NCBI GenBank assembly: GCA_011947345.1
Contig: JAAVTG010000142.1
Location: forward strand, 62,001-126,000
Length of the DNA stretch: 64,000 nt
Direction of reading: 5' to 3'
From: Phytophthora quininea
Lineage: Eukaryota > Oomycota > Peronosporomycetes > Peronosporales > Peronosporaceae
In this document: positions 1 to 64,000 of the stretch, one piece after another
Layout of the letters: each line of letters opens with the position of its first letter
Numbering within the stretch: position 1 is the stretch's first letter
Position numbers and translations under genes: made by a program
The notes under the pieces: model-generated
The model's input: only the letters and a program-made list of their open reading frames with translations
Database searches by the model: none
What the model was told of the DNA's origin: nothing

Positions 1-1677
1 TCTCCACGTTGCGGATCACTGGCATCACCACGCTGGATCACGCCAGAGATCATCATTAGGCCTATGGATGCCTTTGCTCAGTTACACTACGCAGACTTAC
101 CCGCGCTCCGAGGCAACAGCCACGTTGATGTCCACAAAGTCGTTGTAGACAATCTCCTTGTTCTCCATGTCGATGACTGCAAAACATGTGCAAACCATGT
201 TAGATCAAAGCAGACATCCAATAAAACAAGAAATCGTTCTCCTCACAGGAGTTTGCGGCCGGGATGCGCATCAGAGCCTGAGCAGTGGCCTTCAGGAACG
301 GAGACATAATGCCAAGCTTCACACCGTGGGCCTTCTCGAAGCTCTCTCCGAGTTCTTCGCGAAGAGCAATCAGGTTGCCAAGGTCACACTCCTGGAAGGT
401 GGATAGCATGGCCGCGTCGTTCTGAGTGTCCTTGAGGCGCTGGGATGAGCGAATCTTCAGCGCGCTCATCTGAACACGATACTCGTTGCGGTTGTATCGG
501 CCAGTCGAAGGTGGCGAAGAAGCGCTGGCAGGAGCAACTGGAGCGGGAGCCGCAGCGTTCGTTGGGGCAGGCGCTGCAGCAACAGCCTTTTCGGCTGCTG
601 GGGCAGATGCGGCCGCTGGGGTCGGTGCTGCAGCAGCTGCCTCGGCAGGAGCGGGAGCGGCCTTGTCAATCACGAATAGCGGCGATCCCACTTCCACAAC
701 ATCTTCGAGCTTGGCGAGTACGCCCGTCAGCTTGCCTGAGACTGGGGCGTTTACGTCCACGCTCACCTTGTCCGTCTCCACAATCAAAACCGCCTCATCC
801 GCGCGCACGTAGTCACCGACGCCTAAATGACAACACAGCACAGCGAGAAAAATAAGACACAAGCCTAGAGTCGCATGCCGACTTTATCTTACTCTTGAGA
901 ATGGTCACAATAGTGCCTTCCGAGATGGAGTCACCCATCGACGGCACATTAATTGTCTCCAGATCCTCCGCAACCGAAGTGTCCACTTCCTTAGGTGGGA
1001 CGGAGTCGCTGCAGCAGTAGCAGCAGGTGCGCTGCCAGCAGTCTGCTTCACAACGCTGAAGAGCGGAGCACCAACGAGCACATTTTCGTCGATCTCAGCC
1101 AGCTGCGACTCCAGGACGCCGGCAAATGGCGCGCGCACGTCCACGCTGACCTTGTCAGTCTCCAGCACTACCACCACTTCATCTTCGGCTACAAAATCAC
1201 CGGGGCTGCAGACCAAATGTCAGTCAGAAGGAATTCCACCGACGACAACAGAACAACTCTAAACCATGGAGCTGTACCTTTCAGCCACTCGACCACAGTA
1301 CCCTCCGAGATGGAGTCGCCCATCGAAGGCACAGGTACTGACTCCGCTGTAGCTGCTCAAGCATAAACACATTGAGTTAAGCTTAGCAGCCCTACTACAG
1401 TAGCAGAACGGAAGTACTCCTACCAGAGGAGAAGGCACGAGCCCCAGTTGTCTGCGACCGCAGCATACTGCATCAAAATCAGCGTCAGCAACTGCAAAAT
1501 ATATTCCCCATGCATATTAGCCGTCCACCTCTGCGGGCGCACACCTGCGCTCTGGATCGCGGAGAAGGCGCGAGAGCTAGACGGTTGCAGCCGCGCGGAT
1601 CTCGCGACGGCGGAAGCACTGCGGCTAGCGAGCCTACTGCCGGCGCGCACGGCCCTGCCCAGGGCCTGGAAACTCAT
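1..1677 (-). CDS. DLST: 2-oxoglutarate dehydrogenase E2 (dihydrolipoyl succinyltransferase), 3' end off window
   Basis: E2 core of the mitochondrial 2-oxoglutarate dehydrogenase complex, which transfers succinyl groups from a lipoyl arm to CoA. The start at 1677 gives an Arg/Ser-rich presequence (MSFQALGRAVRAGS), as expected for mitochondrial import. Two lipoyl domains follow, each with a lipoylation site of the form ETDKVSVDV (near 1150 and 765). After an Ala/Pro linker comes the catalytic domain (from about 490), whose MSALKIRSSQRLKDTQN, YNDFVDINVAVASERG and MPVIRN segments match the E2o family. Introns inferred from GT..AG ends and phase: 33-100, 177-246, 823-892, 1206-1277, 1353-1423 and 1468-1528. 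One-base frame breaks lie near 1000 and at the G4 run at 1202-1205; both probably reflect a missing base. The rest of the catalytic domain, including the active-site His region, is beyond the left edge. Two lipoyl domains are more than the usual single one of E2o. Confidence 0.9.
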
Positions 1678-1826
1678 GTCTAGCAGGCTCGGTCTGGTCT
1701 TGGCTTCTGCGCGGCGCAAGCGATTGTAAAACAAACGAGGTCCCCACGCTGGCCGACCAATCAGAAAAAGGCATTTCTGAAGTTCAATTCGATGGACAGC
1801 TCGCACGAGATGGTGATCCCCCCAAC

Positions 1827-4800
1827 TCACGACTCGCTCAGCGTGGCGGCCGCGGCTTGCTCGGCTAAGCGCAGCACTGCGTCGGGGTCTTCCAGCTCCT
1901 CCATGAACGCGATCTCTTCTTCGGCTAACGAATCGGTGTCAATGCCAAGGTACGGCGCTGAATCTTCCTGCTCCAAGGAGCTCCTCAGTCGAACATTGGC
2001 AGAAATATCGTCGTTGTTGTCCATGAGATCTTCAGTTTGAGCCTTGCTATTCTCTGCAATGTTCGTAATCCCCCTACCGTTTCCACCTCAGCCTTCCCAA
2101 CATCGCCCACAACCGCTGCGGTATCGACCTGCCCACCGAGCTCCTCGACAGGCTCAGTCGCAATCTCACCCGCATCGTTAAACACCTGAGTGGCTTCGAT
2201 CGCCACCGAGTCCTCGTCCAACACGTCCACCACTTCACCCTCCTCAGACACAATTGCGTCGTCCGTTTCCTCATCCGACACGTCGACGCTGGCGTCTTCT
2301 CCACTTGTGCGTGCAGGCTCTTCCTCTTCATCCGGCCCGCTGTCTCCTTCAAATCATCCCCAGCAACGGAGGGCGAATCGCCACCACCACGGACAGCTTC
2401 TGATGACTTGACCTCAACATTGACTGGCGCCTCCTCCTCCTCCTCCTCCGACGCGACTTCGTCCTTGTCGTCCTCATTCAACCCCTCTGTCACATCACTT
2501 TCAGAGACGACGCCATCTTCCGACACTTCGCCTGCATCGCCTGACACCCTATTGCTCTCACCGTCATCGTCCCCCATGGCCAGCCCATCGACCCAAACCT
2601 CGTCGCTCTGCGAATCCTCAGACTCAACAGCAAAAGTGTCGGCCTCTTCTTCACCCTCCGCCTCAACAGTCTCCACGAACGCTTCATTCTCGACATCGCC
2701 CGACTCCACGTCCTCCGCTTCAACTGCACCGACAAGAGCGTCCTCGGCTTCATTGACAGACTCACCGCTTGACTCGCTCACAGATCCGCCGGTCGACTCA
2801 ACGGCCACAGGTTCTTGCGCTTCCTCGGTTTCTACACCGTCCACCACAGCTTCACCATCATCGCCATCACCCCCAACCTCGTCGCTTTCGTTTTCTTGCG
2901 ATCCGGTCTCAAATGAGCCATTTGATTCAGGTTCAGGTGAAACAGCAGACTCAACATCGTCTTCGGATTCTTCGTCCAGCGCCTCGCCTTCGGAGCTGGT
3001 AGCCACTTCAGCATCACTGGAACTCAATTCATTTGATTGAATATCGCCCAAGGGGATCGTCTCAGTAAAACTCGCACCCTCCGCGATACCCATATCCAGT
3101 CCAGCATCAAGCTCCGTCCGGTCGGTTTCCGCGTCACCAGCAGTATCCAACTCCCCTCGATCTCACTCACACTCTCAACAGGCTTCGTTTCCTCGACCGT
3201 GGCATCAATAACCTCGTCAACAAAATCAGCAAGGTCTTTCCTCTCCTCAGGCGCCACAACATCAGTCGTATCCGCCTCCGGATTCGACAAGTCCAGGCCG
3301 TCCTGGTGCACCTCCATCTCTACAACATCTTCGGCATCCTTGTCGCTCTCTTCGGAAATTGTAGCCGTATTCGCTGCGGCGGCGTCTTCTTCCAACGCGA
3401 AATCAGAGTTGTCAGCAACAACGTCGAGCGAACCATCCTCAGACGCAATCTTCTCGCGGTTAGTGACAGCAGAACTTTCCTCCACGATGCTGACCGGATC
3501 GGCCTCCTCAATCTGGTGAGTTGCAGAAACCTCATCAAGCTGACCCTCGTTCGTATCCTCTGCAATCGCGACATCAGAATCGTCAACGTCCACGCCAGTG
3601 TCAGAAGCCGATTCTTCCTGTTCGATCGCCGCCACTTCCTCCACGCCGTAAGCATCAGACCCCTCACTCTCTAGTGAACGTTGCTCGTTGCTCTCCACAC
3701 CAGCCGTGGATGCAGCCGCACTTTCCATAGCAATATCTGCGTTCGTGGCAAAGGCAACGGCTGCATCGTCTTCCTCAGAAAAACAGTTTCTTGACGTGCC
3801 TCCATGCCAATCGAAATGTCGCTGCTCTTCGCTTCGACCGGCGCTTCCTCAGGCACCTCAATACCGGCATTCACACGTGCACCCTCAGACACTTCTGCAT
3901 CGATGTTCTCAACGATGCTCGCCTCGACATTCGCTTCAACACCAGCGCCCTCACCTGACTCCACGTCAGCGTTGAACTTGCTGTTTTCTGCCATGGCCTG
4001 CTTGAACTCACGTTCACGCTCACGTTCCTCCGACCCAATGTCGCTGTCAAACTCTAGATTCCCAGCGTCCACATCATTCGTAGTCTCGACGTAGTTATCA
4101 GCTTGCACGTCGCTCTGAACACCCGCCACACCAACATCGTCCGACTTGGTGGACTCAACAGCATCCGACTCTGGCACCGACTTCACCTCCTTCATCTCCT
4201 TCGCCGGAGCATCGTCAAAACCCCACAACTCAACAACAGATGACCACACGAACGCGCCCACATCCAGCGACAGGTCGACCACAGGCTTTGCGTAGCTGTC
4301 ATAGAACTCCTGCGACGGAACCTGCTCCTTCACGCTCGCGATCCATGGCTCACCGAAAGAGTCCGGTGAGAATGGTAGCAACCGAGCCAAACTCACCAGG
4401 TCCTCACTGGACAAGTTCGACAGCAACGAACTCTCGCGCGCATTCCACTCCGAACAAAAGCACACCTCAGTGTGCGCCTGGCGCACATAATCACCCACGC
4501 GCTCGTATGTGAACGACTCCAGCTCCTCTTTCAGAGGCGCACATTCCTCGGCTGCCTCATACTCGTCCTCATCGTTCCCAAGAGCACGGCACTCTCGAGC
4601 ATCCAACACCACGAAACTCACGAACACCGCGCCAAAGGTGAAGAACAGCAGGGCCGACAGCCAATACAAAAGCGAGTGTGCGAACAAAGCAGCCACGCTT
4701 CTTCTTCGCATCCCTGTTTGCTGAGCGAGCACGGTAGGCGCGCTCCAGCACCTCCAAGTTCTCCTCCAGACGCTTGACACTCGAACCACCGTACTTTCCC

Positions 4801-7800
4801 TTCAGCAAACCGACCAGCTCGCGTTCCTTGCCAGCGTACTGCTTCGCCACAAGCGACACGTTCTTCAGCTTGTCGGGCTGGTGTTTCGAGTATAGCTCCT
4901 TCAACAAGTCTTCCAGCGTCACAGGAGGGGCCTCTGGTTGCTTTTGGGCCGGAGCGCTGGACCCGTCGATGTTGCGGCGCTGGCGAAGACCAGTCGGCGC
5001 AGCGCTACTCGGATTCAGTCCTCGAGGTGGGGCAAACGGCGGCTGATTCGTGTAGCCTTCATTCTCGTCACACTGCATCATCGGAGGAGGAGGACCATTC
5101 ATAGGTGGGCCTGTCATCGGAGCGCCTTCCTTCGGCGGTGCATTCATTGCCACATCATTCGTCGGAGGCCCATTAGTCGACTGAGGGAGGGACGGAGGAG
5201 CTACACTAACGCCGCCACCATCTTGCGCGACAGGGAATGCTGGGGAGGCGGGTCGGAGAAAGCAGAAATGCTACCTCCTGAACGACGTGGTCGAGGCGAC
5301 ACACGAGCTGCACGGAAAGAAGGGTTCCGCTCCGCACGATCTGGAGGCAGATCGCTCCCTGCATCAGCTCAGCAGTCTCTGATGCACCCGCGCTTTCAAC
5401 TGTATCCTGCGCAGGGGTACCCGAAGACGCGTCATGTGCAGGCGGAACGTCACCAGGGAGTATGTCACTGCTCAAATCAACACCAGTCGCAGGCGTCGGA
5501 GGATGGAAGAACTGCGGATGCCGAGGGTGGCCCTGACGCGGAGCCTTACTCAGTTCCGCCGCATTGGTGGTCTTCGTCGGATGGTTCTGGCCACCCTTGC
5601 CGTTGCGGGTATCTGCGCTGCTGCCATTTTCGAACCGAGCTTTCAACTCAGACACCTTTGCCGGACCGTATCGCTTTGTCAACTCCGCAAACAACCACTT
5701 CTCACGACCCGCGTACCGCTTCCCGTACACCTTGGCCATTTTCAAGCGCTTCTTGTCCACTTCCGTGAAGAAGTCAACCAACAGCATCTCCAATGAGACT
5801 AGCTCAGTCGACACGGGCTCCGTAGTCATCGGTTTGGTTTGCTTTGGAGCGGACGGTGCAGGACGCTGCGGCTGGCTATCCGCATCTACTGTTTCGGTAA
5901 CATTCGGTTCGGTGGGAGGAGGCGGAGGCGCTCCTATGGGAAGACTGGCCGCAGCGTCATGCTCAGACACAACGTTTTGTAACTCGGGAGTTGGTGTCGG
6001 GATCTCCTCTTCAACCTGAGAGCTGTCGGGGTACAGGCTCGGCTGCACAACGGTGTTGTGCTGTGGTGGCACTGTTTCTGCCATAGCTAACGCAGGCGGC
6101 TGCAAGCTACGCTGTTTTGCGTCCGAGATGGGATACGGTGCTGAACCAACATCGCCCTGCACCTTCAGCGGAGATGAACTCGATGGCGCTTGTACACTTT
6201 GAACGTCGCTCAATTCCCCGCGTCGCCACTTTCTGCTACACTGTTGTCCACTAATGAAGAAGCGTCATCGATATGCTGTTGTTCGTATGTGCTCTTGTTA
6301 GCGAGAGCCGCGTCCTCAATAGGGAGCATCGGCATCTGTTGTGTTGACTGTGGCACTGTAGCTTTGTACTTTTGTGTCTGTTCGATGGAAGCACTGACTG
6401 AATTTTGCTCCCCCACCTCCTCTTGTAGCGGCGATATGAGCACAGATTTGAGCTCGTATCCTGCACAAGTATTCGATGCAGCGATAGTAGTAGATGCTTG
6501 GCCATTTGCACCAGAAGACGACGTTACGGGGTCTAAACCCGTCGATACAATGGTGAAGGCGGGCGGTAAATTCTTCATGGGGGTGGTTCCACCGGATGCC
6601 CACGGATCCCATAGCGGTTGATTGAGTGAACGAGGCGATACAATTCCGAACCGGACCGCGTCACCGTCGTCCTTGCCTGGAGTTGGTTGCGTTGGGTGGT
6701 CTCTTAGATATTCCGGCAAGAGCCTTGGGGGTGCCAGTCTTTGACGCGGGAGTTGCTGTTCGTGTATACGTTTAATTTCCGACTCTGATGCGATGTCATC
6801 TTCATTACTTCCGGCGGCCCTTGCTGTTCAGCAATGGAAGCTGCAACATCGCTCACACCATAATTGCCAAGATCCGGTAAACCCATTGTGAACACTGGCG
6901 GCAAATTCTTCATGGGGTGCTTCCTCCTGATGCATACGGATCCCATAGGGGATGATGCGGCGATACTATCCCCAAACGATCCGAGTGCGAGATATCTTCT
7001 TGTCCCTTCAGGTCGGTGGTATGACCTCCCAACTCTTCAAATGATAATACTGGTCCTTCTGCCTCAACCTTTGGTTGCTGTTTCTTGCCTGTAGTTTGTG
7101 TTGCCATCGAATTGACTTCTTCAGCTATTGGGGCTAATGCTCCAATCATCACAGGATTCTTCTTGTTTGCGTGCTTCACCTCAGCTCGCTTCAATTTGGC
7201 CGACAGATCACGTATCAGTTGCTCCTGTTCCTCTAACTTTCGCCGTGCCAGTTCTCGATCCCGCTCCACCCCTTGCATCGTTCTCTCCATCTCAGTCAAC
7301 TTCGACAGCGACTGGGTCAGTTCCTCTTCTGTGTGCTGTTTAGTTTTGCGGAGCGTCGCTTCTGAGAGTTGCAGTTCCCTGACGTAGCCCATCAGACTAC
7401 TGACGTTGCTCCCCACCGACGGCAGCAACTTTGCTGCAGTCAGCTCGTTGGCGCGCATCTGGTGCCGTCGGCTGAGCTTAAAGCGTGGCTGCCTCGAGCT
7501 TTCCTTGTCTAACGTCGACGGGCATGACAGCGGTCCGTCCTTCTCTTCATCGCATACCGGTCCACTCGATGCAAATACGTTCTCCGAGCTATTTGCTCTC
7601 AATAGAGGCCGGCTGTGGGTCTGTGCCGGAGCTTGCTCCCAGCGGCCATTCGTGACTGGAAATTGCGCGATTGCATCCCCGTTAAGTGGCGTGGCAGAGC
7701 AATCGGGCGCTAAGCTGGTCGGCGGTCGGAGCGGTGGCGATGGCGATGGCGGCGCGCTTGCCGGTTCCCGCTCGTCCGGGCCGGACGCCTCTGTCGAATT

Positions 7801-7978
7801 CTGTTCTCCATGAGCTGCTGGAAATGTTGGCGACTCGTACTTGGACTTTGTATACAAACACTAGCTTTTGATGGGAGCTGCTGCTAGCTAGACAGCTACG
7901 TCGTATTTCGCTACTCTTTACACCTGCTATGACTACGTGCTGGTGACGGCGTTTGCTGGTTGATCTAAAGTTCGTCAT
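1827..7978 (-). CDS. Array gene copy 1: coiled-coil/TM/acidic protein, divergent C-terminus, possibly broken
   Basis: Leftmost array gene, product unknown. It reads from about 7978 leftwards through the coiled coil (about 7170-7475), two tryptophan motifs (near 6940 and 6610), two KYG-type modules (near 5700 and 4820), the TM segment (about 4607-4680) and the acidic tail. Its C-terminus differs from the other copies: past 2110 it reads through LDDNDD-like acidic sequence to end in ATLSES at 1827, with no DDEL. Besides one-base homopolymer breaks it has a 2-bp deletion near 4673, at the start of the TM segment, and a 4-bp deletion near 5371. Both are absent from copies 2 and 3 and would break the frame, so this copy may be a decaying pseudogene. 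The start is uncertain: an ATG at 7976-7978 needs a short intron (about 7865-7936) to join the main frame. Confidence 0.65.
2431..2449. repeat. GAG/CTC microsatellite (poly-Glu), copy 1
   Basis: A CTC triplet run encodes six consecutive Glu residues in the acidic tail of array copy 1. The same site has four in copy 2 (8541-8553) and five in copy 3 (14654-14669). It is the quickest marker for telling the copies apart and shows slippage since duplication. Confidence 0.9.
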
Positions 7979-10900
7979 CTACGCGCCGCGGCGCCTCGCT
8001 ATCTTCGGCAGCCGCAGCGGCGGTCTTCCGGGCTTCGAAGGGTTCTACTAGCCGCGCCAACACTTCGTTCACGGCAGACGCGAGCCCATTGCCCTCAGCG
8101 TCGTATTCTTCGTCAGGGGATCTCGCCTTACCATCACGGTCACTGTAAAGCTTTCCATCCACCGACGCTGCTCCAGCATCGACCACAGCCTCACTTCCAT
8201 CCTTCTCGATGCTCCCCGCAACCGCTGCGGTATCGACCTGCCCACCGAGCTCCTCGACAGGCTCAGTCGCAATCTCACCCGCATCGTTAAACACCTGAGT
8301 GGCTTCGATCGCCACCGAGTCCTCGTCCAACACGTCCACCACTTCACCCTCCTCAGACACAATTGCGTCGTCCGTTTCCTCATCCGACACGTCGACGCTG
8401 GCGTCTTCTCCACTTGTGCGTGCAGGCTCTTCCTCTTCATCCGGCCCCGCTGTCTCCTTCAAATCATCCCCAGCAACGGAGGGCGAATCGCCACCACCAC
8501 GGACAGCTTCTGATGACTTGACCTCAACATTGACTGGCGCCTCCTCCTCCTCCGACGCGACTTCGTCCTTGTCGTCCTCATTCAACCCCTCTGTCACATC
8601 ACTTTCAGAGACGACGCCATCTTCCGACACTTCGCCTGCATCGCCTGACACCCTATTGCTCTCACCGTCATCGTCCCCCATGGCCAGCCCATCGACCCAA
8701 ACCTCGTCGCTCTGCGAATCCTCAGACTCAACAGCAAAAGTGTCGGCCTCTTCTTCACCCTCCGCCTCAACAGTCTCCACGAACGCTTCATTCTCGACAT
8801 CGCCCGACTCCACGTCCTCCGCTTCAACTGCACCGACAAGAGCGTCCTCGGCTTCATTGACAGACTCACCGCTTGACTCGCTCACAGATCCGCCGGTCGA
8901 CTCAACGGCCACAGGTTCTTGCGCTTCCTCGGTTTCTACACCGTCCACCACAGCTTCACCATCATCGCCATCACCCCCAACCTCGTCGCTTTCGTTTTCT
9001 TGCGATCCGGTCTCAAATGAGCCATTTGATTCAGGTTCAGGTGAAACAGCAGACTCAACATCGTCTTCGGATTCTTCGTCCAGCGCCTCGCCTTCGGAGC
9101 TGGTAGCCACTTCAGCATCACTGGAACTCAATTCATTTGATTGAATATCGCCCAAGGGGATCGTCTCAGTAAAACTCGCACCCTCCGCGATACCCATATC
9201 CAGTCCAGCATCAAGCTCCGTCCGGTCGGTTTCCGCGTCACCAGCAGTATCCAACTCCCCTCGATCTCACTCACACTCTCAACAGGCTTCGTTTCCTCGA
9301 CCGTGGCATCAATAACCTCGTCAACAAAATCAGCAAGGTCTTTCCTCTCCTCAGGCGCCACAACATCAGTCGTATCCCCCTCCGGATTCGACAAGTCCAG
9401 GCCGTCCTGGTGCACCTCCATCTCTATAACATCTTCGGCATCCTTGTCGCTCTCTTCGGAAATTGTAGCCGTATTCGCTGCGGCGGCGTCTTCTTCCAAC
9501 GCGAAATCAGAGTTGTCAGCAACAACGTCGAGCGAACCATCCTCAGACGCAATCTTCTCGCGGTTAGTGACAGCAGAACTTTCCTCCACGATGCTGACCG
9601 GATCGGCCTCCTCAATCTGGTGAGTTGCAGAAACCTCATCAAGCTGACCCTCGTTCGTATCCTCTGCAATCGCGACATCAGAATCGTCAACGTCCACGCC
9701 AGTGTCAGAAGCCGATTCTTCCTGTTCGATCGCCGCCACTTCCTCCACGCCGTAAGCATCAGACCCCTCACTCTCTAGTGAACGTTGCTCGTTGCTCTCC
9801 ACACCAGCCGTGGATGCAGCCGCACTTTCCATAGCAATATCTGCGTTCGTGGCAAAGGCAACGGCTGCATCGTCTTCCTCAGAAAAACAGTTTCTTGACG
9901 TGCCTCCATGCCAATCGAAATGTCGCTGCTCTTCGCTTCGACCGGCGCTTCCTCAGGCACCTCAATACCGGCATTCACACGTGCACCCTCAGACACTTCT
10001 GCATCGATGTTCTCAACGATGCTCGCCTCGACATTCGCTTCAACACCAGCGCCCTCACCTGACTCCACGTCAGCGTTGAACTTGCTGTTTTCTGCCATGG
10101 CCTGCTTGAACTCACGTTCACGCTCACGTTCCTCCGACCCAATGTCGCTGTCAAACTCTAGATTCCCAGCGTCCACATCATTCGTAGTCTCGACGTAGTT
10201 ATCAGCTTGCACGTCGCTCTGAACACCCGCCACACCAACATCGTCCGACTTGGTGGACTCAACAGCATCCGACTCTGGCACCGACTTCACCTCCTTCATC
10301 TCCTTCGCCGGAGCATCGTCAAAACCCCACAACTCAACAACAGATGACCACACGAACGCGCCCACATCCAGCGACAGGTCGACCACAGGCTTTGCGTAGC
10401 TGTCATAGAACTCCTGCGACGGAACCTGCTCCTTCACGCTCGCGATCCATGGCTCACCGAAAGAGTCCGGTGAGAATGGTAGCAACCGAGCCAAACTCAC
10501 CAGGTCCTCACTGGACAAGTTCGACAGCAACGAACTCTCGCGCGCATTCCACTCCGAACAAAAGCACACCTCAGTGTGCGCCTGGCGCACATAATCACCC
10601 ACGCGCTCGTATGTGAACGACTCCAGCTCCTCTTTCAGAGGCGCACATTCCTCGGCTGCCTCATACTCGTCCTCATCGTTCCCAAGAGCACGGCACTCTC
10701 GAGCATCCAACACCACGAAACTCACGAACACCGCGCCAAAGGTGAAGAACAGCAGGGCCGACAGCCAATACAAAAGCGAGAGTGTGCGAACAAAGCAGCC
10801 ACGCTTCTTCTTCGCATCCCTGTTTGCTGAGCGAGCACGGTAGGCGCGCTCCAGCACCTCCAAGTTCTCCTCCAGACGCTTGACACTCGAACCACCGTAC

Positions 10901-13900
10901 TTTCCCTTCAGCAAACCGACCAGCTCGCGTTCCTTGCCAGCGTACTGCTTCGCCACAAGCGACACGTTCTTCAGCTTGTCGGGCTGGTGTTTCGAGTATA
11001 GCTCCTTCAACAAGTCTTCCAGCGTCACAGGAGGGGCCTCTGGTTGCTTTTGGGCCGGAGCGCTGGACCCGTCGATGTTGCGGCGCTGGCGAAGACCAGT
11101 CGGCGCAGCGCTACTCGGATTCAGTCCTCGAGGTGGGGCAAACGGCGGCTGATTCGTGTAGCCTTCATTCTCGTCACACTGCATCATCGGAGGAGGAGGA
11201 CCATTCATAGGTGGGCCTGTCATCGGAGCGCCTTCCTTCGGCGGTGCATTCATTGCCACATCATTCGTCGGAGGCCCATTAGTCGACTGAGGGAGGGACG
11301 GAGGAGCTACACTAACGCCGCCACCATCTTGCGCGACAGGGAATGCTGGGGAGGCGGGTCGGAGAAAGCAGAAATGCTACCTCCTGAACGACGTGGTCGA
11401 GGCGACACACGAGCTGCACGGAAAGAAGGGTTCCGCTCCGCACGATCTGGAGGCAGATCGCTCCCTGCATCAGCTGGTTCAGCAGTCTCTGATGCACCCG
11501 CGCTTTCAACTGTATCCTGCGCAGGGATACCCGAAGACGCGTCATGTGCAGGCGGAACGTCACCAGGGAGTATGTCACTGCTCAAATCAACACCAGTCGC
11601 AGGCGTCGGAGGATGGAAGAACTGCGGATGCCGAGGGTGGCCCTGACGCGGAGCCTTACTCAGTTCCGCCGCATTGGTGGTCTTCGTCGGATGGTTCTGG
11701 CCACCCTTGCCGTTGCGGGTATCTGCGCTGCTGCCATTTTCGAACCGAGCTTTCAACTCAGACACCTTTGCCGGACCGTATCGCTTTGTCAACTCCGCAA
11801 ACAACCACTTCTCACGACCCGCGTACCGCTTCCCGTACACCTTGGCCATTTTCAAGCGCTTCTTGTCCACTTCCGTGAAGAAGTCAACCAACAGCATCTC
11901 CAATGAGACTAGCTCAGTCGACACGGGCTCCGTAGTCATCGGTTTGGTTTGCTTTGGAGCGGACGGTGCAGGACGCTGCGGCTGGCTATCCGCATCTACT
12001 GTTTCGGTAACATTCGGTTCGGTGGGAGGAGGCGGAGGCGCTCCTATGGGAAGACTGGCCGCAGCGTCATGCTCAGACACAACGTTTTGTAACTCGGGAG
12101 TTGGTGTCGGGATCTCCTCTTCAACCTGAGAGCTGTCGGGGTACAGGCTCGGCTGCACAACGGTGTTGTGCTGTGGTGGCACTGTTTCTGCCATAGCTAA
12201 CGCAGGCGGCTGCAAGCTACGCTGTTTTGCGTCCGAGATGGGATACGGTGCTGAACCAACATCGCCCTGCACCTTCAGCGGAGATGAACTCGATGGCGCT
12301 TGTACACTTTGAACGTCGCTCAATTCCCCCGCGTCGCCACTTTCTGCTACACTGTTGTCCACTAATGAAGAAGCGTCATCGATATGCTGTTGTTCGTATG
12401 TGCTCTTGTTAGCGAGAGCCGCGTCCTCAATAGGGAGCATCGGCATCTGTTGTGTTGACTGTGGCACTGTAGCTTTGTACTTTTGTGTCTGTTCGATGGA
12501 AGCACTGACTGAATTTTGCTCCCCACCTCCTCTTGTAGCGGCGATATGAGCACAGATTTGAGCTCGTATCCTGCACAAGTATTCGATGCAGCGATAGTAG
12601 TAGATGCTTGGCCATTTGCACCAGAAGACGACGTTACGGGGTCTAAACCCGTCGATACAATGGTGAAGGCGGGCGGTAAATTCTTCATGGGGTGGTTCCA
12701 CCGGATGCCCACGGATCCCATAGCGGTTGATTGAGTGAACGAGGCGATACAATTCCGAACCGGACCGCGTCACCGTCGTCCTTGCCTGGAGTTGGTTGCG
12801 TTGGGTGGTCTCTTAGATATTCCGGCAAGAGCCTTGGGGGTGCCAGTCTTTGACGCGGGAGTTGCTGTTCGTGTATACGTTTAATTTCCGACTCTGATGC
12901 GATGTCATCTTCATTACTTCCGGCGGCCCCTTGCTGTTCAGCAATGGAAGCTGCAACATCGCTCACACCATAATTGCCAAGATCCGGTAAACCCATTGTG
13001 AACACTGGCGGCAAATTCTTCATGGGGTGCTTCCTCCTGATGCATACGGATCCCATAGGGGATGATGCGGCGATACTATCCCCAAACGATCCGAGTGCGA
13101 GATATCTTCTTGTCCCTTCAGGTCGGTGGTATGACCTCCCAACTCTTCAAATGATAATACTGGTCCTTCTGCCTCAACCTTTGGTTGCTGTTTCTTGCCT
13201 GTAGTTTGTGTTGCCATCGAATTGACTTCTTCAGCTATTGGGGCTAATGCTCCAATCATCACAGGATTCTTCTTGTTTGCGTGCTTCACCTCAGCTCGCT
13301 TCAATTTGGCCGACAGATCACGTATCAGTTGCTCCTGTTCCTCTAACTTTCGCCGTGCCAGTTCTCGATCCCGCTCCACCCCTTGCATCGTTCTCTCCAT
13401 CTCAGTCAACTTCGACAGCGACTGGGTCAGTTCCTCTTCTGTGTGCTGTTTAGTTTTGCGGAGCGTCGCTTCTGAGAGTTGCAGTTCCCTGACGTAGCCC
13501 ATCAGACTACTGACGTTGCTCCCCACCGACGGCAGCAACTTTGCTGCAGTCAGCTCGTTGGCGCGCATCTGGTGCCGTCGGCTGAGCTTAAAGCGTGGCT
13601 GCCTCGAGCTTTCCTTGTCTAACGTCGACGGGCATGACAGCGGTCCGTCCTTCTCTTCATCGCATACCGGTCCACTCGATGCAAATACGTTCTCCGAGCT
13701 ATTTGCTCTCAATAGAGGCCGGCTGTGGGTCTGTGCCGGAGCTTGCTCCCAGCGGCCATTCGTGACTGGAAATTGCGCGATTGCATCCCCGTTAAGTGGC
13801 GTGGCAGAGCAATCGGGCGCTAAGCTGGTCGGCGGTCGGAGCGGTGGCGATGGCGATGGCGGCGCGCCGGCTTGCCGGTTCCCGCTCGTCCGGGCCGGAC

Positions 13901-14092
13901 GCCTCTGTCGAATTCTGTTCTCCATGAGCTGCTGGAAATGTTGGCGACTCGTACTTGGACTTTGTATACAAACACTAGCTTTTGATGGGAGCTGCTGCTA
14001 GCTAGACAGCTACGTCGTATTTCGCTACTCTTTACACCTGCTATGACTACGTGCTGGTGACGGCGTTTGCTGGTTGATCTAAAGTTCGTCAT
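7965..14092 (-). CDS. Array gene copy 2: predicted type II ER-membrane protein with acidic tail and DDEL end
   Basis: Unrecognised family, roughly 2,000 residues. Order from the N-terminus: Pro/Ser-rich region; heptad-rich coiled coil (13280-13583, with a KLEEQEQLIRDL core); two motifs of the form PLWDP-A-GG-TP followed by MKNLPP (near 13040 and 12710); a Pro-rich linker; helical module 1 (about 11770-11910, with DKKRL..YGKRYAGRE..KRYG); helical module 2 (about 10890-11030, with KHQPDKL..KQYAGKE..GKYG); a Lys/Arg patch (KKKRGCF); one TM helix (about 10711-10783); a Cys-containing region (EECAP, EVCFCSEW); a Glu/Asp-dominated stretch of more than 700 residues; and the end RVDDEL at 7965. Basic residues before the TM and acidic ones after it predict a cytosolic N-terminus and a lumenal C-terminus. 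DDEL resembles KDEL-type ER retrieval signals. One-base breaks at C/G/T runs (about 13025, 12690, 11350, 9885, 9258) look like undercalls. A 4-bp insertion near 13868 clouds the N-terminus. Confidence 0.7.
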
Positions 14093-17000
14093 CTACGCGC
14101 CGCGGCGCCTCGCTATCTTCGGCAGCCGCAGCGGCGGTCTTCCGGGCTTCGAAGGGTTCTACTAGCCGCGCCAACACTTCGTTCACGGCAGACGCGAGCC
14201 CATTGCCCTCAGCGTCGTATTCTTCGTCAGGGGATCTCGCCTTACCATCACGGTCACTGTAAAGCTTTCCATCCACCGACGCTGCTCCAGCATCGACCAC
14301 AGCCTCACTTCCATCCTTCTCGATGCTCCCCGCAACCGCTGCGGTATCGACCTGCCCACCGAGCTCCTCGACAGGCTCAGTCGCAATCTCACCCGCATCG
14401 TTAAACACCTGAGTGGCTTCGATCGCCACCGAGTCCTCGTCCAACACGTCCACCACTTCACCCTCCTCAGACACAATTGCGTCGTCCGTTTCCTCATCCG
14501 ACACGTCGACGCTGGCGTCTTCTCCACTTGTGCGTGCAGGCTCTTCCTCTTCATCCGGCCCCGCTGTCTCCTTCAAATCATCCCCAGCAACGGAGGGCGA
14601 ATCGCCACCACCACGGACAGCTTCTGATGACTTGACCTCAACATTGACTGGCGCCTCCTCCTCCTCCTCCGACGCGACTTCGTCCTTGTCGTCCTCATTC
14701 AACCCCTCTGTCACATCACTTTCAGAGACGACGCCATCTTCCGACACTTCGCCTGCATCGCCTGACACCCTATTGCTCTCACCGTCATCGTCCCCCATGG
14801 CCAGCCCATCGACCCAAACCTCGTCGCTCTGCGAATCCTCAGACTCAACAGCAAAAGTGTCGGCCTCTTCTTCACCCTCCGCCTCAACAGTCTCCACGAA
14901 CGCTTCATTCTCGACATCGCCCGACTCCACGTCCTCCGCTTCAACTGCACCGACAAGAGCGTCCTCGGCTTCATTGACAGACTCACCGCTTGACTCGCTC
15001 ACAGATCCGCCGGTCGACTCAACGGCCACAGGTTCTTGCGCTTCCTCGGTTTCTACACCGTCCACCACAGCTTCACCATCATCGCCATCACCCCCAACCT
15101 CGTCGCTTTCGTTTTCTTGCGATCCGGTCTCAAATGAGCCATTTGATTCAGGTTCAGGTGAAACAGCAGACTCAACATCGTCTTCGGATTCTTCGTCCAG
15201 CGCCTCGCCTTCGGAGCTGGTAGCCACTTCAGCATCACTGGAACTCAATTCATTTGATTGAATATCGCCCAAGGGGATCGTCTCAGTAAAACTCGCACCC
15301 TCCGCGATACCCATATCCAGTCCAGCATCAAGCTCCGTCCGGTCGGTTTCCGCGTCACCAGCAGTATCCAACTCCCCTCGATCTCACTCACACTCTCAAC
15401 AGGCTTCGTTTCCTCGACCGTGGCATCAATAACCTCGTCAACAAAATCAGCAAGGTCTTTCCTCTCCTCAGGCGCCACAACATCAGTCGTATCCGCCTCC
15501 GGATTCGACAAGTCCAGGCCGTCCTGGTGCACCTCCATCTCTATAACATCTTCGGCATCCTTGTCGCTCTCTTCGGAAATTGTAGCCGTATTCGCTGCGG
15601 CGGCGTCTTCTTCCAACGCGAAATCAGAGTTGTCAGCAACAACGTCGAGCGAACCATCCTCAGACGCAATCTTCTCGCGGTTAGTGACAGCAGAACTTTC
15701 CTCCACGATGCTGACCGGATCGGTCTCCTCAATCTGGTGAGTTGCAGAAACCTCATCAAGCTGACCCTCGTTCGTATCCTCTGCAATCGCGACATCAGAA
15801 TCGTCAACGTCCACGCCAGTGTCAGAAGCCGATTCTTCCTGTTCGATCGCCGCCACTTCCTCCACGCCGTAAGCATCAGACCCCTCACTCTCTAGTGAAC
15901 GTTGCTCGTTGCTCTCCACACCAGCCGTGGATGCAGCCGCACTTTCCATAGCAATATCTGCGTTCGTGGCAAAGGCAACGGCTGCATCGTCTTCCTCAGA
16001 AAAACAGTTTCTTGACGTGCCTCCATGCCAATCGAAATGTCGCTGCTCTTCGCTTCGACCGGCGCTTCCTCAGGCACCTCAATACCGGCATTCACACGTG
16101 CACCCTCAGACACTTCTGCATCGATGTTCTCAACGATGCTCGCCTCGACATTCGCTTCAACACCAGCGCCCTCACCTGACTCCACGTCAGCGTTGAACTT
16201 GCTGTTTTCTGCCATGGCCTGCTTGAACTCACGTTCACGCTCACGTTCCTCCGACCCAATGTCGCTGTCAAACTCTAGATTCCCAGCGTCCACATCATTC
16301 GTAGTCTCGACGTAGTTATCAGCTTGCACGTCGCTCTGAACACCCGCCACACCAACATCGTCCGACTTGGTGGACTCAACAGCATCCGACTCTGGCACCG
16401 ACTTCACCTCCTTCATCTCCTTCGCCGGAGCATCGTCAAAACCCCACAACTCAACAACAGATGACCACACGAACGCGCCCACATCCAGCGACAGGTCGAC
16501 CACAGGCTTTGCGTAGCTGTCATAGAACTCCTGCGACGGAACCTGCTCCTTCACGCTCGCGATCCATGGCTCACCGAAAGAGTCCGGTGAGAATGGTAGC
16601 AACTGAGCCAAACTCACCAGGTCCTCACTGGACAAGTTCGACAGCAACGAACTCTCGCGCGCATTCCACTCCGAACAAAAGCACACCTCAGTGTGCGCCT
16701 GGCGCACATAATCACCCACGCGCTCGTATGTGAACGACTCCAGCTCCTCTTTCAGAGGCGCACATTCCTCGGCTGCCTCATACTCGTCCTCATCGTTCCC
16801 AAGAGCACGGCACTCTCGAGCATCCAACACCACGAAACTCACGAACACCGCGCCAAAGGTGAAGAACAGCAGGGCCGACAGCCAATACAAAAGCGAGAGT
16901 GTGCGAACAAAGCAGCCACGCTTCTTCTTCGCATCCCTGTTTGCTGAGCGAGCACGGTAGGCGCGCTCCAGCACCTCCAAGTTCTCCTCCAGACGCTTGA

Positions 17001-20000
17001 CACTCGAACCACCGTACTTTCCCTTCAGCAAACCGACCAGCTCGCGTTCCTTGCCAGCGTACTGCTTCGCCACAAGCGACACGTTCTTCAGCTTGTCGGG
17101 CTGGTGTTTCGAGTATAGCTCCTTCAACAAGTCTTCCAGCGTCACAGGAGGGGCCTCTGGTTGCTTTTGGGCCGGAGCGCTGGACCCGTCGATGTTGCGG
17201 CGCTGGCGAAGACCAGTCGGCGCAGCGCTACTCGGATTCAGTCCTCGAGGTGGGGCAAACGGCGGCTGATTCGTGTAGCCTTCATTCTCGTCACACTGCA
17301 TCATCGGAGGAGGAGGACCATTCATAGGTGGGCCTGTCATCGGAGCGCCTTCCTTCGGCGGTGCATTCATTGCCACATCATTCGTCGGAGGCCCATTAGT
17401 CGACTGAGGGAGGGACGGAGGAGCTACACTAACGCCGCCACCATCTTGCGCGACAGGGAATGCTGGGGAGGCGGGTCGGAGAAAGCAGAAATGCTACCTC
17501 CTGAACGACGTGGTCGAGGCGACACACGAGCTGCACGGAAAGAAGGGTTCCGCTCCGCACGATCTGGAGGCAGATCGCTCCCTGCATCAGCTGGTTCAGC
17601 AGTCTCTGATGCACCCGCGCTTTCAACTGTATCCTGCGCAGGGATACCCGAAGACGCGTCATGTGCAGGCGGAACGTCACCAGGGAGTATGTCACTGCTC
17701 AAATCAACACCAGTCGCAGGCGTCGGAGGATGGAAGAACTGCGGATGCCGAGGGTGGCCCTGACGCGGAGCCTTACTCAGTTCCGCCGCATTGGTGGTCT
17801 TCGTCGGATGGTTCTGGCCATCCTTGCCGTTGCGGGTATCTGCGCTGCTGCCATTTTCGAACCGAGCTTTCAACTCAGACACCTTTGCCGGACCGTATCG
17901 CTTTGTCAACTCCGCAAACAACCACTTCTCACGACCCGCGTACCGCTTCCCGTACACCTTGGCCATTTTCAAGCGCTTCTTGTCCACTTCCGTGAAGAAG
18001 TCAACCAACAGCATCTCCAATGAGACTAGCTCAGTCGACACGGGCTCCGTAGTCATCGGTTTGGTTTGCTTTGGAGCGGACGGTGCAGGACGCTGCGGCT
18101 GGCTATCCGCATCTACTGTTTCGGTAACATTCGGTTCGGTGGGAGGAGGCGGAGGCGCTCCTATGGGAAGACTGGCCGCAGCGTCATGCTCAGACACAAC
18201 GTTTTGTAACTCGGGAGTTGGTGTCGGGATCTCCTCTTCAACCTGAGAGCTGTCGGGGTACAGGCTCGGCTGCACAACGGTGTTGTGCTGTGGTGGCACT
18301 GTTTCTGCCATAGCTAACGCAGGCGGCTGCAAGCTACGCTGTTTTGCGTCCGAGATGGGATACGGTGCTGAACCAACATCGCCCTGCACCTTCAGCGGAG
18401 ATGAACTCGATGGCGCTTGTACACTTTGAACGTCGCTCAATTCCCCGCGTCGCCACTTTCTGCTACACTGCTGTCCACTAATGAAGAAGCGTCATCGATA
18501 TGCTGTTGTTCGTATGTGCTCTTGTTAGCGAGAGCCGCGTCCTCAATAGGGAGCATCGGCGTCGCTTGCGACGGAGACTCCATCAACGGAACTTTTCTCG
18601 TGTCTGGGAATCGTACGGCACATTTTGCGTTTCACCAAAGACAAAATCTTGCTGCTGTGGAAATGGAGGTGATGGAGGCATTGCACCAACATTAAATACG
18701 GGAGCAGGAAACTGTGGAGCGAAGAGGCCATCACGGCGCACAGTAGGCTTTACCGTTTCCTGGTACTGTTGAACGTCTGGTGCTCCTACAGGCGGAGCCT
18801 GCATTTGTTCTCGACGGGGAGACATTAACACAGATTTCAATTCGTAGTCTGTAGCCCTTGTAATCAAATCAGTCGTGGATGTCTGCGAAGCGGACGTAGC
18901 TGATGATACGAGAGGGTCAAGTCCAGTAGACGCGATGTTAAACACTGGTGGCAGGTTCTTCATGGGGTGGCACCTCCAGTTGCCCACGGATCCCACAACG
19001 GGCGATTTGGCGACGTAGCCGATGCAAGTCCGAACCTTTCTGAGCGGGTAGTCAAGTGTGGTGCAGTTGCAGCAAGCTCATCTGATGTGAGCACTAGCGG
19101 CTTTTGCTGTTGATCGACGACACCTGCCGATGCTTTTGTCTCTGTTTCTGGGTGTGAATTTGTTTCTTCAGTAATTGACGGCAGCTCGTCGACAGCAGCA
19201 ACCGTATTGGCTTTGGACCTTGTCTTTGCCTTGGCCTGTGCTGCTTCGGCCTGCTTTAACTTAGCGGCCAAGTCTCGGATCAATTGCTCCTGCTCCTCCA
19301 GTTTCTGCCGAGCCATTTCGCGGTCACGTTCTACCTCTTGCATACTTTTCTCCAGCTCATTCACTTTCGACAGCGACTGAGTAAGCTCATCCTCCGTATG
19401 CTGCTTCGTTTTCACGAGCTGTTTCCTAAGACTGGCCTCTGACATTTGCAGTTCACGGACGTAACCCATCAAACTGTTCACACTGCTTTCCACGCTAGGC
19501 AGCAGCTTTGCCGCCATCACCTCGTTGCTGCGCAGTTGGCGAAGCTTGTCAATCGAAAACTGCGGCTGCCTGGCGCTGTCGTTCAAGTTCGTCGGGCACG
19601 ATTGCGGGCCGTTCCTTTTTCATCGTAGGGCTGTTGGTTGGCGACAAACGTGCTCTCGGAACTGTTAGCTCTCGATCCAGCGCGGCTGTCTGCATGTCCC
19701 GACAACCCCATGCGCACCCGTTGGGCTGCGCTCAATCCGTTGTCAGAGTTCGGGTACGCTGGCTTCCCCAGCGGTGTCTTGGGGGTTGCACACCGAATGC
19801 AACGGCCTCATGTACTAGTTTGGGCTCCTTCTCCGTAGCGTGGGACTTAACTACAGCAGTTGAAGTCGATGTAGTCGTTGAAGTCACTACCGTCGTGCCA
19901 CTACTGGAAGTGTTAACCGCATTACTGTCAGCTGGCGAAGAGAAGAGCGACGCAGCCGACGCCAGCTCTGCCTGTGCAGCAGTCGGTTCTGCCTTGACTG

Positions 20001-20031
20001 GAGACGACGACGACCAGTTCAAGGCCGCCAT
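14079..20031 (-). CDS. Array gene copy 3: paralogue with distinct N-terminus, DDEL end
   Basis: Rightmost array gene with the same domain order as copy 2. From 18560 leftwards it is almost identical to the other copies, including the TM segment, the acidic tail and the RVDDEL end at 14079. To the right of 18560 it is a diverged paralogue. It has an N-terminus rich in Ser/Thr and Ala (start at 20031, MAALNWSSSS), a coiled coil (about 19200-19570) clearly related to that of copies 1 and 2, and only one tryptophan motif (PLWDPWATGG, near 18985), not two. Frame breaks at a C5 run (near 19777), an A5 run (near 19615) and C4 runs (18965, 18445) each need one base to continue. Further upstream exons are possible: an open basic frame runs from 20500 to 20171 on this strand. 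The gene diverges from the SNF2 gene at 20686, so a shared promoter region is likely. Confidence 0.65.
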
Positions 20032-20685
20032 CGTTTGGTGGTCCCTCCTACGGACTCAATCTCGCTCCCACTCCAGCTGACATTGCTGTCGATGGACGTA
20101 CTCGATGGACGCTTGCGGTGCTTCCCATACAGCGGCGACTACCACAGTCACAACAAAAGAATCAAGTCAGTCAACATTCACAACGCGCAAAGATGGCCGG
20201 GGACATACGTCGTGTCTGCCGCTGACTCTCCCAGGCTTCCAGCCGCGTCTGGCGGCGTTCGCGTTCACATTCACTGCGGCCCTCGCTCCTTGAAATCCCC
20301 GAACGCTGCCCCAGTCGGCTGCGGCGGCGGGGGTGGCGCCTGCGTCTGATGACTGAAGGGGTTGCATTCCGAGCGATTTCGGTCGCTGGCGCTGCTCTGG
20401 CGGTAGGCGGCGCATTTCTTCTGAGTGTATGAGGATCTGCACGGTCATTCGCAGGCGGCGGGCCGCCCAACACCCGCTGCGGAGGCGGCTTGCTGTCCAT
20501 GCGCGGTCGACTCGGCCTCCCTCCAGATTCCTATTTGACGGCCGCGTGGATAGAGTCCGGAGAGATGTGGCAGTAGCCAACATATGGTTCCATTTCGTGT
20601 ACAAATTGTGGCCACATTTTTTGGAGCTGAGTCAGCTGACCAAACGTCGAAGTGCTGCTGTTGGCGCTTCCTGTTTGCTGTCGCC

Positions 20686-23403
20686 ATGGGGACCAAGCGC
20701 AAGACTGCGACGCAGGTCTCTATCGTGTCGTTTGTGGGATCTCCGCCCGGCAAGCGCGTGACCGAGGATGTGCAGTTCAAGGTGCCGTTCCTGCCGCTGA
20801 CTGCGCCCGTGCAGCCGACGCCGTCCGCCTTCCTTCCCGACATGCCGCTGTACGAGCACCAGCGCCGCTCGCTGCACCGCATGCTGCAGATCGAGTCGCG
20901 CGATGAGTCGGTGGCCAAGTTCAATTTCGGCATGCTCGACTACTTCTCCACGGGCGGCTGCCTGGCCGACGCCATCGGCATGGGCAAGATGGCCACGATG
21001 CTGGCGCTCATCGCCACTGAACCCAGGGACTACGCCGTGGGCGCCAATCTGCTAGTAGCTCCGTCCCACCTACTGCAGCAGTGGAAGCTCGAGGTGGACA
21101 AGTTTGTGCAGCCAGGAGAGATCGACGTGGTGCTGGGGCTGCACAAATACATGGAGTTGGTGGGGAACCCAGCCACCAAGAGAGACATCTCGAATCGGAT
21201 GCTGGTGCTGGTGGGCGTGGAAGAAGCAGTCAAGTCCAAGGCACATTTCTACAAGTTTGGCCATCTCTATCCGCTGGAGATCGGGCCACGCGCAAACCCC
21301 TGGTCGTAGACCCCGTGGCATTGCAGGAATACCAGGAAGCGGCCAAGTTCGTGCACAAGGCCTACTGTGGACCGCTGTGGGTAACGTCGCTGCATCTACC
21401 CGAGAAAAATGGAGAAGGGTCATTTTTGAGGAAGTTCAGGACCTGGTTCTCCCTGGGAAGAGCGCGAGGGACTGCTTTATTCAGCTCACGCACCGCTGCT
21501 TCAATGTGTGGTTGATCACAGCCACACCCTTCCCGGGCAAGGCTGACTCCATGTACGCGAACAACCAATTGCTCGGTTTCAAGCGGCTGCGTTTGATGCC
21601 GCACGATCCTGCCTTTGACGAGATTAAGAGGAAGCTCTATCTTCGCAACTGCGCACAGGTGAAGCAGCAGGCTATCACAGACAAGATTACGGTGGACCAA
21701 ACGTACATCCCAGTAACGCTGCACCCAAAGGAGTTGCTGCTGTACAAAATTGAACGTGGTCTATCAGTGCGGGGTGCTGATTACAGGGAGTTTGTCCTGG
21801 GAGATGTAGACGTATTAGCTGCTGGCGGAAAAGAAGGTACTGTCGATGTTGTGGTTTCTGGGGGCCAACAGCGCCCAAGAAATGCGTAGACTCGTTATGG
21901 TCCGAGCAGAACACTTGCTCGAGACAAAGTTGTGTGCATGCTGGTATCTCTGATCGGATTCTCGATCGCCAGCGTGGCGGTGGTAATCCCAGCGGTTCTT
22001 CGAGTAATAAGAACCCGCCTCTGGTGAAAATTAAAACGACGAGCGAGGTGTATCGCGACGAGAAATACCATTTGCGCACGCAACACACTCTGGCCAAGAA
22101 GCGGATGAAAGAAGTAGAAGTTATGGAGGCTGCCACGAAAAATACGATAGCTATCGCCCGCGCGATCTGTTGTGCTGAGTACGTCTCAATCGCGGACTGC
22201 TTTGATGACAAGAGGGCGCATGGTCTAAGCCAGTTTTTCGACGACAGCGGAGAGACTAAAGCTGGTTTCCGAATGTATTATCAGCACTACCCATACCGAG
22301 ATGAGAAGCCCGAGCCAACGGACTTGCTCTTCTACCACGAAAGTGAGATTGAAGACTACTTGCTCAAATACCACAACTCGAAAGCAAACGTTGAGCGTTT
22401 TTGCAAGTCGATGGAATCGGTTTTACGAGAGCGGTGCCCGCGTGCACGCTCAGCTGTTGAAGAGCAGCTTGAGCAGGTTAATAAATGCATACAACTGTTG
22501 GAATTGGAAGAGGCCGAAGATGAGGACGACGAGAAGATGCCAGCTTATGGGTCTAAGGTCATGGCTCTGATCCAGTACTTGCGCCGCTTGCCGACAATCA
22601 AAGTGGTGGTGTTCACCATGTGGGATAAAGCCCTCCGCGTCGTGGATAAGGCACTTCGCCTCGCTGATATTTCGAGTGCCGTGTTTCTTCAGCATCAGTC
22701 AAGTGAGACCAAGTCTTCTCATGTGGCATCGTTCCACAGCGGCGAAATCCAGGTGCTGATTTTGAACTCCCTTACGAGCGCCTCCGGAATCAACTTGCAG
22801 GTGGCATCGCATGTGATGTTCTTGGACCCAGTCGGGCACAGCGCCATGCAGGGCAGCACGTTGGAGCAGCAGGCTATCGGTCGCGTGCTGCGAATGGGCC
22901 AAACGAACGACCATGTGTCTGTGGTCCGGTTCATTGCCGAAGACACGATGGAGGCCGCGCTTTACGACGACATTCACGAAGCTACGCAGAAAGCAGCCGC
23001 ATCTGATGACACGTTCTTCGATGGCGAGCGCGAGGATGCATACGTGTGCACAGACTTTGCTGCCCCTGTGCGGCGTTTAGTACGCATGATCTCTCCAGCC
23101 GATGACGTCGCTCAGGCGGATGACGAGGAAATTCAAATCGAAGGATCCATGTCCATCGAGGAAGCGATCAGCCACCGAGTGGAGCAGGCGGCAGCAGAAG
23201 GTGAAGTCTTCGATCTGACTGAGGATGCACCGGTCGAGTTGGAGCAGCAGATAGCTGCAGCCCGAGCACACGACGCTAATCACCAGCGCAAGAAGCGTCG
23301 CACTTGGGGTAGTGCGAATGCCTCTGGATGCGCAACAATGAACAATGTCGACAGCCGTAATGCTCTCGTGAAGAACGAGCCGCAACGTACAACACTGCGG
23401 TGA
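20686..23403 (+). CDS. SNF2-family (Rad5/Rad16-like) ATPase with degenerate Walker motifs
   Basis: DNA-dependent ATPase of the SNF2 superfamily. The N-terminal lobe shows LYEHQRRSLHRML (Q-motif region), ADAIGMGKMATMLALIA (motif I), LLVAPSHLLQQWKLEVDKF (Ia), a motif II position reading IFEEVQDL, and LITATPFPGK (III). The C-terminal lobe shows VVVFTMWDKAL (IV), LILNSLTSASGINLQ (V) and EQQAIGRVLRMGQ (VI). The last three fit Rad5/16-type enzymes. The usual DEAH is replaced by EEVQ and the Thr of GKT by Met, so ATPase activity is doubtful. An acidic C-terminus follows (FDLTEDAPVE). I see no RING finger. Frame breaks near 21269 (G run) and 21405 (A5) look like undercalls. Between about 21770 and 21940 the frame changes twice; a short intron ending at about 21818 is one explanation. 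The start at 20686 is the first ATG joined to conserved sequence. Confidence 0.8.
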
Positions 23404-23658
23404 TACACTCATGTTCGCACGTAGTACCATACTTGTACACATTCTTGTCCATCGTGGCAGTCTCAATGTCATTGATCTATCAGCACAAACCAAGAAGGCA
23501 TGTGCGACTACGGAAGACCACAATGCAAACGCAACACCAAGGAATTTCAGGAACAAAGCCTCCATTTAATTATCTGCAAGCAGCGGTTTCCGTGCGCACG
23601 ACGCCGCTCGTGAACAGACATTTCTCGAGCTTCTCTCTTCTCTGGAGCCGTCGACTGA

Positions 23659-24172
23659 TTACAGCTGGCCACAGTTGGCGACCACGACAGGCTTCTTGGT
23701 CTGGCCCGACTGCGAGCCAACGGCCTCGATGGACTTGACGACGTCCATGCCGTCCACGACGCGGCCGAAGACGACGTGCTTGCCGTCCAGCCATGACGTC
23801 TCCACGGTGCAGATGAAGAACTGCGAGCCGTTCGTGTTGGGGCCGGCGTTGGCCATGGACAGGATGCCCTCGCCCTTGTGCTTGAGCAGGAAGTTTTCGT
23901 CCGGGAACTTCTCGCCGTAGATCGACTCGCCGCCCGTGCCGTTGCCGCGCGTGAAGTCGCCGCCCTGGCACATGAAGTTGGGGATCACGCGGTGGAAGGC
24001 GCTGCCCTTGTAGTGCAGCGGCTTCCCGAGCGGCCCACGCCCTTCTCGCCCGTGCACAGCGCGCGAAAGTTCTCGGCCGTCTTGGGCACCTTGTCGGCGA
24101 ACAGCTCGAACGTGATGCGGCCGGCGGGGCGCCGCCTACGGTCATGTCGAAGAACACCTGCGGGTTCGGCAT
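23659..24172 (-). CDS. Cyclophilin A-type peptidyl-prolyl cis-trans isomerase
   Basis: Single-domain cytosolic cyclophilin of about 171 residues, which catalyses proline cis-trans isomerisation and binds cyclosporin in this family. It starts [14 protein letters not shown] at 24172. The active-site segments [43 protein letters not shown] and LDGKHVVFG are all present, including the catalytic Arg of FHRV and the drug-binding Trp (ETSWLDG). It carries the [13 protein letters not shown] insertion loop typical of plant and oomycete cyclophilins. Two one-base breaks, at a C4 run near 24131 and a G run near 24020, separate the N-terminal frame from the rest and look like undercalls. A TTTAAATA element near 24264, about 90 bp upstream, could be a TATA-like box. 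No introns. Confidence 0.92.
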
Positions 24173-24356
24173 CTTTCTCTGCTTCGGCTTGGTGGCTTGG
24201 TGGCTTGGGGGCTGGGCGGCAAATGCTTGAATAAATGGTGGGGGAGGATATCGTACGGCGCTCTATTTAAAGCATCCGCATACAAATATCAAGATAACAA
24301 ATCAGCATACAAATATCAAGATAAAACAAGATCGTGCGGTATCAGTCGTGCGTAGG

Positions 24357-27080
24357 TTATGGCTCCACTTCAACGCGATCGCCCACGCGCAGCCACGTGT
24401 TGTTGCCGGTGCTGCTGCTGCGCGCGGTGAGGAACTGCCCGAAGAAGATGCTGCTCCGCTGCCGTCGGTAGGTGGAGAGCACCTGCAGTGGCTGTCGATC
24501 GAAACGCCCCGTGCGCTGGTCCAGATTGATGACGCTGCAGCGGCTGCACGGACCGGAGACGTCGAAGACTGCGCCCCCATCGCCGATCCGCAGTCGCCCC
24601 CACTGGTCTTCTTGGAAGGAGGCGGCGCAGCCGTCTACGATCAGGTTGGCGCGAAAGGCGTCCTCGTGTACGGCCAAGGAGCTGTCCACGGACTGCAGTA
24701 CGGCGTTGAAGTGGCGGATGCTCTGCCGCGAGATCAGCAAGTACTGCGCCTGGTTGGCGAACCCGATTGTCGGCCTGCTGCGCGGTTGGATTTGACTGTG
24801 TTTTGCCACTCGAGACTCGTCGCTCTCTGGGTTCCACCTCTCTGGAGACTGTTTTGCCGTCAAGGGCTTTGAGCGACCTGCTTTAGAGGCGCGGAGGTGG
24901 TCGCTGGACACTCGCACGAGTGCACATTGTCTCCCAAGCCAGGAGCTCAGCCATTCAGATACTGCGGCTCCCACATCGCGCGCTTTGCAGGCATCGGTGC
25001 ATACGCGCATATTGCGAGAATCGACGTTGTTTTGTTGCTTGGCGATGGAGATGTCTGCACGTAGAGGGATACTGTGCGACGTAGCTAGTTTAGATTCCGT
25101 GGGCGATTCGGTTTTCTGAAGCTGCCGTGTCTCCGAGTTACTCGGTCTAGAGAACGAGATTGTTAGCGTTTCTCGTGCGAGATCGATCACAGGGTGGAAG
25201 AAACAGAGCTCAGGGGCTGTCTTGAGCGTCAGTGCAGAGCTCGTCGACAGGTCCACGATCGCGAACTCTCGATCGAAGAGCAGACCTCGCGACCCAATCG
25301 GCCATTGATCCACCACCATTCCCGCGCAAGATTTTATGGGGAACAGCGTGAGCTTGCACAAATATGGGCGAGGCGAGTTTGTGCTGCATCGGCGCGTGGG
25401 GCGATTCAATTCCATTGTGCCTTGTGCAGGAGCCGATTGATACACAAAATATCTCTCCACGAAATCTACGACCGCCATCACATCTTCGAACGTCGACATA
25501 TACCCGAGAGAAAAACGTATCGCACCAGTGGGCAAGCCATTCACCAGGTCAATATCGTCACCGCAGACGTGTCCAGCCTCGATGTTTGTCATTAAATCGG
25601 ACTCCTTCAGTCCAAGGTAATGCTGACACGCGCCAGGGTTGCAAAAGCAACCCGTTCGCAAGTGAATGTTGTGGATCGCCGCGAGCTGGTGAAACTCGCT
25701 ATACCCAACGTAGCTGCCGTCGGGTCGGAGGAAGTTGCACGCCACGACAGGTCCTTGCCGGTTCGCTTTGCCGTTCATATTCGCGCCGCCATAAATTTTG
25801 CAGCTTGGCTGGCTGTTCCAGTGCTGCAGAGCAGATAGCCTGTTAACAAGTTGACGCCTCAGCGCTGCAGTATGAGCTGCAATGCTGGGCATTCCCAGAT
25901 TTTCCACCACTTGCATTCCATGGCGCAGCGCCAGTATCGATAAGAAAGACTGTGTGCCGTCAGCAAACGGAGAACTGGCATCGTCGTTGGCCTCCACTCC
26001 GCGCGGAACCGAGAAATTGCGGCCAGCTAGGATACTTTTCACTGTTCCCCGCCGAAATATTTTTTATCCAAGTACGACAACGCTGTTCTTCTCGCGATCA
26101 AAGCCCCAAGCCCCGTCGGGTAGCCAAAAATCTTGTAGAACGAAAGTACCACAAAGTCTGGGCGATACACTGACAAATCTAGTCGCTGGGTGGCAACATA
26201 CTTGGCGGCGTCAACCAGAACGAGCCACTTTGTGCCTTCAGGTGCATCTCTGGCGGGCTTCCAGCGACCAGCACGAATTGTCTCCACTAGAGAAAGAGAG
26301 TGCCGCACACCGCTGAAATTGCACTCGGCAGGGAACGCAAACAAACTCACGGGCGTGGAAGAGTCTGTTGATACAGAGCCGTGCTTGTCATGGTGTTCCT
26401 CCTCTAGTGCATCAAGCTCGTCAATACCCACGCATGCTATCGCTGCCCCGCACGAGGCTGCGTACCCTCGAAGGCCGAGAACGCTGGTGTGGGAGTCCAT
26501 GGAGTGGGCGAACGTGCTTTGCTTGCCCCACGGGAAGCTCTCCCCGACCAACTTCAGCGCTGCCGTCGCTCCCGACGTGAAGATCACCGTGTACTGTTCC
26601 TCGTCGGCCGAGAAGAATTGCAGCACTTGGCGTCGCACGGTCTCCATCTTGGCGCTTGTGGACGCTGCGTGGGAGTCGCCCATGGCGCTGTGAGGGTTGG
26701 TGAACAGGCCTCCTTGCAGCTCCCGAAACACCGCATCCAGCTGCGGCTTCGAATACGTCGTCGCGCCCGCATGGTCCAAGTACACGCTCCCTAGCAGCAA
26801 AGCGTCAGTAGCACCAGACGTCTCGTCAGCAGGCAGTCGCTCTACCACAGACCTTCTAGGTGGGGAACTCCGTCGCGCGCATCTTGTCGATCCGCGGCGC
26901 CTCACCATCGCACCCGTAGCCATACGCGCCGTTGCTCTCAGCCACGAACGCCGCCTTGGATGCGCTCATAGCAGAGCTTTTCATCTCGCGGGCGGTCTGC
27001 GTGGCGGCAGAATTGTGAATGCGAACGCGGACCAGCAGGCTGAATGCGAGAGATGTTGAAGGGACCATCACTCTAGTCAT
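24357..27080 (-). CDS. MOCOS: Molybdenum cofactor sulfurase (class V aminotransferase + MOSC)
   Basis: Transfers sulfur from L-cysteine to the molybdenum cofactor of xanthine dehydrogenase and aldehyde oxidase. The N-terminal half is a PLP-dependent NifS-like domain: YLDHAGATTYS near the start, SGATAALKLVGE, and the PLP-lysine segment SFYKIFGYPTGLGALI (near 26120). The persulfide cysteine lies in RTGCFCNPGACQHYLGL (near 25640). The C-terminal half has the beta-barrel and MOSC domains (LTLFPIKSCAG near 25350, and GPCSRCSVINLDQ near 24540). The start at 27080 gives an N-terminus ending YGYG..RIDKMRATEFP, as in the family, joined by a 62-bp intron (26791-26852). One-base breaks at C4 near 26862 and G4 near 26045 need one extra base each. 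It lies tail-to-tail with nothing, 184 bp from the cyclophilin start and 11 bp from the BAR-like gene end. Confidence 0.9.
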
Positions 27081-27091
27081 TGATTTTCATT

Positions 27092-28367
27092 CTACTCTGC
27101 TACTCGACTCTTCAGGCGGAAGACTTTGACCGACGCGATGTTGGGGCGCGAGAGCTGGATTGTCCGGAGCTTCTCACTCAGCTCGTCCTCCTCGACGCTG
27201 GAATGCTCTGGCTGTTGGTTGCTGTCGCCTGATGTCGGTGGAGCCAATTTATCGCCGCCGACGACTGGAACCGCCGCGGCGAGCACTGTTGTCGGTTTGC
27301 TAGGACCTAGCGGCTTCGGGACGGCCACAGCTGCAGGTTGCACTCCTTCCGCTGTCGGAGCAAACGACGGTGGCACGTTGTTGTTGTTGCCGGGGGCAGG
27401 GAGCAGCTTGAGGGCGTCCTGCTCCATCTCTTTCTCGACCATGCCCCTGAAAATCTGCTCGGCTCGGCTGTCAACCACACTGCGGTCGACCTCCCCGGAA
27501 TGGCAAAGTCCGTCGCGTCGGCGTTCTTGGCATAAAAGTTGTGCATGACCTGGCGCACCATCTCCAGCTCGCCATTCAGCATGGTGTCGCGCTCGCTCTC
27601 GTATTTGGCAAACACGCGGTAGAGGTCGAACGTCGCGGTCTGCAGAGCTGATCGCGCCTTCTGCAGCTTCTGTTCGTTGCGCTCCAGTCGTTGTGCAGAC
27701 CCCCGCCATCCTTGCGCTTCTTGATTCGGCAAAGTTTGTGCTCGTACCAGTCGAAGTCGAGCTTGACGTCTTTCCGGTGCGAGATCTGCGACTGCACCGA
27801 CTTCATCGCATTCACGTGGATGTCCAGGAACCGCACGGCTCCGGAAAGCACAGCGTCCTGTGGTAGCACATGCAGGCCCGTTAACCTTCCTCGTCAATTC
27901 CGCTAGCGTTAAATCAGCGTCACTTACGGCGTTGAAAAAGTGGTTCTTGGCCTCTTTGGTCTCATTGATCGCGCACATGGCGTGGCGGAACTTCTCGGCG
28001 TCGGCGCCTTTTCCGACGGCGTCCACACTAACCACGCACCACACGTCTGCCCCCAGACTTGCGCAGGCAGTGCAGTACACCGGCAGCGCCGTAGTGCGGT
28101 AGTGCTCGAGGCTTTGCGGATGTCCAGTAGCTTCTGCAGCAAGCCGAGAAACCGCTGCTCGTGCTGCTCGTAGACATCGTCGGGCGACGAAAGTTGCTGT
28201 CGTACACGATGACCATCAGCTACGACGAAAAAACGAGCTCGGCACAACGCCCACACCTTTCGAAAGCGGCCCGTGAGCTGGTACTGCAATCTGCGCTTGT
28301 GCTGCTGCCACCCGAAGCGTCTGCTCTGCAGCATGGCGCTCACGCCGCCAGCCATCTCGGCCTTCAT
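27092..28367 (-). CDS. BAR-domain-like protein
   Basis: Probable membrane-curvature protein. The best evidence is a long amphipathic helical region: a basic first exon (start 28367) with LQSRRFGWQQHKRRLQYQL, then EQRFLGLLQKLLDIRKAS, then KLDFDWYEHKLCRIKKRKD and KLQKARSALQTATFDLYRV. This is the layout of the three BAR helices, including the charged concave-face Lys/Arg clusters. The C-terminal part is low-complexity Pro/Ala followed by LSEKLRTIQLSRPNIASVKV and ends at 27092. Several introns are likely: one of about 60 bp near 28180-28240, others between 27870 and 28110. The frame also breaks at G4 near 27499 and G5 near 27707. The exact exon map of the middle is not resolved. No SH3 domain is visible, unlike amphiphysins. 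Confidence 0.65.
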
Positions 28368-28601
28368 ATGAGCGACCTCTTTCGCTCTGCTGTCGCGCGC
28401 CAAATGACTCGCTTTGTAGGCCGAGAAGCCTGCATATTAATACTCTTCTGTCGTCCTCGACGCGAAGAAGTCATGCGCATAAGACTTGCCCAACTTTAGC
28501 TTGGTTTCTCTATGCAAAAACGCCTTTCCTCGCCTCGGTTGTTTGGTCGTGGGTCAACCAACGTCTATCAAAGCCAACACGGACAAGTCGCGGAAGGGGC
28601 G

Positions 28602-30245
28602 ATGGCCGAGCCCGGCAACGCGCCCAAGGCGGCCAAGGCAGCACGCAGAAAGCTGCGTAAACACAAGCGCAGCAAGCAGCAGAAAAAGCTATCGCCCAAG
28701 CAGCCGCAGGGCCACTACGCAGACCCCATGTCCCCCATCGCATCCACGCCCATGAAGCGCCAGCGCGCCGGTAGCTACAGCAACAATAATGGCTTGGATG
28801 CAGACAGCAAGTCCAGCAGCTCCAAGAAGACGCCGTCGTCCGCACAACAGAGCAACAGAGTGGACGCTAACGGAGGAGAGAAGCTCCTGTCGCCACGGAA
28901 GTTGTTGGCCGAATTTGACTCGGATGAACCCAAGACCAAGAAGGCGCGGGCGAGTTTGGAGCCTCTAGAGACGAAGCAGAACGTCACTCAGGACACTGCT
29001 GCTGCTGCTGCGGATGCGAGTACTGGGGAGGACACGAACGACGAGTTGTTCTCGCCGGCGCTGAAACCTCCCAAGGCGTCGCGGTCGTCCAGCGTGTCAC
29101 CGTGTAATACTCGGGCGCGGCTGGAATCGAAGTTTGCTGGCGTAACTTCGCCGTCAGTGGAGAAAGAACTGAAAGTTGCTGTGGTCGAGGAAACGACCTC
29201 GCCGGCGGCGCAGGCGGAAGGTGCGGACGAAGATGCTGATGCTGAGCAAGAGTTCAACCCGTACGTAGCGCGGATTTGTTTGGAAATTGATTCGAAAGCA
29301 ACTGATGTGCGGGAGTGCTGTGGTGTGTCTGTAGCTTTTATTTTATGAAGACGCTGCCGAAGTACGAGGACATCGTCCTAGACAAGCGACCAATTTCCTG
29401 CCGGAGCGGTCACGAAATACCCCAAACATTTGCCTGGTACGTTCTCGCTGTTAAATTTATAACTCTGCACTACTCACGAGTTGTCAAACGCAATGCCTGT
29501 CCTTAATTTGCACAGGTGCTAGACTTGGACGAGACTCTTGTGCACTGCAGCGTGGACGAAGTGGAGAATCCCCATCTTCAGTTTCCAGTATGTCATGGGA
29601 AGAGCCTGAATTCCGTCCAACTACGCTAACTGGAAGTCTGCAACAGGTTACGTTTAATGGCGTAGAGTACACGGTCAATGTGAAGAAGCGCCCACACATG
29701 GAATACTTCCTCAAGCGCGTGTCCAAGCTCTTTGAGATTGTGGTGTTTACTGCGTCTCACAAAGTCTACGCCGAGAAGCTGATGAATATGTTGGACCCCA
29801 ACCGCAATCTCATCAAGTGCGAACGGTGTCGACAGATGTAGGGGATTGATATTGCTCACGTGTTGTTGCTGCTGCAGGCATCGCCTCTATCGAGAAGACT
29901 GTCTGGACGTGTTTGGGAATTACCTGAAGGACCTCAATGTGCTTGGACGCGATCTGTCGAAGGTCTTGCTGGTGGACAATTCCCCTCACGCGTTTGGATA
30001 CCAGGTGTGGTCGTGCACGATCACTAGAATGTTGAGCGTTGTGCTGACGGTGCCGCTGCTGCGTCGTGTAGGTCAGCAATGGAATCCCCATCGAAACGTG
30101 GTACGACGATGAGAGTGACGCCGAGCTCCTGAACTTGCTGCCGTTCCTGGAGAGTCTGGTGGATGTGGACGACGTGCGGCCAGTTGTGGAGAAGCAATTC
30201 CAGATCCAGAAGCTCATCGACGCCACGCCCGACGAGATTGTCTAG
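28602..30245 (+). CDS. SCP/CTDSPL2-like Ser/Thr phosphatase (FCP1 homology domain)
   Basis: HAD-superfamily phosphatase of the small CTD phosphatase group. The N-terminal ~220 residues are basic and Ser-rich, probably disordered ([13 protein letters not shown]). The catalytic domain has the [13 protein letters not shown] signature with its nucleophile Asp (29522-29560), [44 protein letters not shown] and [18 protein letters not shown]. It ends [23 protein letters not shown], as in CTDSPL2. Five introns fit GT..AG and phase: 29261-29334, 29437-29515, 29588-29646, 29826-29877 and 30005-30071. A single C run (near 29430) needs one extra base. The start at 28602 is chosen because the frame upstream is not conserved-looking; an upstream in-frame ATG exists at 28512. 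It ends 91 bp before the VPS28 start. Confidence 0.88.
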
Positions 30246-30287
30246 ACTGAGTTGACGCACGAAAGTAAAAAGGCAACAAGTTGAGCT

Positions 30288-30303
30288 CGTTCATTACTGG
30301 CCA
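30288..30303 (+). promoter_or_regulatory. Candidate oomycete initiator upstream of VPS28
   Basis: GTTCATTACTGGCC lies about 45 bp upstream of the VPS28 ATG and resembles the pyrimidine-TCATT initiator described for oomycete promoters. It is a short degenerate motif, so chance occurrence is possible. Confidence 0.3.
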
Positions 30304-30336
30304 AAAACAAAATCCACAGCTCAATTCTCATCAGAA

Positions 30337-31247
30337 ATGGCCTCGTACAACTTCGGCGAGCTGGCGCAGCCTCCATCGTCCTCTGTACGCGCCACGGCGG
30401 TCGCCTGACTGCGCATTGATCCGGCGAGCTAACGTCCTCTGTTGTGTCATGGAGCAGACGACGTACATGGCTCCTCCTCCGGCGCAGCTCAACCGAGTAC
30501 AGCCAAACGCCACTCTGCACATAGCAATTCTTGTCTTGCTGACGATGTGTGTCGACAGGAGATTAAACTGTGGGCGGACACCAAGGACCGCCGCAAGTAC
30601 GAGGACCTGGCAGATCTCTTCGCTATTTTCAAGACCACAGAGCACCTCGAAGCTGCCTACGTGCGCGACGCCATCACCCCCGAAGAGGTATGCATACCTA
30701 TCTATATTTTTCTGTGAAGAAAGCAGTGCATGTGGTGGTAGCTGAAGTTGATGTGGAGCAGTACACGGAGGCATGCACCAAGCTCATCTCGCAGTTCAAG
30801 ACAGCGGAGACGGCACTACGCCTCGGAGGCTTCATTGACAGCGTGGAGAGCTTCATCTCCGAGTACCGCCTGGACTGCCCGCGTGCGCTGGAGCGTCTCG
30901 TGCGCATCGGAGTCCCAGCCACCGTCGTGCACAACACGACCAACCGCAAGACAGACTCGGTCAACGTGGCGCAGACTGTGCAGAACTTCATCACGCTCAT
31001 GGATGTGCTCAAACTCAACATCCGCGCGGTGGACGAGATCCAGCCCCTGCTTAGTGAGATGATGAGCTCTCTTACGATGGTCAGTGGGCTGCCGCCGGAC
31101 TTTGCTGGCCGCGACAAGATTGAAGGCTGGCTGCGGACGATGAACGCGATGCGGGCGTCGGAAGAGCTGGACGAGGAGCAGGCGCGGCAGCTAAGCTTTG
31201 ACCTCGAGCGCGCGTATTCATCGTTCATGGCTTTCCTCAACAAGTAA
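30337..31247 (+). CDS. VPS28: VPS28, ESCRT-I subunit
   Basis: Subunit of the ESCRT-I complex, which sorts ubiquitinated cargo into multivesicular endosomes. The N-terminal core domain shows EIKLWADTKDRRKYEDLADL, LEAAYVRDAITPEE and YTEACTKLISQFKTAE. The C-terminal four-helix domain that binds ESCRT-II/ESCRT-III partners shows NFITLMDVLKLNIRAVDEI, LPPDFAGRDKIEGWL and LDEEQARQLSFDLERAY, and the protein ends FMAFLNK. Three introns fit the phases: 30385-30457, 30497-30558 and 30688-30761. They leave small first exons coding MASYNFGELAQPPSSS and TTYMAPPPAQLNR. All frames are intact. It lies tail-to-tail with the membrane-protein gene, 154 bp apart. Confidence 0.95.
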
Positions 31248-31401
31248 CGATGACAGAAAAGATCATGTGAACACATACGTTGGGGTGAATGGCCCGTGGG
31301 ATTTTTATTGTGGTGATTATCTTCTTGTTTTCTTGTTTACCATATAAAATGAAGTGTGAGCGCACGCATATGTCGAAGGCGCATCAAAAATGCCCGCAAC
31401 A

Positions 31402-33035
31402 TCAACTGCACGTACGCCGTGGCGATTTCGGCAGTTGAATATTAGCAGCAAAAATAGGTTCCTCTTCCGGCTCCAGCATGGGTGAGGCAGGCTCTGATAC
31501 CTTTTCTTCTTCTCCACTGAGTAACCTTGTGCACTTGACCATGGCTGCGTCGAGCTCCAGGCTCATCAGGTCCAGCTCATCTAGCATAGCTCGAAGATCG
31601 GCGTTTTGTACCTTCTTTGAGGTCAATTCCTTGATCGAGAGCACCTTCTTCTCCGGTTTGGCGAATGGCTCCAGCGTAATGTCCATCAAGAAATTCGGCT
31701 CCGCGATGCTGTTCTTCTTCACAGCAAGCATCGGCGGCACCATTGGTGCCAGAGTCGGCGACAAGGGAGGGAACGACTCCATCGTGAACGCAATCTCTTC
31801 CTTTGCGTACTCCTGTTCATCGGCCAACGCGCGCTCCAGCTCGCGCTCCAGTTCGTTTTCATGTTCCAATTCCTGGTTTTCAAATTCCACGCCCACCGTC
31901 TCTATCTCTGGGTCCAGGTACAGCAGCACCTTTCGCGCAGCAACCAGCTCCTGCTCCAGGGCAGGCTCGCCACGTGCGAACTCCACGATCGATTTTCTCT
32001 CTGGGAAAAGCACAGGCAGCGTCGCCACGGGAGCCGAGGTAGGAGGAGCCTCGCGCACGTCCGCTTTTATCAAAACTGCAGCCAGAGGGATGGGGACAGT
32101 TTGTACCGGCGGAGAAGTAGGCTTCAGCTGCACCAGCTTCGGCTCTGATTTAGTCGTCGTCACCGGGAGAACAGACTTTGCTTGCGTCTTCGGTAACGCA
32201 GCAGGCATCTTCGTCTCCTTCTTAGCTGTCTGCTTTTAGGGGCCGGTGTCGCCACTTTAGTCGCAGGCTGGGCCTGAACCTGTTGCCGTTTCTGCTTAAC
32301 CAGTTCTTCAGGCGCCTTTGACTTGGGCAGGGTCTTCAGCGCCGCCTTGTTCGTTGCTTTTTCTCGTCCACTTTCTGCTTGGACTTTGACTCCAGTAGCA
32401 GCCTACTGCGCTGCACCTGCTTGGGCTCCGACTTGGCCCTCGGCTTCTCCACGATCGTTTCCTCCTCTGTCGGCACTGAGAACGAGTTGACCGTCTGCAG
32501 GGGCTTCATGTCCACCTTGTTGAGCGCTGCAAGCGGGCACTCCCCGCCAGCAGCGGCGACGTCTTCCTCTGCGTGTTCAGCCTCTCCGGCCGCGTCAGTG
32601 CCATGGCCGCCACCACTTTCTGCGGCGTGGGGCTGGTTGGCACCACGGCGATCTGCAGGTCTCTCTGCTCCTTGAACGCCCCGCTCTGCGCAATCGACAG
32701 CGTCAGTGAGTAGTCCAGCGCGCCCGCCGCAGCGCCAGCAGTCGGCTGAGGGTCTGCTTGAGGCCCAGCGCATGCGGCCGCGAGACGCCGCTGTGGTGCA
32801 GCAGCGCCATCCCGACGGCCCCCAGCAGCAGTGCGCAGAACAGCAGCGCACTGCCGAAGACGAAGCCGCCCAGCGCCACGGCCGCCAGCAGCTGCAGCGC
32901 GCCTGCCGCCGTCACCAGGCCGCCCACGTGGAAGGTCGGCTTCTCGCCGTACACGTCGCCCGTCAGCGCATACGGGTCGCGCGTCTGCAGCTGGCGCAGG
33001 CGGCGCTGCGTCTTGGTGCTGGCTCGCTGTCGCAT
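31402..33035 (-). CDS. Unknown membrane protein with N-terminal TM hairpin and long charged tail
   Basis: Not recognised. Starts MRQRASTKTQRRLRQLQTRD at 33035. Two hydrophobic segments follow (about 32770-32910, rich in Ala/Leu/Gly, with a short polar turn GSALL..GAVGMALLHH between and after), so a membrane hairpin or two TM helices are likely. The rest (about 400 residues) is soluble: a Lys/Ala/Pro-rich linker, then an acidic Glu-rich helix (LEHENELERELERALADEQE) and a Leu/Asp helix (LRAMLDELDLMSLELDAAM). It ends at 31402. Frame breaks occur near 32727 (GC-rich), 32540 (G4), 32362 (A5) and 32236 (A4); each is at or next to a homopolymer and is most simply a missing base. The neighbour VPS28 is convergent and gives no functional hint. 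Confidence 0.6.
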
Positions 33036-33950
33036 GGTCTACACAAGTCTCGGTCTTCGTCTGCTGCTCGGTCGTCTACTGCTCGGTGGAGCTGCGGGCA
33101 GTCCAGTAGGTACTAGTACTAGCTCTGCGTCAGCTAGTGGGCTCCTCACCCGAGCGAGAGCGTCCGAGTCGTGCGCAGTCCGCCCCAAATCCGCCACTGC
33201 CAGCCGCGGCGTCAACTGCATGGGGCCGATTTTCGTCCGTCGTTAGGAAGCCACTTCTATGCATAGACCGGTTACGCCCATTGGGCAACGGTTACGCTGG
33301 GACTTCTCGCCAATAATTGCAAGGGCGTCGAAGTGCTTGGAGACGCCCTTCCTGCTCCTATGCCAAGACGATGCGATGGCGCCATCTTCCTGGCGCCGAG
33401 CGTCGCACAGAGGAAAAGATGCCGCAAAACGCCGAGCCGCTTGGCAGCGGAACGAGGAGCTCACTGGCTTCCACTATGCCTCTCAGGACTAGGGGTTACA
33501 AACGTGCTGTGTGGACTGGTTGTTGTTGCCGATGTCTTTCAACGGCACAACAAGCAACAAGATAGAGCGAGCAGCGCACCACAGAGCGCTGGCGGCAGGA
33601 TTCTCGGCGCTCGGATTACTTCCGGGTGCGCTGTCGCCACCTTCTTGGCGTAGTGGGGAAAATCGACCGACGTGGTCGAGTCGCGCCTTCCTTTGCCTGG
33701 TGGTCAAAGCTAGTAAAGAAGCAGAGAAGGTAAAGAAGCAAAGAAGTCGAAGCGCATGTGCGTCGGCGTGAGTACTACCATGGTACAGTAGCTAGCATTA
33801 CTCGCAAACCGGCCAAGTACCATGCAGCTGGTCTTATTAATATAAATGCTGCTGGGGCTTTGGATGCTTCTGGAGCTTTGTGCACGGACTTCCGCTCGCG
33901 ATGCATGTTGCACTTTCTCCGCCATTACAGAAGGCAATCTTCACCTTGTC
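33036..33950. other. Intergenic, divergent promoter region
   Basis: About 0.9 kb between two divergently transcribed genes. Open frames here are short, basic and inconsistent, and none resembles a known protein. It presumably holds the promoters of both neighbours. Confidence 0.6.
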
Positions 33951-35079
33951 ATGGCCGAGGACATCGTTCGCGCTCGCGAGGAGGCGCGTCTGGCGCTGCT
34001 GCGAGATGCCAGCGGCCGCACGCGCTGGGCCCCGTACTCTCCGGCCGCTCGCGGTTCTCCCCATGCGTCCGATACTCCGCCCTCGCCCATAGAATTGCAG
34101 ACCAAAGCAGCAGCTTCGGGTGGCGCCGGCCGACTGGACTGGGAGACGTCCCGCTTCTCCGGCGAGCCCGAGTACACCCTCCTCGCCACCGACGCAGACG
34201 CGGAACCCCCGCAGAATGTGTTGCTGCTGATGCACGGACGCGGGGACTCCCACGAGCCTTTCGCTCGCCTCGGGGCGCAGATGGCTCTGCCTCAGACAGG
34301 TTTGCAGCTACAGCGTTGTGGTTGCAGCTTCTAAAATGCGACGACTGAGTTTGCAGTGTTGTGATCCCAGCGGTGGCAGCACTTCGAGCTCCATTGGAGC
34401 TGCCCTTCGGCTTGGGTCACACGTGGATGGAAGATCTGGACGAGCAGGGCGATGTGATCCCGCCTGAGGTTTCTCACGCCGAGCGAAGTCGAAGGTAAGC
34501 TCGTGGGAATTGCGAGCTTGTCTGCTATCGGATACTGGGATGTGCCTGTTGACTTTTGTGCTGGCTGGCTGGCAATGCAGTCTCCAGGCAGCGCGGGACT
34601 TGGTGTGGAGCTTTCTGCAAGTGCTACACGACGTCTACGGGTGGAGCTACTCTCGACTCTTTGTGTTTGCGTTCTCGCAAGGAGCCTGCGTGGCATTCCA
34701 CTTGGCAATGACGATGCCACGCGATCTACGGCTGGGCGGTGTCGTTCTTGTGGCTGGCGGGGCCGTCGTCGGTCCCCACTGTTCTTCTGCCGACGAGAAT
34801 GGTTCTGCTGCAGCAACTCCGCTACTGCAAGTCTCCGGCACCGCAGACACTGTTTACCCGATCGCTCTCGCAGAACGCTCTCGCCGAGATTACAAGAGGA
34901 GGCATCCACAGAAAGCAGCCCACGAGCAATTCGTAAGCGTGGTGCGTCCACGTAAAGCTCATGCGATGATCGACTCTCGCGAGGACATGCAGCAAGTGAT
35001 GCTTTTCTTTTCAAAGCACCTTTATCTACGGAACGTGGAGCTTGAAAACCGCAGCGATGTCGTTGAACTCCAGATGTGA
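33951..35079 (+). CDS. Alpha/beta hydrolase, phospholipase/carboxylesterase family (acyl-protein thioesterase-like)
   Basis: Serine hydrolase of the LYPLA/phospholipase-carboxylesterase type, which removes acyl groups from proteins or lysolipids. The start at 33951 is MAEDIVRAREEARL. Seen in order: NVLLLMHGRGDSHEPFARLG (oxyanion region), ALRAPLELPFGLGHTWMED, the nucleophile elbow FVFAFSQGACVAFHLAM (Ser near 34678), VSGTADTVYPIALAERSRR (acid) and RKAHAMIDSREDM (His near 34962). A catalytic Ser-Asp-His triad is therefore plausible. Introns: 34300-34349 (weak donor GTTTGC) and 34495-34580. The first ~85 residues precede the hydrolase fold and are low-complexity. It ends at 35079, 112 bp from the convergent MCM4 stop. 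Confidence 0.85.
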
Positions 35080-35191
35080 GGTCAATTCGATAGATTATTC
35101 TCACTAGAGGAAACCCAAAGCTGAACAAGTGTCAACATCAAACTCGCGAAAATGAGTCGCCGTAAACGTTTTACTGCTAGTCTGTGCTCGC

Positions 35192-38100
35192 TCAATCGGT
35201 CGGGTCGCCGAAGTACCGAATGATGCCGTGCGAGACCTGCACCAAACTGTCATCCTCAAGCGCGCGCAGAGCCATCTGGAACTCGGCGCCCTTGACTTCG
35301 CTTTGCCGCTTCTCTTCAATGTGCCGGCGCGTCTCTCCTACGGTCATGGACTGGTTTGCCGCTCCGGTTAAAACCTCCTTGATCGCGGAAATCAAATCAG
35401 CCAGGGACTCGCGCTCGAGAACACTATGACCCGTGTTGATCATATCCATATCGATCGTGCCAGTGCGCGGGTCCATGGCTGCGCGCTGGGTCGCCACATT
35501 CATGAGTCGCAGGGCTTCGTCCACATCGCTGGCGGTCACAGTTGTGCACAGCTTGAGTTTCGCAAGCGCTTCCGAAATTCGGATGAGTGATTCCAACTGC
35601 CGAGGCGTGGCCGTGATGTTCTTCTTTGCCGATGCTGCACTGGCGCCACCCATGCGACGCAAATCCAGGTATGCGCGGATGAGAGCATCGCGAGCTTCGG
35701 CGGACAGTCGAGGGTATATTGTACGCTTAGCGTACGCAATGTACTCGGTCAACAGCTTCATACTGATGAGCTGTGGAGCGGCGTCGCCACCTCGAGCTTG
35801 AGCGCGCACGCGCGCACGTGTCTCCTCGTCATAATACAGAGCGACAATGTGTTTTGCCAGCTTGCGATCCGATTCCGCTTGCGGCTTGTCGAGAATGAGG
35901 TAGATGAGATCAAACCGTGAAAGTAGAGTGGGCAAAATATTAACGTTTTCGACCACCGACTTGTTCGGGTTGTAGCGCGACTCAATGGGGTTGGCAGATG
36001 CAAGAATGGAGGCTCGCGCGTTCAGAGAGCAAATAATGCCTGCCTTGGCAATACTCACGGTTTGTTGCTCCATCACTTCGTGCAGCACAGAGCGAGCCGA
36101 GTCGCTCATCTTGTCGAACTCATCGATACAGCAAATGCCCTCGTCCGATAGAACCAAAGCACCGGACTCGAGCACGAGATCGTTTGTTTCCATATCACGG
36201 ATCAGCGAGGCTGTGAGACCAACTGCTGAACTACCCTTTCCTGAGGTGTAAATGCTGCGCGGCGAAAGCTTATGCACGTACGAAAGTAGCTGAGACTTGG
36301 ATGTGCCAGGGTCTCCGCACAGCAGAACATTCATATCTGACCGCATCGCTTTGCGCTTAGGCGCTACTCCGCCGAGTTCTTGTTCGTCAGTAGCTTCATT
36401 GACACTTCCGTTGCTCCCATCTTTTCGCGTGCCACCGAAAAGCATGCATAAGATTCCCTTTTTCACGTCGTCCAGTTCCCAGATAGACGGCGCCAGGGAA
36501 TGAGCCAGGTTTTCATACACACGAGGGTGCGCAGCAATGCGACGGAAAGCTGCCAATTTACGCTGTTCCTGGGCATCTGCAGCCGCGGCAGCGTCAACGT
36601 GATCTTCGAATGCATCGGGCATATCGACGTCGATATCTGCCGGTCCGATGGCGCTGGTCTCGTGCTCCTCCTCTTGCGCAGTCGAATTCAGGCTCTCTCC
36701 ATTTTCACCCTCTTCACGACGAGAGAGCTCATCCACACGACGGAAGTGCACCACGTCAACGTACGTCTTAAAAACAGACTTCACTACACGTTGCCGTGAG
36801 TTGGAGCGCATTGGCACAGCACGATAAATCCCTGTCACCTCCACTTTGTCGCCAGGCCGCACCCCGTCTACCAGATCATCGAAAGCAAACAACAGCACTG
36901 TGTACGGTGTCTCGCCCTCGGGGATGGCATCAGGCGTTTCTTGCATTTTGATCATTTGTTTGTCTGTGAAAGCACAACGGTTGTGAAGCATCTCCATACT
37001 CATGCGCGACGAGCAGCGCACGCAGCTAGTAGGTTCCTCAATTCGACCACGATCAAGCGGTACCTGAGCTGTAGCATGGCACATCGCACAGCGGAAGAAC
37101 GCTTCCTTCAAGTCCGGCAACACTCCACTACAGCGCGTAACCATACCCTTGAGACAGACTAACTGGTCGATATCCGACGGGTTCAGATGCCGCAGCGGCG
37201 AAAGCTCACGTAAGTTAAACGGCCGCACTTGCAACGCGACATTGGCCAGGTTCTCCATCGCAGCAGCTCCAGCGCCAGGACTCGTCATCAGCGACAAATA
37301 CTCCTCTGTCACTACCATATCCAAGATTCGGATCAGCACCTGCGGGAACAACACCAACTGATTATACAGCTTCCTTGCGCCACGGAACTGCCGAAGGTGC
37401 TGGGTATCGAGATCCAGCACCAGCGACTGGGTAAGCGCCATTCTCCTCAGCTCTTTGACGTAGAACGGTTCTTCCTGTACGTTGTCATCCTGTCGGAACT
37501 GGTGCAAGAAGCCTCTGAAGAGCTCCATCGACTCGGAGACGCTAATGTTGGTGCCCCAGACCACAGCTCCTGAAAAAGCCTGCTGTTCCTGTTGTTGCTG
37601 CTGCTGGAACTGAGAGAACGCGGACGCTGAAGCAGAAGCCGAGGCGCTGGACCTCGGCGAGCTGGGTGGAGATGCCGGAGGGCGAGGCAGCGCTGGGTCT
37701 TGTGTGGGCAGGGGCATCCCGGAAACGCTGCTGCGGATACTGGCCACGGAGCTGCTGCTGGGCGACGACGGCACTCCAGGTCCCATGGCATGAGGCCCCT
37801 CCTGCTGTGGGAAGGTGTCGAGTCTCCACTCTCGCCGTCCCAGGTCTCCTCTGGGCAGTTGGCGCTGCGCCATGCGTCTCAGCTCGGCCTCCACGTCGTC
37901 TTCGTCTTGATCGTCTCCATCGGCTCCGTAGCGGCCTAAATACCGCGGCGCCGGGGTCGCGTCCACTGAAGCACTGGTCTCTTGGAATCCGAAGCGGCCT
38001 GGCAGGTCAGTGGCCGACACGGCGGACATGGAGACGGCCGAGGCGGACACGGACTGCGAGGACGATGGGGACAGAGGAGACAGCGGCGCTCCATCGTTGC

Positions 38101-38239
38101 CGGGTCTGAGAGGATCAGTAGGAGCGGAGATCGCTAGTGGAGGCGCTACAGGCGGAGAAGTTAGCGCCTCGCGGGTCAGATACCGCGGCGTCGGCGGACT
38201 GGACGGCGGCGTCGCGGGAGGCGTCCCGTTGTCGCCCAT
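35192..38239 (-). CDS. MCM4: MCM4, replicative helicase subunit
   Basis: Subunit of the MCM2-7 helicase that unwinds DNA at replication origins. Single uninterrupted exon of about 1,015 residues from 38239 (MGDNGTPPATPP). The first ~190 residues are Ser/Pro-rich with many SP and TP sites, as in MCM4 tails phosphorylated by CDK/DDK. The N-terminal domain contains a CAMC..CVRC zinc finger (near 37030-37100). AAA+ signatures: GDPGTSKSQLL (Walker A, about 36300), LSDEGICCIDEFDKM (Walker B), ASANPIESRYNP (sensor 1) and LPTLLSRFDLIYLI (arginine finger). The ENVNILPTLLSRFDLIYLILDK block points to MCM4 among the paralogues. A C-terminal winged-helix region ends at 35192. An in-frame upstream ATG exists at 38317, but an E2F-type site lies between it and 38239, favouring the shorter form. 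Confidence 0.97.
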   Translation of the reverse strand: MGDNGTPPATPPSSPPTPRYLTREALTSPPVAPPLAISAPTDPLRPGNDGAPLSPLSPSSSQSVSASAVSMSAVSATDLPGRFGFQETSASVDATPAPRYLGRYGADGDDQDEDDVEAELRRMAQRQLPRGDLGRREWRLDTFPQQEGPHAMGPGVPSSPSSSSVASIRSSVSGMPLPTQDPALPRPPASPPSSPRSSASASASASAFSQFQQQQQQEQQAFSGAVVWGTNISVSESMELFRGFLHQFRQDDNVQEEPFYVKELRRMALTQSLVLDLDTQHLRQFRGARKLYNQLVLFPQVLIRILDMVVTEEYLSLMTSPGAGAAAMENLANVALQVRPFNLRELSPLRHLNPSDIDQLVCLKGMVTRCSGVLPDLKEAFFRCAMCHATAQVPLDRGRIEEPTSCVRCSSRMSMEMLHNRCAFTDKQMIKMQETPDAIPEGETPYTVLLFAFDDLVDGVRPGDKVEVTGIYRAVPMRSNSRQRVVKSVFKTYVDVVHFRRVDELSRREEGENGESLNSTAQEEEHETSAIGPADIDVDMPDAFEDHVDAAAAADAQEQRKLAAFRRIAAHPRVYENLAHSLAPSIWELDDVKKGILCMLFGGTRKDGSNGSVNEATDEQELGGVAPKRKAMRSDMNVLLCGDPGTSKSQLLSYVHKLSPRSIYTSGKGSSAVGLTASLIRDMETNDLVLESGALVLSDEGICCIDEFDKMSDSARSVLHEVMEQQTVSIAKAGIICSLNARASILASANPIESRYNPNKSVVENVNILPTLLSRFDLIYLILDKPQAESDRKLAKHIVALYYDEETRARVRAQARGGDAAPQLISMKLLTEYIAYAKRTIYPRLSAEARDALIRAYLDLRRMGGASAASAKKNITATPRQLESLIRISEALAKLKLCTTVTASDVDEALRLMNVATQRAAMDPRTGTIDMDMINTGHSVLERESLADLISAIKEVLTGAANQSMTVGETRRHIEEKRQSEVKGAEFQMALRALEDDSLVQVSHGIIRYFGDPTD

Positions 38240-38249
38240 TGCTGATCTG

Positions 38250-38260
38250 TTCCCGCCAAA
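38250..38260. promoter_or_regulatory. E2F-type site upstream of MCM4
   Basis: TTCCCGCCAAA (reverse TTTGGCGGGAA) lies 11 bp upstream of the MCM4 start codon and matches the E2F/DP consensus exactly. MCM genes are classic E2F targets in animals and plants. Its use in this lineage is inferred. Confidence 0.6.
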
Positions 38261-38364
38261 AAAAAGTGTCTGTTGGATACACAATTTCAAAATCGCAGCA
38301 ACAGCAACAACCACCAAACTCGAGATGCAGCGGAAGATGCCAAGTGCTCTACTATCCGTAAATT

Positions 38365-38470
38365 GCTCCTCTCCGAGCGATTTTCCAGCGGCGAACCGCC
38401 AAAGCCCGCAGATGCGGGTGAGCCGCAGATAGTCCGGCTTCGTCGAGCTGCACTACAACGATTCCAGCGC
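38365..38470 (-). ncRNA. Candidate Fanzor guide-RNA (fRNA/omega-like) scaffold
   Basis: Just past the Fanzor stop, on the Fanzor-sense strand, three short hairpins follow each other: CCCGC/GCGGG with a 4-base loop (38404-38417), GCGG-UUCG-CCGC with a classic UUCG tetraloop (38388-38399) and GCUC/GAGC (38365-38378). TnpB and Fanzor guide RNAs overlap the 3' end of the nuclease gene and continue downstream, so this is where one would be expected. The same stretch is also about 130-180 bp upstream of MCM4, so the hairpins could instead belong to that promoter or leader. Confidence 0.35.
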
Positions 38471-39665
38471 TCCAGCATGCACGAAGCGCAGGATGTTGAA
38501 CGCAGCATTTTGGTCGCGACCAACGCTAAACTCACAGTGCGGGCAATCAAACACGTCCAGGCTGCCGAGAGCAAGGTTCGACTCGTTGCATCTGGCGCAG
38601 GTTCGGCTCGTATACATTTCTGAGCAAACCACTAACGCGATGCCCTTGCGCGCGCACTTCGTCGTAAGATACTGCCGGAACTGGAAATGCTTCAGAGACA
38701 GGAGGTTCTTGTTGAACTCGTGGTTTCTTGCGCAGCTCCGTTTCAGCATCTCTGTAGTCCGGAAGCTTGGGAGCAGGATAGTTGTGTATCTGTTGGTCAG
38801 ATACGCGGTTGCCTTGCGGTGGAGGTCCTTCACCAAATTGCTGAGTTTGGCAGACGCATAGCTGAGTGTACGCTTGGCTTTCGCGTACGTTTTGTAGCGC
38901 CATCTCTTTGGGCCCACGGCGCGACTTGAACCTGGATATCACGGATTTCGCCTCGTTTTGCCGAGAGCGTAGCTTTTCCATCTTGATCTTGGTTCCGCGA
39001 CCGATCTCAAACGCATTACCGCTCGTATCAAAACCCGTGAGAAAGCACTTAATCCCTGGGTCGAGCGCCACAGTTGTATTCGTCGCTGGGTGTGTCTGCG
39101 GACCGACTTGGCTTGGGATGCAAGCATTCCAGAAGCCTTGTTCGTTCGTGATCGTTACGTCGCCATCAATTGACGGCACCCTATTAGAGAGAACACGAAT
39201 GCCGGCTATCCCTGCGATGGACAGCCAAGTCTCACCGTCTCGAGCGCCACTAGAGCAATGCAGCGCGCTGCAAGTTATTGGGAAGTAGCGTTTCTGCTTC
39301 TTGCTAACGAAATTGATGTTGAAACGGCGGATGTTTCCTCTGGAGATATTGGTGAATGCTGCCTTCACGGCACCAGCCAGCCTCCGCATCGTGTTGGACC
39401 GGTAGTCATAGGGAGTCTCGTGTGCCCATGGTGGAGGCGGTCCTTGATTTTCGGGGTAGGAGCGGTCGTTTTGTGTGGTACGAGTGACATACAAGTTTGC
39501 TAGTCTGTAGCTGCTGGCGGAACCGGTTGCTCGGAAGTGTGCAACCCCTTGGTTATACGTCCACCGGCAGGTTCCCATGAAGCGTCTTAGGGCATGGACT
39601 TGGGCTCGATTCGGCATCAGCCGCACCTTCCGAGTCGTCATATGCGTTTTGTCGTGCATCTTCAT
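38453..39665 (-). CDS. Fanzor (eukaryotic TnpB-like RNA-guided nuclease)
   Basis: About 400 residues related to bacterial TnpB and eukaryotic Fanzor proteins, which are RNA-guided DNA endonucleases carried by mobile elements. The N-terminal part has the TnpB-like KVRLMPNRAQVHALRRFMG..RWTYN start (start chosen at 39665), then RRFNINFVSKKQKRYFP. RuvC-I: TTVALDPGIKCFLTGFD (catalytic Asp, about 39045). The canonical RuvC-II position lacks a Glu-Asp pair; instead a Glu sits in VVCSEMYTSRTCARC, the relocated glutamate known from Fanzor. RuvC-III: GRDQNAAFNIL (Asp, about 38510). The inserted zinc finger is CARC..CPHC. One frame change at 38909-38920 falls in GGGCCC; one extra G and one extra C would restore continuity. 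No terminal repeats were recognised. Confidence 0.88.
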
Positions 39666-39699
39666 TGCTTTAGCAGCCCAGGATCTAGCGCAGCGGTAG

Positions 39700-40008
39700 C
39701 TAGTAGTTTGATTGTCGAGGGGTGAACGATGTTCTCTCCATGATCGAGAACCAGGAGGAGAAGCGTGTAAGCTGTGACAGCGGCCGCTCCGATGCGAGTG
39801 TTTCGACGTATTCGTTGCCAAATACTTGATTCATCTTGCGCTTAGCGTATGGCCCCAGTTTGTCCAGTAGAGGACGATATTGGTGATGTGTCGACCGAAG
39901 AAGAAGCGCCAGCAGCTCCGCCATAATCCGATGAACCTCTGCGGTGCTGATCTTCTCCAACTTCGTCTTTGGGCTGCAGGCGACCAACTCGTCTAGCGGA
40001 TCCGACAT
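39700..40008 (-). CDS. Unknown helical ORF, possibly truncated by the Fanzor element
   Basis: Open frame from an ATG at 40008 (MSDPLDELVACSPKTKLEK) to 39700. It is Leu-rich and helical (RIMAELLALLLRSTHHQY..LDKLGPYAKRKMN) and looks like real coding sequence in composition. It ends 35 bp from the Fanzor start on the same strand. I do not recognise a family. It could be the N-terminal exon of a gene interrupted by insertion of the Fanzor element, or a small gene in its own right. Confidence 0.4.
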   Translation of the reverse strand: MSDPLDELVACSPKTKLEKISTAEVHRIMAELLALLLRSTHHQYRPLLDKLGPYAKRKMNQVFGNEYVETLASERPLSQLTRFSSWFSIMERTSFTPRQSNY

Positions 40009-40416
40009 TGTGGCGGTCAGCGGGCCCCGGCACAGCTTGAACGCAGTCCATGCCAGCTTCCATAGCCGACCGGCTAAGAAGCCACGAAGACGGAGACACA
40101 CGCGCTCATCGCTGCTGTGAATGAATAGAAGACTGCGAAGAGAGACCCAGCGGCGCTTTGAACTCGTCGCCTGAACCAGACGTGGAGAGGTGTGGAGGCT
40201 GTGCGCCGGCGCTTGCTGGAGATGGGAGTTGGATGTGGCGATCGCTCACGCTTACGTCGCGACCTAACAACCGTCGGGGAGGAATGGCGAGAAGACAGCT
40301 ACCAGGAGAATGCGACGCATTCGACGCACTCACAAAGGACATGAAGAAGAGCAATCCTTCGAACGGAGAAGAACACACCTACTAAACGTGTTTTCGTCGC
40401 ACTTCGCGTGGAGATT

Positions 40417-40833
40417 TCAGCAAAATGGCTGCAGTGCAGTGAAAATGGTCTGTTGGAATCGATCTTCCAACTCTTCGATGAAATTGTCACCGACCAGGAT
40501 GGCGAGGACAGCACTGATGGGGGCGTTGGAATTCTTGTCCAGCACGGCTGCAGACCAGTCGTTCAGGTCTCCGGTAATGATCGCGTGGTGGCCATCGTCC
40601 ACAGCATCGTTCGCCAAACCAGCGAGGACCGTCGCCTGCCCCTCGCGCTCAAAGCAGCGCGCCTTGTTCTCTGGGTTAGCTAGAAAATGAGCCCCAACGA
40701 GAGTAAGGGGCTTGGAGAAGCCAGTCACGTTAAAAGTCGTGTAGAAATGCTTGGACACACCATGCACTACTTTCTGTGGAGCTACCCCTTTCTCGGGCTG
40801 TTCTACTATCTCTACAGGGTGGGTGCTGTGCAA
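40417..40833 (-). pseudogene. Fragment of an endonuclease/exonuclease/phosphatase-family protein
   Basis: The reading frame contains VVHGVSKHFYTTFNV, LTLVGAHFLANPENKARC and HAIITGDLNDW, the last being the GDxNDW core of the EEP (DNase I/sphingomyelinase-like) fold. About 130 residues remain of a domain that normally needs 250 or more. There is no ATG in frame; the open frame may begin at a splice acceptor near 40822. Downstream (left) the frame closes at 40417 and the C-terminal catalytic His part is not found before the next ORF. Its 5' end overlaps the first DGAT2 exon on the other strand. A remnant is the simplest reading; unrecognised exons are the alternative. Confidence 0.6.
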
Positions 40834-41986
40834 GTGCTTTCAGTTCAACGCTCTGCTTCTAACGACGTACTGGTAATAGATTGGCTACGGCTACGTGGCT
40901 GTGGCGATGGTGGCGTTGTACCTGCCGTCGTTCTTCAGCGGTGCTCAGAAGACGGGCAAGGGCAGCTCCTGGGACATTGTCCGCGCGTCGCCTCTGTGGG
41001 GGATGACCAACAAATTTCTTGGGTTCGTTCACACTGCAGTCGATATTGTCAATAATTTGCTAACTTGTTGTATGGACAGCACCAAAATCATCCGCGAGCA
41101 GGAGCTGGACCCCAACAATAAATACATTTTCAGGTTCCACCCGCACGGGATCATCGTGCTCTCGCGTCTTGCAATCTGCGGCGGGAACTTCGAGTATCTC
41201 TTCCCAAAATCTCGTACCGAAGTATGATCATACTTGTTGGTTGGAGGAGTTAACTCATTTTGCACTTTTGGTCTTGGTTGCTGCAGTTCTCGGAGCGTCT
41301 GCGATGTTTTACATTCCTATCGGTCGCGAGTTTTGCCTATGGATGGGAGGTGTCGACGCCTCGCGATCGACCGGCGAAAAGGTGATGAAAGAAGGCAACA
41401 GCATTATCGTCTATCCTGGAGGCACACAAGAAATTTTCCGCACCAACCCGAACTCGAAGGAGGTAGGTACCTTTAGAATGGGTGTTATGCAGTAGATGGA
41501 AGCAACATTTCTTAACTGTGTTTTGATTTAGACACAACTGGTTTTACAAAAGCGTCTCGGATTCATCAAGCTCGCGATGCGTAATGGTGCCGACCTCGTG
41601 CCTACTTTTGTCTTCGGTGAAAAGTGGCTTTACAAGTGAGTCGGCACGCCTTACTGTTCTAATAGCAAGAAGATTTATTAACTGCTACGTTTTTGTTTTA
41701 GCATGTGGAGTCCACCTAAGAGTGTGACGGACTTCTTTCGCAAGGCGCTAGGGATCCCAGTGCTCGTCTTTTGGGGCAAGTTCTGGTGGATTCCGAACCC
41801 CCGCCAAAAGGAAAACGCTACGGAGTCGTGTATGGAAACCCCATCCCCACGAAGCTCACTCCTGATCCGACAGAGGAAGAGCTTCGCGCCGTGCACAAGC
41901 ACTATGTCGCCGAAATTCAGCGAATCTTCGCGGAGTACAAGGCGGACTTTGGCTACGATGACGACGAAACGTTGGCTATCATTTAG
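40747..41986 (+). CDS. DGAT2: Diacylglycerol acyltransferase, DGAT2 family
   Basis: ER-membrane acyltransferase making triacylglycerol from diacylglycerol and acyl-CoA. Diagnostic motifs: YLPSFFSGAQKTGKG, the HPHG active-site block (IFRFHPHGIIVLSRLA, about 41130-41180), the MFYIPIGREFCLWMGGVDASR segment, IIVYPGGTQE, GFIKLAMRNGADLVPTFVFGE and YGVVYGNPIPTKL. Five introns fit the phases: 40819-40879, 41023-41079, 41222-41286, 41463-41531 and 41636-41701. One-base shortfalls at A4 (near 41209) and C5 (near 41800) are needed to join conserved sequence. Exon 1 (MLGHTMHYFLWSYPFLGLF) carries the hydrophobic segment of the family. The end at 41986 is 105 bp from the convergent formin stop. Confidence 0.92.
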
Positions 41987-42091
41987 CTTTGCCAGGTCGT
42001 CCATTCATCGCTGCCGGCGTGGGGTCTGCACTGGAGGCTGCGGCATGATTGCTAGAACTACTGCGCGGCTGCTCTGATGCACTATGACGGC

Positions 42092-45000
42092 TCAAAGACC
42101 CCGACCAGAAGACGTAGATGAAGACGGCACACCGCCGTTCGCCAGCAGCTCGCGCCGCTTCTCCTCCACCCGCTTTGCGCGAATCTTGGACACGATGTCG
42201 TCTACGTCTCCTGTCTTCAACGTTGTATAGCCGCTCTTCTTTTTTCAGCTTGAGCTGCTCTAACCGCTTCTTCGTCTCTTCCTCTCGACGCACCCTCCGC
42301 TCTTCGGCAATACGCTTCCGTTCGTTGTCGCGGTCCGCGGACTGAAGTACCTTGGCGAACGAGTAGAAGACCGAGAAGAAGGCGTCCGGGCCGCAATCCG
42401 GGCTCGAGGGGTCCTCGCCATAAAACGACGCTGTCTCCTCAAAGCGCTTCGTCATGCTTTCCAGGTCCTCTGCAATCTGCTCAGAGGTCTTCTTCGCACG
42501 GTAAGCAAAAGGCTTCACGACGTCCTGGAATCGGTCCGAAACCTTGTCGGGTTCTTCGCCGTCTACAGGCTTAGGCTGCGGGTATTCCTTTTCTGGCAGT
42601 TTCGCGTGCGACTCGAGCTCGTTGCAGATCAGCGTCGCAGCCTTCCGCACGGCACTTTCGCCGGCCTTGAGCACCTGCGTGGTGACTCGACTCGCACTCT
42701 CAATGGAAGGAAGACTTTGGTCAAACTGGAGAATAGCTGGGTCCTTTGCGCGCAGCACCTTGGCGAGATAGTTCAGCAGATTCAACGAGTTGTCGGCTGC
42801 CTTCACTTGGTTAAGCTTCAGCAGGATATTCAACTTGAAACCCTTCGCTCCACCGCGCGCAGTGCCGTCATTCAAAGCATTGCCCAGCGATAGCACAACA
42901 CGGAAGATTTCTTTTAGAGCCGAGCATTGTTGGAGCTCGCGACATGCATTTGACACCGAGTCCATCAACTTCTGCTGTTCAGCCACGTAGGTGTCAAACT
43001 GCCACGTCGCATGGATCGCCTGCAAACGAGTGGTCAGTCGTGGAACACATAACATTTCACGGAAGTACTGCTCTGCATCGCCCAAAAGCTTTGGATCGCC
43101 CGTGTACGCTTGTACTGCATCCAGCTCTTCCTGCTCTGGGGCGAACTGAAGTAATGCAGATACTCGCTCAACTGAGAGCAACTCCTTGTCGACCAGTAAT
43201 ACTGCGTTCCGAAGCTTGTAGTATGGCAACCGGAAACGCGCTAGCATGATGCCGATGTTGTTTGCACGTTTTGCGTCAATCAACGCGACACGAGTTGGTG
43301 CTCGCCGCTTGGCGGGTTTCTTTAATTCAGCCTCCTTTGCTTTGGGAGGTTTGTTCACAAAGATATCGGACAACTGGTCTACAAATTTGTCCAACACTTT
43401 GTCCATCTTTGGCGCTTCAGATTTTGGTTGCAGTTGCTTGTTCCGTGCAGCAAACAAATCCGCAACACTCACAGATCCAGCAGGAGGTGCGGACTCCTCG
43501 GTCCCTTGTTGTTCTTCTTCCCTCTCGAAGCTTTCCCATATAGTACCAGCGGTGCTCTCTCCCTTTACAGCTTCCCAGTACAAATTTCGGAGTTTGGGCT
43601 TCGGTGGCGCCGTCGGGGTGGGTTTTTCTGGTACCTTTGGCGCGGTTTCTGACAGCTCTTCCGGAATCATCTCGTCCGGCGTATCCAATACTTTTGGATC
43701 TAATGACTCCGCGTTCATCTTCAGCTCTAACTGTGGGCGCGGCATCCCCATCTTCAATAACTTAAAATACTTGACGTAGCTTGGGTGTTCCGACGCCTTC
43801 ACCTTTTACCACCATTAATCTCCTTGCCGTCTGCGTCTACCAGCTTGTCGGGCGTGTCCAGAAGATCGCCGTCTAAGCCTTCTGAGGTCGCCTTCAGTTT
43901 TATGTGGGGCATTGGCATTCCCATCTTCATCAATTTGAAAAACTTTGCAAACTTCTCGTGCTCCTTTACAGGAATTCCTTTTGCACTAGGTGCTTCGTCA
44001 ACCACTTCCTTTCCATCTTCGCCAACCAGTTTATCTGGGGTCTCCAGCAAGTTCGCATCCAGACCTTCCGATGAAGCCTTTAACTTCACATGCTCCATTG
44101 GCATCCCCATTTTCAGGAGCTTGAAAAATTTAGCAAACTTTTCGTGGTCCTTCACTGGTGCGGCCTTCGGCAGCTCAGGTGCGGCTTCTATTTTCTTTCC
44201 GTCCTCGTCGACTAGCACGTCAGGGGTGGAAAGAAGCTCAGGATCTAATCCTTCCGCTGAAACCTTCAATTTAATGTGCTCTAGCGGCATCCCCATTTTC
44301 ATAAGTTTGAAGAATTTGGCAAATTTCTCGTGCTCTTTTACAGGAACTCCTTTGACGGCACTGGCATCTTCTCTCGCATCTTCGATGAACGTGCTTCCGT
44401 CTTCATTGAGTAATGCATCAGGTGTCGAGAGCAACTCCCCATCTAATCCTTCCGCTGATGCTTTCAGTTTAACGTGTTCGAGCGGCATTCCCATCTTCAT
44501 TAACTTGAAAAACTTGGCAAATTTTTCATGGTCCTTCACTGGAATTCCCTTTGGCGTTTGTTCTGAAGTGGTAGCCACAAAAACGTTGCCCTCTTCGTCC
44601 AAAAGCCGATCGGGTGTGCTTAGCAGCGACCCATCAAGACCTTCAGACGATGCCTTCAACTGAATGTGCTCCAATGGCATCCCCATTTTCATCAGCTTAA
44701 AAACTTGACAAACTTGTCGTGCTCTTTAACCGGAATGCCAGCGAACCCTGTGGCAGTAGCAACAGCCTCAGTGCCTTCTTTCACTTCGTTTCCATCACCA
44801 TCAAGAAGCAAATCTGGGGCTTCTAGTATTGTGCTATCCAGACCTTCAGCCGACATTTTCAACTCAATATGTGGCAGCGGCATGCCCATCTTCTTTAGCT
44901 TGAAAAACTTCGCATATTTCTCGTGTTCTTCAGCCCTGGTGCCCTTGGGTTGCTCTTCTGTCTCCAGCTTTGTTAGTTGAATGACCGTGTCAGGTGCCTC

Positions 45001-47531
45001 CAGAATTGAAGGGTCGAACGATTGAATTTCGCTGCTCATTTTCAGTTGTACATGTTGCATGGGCATTCCCATCTTGAGTAGTTTGAAATACTTTACCAGC
45101 TCGGGGTGCTCATGAGCAGTCACCTGGTTTGTAGGAACATCTTCTTCGTCAGTCTCCTCCGCAGTTCCATCCGAGAGCAGGTCGTCGTTATGGTCTTTAT
45201 TTTCAATTAAAATGATCGGGCCCATCCGAAATTGAAACGTAGGGTCTTCGTCTGCACATTTTTGGAGAAACTGCGCATAGCGATCACGCATCTTCAACAG
45301 AGTTTTACGGTCTTCGTACCCGAGCTCGAAATTGCGTACTTCCTCAACAGGAGCCAACAACGTAATCTGTTTTATGACCTGTTCCGTTAATGCCCACATT
45401 TCCTTTCCAATTACCCGGTCGCCGGGAATGAAGAGTAATTGCTGTAAGATCGACAATAAACATGTCTGAAGTTCAGAATCGTTTGCCACACTATCAAACA
45501 GAGACTGGAAGACGTTCTCCACCGACGACAGGTCTGTTCGTTCAAAAATCGTGTCTTTCCGATCATCCTCCATAAACTGCTCAAACACGTCAATCTGTTT
45601 CTCCATATTGTCCAGTTGATTTCGGAGCTGCGTCACCGAACTGCTAATAATGCTGTTGCCCCCATTTCCAATACGTGGTCCACATTTTCCATCCAACGGG
45701 AGGGAGGAGCGAGTTATTGAGTTATCCGGGGACATTGCCGGTTCATGATCTATTGGAGAAGGTGGAGCGCTTGCGGACAGTCTACCGCCACTTTGGTCTT
45801 GAGGACCTCTTGATCGATTGTTGAGAGGCTTCAAGATGTCTGCTCCTCTAACGGGAGTTTCTGGAGCCTTCCCTCTCCCGGTGATAGGTGAGTTCGTGGC
45901 TCTACTGTGCAAAAGTGGTGACGGGGTATTCTTTGCAATATGTTTCATCGGTACAGGAGAGGCCACTGCTGACCCCATAGACACCGGGGATGGAGCTTCG
46001 CTAGAGCTGCTCTCGGTAGGCGATGACGCAGAAGTAGCCAATGGATATTTGGTGCGTTGCACAGCGAGAGATTTGGCACGGATTTCTTCAAAATACCCGG
46101 CCATCTTGAGCGCCATGAAATCGGATCGGATTGCTAGTCGATCCTCCAGCCGGATTGCCTTATTCACAATGATATTCACAAAACTCAACACATCTTCCTT
46201 GAACACCAGCGAGTATCTCGTGGACCTGAGCGCATCTCGCAAGCAGCTGAAACGAATACTTTCGCCCTTGGTTTCCTTGTAGTGGTCAAAGGCCTCGATG
46301 ACAGCAGTGTGCCCCGCCGCACTATTGTAGCACACGATACCGAGCAATTGCAACGTGTACTTCTTCACGTCGCCGTTCTCCGTATGAAAGCACAAAGCCA
46401 CTCTCTTGACGAGTCCTGGTGTATTCGTGATGGCTTCTACGCCAGCAGTAAAGTGGGTCAGTGACCGCAATATCCGCAAAATCACCTCGCACACTCGAGT
46501 CGCCTTCTCGTACTTGAAGTGTTCAATAGGAAATGGGGACGGGTCCGGCAGCTTCATTGTAAGATAATCCAATCCAAAGTGCTCCAGAAAAGCTTCCAGC
46601 CAGTCTGTCGAGGCGATGGCGATCTTGGAACGCAAAGCTTCCAAATCCTTTAACCCCTTATTGTCCCATTTCAATTCCACAAGATTGTCGGCAAACTTTT
46701 TCGCTTCTGTCGCGTTCGACTTGGAGTTGTCTTCGTTCTCGTTCTGCTGCGCGTACCACACAACGTGCCATTTGGTCTCCAGCGACTCGATCCGAATGAG
46801 TTCGTCCATGACGTCCTCGGGCACGCCGCGTTTCAGCATCAAATCACGGTACATTTCATCCACCGTCTCCGCTTTCGGAACCTTCGGAGGCTTCTCCTTC
46901 TCTTTTGGGGCAGCCCCACCTGTCGGGATCCTCGTCGCAAAGAAATCTCGGAAGTACTGCAGCTTCTCGTTAAAGTTCCCGTCCTGCACCGAGTTGGCCA
47001 TGGAGATGGACGACCGAAAGAAGCTGTTGCGTCTGGGCTTGGACGAGCTCTGCTGGAAATTCACATCGTGCTTGTCCGGTTCTCGACGGAACTCCATAGA
47101 CAGCGGCCAGGCCGTCGGGTCCTTCTGTAGTTGCATGGCGTGCTTGACGATCTGCTCGAAGGGCATATCGTCGATGGGCGTCTTGTGGATGATCTGCAGG
47201 ATGTCGCCCACCTTGACGCGACCCGTGGTCTCCACATAGCCCTTTTGCCTCCGTGCAGCGGTCGGAAGCCCTTCACCACCGCGCCACGTTGCGGTTTGTC
47301 CCGCTCAATGTGCCGGGCCCTCAGATCGAGTCCCAGCGGCCCCGGCGTTGGCACTTCCAGCCGGAACACGAGTGCGCGGTCGTTGGCATTGGGGTCGCTG
47401 CCCAGGAACGGGCTGCTGCTGGTGATGGACATGGAGGACGGCATACCCGTGAGCGACGTGGAGCCCGGCGACTCGGTGGCGCTCGGCCGCGCGCTGCCGC
47501 CGCCCAGGGAGCCTCTGCGCTTGCGCCACAT
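42092..47531 (-). CDS. Formin with N-terminal PDZ-like domain and eight KMG/EGLD repeats before FH2
   Basis: Actin-nucleating formin of about 1,800 residues in one exon. From the start at 47531: low-complexity head; PDZ-like domain (LVFRLEVPTPGPLGLDL..ETTGRVKVGDILQII, about 47140-47420); GBD/FH3-like helical region (about 45950-46860, with ALCFHTENGDVKKYTLQLL); Ser/Pro linker; a coiled segment (RNQLDNMEKQIDVFEQF); eight tandem repeats (45115-43670) where an FH1 is normally found; then FH2 (about 42350-43620) with IDAKRANNIGIMLARF and GNALNDGTARGGAKGF. The tail reads, after a frame change at the A6 run near 42243, GDVDDIVSKIRAKRVEEK, a DAD-like basic end at 42092. Breaks at T5 (44699), A4 (43807) and A4 (47246) need one base each. 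Poly-Pro FH1 tracts are almost absent. Confidence 0.93.
43670..45115 (-). repeat. Eight protein repeats inside the formin (KMGMP..LK..EGLD..TPD)
   Basis: Units start near 45060, 44879, 44676, 44484, 44285, 44101, 43913 and 43741, spaced 172-203 bp (57-68 codons). Each reads approximately FKLxKMGMPxxHxxLKxxxEGLD, then a TPD motif, an acidic linker and a GxPVKxHEK lead into the next. The first and last units are the most diverged, so the middle ones were probably added by tandem duplication. Confidence 0.93.
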
Positions 47532-47851
47532 GCGTCCGGGAGTGGCCGCGCAGGCGAGTAGGTGGAGTCAGTGGCCTAGCGATCCGTCCAGCGGTGAAGA
47601 AGTACACGCAGCTGAAGAGTGCAAGGCGGCGTCAAGCTGCTTCCGTCGCGAGCTCCGTCTGCTTCGTGCGAGAAAAAGTGTGTATTTTACCTGTGTCAGA
47701 TGTAAATGAACTCGTGTCAGATAAAAGGAAATCTAAATGTAGAATTATGCGAAGCGCCGCAACAAATGTTGACGGCTCAACGACTGGGTGCACTGGGCTT
47801 CTCCTTTCACTCTCCGACGCGCTCGCTGGGAAGGAGACCGCTGCTTGAACC

Positions 47852-48661
47852 ATGTGCATCCTGTGCTCGGGCGACCCCATCGATGACGACGTGCGCAAGG
47901 ACAACCCGGGCGCCTTCCAAGTTGGCATGATGCAGGCGCCGGGGCGCGACCCGCTCTGTAGGGCCGCGACCTGAGTCAATCGTACTATGCTAGCTGGACT
48001 AACGAGCTGCTTCGCCTGCCCCACAGGCTGCCTGGGCGCGTGCCTGTGCCCATGCTGCGCGCAGATCATCATCCGGCGCAAGGCGTTGCACTACGACATG
48101 AGCAACTACACGTGCTGCCAAGGCTACATGGACGGCATCATCCCGTGCGCGCGCTCGGGCCACTGCGGCGAGTCCAGCTGCCCCAACGGCTGCCTGTGCC
48201 TCGAGGCCTTTGCTGCAACGGTTGCGCCGTGTCCGCCACGCGCATGATGGTCATGGACCGCTACCGACTGCAGCCGGACAAGTGGGACAACCGCATCATC
48301 GTACGAGTTCGGCGTCGGTTGTCGGAACCCGTGCTTCTCGTTTTGCTAACATTGCTTTTTCCCCTACTATTGCAGCGCTGCAACAACTGCATCCAGCTGG
48401 TCAGCTGCGTGTGCAGCCTGCTGTCGATCTGCATCTCGGAGCTCGGCGACCTCGCCGACATGATGCAGTGCATCGCGCAGTGCACGTACGCCTCGACCCA
48501 GGGCTGCATGACGGTGCGCGCGAAATCCTTCTGCTGGGCTCAGACTCTGGGATCCAAACGACTAACGATGCTCGTCTGTGACGCAGGCCCAAGTGAACGT
48601 GGAGCTCAACGAGCGCGAGAAGACCATGGAGCTGCAGGAAGAAGTCATCGACCGCGTCTAA
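47852..48661 (+). CDS. Cys-rich small protein
   Basis: About 190 residues and very Cys-rich: MCILCSGDPIDDDV at the start (47852), then ACLCPCCAQIIIRRKAL, YTCCQGYMDGIIPC, GESSCPNGCLCLEAFCC and RCNNCIQLVSCVCSLLSIC. It ends with an amphipathic helix (VELNEREKTMELQEEVIDRV). This Cys spacing with a hydrophobic centre resembles PLAC8-type proteins, but I cannot assign the family firmly. Introns: 47958-48026 (branch point CTAAC), 48301-48375 and 48514-48586, all in phase. A T3 run near 48209 needs one extra base. No signal peptide is visible. Confidence 0.7.
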
Positions 48662-49049
48662 GCCGCTCGCGACCGGAGGATCTTCACCCATCGGCTGCTG
48701 CAGCCCGTCTCAAAAACAAAGCACACTCCTTGCACTGCAAGTTGCCTTTTCATTCATGTAGTAGCTCAAAAAAGATATGCAAGAAAGGATATTACTAGTA
48801 GTACACCATTTTTGCATTTTCGAGGAAGAAGATGAAGAGGAGACGGTGGATATGGAGAGCGAGAGCGACAACTAAGCTCCGGTCACCAGAACGGCTCAGC
48901 ACGAAGACAAGCGCCCTCATAACGTTTCCAGTTGTCGTGGTCTCCTAGCTCGCCTTCTCTTTAGCTGTTGTGTATCCATGTCGTATTTCAGCCAATCAAC
49001 TGTCTGGGGTGTTTGGTCGCGATCAATTGGCAGCAGCAACAGCAGCAGG
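48662..49049. other. Intergenic
   Basis: About 390 bp between the Cys-rich gene and SF3A1. No coding frame or repeat recognised; presumed 3' UTR and promoter. Confidence 0.5.
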
Positions 49050-51314
49050 ATGGCGGCGCTCGAGGAGCAGCAGCATGAGGCGACGGTGCAGGGCCGCGTG
49101 ACGGGCATCATCTACCCGCCGCCCGACATCCGCGCGGTGGTAGACAAGACGGCGCAGTTCGTGGCCAGCAACGGCCGCGCCTTTGAGAGCCGCATCGTGG
49201 GCGAGCGCATGTCCGCCAAGTTCTCGTTCCTGCGTGAGGCCGACCCGTACCACGCCTACTACGAGCACAAGGTCAGCGAGTTCATCGCCAAGAAGAACAG
49301 GCCAGTGGCTGAGGAGGAAGAGAAGGAGCAGAAGCAGGAACAAGGGCAGCCGGAAGAGGAGAGGCAGCAGCAGCAAGAAGAAGAGTCGCAGCAGACTGAA
49401 CCGCAGGGTGACGTAGTCGTGGAGAAGAAGGCTGTGCAGGATGTGACGGCCAAAGTGGCCAAGAAGATCAGGGAGAAGGAGCTGCAGCCGCCGCAGGACG
49501 AGAAGTTCGTCATCAAACACCCGACGCTGAGCGCTCTGGACCAGGAGGTCATGTACCTTACGGCGCAGTACACGGCGCTGAGTGGCAGCTCGTTCCTGTC
49601 GGGGCTGGCTACGAGAGAGCAGCGCAACCCGCAATTCGACTTTTTGAAGCCCACGCACCCTCTATTTGCGTACTTTACAGCACTCTTGGAGAGCTACACA
49701 CAGGTTCTGGGCAAGTCGGAGGACCAGATGAGGCGCATTGAGGAAGGCACGGAGCGTATGAAGGTGCTGGATAGGTGTGTGCACAGGATGGAGTGGCAGC
49801 GTTCCGAGCAGGAACGTAAGGATAAAGAGGCCGCCGAGAGCGATGCTGAGCGCCGTGCGCTTGCACAGGTTGACTGGCAGGACTTCATTGTTGTGGAGAC
49901 GATCACTTTCGACGACTCCGACGATCTTGGTGCTTCTGCTACAGCTGAGGGCGAGGCGAAGGCATCGGATGATGAAGATATGGATATGGGTGAAGATGAT
50001 GAAGAAGAAGATGCTGATGATGAGCCAAAACCAGACATTAAAGTGGTTGAAGACTACGTGCCTCATGCCACAGCGACGGCGATACAGCAGCCGCTGCTTA
50101 GCGTGGATGGCAAAACACTCTCCTCTGCCGAGGCTAATGAACACATGCGAATTAAGCTGATGAATCCAAAGTGGCGTGAGGAAACGCAGCGTCATCTTGA
50201 AAAGCAAAAGGAAAGCTCCTACGCCGCAGGCTCGGCAATTGCAGACTCTCTTCGGCGCTTTGCTACCAAACGTGCCGATATTTTCGCATCATCTGCAGAG
50301 GAGGAGGCGCGGCTGCTGCAAGCGACTACGGCACCACCAACAGCGCTGCACCGGCAGCACGAAAACCAGGACGATGACATGGAGGAAGACTCGGATGATG
50401 AGGATAAAACGAGTGTCTTTCAGAAGGTGCCCCAGGTCGAGGAAGAAGCGATGTCCGCTGGTTTTGGCGTACCAAACCATCAGTTGCCGAGTGCTGTTAC
50501 TTCACAACCTCCGCCGGGTGTATCTGCATCAATGGTCCCGGGCCCGTTGATTGGCGTTCCTGATCCTGCCGTGGGCATGATGCCTCCAGGTATGGCTCCT
50601 CCCGGTGTAGTCCCTCCTGTGGCTCAACCTGGCCTGGGCATTCCAGGCATGAATACACCTGGAGGCCAACCTTGTATGCTTCCTCCCGGAATGGCTCCTT
50701 CAAGTATGGCTCCTCCTGGGATCCCCCTCCAGGGGTGGTTCCACCTCACATGCTGGCACCCGGCGCCATGCCTCCAGGGGTTGGTGGAATGTCGTCAGGG
50801 CCTCCTGGGATCAGTGGTCCTCCAGGTGAAGATCTTGAGCCTGCAACTAAGCGACACCGTACGGGCGGATCTTCATTGCTCCCAGAAGATGTATTTGCTG
50901 CCAGACACCCTGTAAGTGCTGGTCGTTTTGGGCAGTTCTTTATCTTTTGCAGGAAGCTAACTGTAATTGTTTTGCTGCAGGGGATTGTACGCCTGCTCAT
51001 TAACGTCCCGAATGACTCGGATAATGCCCACTGGAAGCTAGAAGGGCAGGTATTGACGATTGAGGTCGATGTGAAGGCCAATATGCGGACAGTCAAGCAA
51101 AAATCTCGGTATGCTCATTGGAGATACGCTCTTGATGAATTACATCTGACAATTCATTATTTTATAGTCTGAGTTGAGCAATATGCCAGCGAACAAACAG
51201 CAGCTCAAGTTCTCGATGGGCTTCGTCAAGGACGCTCTCACGTGCGCGCACTACAACTTTGTCAATGATACAGTACTGGAGCTGAGCGTACGCCAGCGCG
51301 GTGGACGGCGTTAG
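49050..51314 (+). CDS. SF3A1: Splicing factor 3A subunit 1 (PRP21)
   Basis: U2 snRNP component required for prespliceosome assembly. Two SURP domains are clear: VDKTAQFVASNGRAFESRI..YHAYYEHKVSEF (49135-49290) and YLTAQYTALSGSSFLSGL..HPLFAYF (49545-49680). The Glu/Gln-rich linker between them and a PRP21-like segment with acidic runs follow, then a Pro/Gly/Met-rich region (50500-50830). A C-terminal ubiquitin-like domain completes the family order: GIVRLLINVPNDSDNAHWKL..NKQQLKFSMGFVKDALT. Introns: 50912-50980 and 51109-51167. One-base shortfalls occur at G3 (near 50720) and A5 (near 51102). The chosen start at 49050 (MAALEEQQ) precedes the first SURP; the in-frame ATG at 48978 would add an unconserved leader. 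Confidence 0.93.
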
Positions 51315-51449
51315 AGCCTTAGACCAAGAAAAACCACAACGCGACCAACATGCACAAGCCGAAAAATAATGATGCACAAGCACAAGATCATTAGAGGTTT
51401 ATCTTGTTGTCGCGGGCCTCAACAATGCCGAACAGGTACATGTAGCATT

Positions 51450-52556
51450 CTAGTACCCGTCCAGCTGGTCTTCCCTGCGGTCGACTTCTTCTGCACACTT
51501 GACCATATACTGGAGCTCGACAGCGTATTGTTTGGTTGTATCAAGGTCCTTCGCCTGGTCGTATACCTCACCAAGCTTGGCAATCACAGCGTCAATGTGC
51601 TCCGAGATTTCCTTGCGGATCTCATGAAGTTCATCTGCATTTGCCGCGTCAGCGATGCGTTCTCTGCAAACAGTCCACAAGCGGTGGTTAGTCCAAGCGA
51701 TAAACTAAATGATAAACTGGCCTCCAGACAGTTCTCTTATTTACCTGATCTCCATCGTTTGCATGAGCAGCTCTGGATCTACAGCCGTGCTCGCAGTTTC
51801 ACCAAGAGCATCAATCCCATGCAGCGCAAGCTACAGAAAAGTCAGCAGCAGCAGACATTAGAACGGCTTCGTTCCCCTCTCCTCCCTCCCAGCAACGCAC
51901 CAGATATTTAACGCGCGTGTTGGGCTTCTTCAGCATGTTGTAGGCATCGTTAATAACCGCAGCATTCACTGCAGACAGCTCCTTTTCAAACTTAAAAGGG
52001 AAAAGCGACGACATCCTCAGTGAATCTGCATCTCCTCAGCAAAGGTCAATTTCCACGTACCTCCGACTTGGAGCCGTACAAATCGGGGTGAAGGCGCTTT
52101 TGCAGATTCCAGTAGGTCTTCTCGATGCTACGCTGTTCCAGGTTAAAGTGCTTGGGACTACAGTAGAGAGCAGCACAACGCAGTGAGCAATGGCTCGCCC
52201 ACTCTGCTAGGTCTAGATAGGTCTTCGTACATTTGGAACATCTCAAAGTAGTCGCAGTGGCAGCCCTTGTTGATGGGCTGGATGGCGTTGCACGACTTGC
52301 AGAAGAATGAGCAACAGTCCGTCGCGTGGTGGCACTTCCAGCAGTCCGCTGCCTCGCAAGAAATACACGACAGGCGTCAGTGGCTTCCATCGCCTTCCCG
52401 TTGTCGCCCAAACGACTTCTGCTTACGTCCTTTGGCGTCTCGAGCGCATGCGACCTCAGGCAGATCTCTCTCGGCGACGGCGGAGAAGCAGCGCACCGAC
52501 TGCGGCGCCCTTGCAGCGCGCTGCAGGCCTCGACGCAGCATCTTGCCCGACAGCAT
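51450..52556 (-). CDS. HSCB: HSCB, mitochondrial Fe-S cluster J-protein co-chaperone
   Basis: J-domain co-chaperone that passes Fe-S clusters from ISCU to the mitochondrial Hsp70. It starts MLSGKMLRRGLQRAARA at 52556, an Arg-rich targeting sequence. A zinc finger typical of eukaryotic HSCB (CWKC..CKSC, near 52300-52350) follows, then the J-domain with LEQRSIEKTYWNLQKRLHPDLY (HPD near 52085) and NDAYNMLKKPNTRVKYL. The C-terminal helical domain is ERIADAANADELHEIRKEIS..AEEVDRREDQLDGY, ending at 51450. Introns of roughly 70-80 bp separate the exons, near 52150-52230, 52020-52065, 51830-51900 and 51665-51745. This is the last clear housekeeping gene before the repeat-rich right end. Confidence 0.9.
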
Positions 52557-52726
52557 CAGCTTGATGGGTGAGCACTTCGACTCGTGACAGAAAGTAACCA
52601 CGACCACAAAGGGCGCAGTCATTTCGTCCGCGCATACATAATACATACACTAATCGACACACATTCCGAGTTGAAGTGAGCTTGTTATTAACGAAGAGGG
52701 TGATCGTACCTGCAAACTTTCGCGTT

Positions 52727-52911
52727 CTGATGTTGCGATCAAGGAGTTCAGGGACCAGCTAGCGAGCATGACTGAGGCGTCTCCACGTTTCCGGTTGCGC
52801 AAGCGCTTCTTGCCTCCGGACCATGAGTACCAACTGCAGGAGAAGCTGTGCAAGCTTGCACAAAAAGGCTCAATCCATGATTATATCGGGGATTCCAGGA
52901 TAAATATATAG
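52727..52911 (+). pseudogene. Gypsy-type Gag fragment
   Basis: About 60 residues reading FRDQLASMTEASPRFRLRK, RFLPPDHEYQLQEKLCKLA and KGSIHDYI match the helical core of Ty3/gypsy Gag. The frame stops at 52909. No LTR or polymerase follows, so it is a relic. Confidence 0.55.
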
Positions 52912-53231
52912 GGTAGATGCCGCAGAACAGATGAGCAGACGCTTGTGCTGGCAGAATTACGTGTGTTACTCTCGCACTCACCAGTGGAAGTTGCAAAGTG
53001 ATAAAATCACATCGCTACATTGTCAAGAACACGGAAGGACCAGTCTTGGACATGCTCCCGCGGGCTCTCACAGTGAAGGTAAGCGTGACTATGGTTGGCG
53101 TGATGACTTCGTCGCAGCAGGCAGCTTATCGAAAGACAGTATGTGCAGTGCTTTTGGCTCTACCGTAAGATGGCAGTAGTTCTGCTCTAGAAGAAACAGT
53201 TATTCCCGGCTCAAAAATTAATTTATAGCAA

Positions 53232-53480
53232 TTGGGTAGCATTACTGATGTGCTCGTGAAGAAGTTGACGGCTTATGTGCGCTCACAAAATTGGGAAGCT
53301 GTCACAGAAATGTTTTCTACTCTTTTTCAGGCGGCTGTGGAGGTCCCAACGAGCGGCGGACACGACGACTATCACTCCGAAAATCTGTGTCTACTGGCAC
53401 TTGTGCTGTTCCTGGTAAAATCAAAACTGCTATTATGCGCGGTGCTATCTGCTGTCCTAAACATGCATGGTTGGCTGTGA
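53232..53480 (+). other. Unassigned open frame
   Basis: Frame with SITDVLVKKLTAYVRSQNW, EAVTEMFSTLFQAAVEV and a hydrophobic end NLCLLALVLFLV. A related-looking frame upstream (about 53010-53175, with GPVLDMLPRALTVK) and one downstream (to 53742) may be exons of the same broken gene. No family recognised; probably transposon-derived or a decayed gene. Confidence 0.25.
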
Positions 53481-54067
53481 GGCGTCGAGCTCTTGCGGAT
53501 ACATCATAACACGACTGCAGATCTTTACACTATCTCTCGCAGAACACAAATTTGAGAGCCACTATGCTTTTCTCCTGCTACCCTTCAAGGTTTTTGCTCT
53601 GCGAAATGCACGAAGGTCATTGATAAAGGTGATATCAAGCGCACCGATTGCAGGAAATATATCAAGATATGCAATATTGGAGTCTGTGAAGTATTACAAT
53701 CACCTCACATATGCCCAGACGCACGGACTGCAAAGGGGTTGAGCACAAGTGAAAGCGCCTACTACGGGTCAAATGTAAGCAGGATGCGCGCTAGACACGA
53801 TCTTTTCGGCTACCTGCAGAGATTCGGCGAATAATAATTGTCTTTGGTGCGTCCGACAACACGTACACATGCTCGATCGACACATCAAACGCAACAGCGC
53901 TTTTGCCGTATTGGGAGTGTGATTCTTGTGTTCTGTGGCGCTGCGAATTCAGGAAAAGTTGTCATTGGCGTGTGTGGCCAGACGAAATATCCCCGGGGAT
54001 AACTTCTTCCAGGCAGCGTACTGTGGTGAAGCGCTTTCCCGGAAATGGGGCGATATGGGAGCCCAGC

Positions 54068-54253
54068 ATGCCGGAGCCGGACTCAGATCCCCGAATCAGA
54101 CATAGGTACACCGCGGGAGCAGTGGATCCAAGCGTAGGTGGTCCGGGTCTGCAACGCGATATGCTGGATCCGGACTCAGATTCCCGGATCAGACATGGGT
54201 ACATCGCGGAAACACTGGATCCAGACGTGGGCAGCCCGGATCTGCAACCAAGG
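54068..54253 (+). repeat. Two-unit 93-bp direct repeat
   Basis: Units 54068-54160 and 54161-54253 share most positions (for example CGGACTCAGAT, ATCAGACAT and GTACA..GCGG). The 93-bp unit keeps the frame open (31 codons, with PDSD-RIRH in both). The surrounding 54.0-54.9 kb is unusually rich in GATCC words. Confidence 0.7.
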
Positions 54254-54427
54254 CCGTTCCAGACGTGGATCTGGCACACTAGAGGACTGATCAAGCGACA
54301 ACATCCAGCGGCAGGTATAGAAATGGTGGAGACGATAGGTTTTGGGATGGGACCTCCAATGGATCCACTCATAATTTGCTTAATACAGAGTCGAATTTGC
54401 CTTGTACACCACAAGTGCCCTTCTTAG

Positions 54428-55701
54428 CGCATAAGACCACGGGATCTTCATTGGCCCAGTCCAGCTACGTCGGGATCACCGCGGATCAAGCAGCGCTCGG
54501 GTGATCTGGATAATATATTGGCCAGATCCACTCGCAGTCTAGATCCACAAGTACCAAGTGCAGATCCAAGGTCTACTGGAGTTACTACTTGGCCAGGACG
54601 ACCGATCGACCCTCAACCCCCAAGATCACGCTATTGGAAGCGTTCAAGTACGGAAAAGGAAGACCACACACCCTCAAGGCAACCCCCACCTGGATCCAAG
54701 ATCCAGGCCCCAGATCCAAGTAGATCCAAGCGATTACTGGTCTGGCAAATATTCAAGGACGCAGAGTGAAGATTCCCGCGCTGCTCCTGACCTCCCACGT
54801 CCCGCCAAGACGTTCGATCTTGACAGATCAAGCATCCTCGAAGCACCTGAAGAGCAGATCCAGCCCGCCGACGGGTACACAAGGTGAGCACACTTCAGCA
54901 TCCTCACGGATACCGGAGTACCCCTCCGTTAGTCGGTGTCTGGGCGCAGTGGAAGCGGATTTTGATAAATCCCGCTACACCACAGTACCGAGCCCGCGTC
55001 AGGGGAGTATCTTGACTGGCCCACTTGAACCTTGTAGTCTTGGGCACGAAGACTACTTAACCAATACTAAAGTTATACACTACACAAACTATCCTTGACC
55101 TCTGTTCTTTGAAATGCCGAGGACTCGGATCTTAAAGGGTATCTTTGTTTAACTCCTAGCCCAGATCCAAGGCACGCGCCCCAGTCCCCAAGAGGACAGC
55201 AACCCACACAATATCGGCTTTTCAGCCCAGAACACTATGGAAGTCAGTCTTAAGAAGCAACGCCCCCCTCCGTAATATAGCGCACTGCCTACCCGCAACG
55301 GGCCGGACAGCACGTAGATATGGAGTGAGGTTACTTGCAGCCGAATGCCTGTTGCGCCTGCCTCTTTGACCTTATGATAACTTGACTGCAGCGTTCTTCT
55401 TCTACGACCCAAACACAAGTTGAACGTCGTGGTTGCTTTTAAACACTCTCAAGACGACGAGATTGTAAGCGTTTAGCTACTCACATCCAATCGAACGCCG
55501 TATCGGTAACTGGCATTTGTCATTAATGTGTGTAGGTGCCGTCGATGGTAAAACTAGTTTTAGAAATCGGCAAGCAGTCCCTGAAGGAGTCCTCGATGTT
55601 ATCTAAAGTGCAGCAAGTCGAGTCAGGTGTATAACCTCGCAACTGCAATCGCTACCGAATCATACATTAAAGCAAGACTTAGCGTGCGTATAGAAGTGCA
55701 C
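54428..55701. other. Gene-poor stretch
   Basis: No gene recognised. Short frames only, with GATCC-rich sequence up to about 54900 and a more AT-rich part after 55400. Confidence 0.6.
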
Positions 55702-56004
55702 CTACACGTCCCGGATCACAACGCTGCCAGATAGCGCAACCTCATCATTTTCACCAGCGGCGGCACGACACTTTATGTAATCGTCATCGACTGAGAGGTC
55801 AGCACCGTAAATCTGCTCGGTCAGTTTTCCTACAGCAGTATTTAGCAAGTCACTGTTGAAGAACTGTTGGCGACAATTCGAGCATACGGAAGTAACAGGA
55901 GGCTTTAGTCCGGGAAACGGATGGCGGAAGGCAGCCACACCAACAACCACAGCTTCTAATTGCCCACGACAGTCTTGCTTAGGACACATGTTTGGCTCAC
56001 TCAT
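55702..56004 (-). CDS. Zinc-ribbon-like ORF, partial
   Basis: About 100 residues starting MSEPNMCPKQDCRG. A CPKQDC pair and a CSNC pair about 35 residues later form a zinc-ribbon pattern, followed by FFNSDLLNTAVGKLTEQIYG. It ends at 55702 with SGSVVIRDV. The family is not recognised. It may be the C-terminus of a mobile-element protein; the region upstream to 56464 on the same strand has only broken frames. Confidence 0.35.
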   Translation of the reverse strand: MSEPNMCPKQDCRGQLEAVVVGVAAFRHPFPGLKPPVTSVCSNCRQQFFNSDLLNTAVGKLTEQIYGADLSVDDDYIKCRAAAGENDEVALSGSVVIRDV

Positions 56005-57156
56005 TGCGGGTACATTCGTTGTAATCACGCGATCAGCAAACCGTAGCAATCGGCCTTTGAAGTGATTATCCGATCTGATCGCTTCATGCTGTGACTCTGA
56101 TGTAACAGTGAAACAATAGTAGCTAAGAGACCTTCGCGCGCACTTGCGCGGCTGCGTACTACCATTACGCTGCAGTGATCCGACAGGTTGTCCGTTCCGC
56201 TGTTTTGTTTGCAGTGCACGATTTCACTGCTCGCCGATCCGCCAGTTTGAACTATCAAATGTAGTTAAGACCGAGAGCATCAAAGGCAAACGTGTGTGCA
56301 GTTGTAGAGGAGTCAACCTTCCATGCTGAACTATAACGCCTTCTACTGGAAATCCGTGTTGCCCGCCAAAACCTCCTGGGCAAAGTAGAGTCATCTATCC
56401 GCAGTACATCGTTGTGGCATTCGGGCTCGTCGCCAGATCTCTCTTCTAGCTGTGATGATGACACAAGAAGATTCTACTTTTCAACATTGCTACTGTTTGT
56501 CTTGCCGCATCGGAAATCCGATTTTTTATTGATTGGAAACAACTCAGAAACCGCCTACCAAGCTTTATTCAATTTGGAAACGCTGACGCGGTAGCCGCAT
56601 GTCTGCAGTTTGAGCGTCACTGGACAGATTTCTATCAGAGTTAGCGTTTGGACAGCTCCGAGAAAATTTCAGCTGAAGATGAGTAGCTTCTCCAGACGAC
56701 GCGCTCCGCGCGCGATTCGGCAGTGAGGTTTTGGACTGCGGCAGCGACGACGGCGATAGTGACACTAAACACCCCGACAACTTACCCGAATCCAGTTTCG
56801 ACGGTATTATGACAAATGCTCTTGATATGGCTCGTGAAATTATTACTAACACTCTTAACGTATCTGATACCATCGCCAAACTGAGTTCGCAGTACCCGCA
56901 CGTTCAAAGCCAGTGCGAACTTGCTGTCTCAAATGCGATCTACGTCGAAAATTCTATCAAGTACCTAACTAAACAGCAGCTATAGGAACTATTGGTCCCT
57001 CCCATGGGTACGGTGGATTCTATCCAAGCATTTCCTGATGCTCCGACTAGACGTTTTTAGATTGATGAATGCTTTCATCCCGTTCCGTCGCAGGTTTTTA
57101 GCAAATATGATGGAGGCGTACCAGAGAGTTTACCCGAGTTCCTAACCATCGCGCAA

Positions 57157-58900
57157 GTGTCTTTGGCATTGAATTTCTGGCAACATGATGCATTCGAGAC
57201 AGTCTCTCGTAATCTTTTGTACGCTTACATGAGAGATGTGGAAGAAGCCCTTGGTGAAGTCGACACACGTGAACCATATGGATTGCAGTCACAATTAATA
57301 GCTTACTTAGCTGTCACCGGTAAATCAAGAGATACCCATGCAAATATATCATTTGCCGAGAAATGGGATCGAGAGGGGACTGTGGAGATCATGGCTTTCA
57401 CCGGGGTGGCTGCGAGAAACATCCAAGGAAGAACTATGCACTCTGCTCGTAACTTAGACATTTTAGGCTTCGGTCAACGGAATCAACCGACTATGAAAAT
57501 GAAAGCCGAGTACCAAAAGGTTCTGCTCACGATTGTCGACGAAGTTTCAATGACCGACGAGGGGCTTCTCGGTAGCGTCAATCTTGTATCCAGAGCAATG
57601 TCTGGAAATTTGAGGATGCACATGGGAAGCACGTGCTTCTATGCGGAGATTGGTTCCAGATCCTTCCTGTCGGGGGAATAGCTTGTACGTATCCGATTGA
57701 CGCTTTGAGATGCCTAGATTTCTGAAATATTTGATGTTCTCACAGGTTTTGTACGTCCTGCGGAAACATACTATCGCGCTGGTTTCGATGATACCGAACC
57801 ATTAACTTCGTGGGTTTTCTGACTAACAGCATTATATCTAGAAAGGGTGCTCTGTACGCGTCCATCCTAGAGGAGGTACGTTGAGGACGGCTTTCTCCAA
57901 CTCACATAGAATCTCTTAACAATTGCCTCGCTAAAATTTCTTCGATTGGTCAAGTGTCTCCAGCTTTATTCAGACCCGTGGTCGTCTCAACAACAAACAT
58001 GCTCCGCTGCGCTGTTAGCAAAGCGGCGGCTTTCGAGATCAGCTCTGGTAGTGGCCGTCATCTGTATGCGTTTACAGCTGAGGCTTCTGCAAAATCGGCA
58101 CACATATTTCAACGCGTTCTGGACACTAACGACAATCTTACTCAGCGAATTCCAATGAGATTATACTCCTTTATCGGCATGCCGGTTATGATCACGCAGA
58201 AGTCGCCTCGTTTGTAAAATATGGCCGCAGTTTCTAATGGTACCATGGCCACCATCGCTGGGTACTATCCACCCATACATGACAGCAACACGGTGCCAAT
58301 GGAGGCAGCTGAAATCACAGTTCTGTAACTGCAGCAATCGCCAGACCTCATCTTAGTCCGGCTGCATGAAAGTAAAGATATCCTCGTCGCTAGTTTCCAA
58401 CCCAGAATCATTGGCGTTCCGAAAACTTCTTCAAGCATCAACTTCAAGAAGATCCTAAACTTAGGCCAAGCTTCCATAACTATCCAACAATTCCCGTTAG
58501 TACCCGCGTTTGCCTACACAACAGAGAAACTCCAAGGCAAAACGTGCTCGGATGGCGTCGTCGTCACGCCACTCCATCGCTACGGAGTTGTGCCCCGCAA
58601 ACACTTTACGTCGCGCTGTCCCGAACAACAACACTCAACTTACTCACTCTAGCGCAGCCTATGACCTCTGACTATCTTGCCAAATTCACGCCCAACGAAG
58701 CCGCCGCCCAAGAAATGAAGCGACTCATAGTAATAATTGAAGAGCCTCCTTACATTACACCAGATCAGCAACTCCTGTTTCAAGTATGGAAAGCAGAGCG
58801 AGACACCGTGTTGATAGAACCATTGAACGAGCGCTTACGTACTCTAAAACAGCTGGTATCCAGCCATAGCACTCACTATTCCTCTCCAGGTACCCAAGAA
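57157..58900 (+). pseudogene. Decayed PIF1-like helicase (transposon or Helitron type)
   Basis: Pieces in three frames match PIF1 family blocks in the right order. A damaged Walker A reads AVTGKSRDT with the GTGKT lost. Then come IMAFTGVAARNIQGRTMHSA (Ia), LTIVDEVSMTDEGLLG (motif II), VVVSTTNMLRCAVSKAAAFE, YAFTAEASAKSAHIFQRVLD, LYSFIGMPVMITQ, AFAYTTEKLQGKTCSDGVVV and LYVALSRTTTLNLL (motif VI, near 58600). Stops and frame changes between blocks (for example 57682, 58218, 58327) are not limited to homopolymers, so this is a true relic. Related helical sequence begins near 56735. Confidence 0.8.
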
Positions 58901-58945
58901 CCCGTCCTACGAGGCCCCAGCGCTCCATCCAATACGGAGTGTGGA

Positions 58946-59712
58946 GATTATATAACACATTATATAACAATTCGTAATTCGTATTGGTGCGGTCTGCAAC
59001 TAGCGGACACGTGGTACACTACAAGTATTATAGTACGTAGTACAGCGTAGTACAGTGTTCACAGCATTTAGTGTTAATAACATTATTCTTCAACACAGGA
59101 GTTGTGTCAAGGTCACACCAATTAGGATTACTCACAGTAATTGAAAACTAACAGCCATTAAGGCACCATCAATTAGAGTTAATCTATAAGACATCTTCTC
59201 AGAGTTCTTGGTCTTCTGTTTCTGCTTCGACGTCAACTGATACCGGAGTTCCTAAGAAATGGTACTGGTGGCGACAAGTCTGATATCCAAGGAAAATCGA
59301 AGCTGATTGTAGGGTTGGCTGTCGGCGGCGCGTCGGAGGGGTATTGTTTGGATATGAACAGGCAGTGATACTTGAGGTTGCAGAACTGTGAAGGTTGATA
59401 CCATTCTCAAAAGTGCCGAGTGCAAACATGATTACCGCGCTAGAAGCCGAGTTGGCTGACCAAGTGGAGGAGGGTAGTCGTGCTCCATTTCACGTCGTCG
59501 ATGACATCCGCCAGTTTATCTCCGACGACAATCCGAGGTCTTCGATCAACGTCTCGCTAGAGAGGTGTGTCGTGTCCGTCACTGAGGGACTGCTGCCCTA
59601 CCACCTGGAACTGATCACGCGCTCGCCGAACATGCTGAAAATGTCACCTCTCTGCTTGGCAAACTGAGTTGCAATGGAGAGATTTCGGTTCATCAGATAC
59701 TTCTAACCGAAT
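58946..59712. other. AT-rich non-coding stretch
   Basis: TATA-rich sequence with short repeats such as TAGTACG and TTATATAAC. A frame at 59395-59667 is open for 90 codons but unrecognised. No support for a gene. Confidence 0.4.
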
Positions 59713-59933
59713 GTGTAACGGATCCAGATCCGTTGTTTACGGTACGTATTGAGTTGAAGTTTACGGATAGTTTACGGGACGAGTTTACGGACGGTGTTGC
59801 TGTGGCCTAGAGCGCCAAGGACACCTAGCAAGCTAACCAACAATATACTTCTGCTTTTGCCATCGAACCCCCAAGACGCTTCCACCACACAGTAGCACTT
59901 GTCATGCAGTATCAAGTTAACCTGCCGTCGAGC
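59713..59933 (+). mobile_element. Possible LTR or 5' leader of gypsy element
   Basis: Upstream of the gag frame lies TGTAACGGATCC, a 7-bp hairpin (ACGGATC/GATCCGT, 59718-59733) and four TTTACGG words between 59736 and 59795. A TGTAACGG start is plausible for an LTR, but no matching 3' copy is in the window. Confidence 0.3.
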
Positions 59934-59984
59934 CTACCCAACAACCCCATAGTGAAGTCAAGTTAAAATTTGCCATCGCGAAAA

Positions 59985-60578
59985 ATGGACCAAGTTGGAC
60001 CACTGCAAAATATTGCCGACCTCACGCAGTTCTTCGCTCAGCGGCAAGCCCAACTTCAGGGCCAGTTTCAAGAACAACTCGCGGTCCAAAGGGTCCGTTT
60101 CGAAACTCTCGCGGCGAAGCCCCTCGCTGCTCGGAAGGCTGAACCACTACAGTATCGTGGCACGCTGGGTGAAGACCTGGAGCTTTTTTTTACCATTGAG
60201 CAATACTATGCGGATCAACACCCCATCATCGTGAAAAACTTGTCAACATTTGTGACGATGATGTCGTGCCATCTGGCGCCGACACCGATGAACTGGTACT
60301 GTCAGTTCATCATGGACTGTGATCACACGGAGATCACGCGCACCTGGACCATGTTCAAAGCTGCGCTGAATTTCTTCACGGTGTCCCCAGACGCCAGCGG
60401 CACATATAGTATTGCGGTAAAAAGTGGGGATATCCCTGGAAATGCTATTGCCACAGCTTATGCGGCTTTACCTCCTACCCTAGCCGAACGAAGGAAAATC
60501 GCCGGTAACCATCCGATGGAGTGTGCCATGTACTTTGAGCGCGTCATCGCAGTGGCCATCGAGGATATCCTCGGGTGA
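59985..60578 (+). CDS. Retrotransposon Gag-like protein
   Basis: Intact frame of 197 codons starting MDQVGPLQNIADLTQFFAQR. A Gln-rich coiled segment is followed by PLQYRGTLGEDLELFFTIEQ, NWYCQFIMDCDHTEITRTW and TMFKAALNFFTVSPD, the layout of Ty3/gypsy Gag capsid (a short path to YRG..LE.F, then W..F). The frame stops at 60578 before any zinc knuckle, and no protease or polymerase follows, so the element is truncated. An inverted repeat lies 160 bp downstream. Confidence 0.6.
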   Translation: MDQVGPLQNIADLTQFFAQRQAQLQGQFQEQLAVQRVRFETLAAKPLAARKAEPLQYRGTLGEDLELFFTIEQYYADQHPIIVKNLSTFVTMMSCHLAPTPMNWYCQFIMDCDHTEITRTWTMFKAALNFFTVSPDASGTYSIAVKSGDIPGNAIATAYAALPPTLAERRKIAGNHPMECAMYFERVIAVAIEDILG

Positions 60579-60737
60579 GACACAGCCCGAGCTTGACCAA
60601 AGCGAGGTGGTGGCATTTTGGGGTAGTTAGGGCTTTTGGTGAAGCCGCTGAAACCCAACAGGCGGTAGACCTTCATGCGCATTTCGCATATGTGGTTGAA
60701 TGGCTTCCCAGATCACAGTATTTAGTGATGGTGGGAG

Positions 60738-60815
60738 AAATAGTGTTAGTTTTGAATTAGTGTTATTAACAGTAATATGTGTGAGACCTTGCAGCCATAA
60801 AAACTAACACTATTT
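60738..60815. repeat. 16-bp perfect inverted repeat
   Basis: AAATAGTGTTAGTTTT at 60738-60753 is the exact reverse complement of AAAACTAACACTATTT at 60800-60815, with 46 bp between. It could be a hairpin, a tiny MITE-like unit or two element ends facing each other. Confidence 0.8.
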
Positions 60816-60824
60816 TCGTGCGAA

Positions 60825-61256
60825 ATGGAAGACGGCTTTTCACACGGACGCCCAGTTCTCATAACAACCTCTACGCTCACTCGCGGTCTCCGATTTACCA
60901 TGCCTTCTACTCCACCAACCTCACCAACTTGTCCGTCACCGCCAACTCCGCTTCACCCCGATTTACCTGCCCCATCGACGCGGCCCTATCTCATTGTGAG
61001 TGCTTTGCAAAGAGCTCAAGGCTTCGCGGAAAAACACCAACTAGAGCGCAGAGCCCAGAGCTCCTCCAACAATGAGGGCATAGAAGTCGTGCGAGTGGTT
61101 GAAGAGATCTCTTCGCATACTTCCGAAGCATCCGACAGCGAAGCAGCAGCGCCGACAGTACCAGCAGAAGAAATAGCAACGAAGACTGGAAACGGAAGCG
61201 TCAAAGTTAGCAGGTCGTTCCAAAAACCGAAAAGCTTGGAGTTTTTCGGTGGATGA
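60825..61256 (+). CDS. Unknown ORF in transposon-rich region
   Basis: 143 codons from an ATG at 60825. Pro/Ser/Thr-rich start, then a helical part (LIVSALQRAQGFAEKHQLERR) and an acidic Ser/Glu part (VEEISSHTSEASDSEAAAP). No family recognised. It lies directly after the inverted repeat and before a transposase-like relic, so a mobile-element accessory protein is possible. Confidence 0.35.
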   Translation: MEDGFSHGRPVLITTSTLTRGLRFTMPSTPPTSPTCPSPPTPLHPDLPAPSTRPYLIVSALQRAQGFAEKHQLERRAQSSSNNEGIEVVRVVEEISSHTSEASDSEAAAPTVPAEEIATKTGNGSVKVSRSFQKPKSLEFFGG

Positions 61257-61860
61257 TTCAGCAGAACAAAGTTAACAGGAAGTTCTTGTTTAAACGCAGG
61301 ATAGACGCGTTTTCAGAGTGCTTTCGTGCTGCTTCTGCCTCAGTCAACTTTATGAAGGCATCGCGATGGTGGAGTGACCGTGAGCGCTTGTGAAAGTATG
61401 TGAGGAACAAGACAATCGAATGTCTGTTCAAACTGTTCAGTCTGGTGTCCGCGAGCACTTTCTTTTGAAAGCCTTGCCTGGACGGGGGCGGAATCGTGAC
61501 CCGTGGACCGAGTGGCTGGAGAAGGAGCTACTCGATCGGTTCCATCGTTTGCGTAAAGTTGGATTGAAGCTCTCGCCATCCGTGTTGGTTACTGTCCCAG
61601 CATGTGAGTTTCTCTGTCATGAAGTCTTCCCCGCAACGCCTTTTAACCAGTCTCCGTCTACCGGCCATCGTAAGATGCGGTCCATATTGGCTTTGCCCCC
61701 GGATGCTTGCTATCGGTCACCGCTGCCTCGCAACTGCTCTTCAATGGTCACCACCGCTGGCTAGTGACTGTGGCCATGATGTACCTCTAGACTCGATATG
61801 GAGCTCCCGCGGCCAACAAAGATTGGTGCCGTCGTGGACTACGCCATCGAAGAAGCATGA
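61257..61860 (+). pseudogene. Transposase-like relic
   Basis: Broken frames read KFLFKRRIDAFSECFRAA and WWSDRERL, then GRGRNRDPWTEWLEKELL and RFHRLRKVGLKLSPSVL. The second part resembles the helix-turn-helix region preceding DDE transposases in oomycete genomes. No catalytic domain remains. Family assignment is tentative. Confidence 0.4.
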
Positions 61861-61904
61861 CCAAGTGGTATTGACATCTATCCCCCACTTCGAAAGCCCA
61901 GCCT

Positions 61905-62106
61905 TCGATCGCTGTATGTGTTCGTCCGGCCCTCGTGTTGGCGAGTACGGCTGTGCCTGCATTAACTTTATTACGAACACAGTATGCAATGACAAGAACT
62001 GCAGTAGCGGTATGGGATGTGGCAATCGGTTTATCGGATCATACCCGCTGACACTCATCCGAACGTATACCGGTAAATGCATGTGTCATTGTGTACTTCG
62101 TCACTG
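61905..62106 (+). pseudogene. AWS (pre-SET) zinc-binding fragment
   Basis: The frame reads CMCSSGPRVGEYGCACINF, NTVCNDKNCSSGMGCGNRF and LTLIRTYTGKC. The Cys spacing and C..C..G..CGNRF match the AWS domain that precedes SET methyltransferase domains. The SET domain itself is missing: the frame stops at 62104, where unrelated sequence starts. Confidence 0.55.
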
Positions 62107-63183
62107 ATCGGCAATATGGATAGGAAACGTTGAGGTAACCCCTGCTACACGTTGCAGCTTGGCCAGCACAGTGTCGACGGGCGTACTATGTTCATTGATG
62201 CCATCCAGTTCGGGAACACATGTCGTTTCGTTAACCATTCTTGCGGGTTTTCGAGTACCGAGATGGCGTCTCGGCGCGCGTCGGTATATTCGCGCTGTGC
62301 CACATAGATCCACTCCAGGAAGTGTGCAGCGCACCGCTAGATATTCGAAGCTACCATTTCGATGTCGGTGCGGATGGTCTTGCTGCGTGGAACACCGGCG
62401 CGATAAACGGTGTGTAACCCAATACTGGCACCCTTCTCGATCCACAGCAACAACGACTTCGGCCAAATAAGCGGATGGGCGTTTCTGGCAGCATCGGCAC
62501 TTCCGCCAGACCAAGCTGACCAGCTACTCTCACCAGCCGCCACGGAAGCATATTGTAATACATACACAGACACATCATACTCTGCTTCGGCAAGCTGAAA
62601 GTTCGTCTTGCGCCAGTCTTTTGTCCCCCGATCCATTATCAGAAAGAATATTTCATCCTCTTCCAGCTCTACGGCCACCGCCTGCTTCGCCACTTCAGGA
62701 TTGGTCTGTTGCGAGCTCTCTCAATCTCGGGCCGAGCTCCTGGTGGATTTTGAGCACCAAGGAATCAAAAGCAGGGGTGGTCTTTGCTGAAAACATTTCC
62801 TGGCATACAGACGCACGCCAAACCACGGCGTCTAAGATCAGCGTTCCCAGACTGCTGGAGCATTTCCAGCCCAAACGTTTTGCTAAGCTGCCGCCAACTT
62901 TTGTGTTTCCCAGAGAAGGAAAGCGGCAAAGTGTCTGGGTCGATAACGCGCTTGTAAGGTTCTCTGGCCCCACACGCTCCAATTTGAGGCCAATAGCAGC
63001 AAGTAGATCGTTCTTCGGTGACACATTCGGCGCTTGCGGGGTCGGCTCCAGCTCTTCCTCAGAGCTCGATGGCCCGACTCTTGTTCCAACACGTCCCTGC
63101 CGCTCTCCAGTCTTGGTCACTTGACAGCATGAGCCCCCCACTTCCTCTGGTCGTCCTTCCAGATCCCTTCGTGCATGACACAA
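62107..63183 (-). pseudogene. Broken frames of an unknown protein
   Basis: On the minus strand, open frames 63183-62695 and 62693-62337 read on in the same direction. Pieces include MDRGTKDWRKTNFQLAEAE and VLKIHQELGPRLRELA. Composition is coding-like but interrupted, and I recognise no family. Probably a transposon-derived relic. Confidence 0.3.
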
Positions 63184-63235
63184 TTAGAATATCACAATCT
63201 AAAAACGCGCCTACCCCCATTGTGAACCCATCAGC

Positions 63236-63745
63236 ATGTCGGATGAAGATGCTATCTACTCTTGGCGCTCGCGACGAAAGGAGCTGCTCGTTGAATCAGA
63301 TGGGGTGAGTATTTCGTCCGAAGACGACTGTGGTTTGTCCGATGTCGCCGACGAGGACGGTGCCTCGTCGGGAGGCGACTACGACAGTGATGCTTCTTCC
63401 GAAGACGAAGCCAAGTGCGGTGAGGCTGTTCTTGGATCTTCTCGGAAAAAAGTATTGAAAACCTCAAAATTATCGATGATTATCAACATCACATGAATGG
63501 CGTTGATATTAGTGATCAGTAGCGCAGTTATTACTCCGCACAGCTAATCCAAGAGCGCAATTGGATGCCTCTGTTCTATTGGATGCTGGATACCACAATC
63601 GTTAACATCCACAGGCTCCATAAAGTTCAACTGGGCAAGTCTGCAATGAAGCACTTAGATTTTAGGCTGGACTTGGCGTGGGAAATGATGCTAGACCCTA
63701 CCAGGAGAGGCTTTCGGTCTCGACACCGCGTAAGTAGATAATTTC
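63236..63745 (+). pseudogene. piggyBac-type transposase remnant (N- and C-terminal pieces)
   Basis: The 5' piece (63236-63496) encodes an acidic Ser/Asp/Glu leader starting MSDEDAIYSWRSRRKELL. From about 63470 another frame reads HHMNGVDISDQ, a stop at 63521, then LIQERNWMPLFYWMLDTTI and VNIHRLHK. This is the H-GVD-DQ..WW..F..LLD..I-NA block at the end of piggyBac transposase domains. The catalytic centre between the two pieces is deleted and a stop interrupts the second. Sequence from about 63750 to 64000 is AT-rich with nothing recognised. Confidence 0.65.
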
Positions 63746-64000
63746 GAGTAGTCGAGTTATAAACTAGAAACTAGATCTAAATAGTCTAGTAACGTTTTCT
63801 AACATTGTCGGGCACGAAGGGATACGACCGTTCACATAGTGAACTCTAGTCAAGGGCTGTTTTAAACAATAAATTCACATTAGGCTGCAGATTTCTAAAA
63901 AAACATGGCATGACGCTGACTGTTTTGCTTTAGCTGACCGAACTGCTTTTAGCTGAGAGAATAGCGGTCGCTTGGCCAGGGTTTCGCATCAGCGGAGATA

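What the first reader, a model, noticed from the sequence alone, without database searches (positions are those of the whole stretch)
38365..39665. Fanzor RNA-guided nuclease gene beside MCM4, with a candidate guide-RNA scaffold
The protein keeps all three RuvC residues: Asp in LDPGIKCF, the relocated Glu in SEMYTSRTC and Asp in GRDQNAAFNI, plus the CARC..CPHC zinc finger. The only frame change lies in GGGCCC, the kind of site miscounted all over this window, so the gene may be intact. Three hairpins including a UUCG tetraloop follow the stop. If the element uses its 3' flank as guide, the guide would come from the MCM4 upstream region.
Basis: partly seen in the sequence, partly recalled or inferred. 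Interest (0 to 1): 0.88.

Follow-up and report, generated by a model that had tools for sequence, protein, structure and literature searches.

The report
Broken Fanzor2 nuclease gene beside MCM4
A water-mould chromosome carries a decayed copy of a gene for a Fanzor-type RNA-guided DNA-cutting enzyme, moved next to the replication gene MCM4 together with pieces of two host genes; the enzyme family is known, but the way this copy travelled is unusual.

Summary
The Fanzor call is right; the hope that this copy is intact is not supported. The minus-strand gene has a TnpB-type helix-turn-helix, DPG, relocated Glu, zinc ribbon and final Asp. An intact 550-aa Phytophthora oleae relative models closest to mimivirus Fanzor2, so I file it as Fanzor2, in an assembly with no detectable IS607-type recombinase. 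N- and C-terminal core halves are in different frames, and a conserved N-terminal extension lies in a third. The near copy C206A is out of frame at the same spot, with another length. Three hairpins follow the stop, but a guide RNA is unproven. New here: the gene sits in a 3.6-kb segment (38344-42012), absent from two sister contigs, that replaces 125-127 bp upstream of MCM4. The segment matches C206 at 95-97%, where the Fanzor unit interrupts an acyltransferase gene. In both places it ends at the same Fanzor 3' hairpin, while its 5' side picks up host DNA. A guide taken from the 3' flank would begin with 16 nt of filler, not MCM4 sequence.

The parts
38916..39665 (-). Fanzor2 core, N-terminal half (HTH, DPG aspartate), first reading frame
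   Evidence: PF12323 3.8e-9; 43-45% aa identity to P. oleae and P. citrophthora proteins
38453..38917 (-). Fanzor2 core, C-terminal half (relocated Glu, zinc ribbon, final Asp) with stop; different reading frame
   Evidence: PF07282 1.4e-18; 58-59% aa identity to P0002/P0003; pattern test
39727..39963 (-). conserved N-terminal extension of the same protein family, in a third reading frame (inside ORF 39700-40101)
   Evidence: tblastn of P0003 residues 13-88, 29% identity, E 2.6e-6
40391..40447 (-). probable left end of the Fanzor unit (CATTTTCACTGCA..), shared with C206A, C206B (with about 20 nt missing) and a solo stretch at C206:111840-111902
38405..38418 (-). hairpin 1 after the stop
   Evidence: centroid
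38385..38402 (-). hairpin 2 with UUCG loop
   Evidence: centroid
38360..38383 (-). terminal hairpin; homology with C206A ends here and its loop is in the opposite orientation in C206A
38344..38359 (-). 16-nt filler between terminal hairpin and MCM4-side sequence; elsewhere found only in the overlapping contig C934
40475..40761 (-). fragment of an endonuclease/exonuclease/phosphatase-like host gene (longer open frame at C206:89507-90379); junction with the acyltransferase piece near 40756
40762..41986 (+). 5'-truncated copy of a diacylglycerol-acyltransferase gene, ending at its stop codon
   Evidence: PF03982 1.7e-7; 97% to C206:100944-102095
38344..42012 (.). whole segment absent from sister contigs C959 and C960, which have 125 and 127 bp of other sequence instead
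35192..38239 (-). MCM4 gene (intact ORF), whose upstream region is replaced by the segment
   Evidence: PF00493 1.6e-93, PF21128 3.1e-6; 77-86% to full-length MCM4 of Phytophthora and its close relatives

Best explanation
This is a decayed copy of a Fanzor2 (eukaryotic TnpB-like, RNA-guided DNA endonuclease) gene of an unidentified Phytophthora-like oomycete. Shown: the family; the broken frames; the chimeric segment; the sister contigs without it; the direction C206 to C89 (at C206 the Fanzor unit splits an acyltransferase exon, and the window copy carries only the part of that gene on the unit's 5' side). Inferred: the ancestral enzyme worked as other Fanzors do, by binding an RNA made from the element's 3' end and cutting DNA matching that RNA's tail (mechanism shown for other Fanzors in PMC10432273, passages); the window copy no longer makes a working protein; and the segment was copied from a C206-like locus into a break upstream of MCM4 in one haplotype, with loss of about 125 bp there and no target-site duplication seen.
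Against: Assembly length errors in runs are real, so the frame state of C89 alone is not certain. N-half Ka/Ks between C89 and C206A is 0.51 (9 synonymous, 15 nonsynonymous differences), lower than a fully neutral gene would give, though with few changes. No RNA or protein data. Which haplotype is ancestral was not tested with an outgroup; C959/C960 could be the derived state. The segment differs from C206A by about 5% and the sister contigs from C89 by only about 2%, so the copying may be older than the split between the sister contigs, and then C959/C960 may have lost it.
Confidence: 0.78

Rival explanations
1. Serial one-ended mobility: the unit moves from its 3' terminal hairpin (IS91/Helitron2-like), and termination on the 5' side fails, so each move drags along upstream host DNA (first the endonuclease fragment, then the acyltransferase).
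For: The 3' end is the same hairpin at both insertions while the 5' side grows. By rough inference, a random breakpoint within 5 nt of the hairpin end has a chance of about 0.003 over 4 kb. The terminal hairpin loop is inverted between C206A and C89. In the related C508 family 6 of 8 fetched copies (not C171, not the C942 fragment) reach the same right end within about 5 nt, with 5 different right flanks, while left ends are not all the same. Bao and Jurka describe one-ended transposition of Fanzor1 Helitron2 elements in Chlamydomonas and a Mucor family with constant 3' and variable 5' regions (PMC3627910, section 12 and passages read).
Against: Only two insertions with this 3' end. Target bases were lost at both, with filler at one. 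No transposase with these ends was found (only 3 places carry the right end). No terminal inverted repeat above chance (8 nt, reached by 59 of 300 shuffles).
Confidence: 0.27
2. Ordinary segmental duplication or filler-DNA repair of a double-strand break; the 3' coincidence comes from the hairpin being a fragile or template-switch site.
For: Deletion at both target sites, no target-site duplication seen, 16-nt filler, patchwork of three gene pieces.
Against: Does not by itself predict that both events end at the element's own 3' terminus.
Confidence: 0.5
3. Active, intact Fanzor with a guide RNA; the frame breaks are sequencing errors or are bridged by splicing or frameshifting.
For: Catalytic residues all kept; the assembly has length noise; over 38864-38415, 448 of 450 nt are identical to C206A.
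Against: Three frames in C89; C206A broken at the same spot with a different length; the extension carries a stop in C206A and C206B; 86 residues of P0003 between extension and core have no counterpart.
Confidence: 0.08

Closest known systems
Fanzor2 proteins (mimivirus L79, PDB 9b0l; Fanzor2 families listed for Phytophthora sojae, P. capsici and P. ramorum in PMC3627910, passages)
   Same: HTH_OrfB_IS605, DPG, relocated Glu, zinc ribbon, fold; intact relatives about 550 aa
   Different: window copy broken; no IS607-type serine recombinase detected anywhere in the assembly (0 PF00239 matches); an oomycete N-terminal extension
Phytophthora oleae, P. citrophthora and P. nicotianae proteins P0002-P0004 (sources' names: hypothetical protein/transposase, putative transposase, mitochondrial folate carrier)
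   Same: same family: core N-half 41-45%, C-half 57-59% identical to the window
   Different: those read in one frame and keep the stretch between extension and core
One-ended Fanzor1 Helitron2 elements CRe-1/2/3 of Chlamydomonas (PMC3627910, passages)
   Same: constant 3' end with terminal hairpin, variable 5' end
   Different: Fanzor1 not Fanzor2; 5' truncation there versus 5' growth with host genes here; no terminal inverted repeats above chance found here
Fanzor2* elements, i.e. Fanzor2 in cut-and-paste transposons of Chloropicon and molluscs (PMC10711439, passages)
   Same: Fanzor2-type protein outside an IS607 element
   Different: no terminal inverted repeats in the window unit; in the C508 family only 2 copies have them on both sides

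Membership tests
Fanzor (general) | DPG motif at RuvC1 and Glu placed before the first zinc-ribbon CxxC (Ealt) | tested here: met
   Pattern found in the C-half; DPG at residue 202 of the N-half; invariant D-P and E columns in a 30-sequence alignment. My widened motif is found in 34 of 64 proteins on file; the others were not examined singly, several are partial
Fanzor2 | HTH_OrfB_IS605 domain detectable (PMC3627910: present in some TnpB and Fanzor2, undetermined in Fanzor1) | tested here: met
   PF12323 E 3.8e-9 in the window N-half, 7e-10 in P0002
Fanzor2 | closest profile and fold to a Fanzor2 | tested here: met
   9b0l best by profile and by structure, for relatives; best by sequence for the window C-half
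IS607-type element | serine recombinase (TnpA) with the Fanzor2 | tested here: not met
   0 PF00239 matches in the whole assembly at E <= 0.001, while the same search rings in 10 of 14 control genomes
Fanzor1 | match to Fanzor1 proteins such as SpuFz1 | tested here: inconclusive
   No row named Fanzor1 or SpuFz1 or in the rows shown; presence of such a chain in the copies was not verified
Working RNA-guided nuclease | one open frame for the whole protein | tested here: not met
   Extension, N-half and C-half in three frames
OMEGA guide RNA | stable or covarying 3' structure | tested here: inconclusive
   z -1.11 in C89, -2.62 in C206A; C508-family fold has 1 of 45 pairs with a change on both sides
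Helitron2 | asymmetric terminal inverted repeats plus a hairpin at each end | tested here: inconclusive
   3' hairpin present; a small inverted repeat is legible at the left junction of C89 and is shortened in C206A; no terminal repeat above chance

The most novel reading that the evidence does not exclude
A Fanzor2 unit in an oomycete whose assembly shows no IS607 recombinase spread by serial one-ended copying from its 3' terminal hairpin, the same end that should make its guide RNA, each time adding upstream host DNA. It became a gene-capturing vehicle that carried an acyltransferase and an endonuclease fragment and replaced the upstream region of MCM4 in one haplotype.
Probability: 0.22. 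Interest if true: 0.62.

Novelty: new member of a known kind. Interest (0 to 1): 0.38.

Why it matters
Fanzors are known RNA-guided nucleases, but how Fanzor2 units without a transposase move is open. This locus offers an ordered pair of insertions with a site lacking the unit, in an assembly without a detectable IS607 recombinase, and a change upstream of an essential replication gene in one haplotype. If the fixed-3'-end pattern holds in more copies, it links the guide-RNA end of the element to its mobility and gives a testable model.

Tried and rejected
Rejected: that the frame break is one miscounted run shared by the copies (C89 and C206A differ in length there and both are out of frame). 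Rejected: terminal inverted repeats of the window unit (8 nt, reached by 59 of 300 shuffles). Not useful: Rfam on the window at gathering thresholds (0 matches); covariation in the C508-family 3' end (too similar); searching proteins with the C206A N-half frame (3 hits only). No row named Fanzor1 or SpuFz1 appeared in PDB searches by sequence or in the rows shown by structure; that is not proof of distance. An uninterrupted allele of the split acyltransferase was sought and not found. Ka/Ks with C206B was computed but includes a few non-homologous codons at its truncated end, so I do not use it. I first took the C508/C687 143-nt inverted repeats as a family feature. One search lists the left copy in only those two, as an inverted copy of the right end, so I dropped the claim of a Fanzor2* transposon. 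Literature searches: Fanzor+Phytophthora, Fanzor+RNA-guided+fRNA, Fanzor2+terminal inverted repeats+oomycete, Fanzor+one-ended transposition, Fanzor+segmental duplication+gene capture; I claim absence from print for nothing. Papers: PMC3627910 (section 12 and passages), PMC10711439 and PMC10432273 (passages only); others seen as listings only.

Full report
What is there. The window is G000:C89:62001-126000 of an 87-Mb assembly. Its MCM4 is 77-86% identical to the full-length MCM4 of Phytophthora, Peronospora, Bremia, Hyaloperonospora and Nothophytophthora, and 89-90% over 77% of its length to two partial Phytophthora records. None of the 120 of 576 hits shown is near-identical. The host is therefore a Phytophthora-like oomycete that I could not name. 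On the minus strand, 39665-38916 and 38917-38453 encode the two halves of a TnpB-type protein in different frames. Pfam finds HTH_OrfB_IS605 (3.8e-9) in the first and Cas12f1-like_TNB (1.4e-18) in the second. The C-half fits the relocated-Glu pattern typical of Fanzors, and the N-half has DPG (criteria from passages of PMC10711439).

Is it intact? No evidence says so. The intact relatives have an N-terminal extension (P0003 residues 13-88) that matches window 39963-39727 at 29% (2.6e-6), in a third frame; residues 89-174 of P0003 have no counterpart. The copy C206A is also out of frame at the N-half/C-half junction, with a length differing by one from C89. C206A and C206B both have a stop in the extension. 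C206B is cut off in the N-half. Against my reading: C934, an overlapping contig end, differs from C89 in 10,009 nt by no substitution and 6 length differences in runs or short repeats. Sister contigs show single-base length differences in the neighbouring formin-like gene. C934 agrees with C89 at the Fanzor break, but it may rest on the same reads. N-half Ka/Ks between C89 and C206A is 0.51 on 24 changes.

Where it came from. C959 and C960 match the window at about 97-98% on both sides but lack 38344-42012, having 125 and 127 bp of other sequence instead. The segment matches C206:100944-104825 at 95-97%. On C206, a diacylglycerol-acyltransferase gene is split: its N-terminal coding part lies at C206:104845-104931 and the rest at about 102445-100944, with the Fanzor unit and a 287-bp fragment of an endonuclease-like gene between them. 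The paralogue at C206:110226-111661 has the exon uninterrupted. The window carries only the acyltransferase part on the unit's 5' side, ending at its stop codon (41986). So the order is: insertion at C206, then copying to C89. A 265-bp LTR-like repeat, found at 16 other places at 95-100% identity, sits in the C206 intron and not in C89, so it probably came later. A caution: segment and source differ by about 5%, more than the roughly 2% between C89 and its sister contigs, so the copying may predate the split of these haplotypes, and the sister contigs may then have lost the segment.

The ends. The left end of the Fanzor unit is probably at about 40447, since C206A, C206B (with about 20 nt missing) and a solo 63-nt stretch at C206:111840 share it beside different flanks. 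The right end is a hairpin at 38360-38383. In C206A it is followed at once by the acyltransferase exon, in C89 by 16 nt of filler and then MCM4-side DNA. The hairpin loop is in opposite orientation in the two copies. The right-end sequence was found only in C206A, C89 and C934. Divergence along the segment is uneven: 448 of 450 nt identical over 38864-38415, but 129 of 150 over 39903-39754, which suggests later exchange between copies.

Mechanism. Shown: a shared 3' end, a growing 5' side, loss of target bases, no target-site duplication seen. Two readings fit: break repair with filler DNA, or one-ended copying from the 3' hairpin. In the related C508 family (49-58% aa identity to the C-half) 6 of 8 fetched copies reach the same right end within about 5 nt (C171 and the C942 fragment do not), with five different right flanks, while left ends are not all the same. 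Bao and Jurka report one-ended transposition with 3' hairpins for Fanzor1 Helitron2 elements, and a Mucor family with constant 3' and variable 5' regions (PMC3627910, section 12 and passages). I put ordinary duplication first because there are only two events and no transposase, and call one-ended mobility the most novel reading still open.

Guide RNA. The three hairpins are real, but the C89 fold is not clearly better than shuffles (z -1.11, 30 of 200 shuffles as good) while C206A is (z -2.62, 4 of 200), probably through its perfect terminal hairpin. With C89 and C206A nearly identical here, covariation cannot be tested; in the C508 family it is almost absent (1 of 45 pairs). Fanzor guide RNAs use the 3'-terminal flank as guide (PMC10432273, passages). 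In three insect-virus Fanzor1 cases they ran about 15 nt past the element's target-site duplication (PMC10711439, passages). In C89 such a tail would be the 16-nt filler, so MCM4 upstream sequence would contribute little.

Relation to MCM4. The MCM4 reading frame is open. The sequence further than about 105 bp upstream of its ATG (38239), up to 42012, differs from C959/C960. Any effect on MCM4 expression is untested.

Noticed in passing
window 2106-18563: Tandem array with a unit of about 6.1 kb, copies 99.6% identical.
   Followed up: no
window 42388, 42546, 43080, 44547, 44579, 46903: Single-base length differences in a formin-like gene against sister contig C959 (four of them, 42546, 43080, 44579 and 46903, also against C960); its reading frames are broken in the window, probably assembly noise at least in part.
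   Followed up: partly
L035:6637-9149, L037:6306-8820: Two Fanzor2 copies (C508, C687) bounded by 143-nt inverted repeats, where the left repeat is an inverted copy of the element's own 3' end; other copies listed lack it.
   Followed up: partly
L042:5300-8063: A 2.8-kb insert with a PIF1-type helicase frame (Helitron-like) splits a Fanzor C-terminal half on C591.
   Followed up: partly
L028:6840-6902: A solo 63-nt copy of the Fanzor left end directly after the 3' flank of the acyltransferase paralogue; unexplained.
   Followed up: no
L027:7068-7333: 265-bp LTR-like repeat with a possible GACGT duplication in the acyltransferase intron; 16 further places in the genome.
   Followed up: partly
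G000:C186:19193-19335 and G000:C709:138586-138726: Copies of the C508-family 3' end on contigs with none of the Fanzor protein matches listed; candidates for RNA-only ghost loci.
   Followed up: no
L029:128-3155: Inverted pair of aldo-keto-reductase-like genes (name by eye from the translation), 99.8% identical over 1.1 kb, on C206.
   Followed up: no
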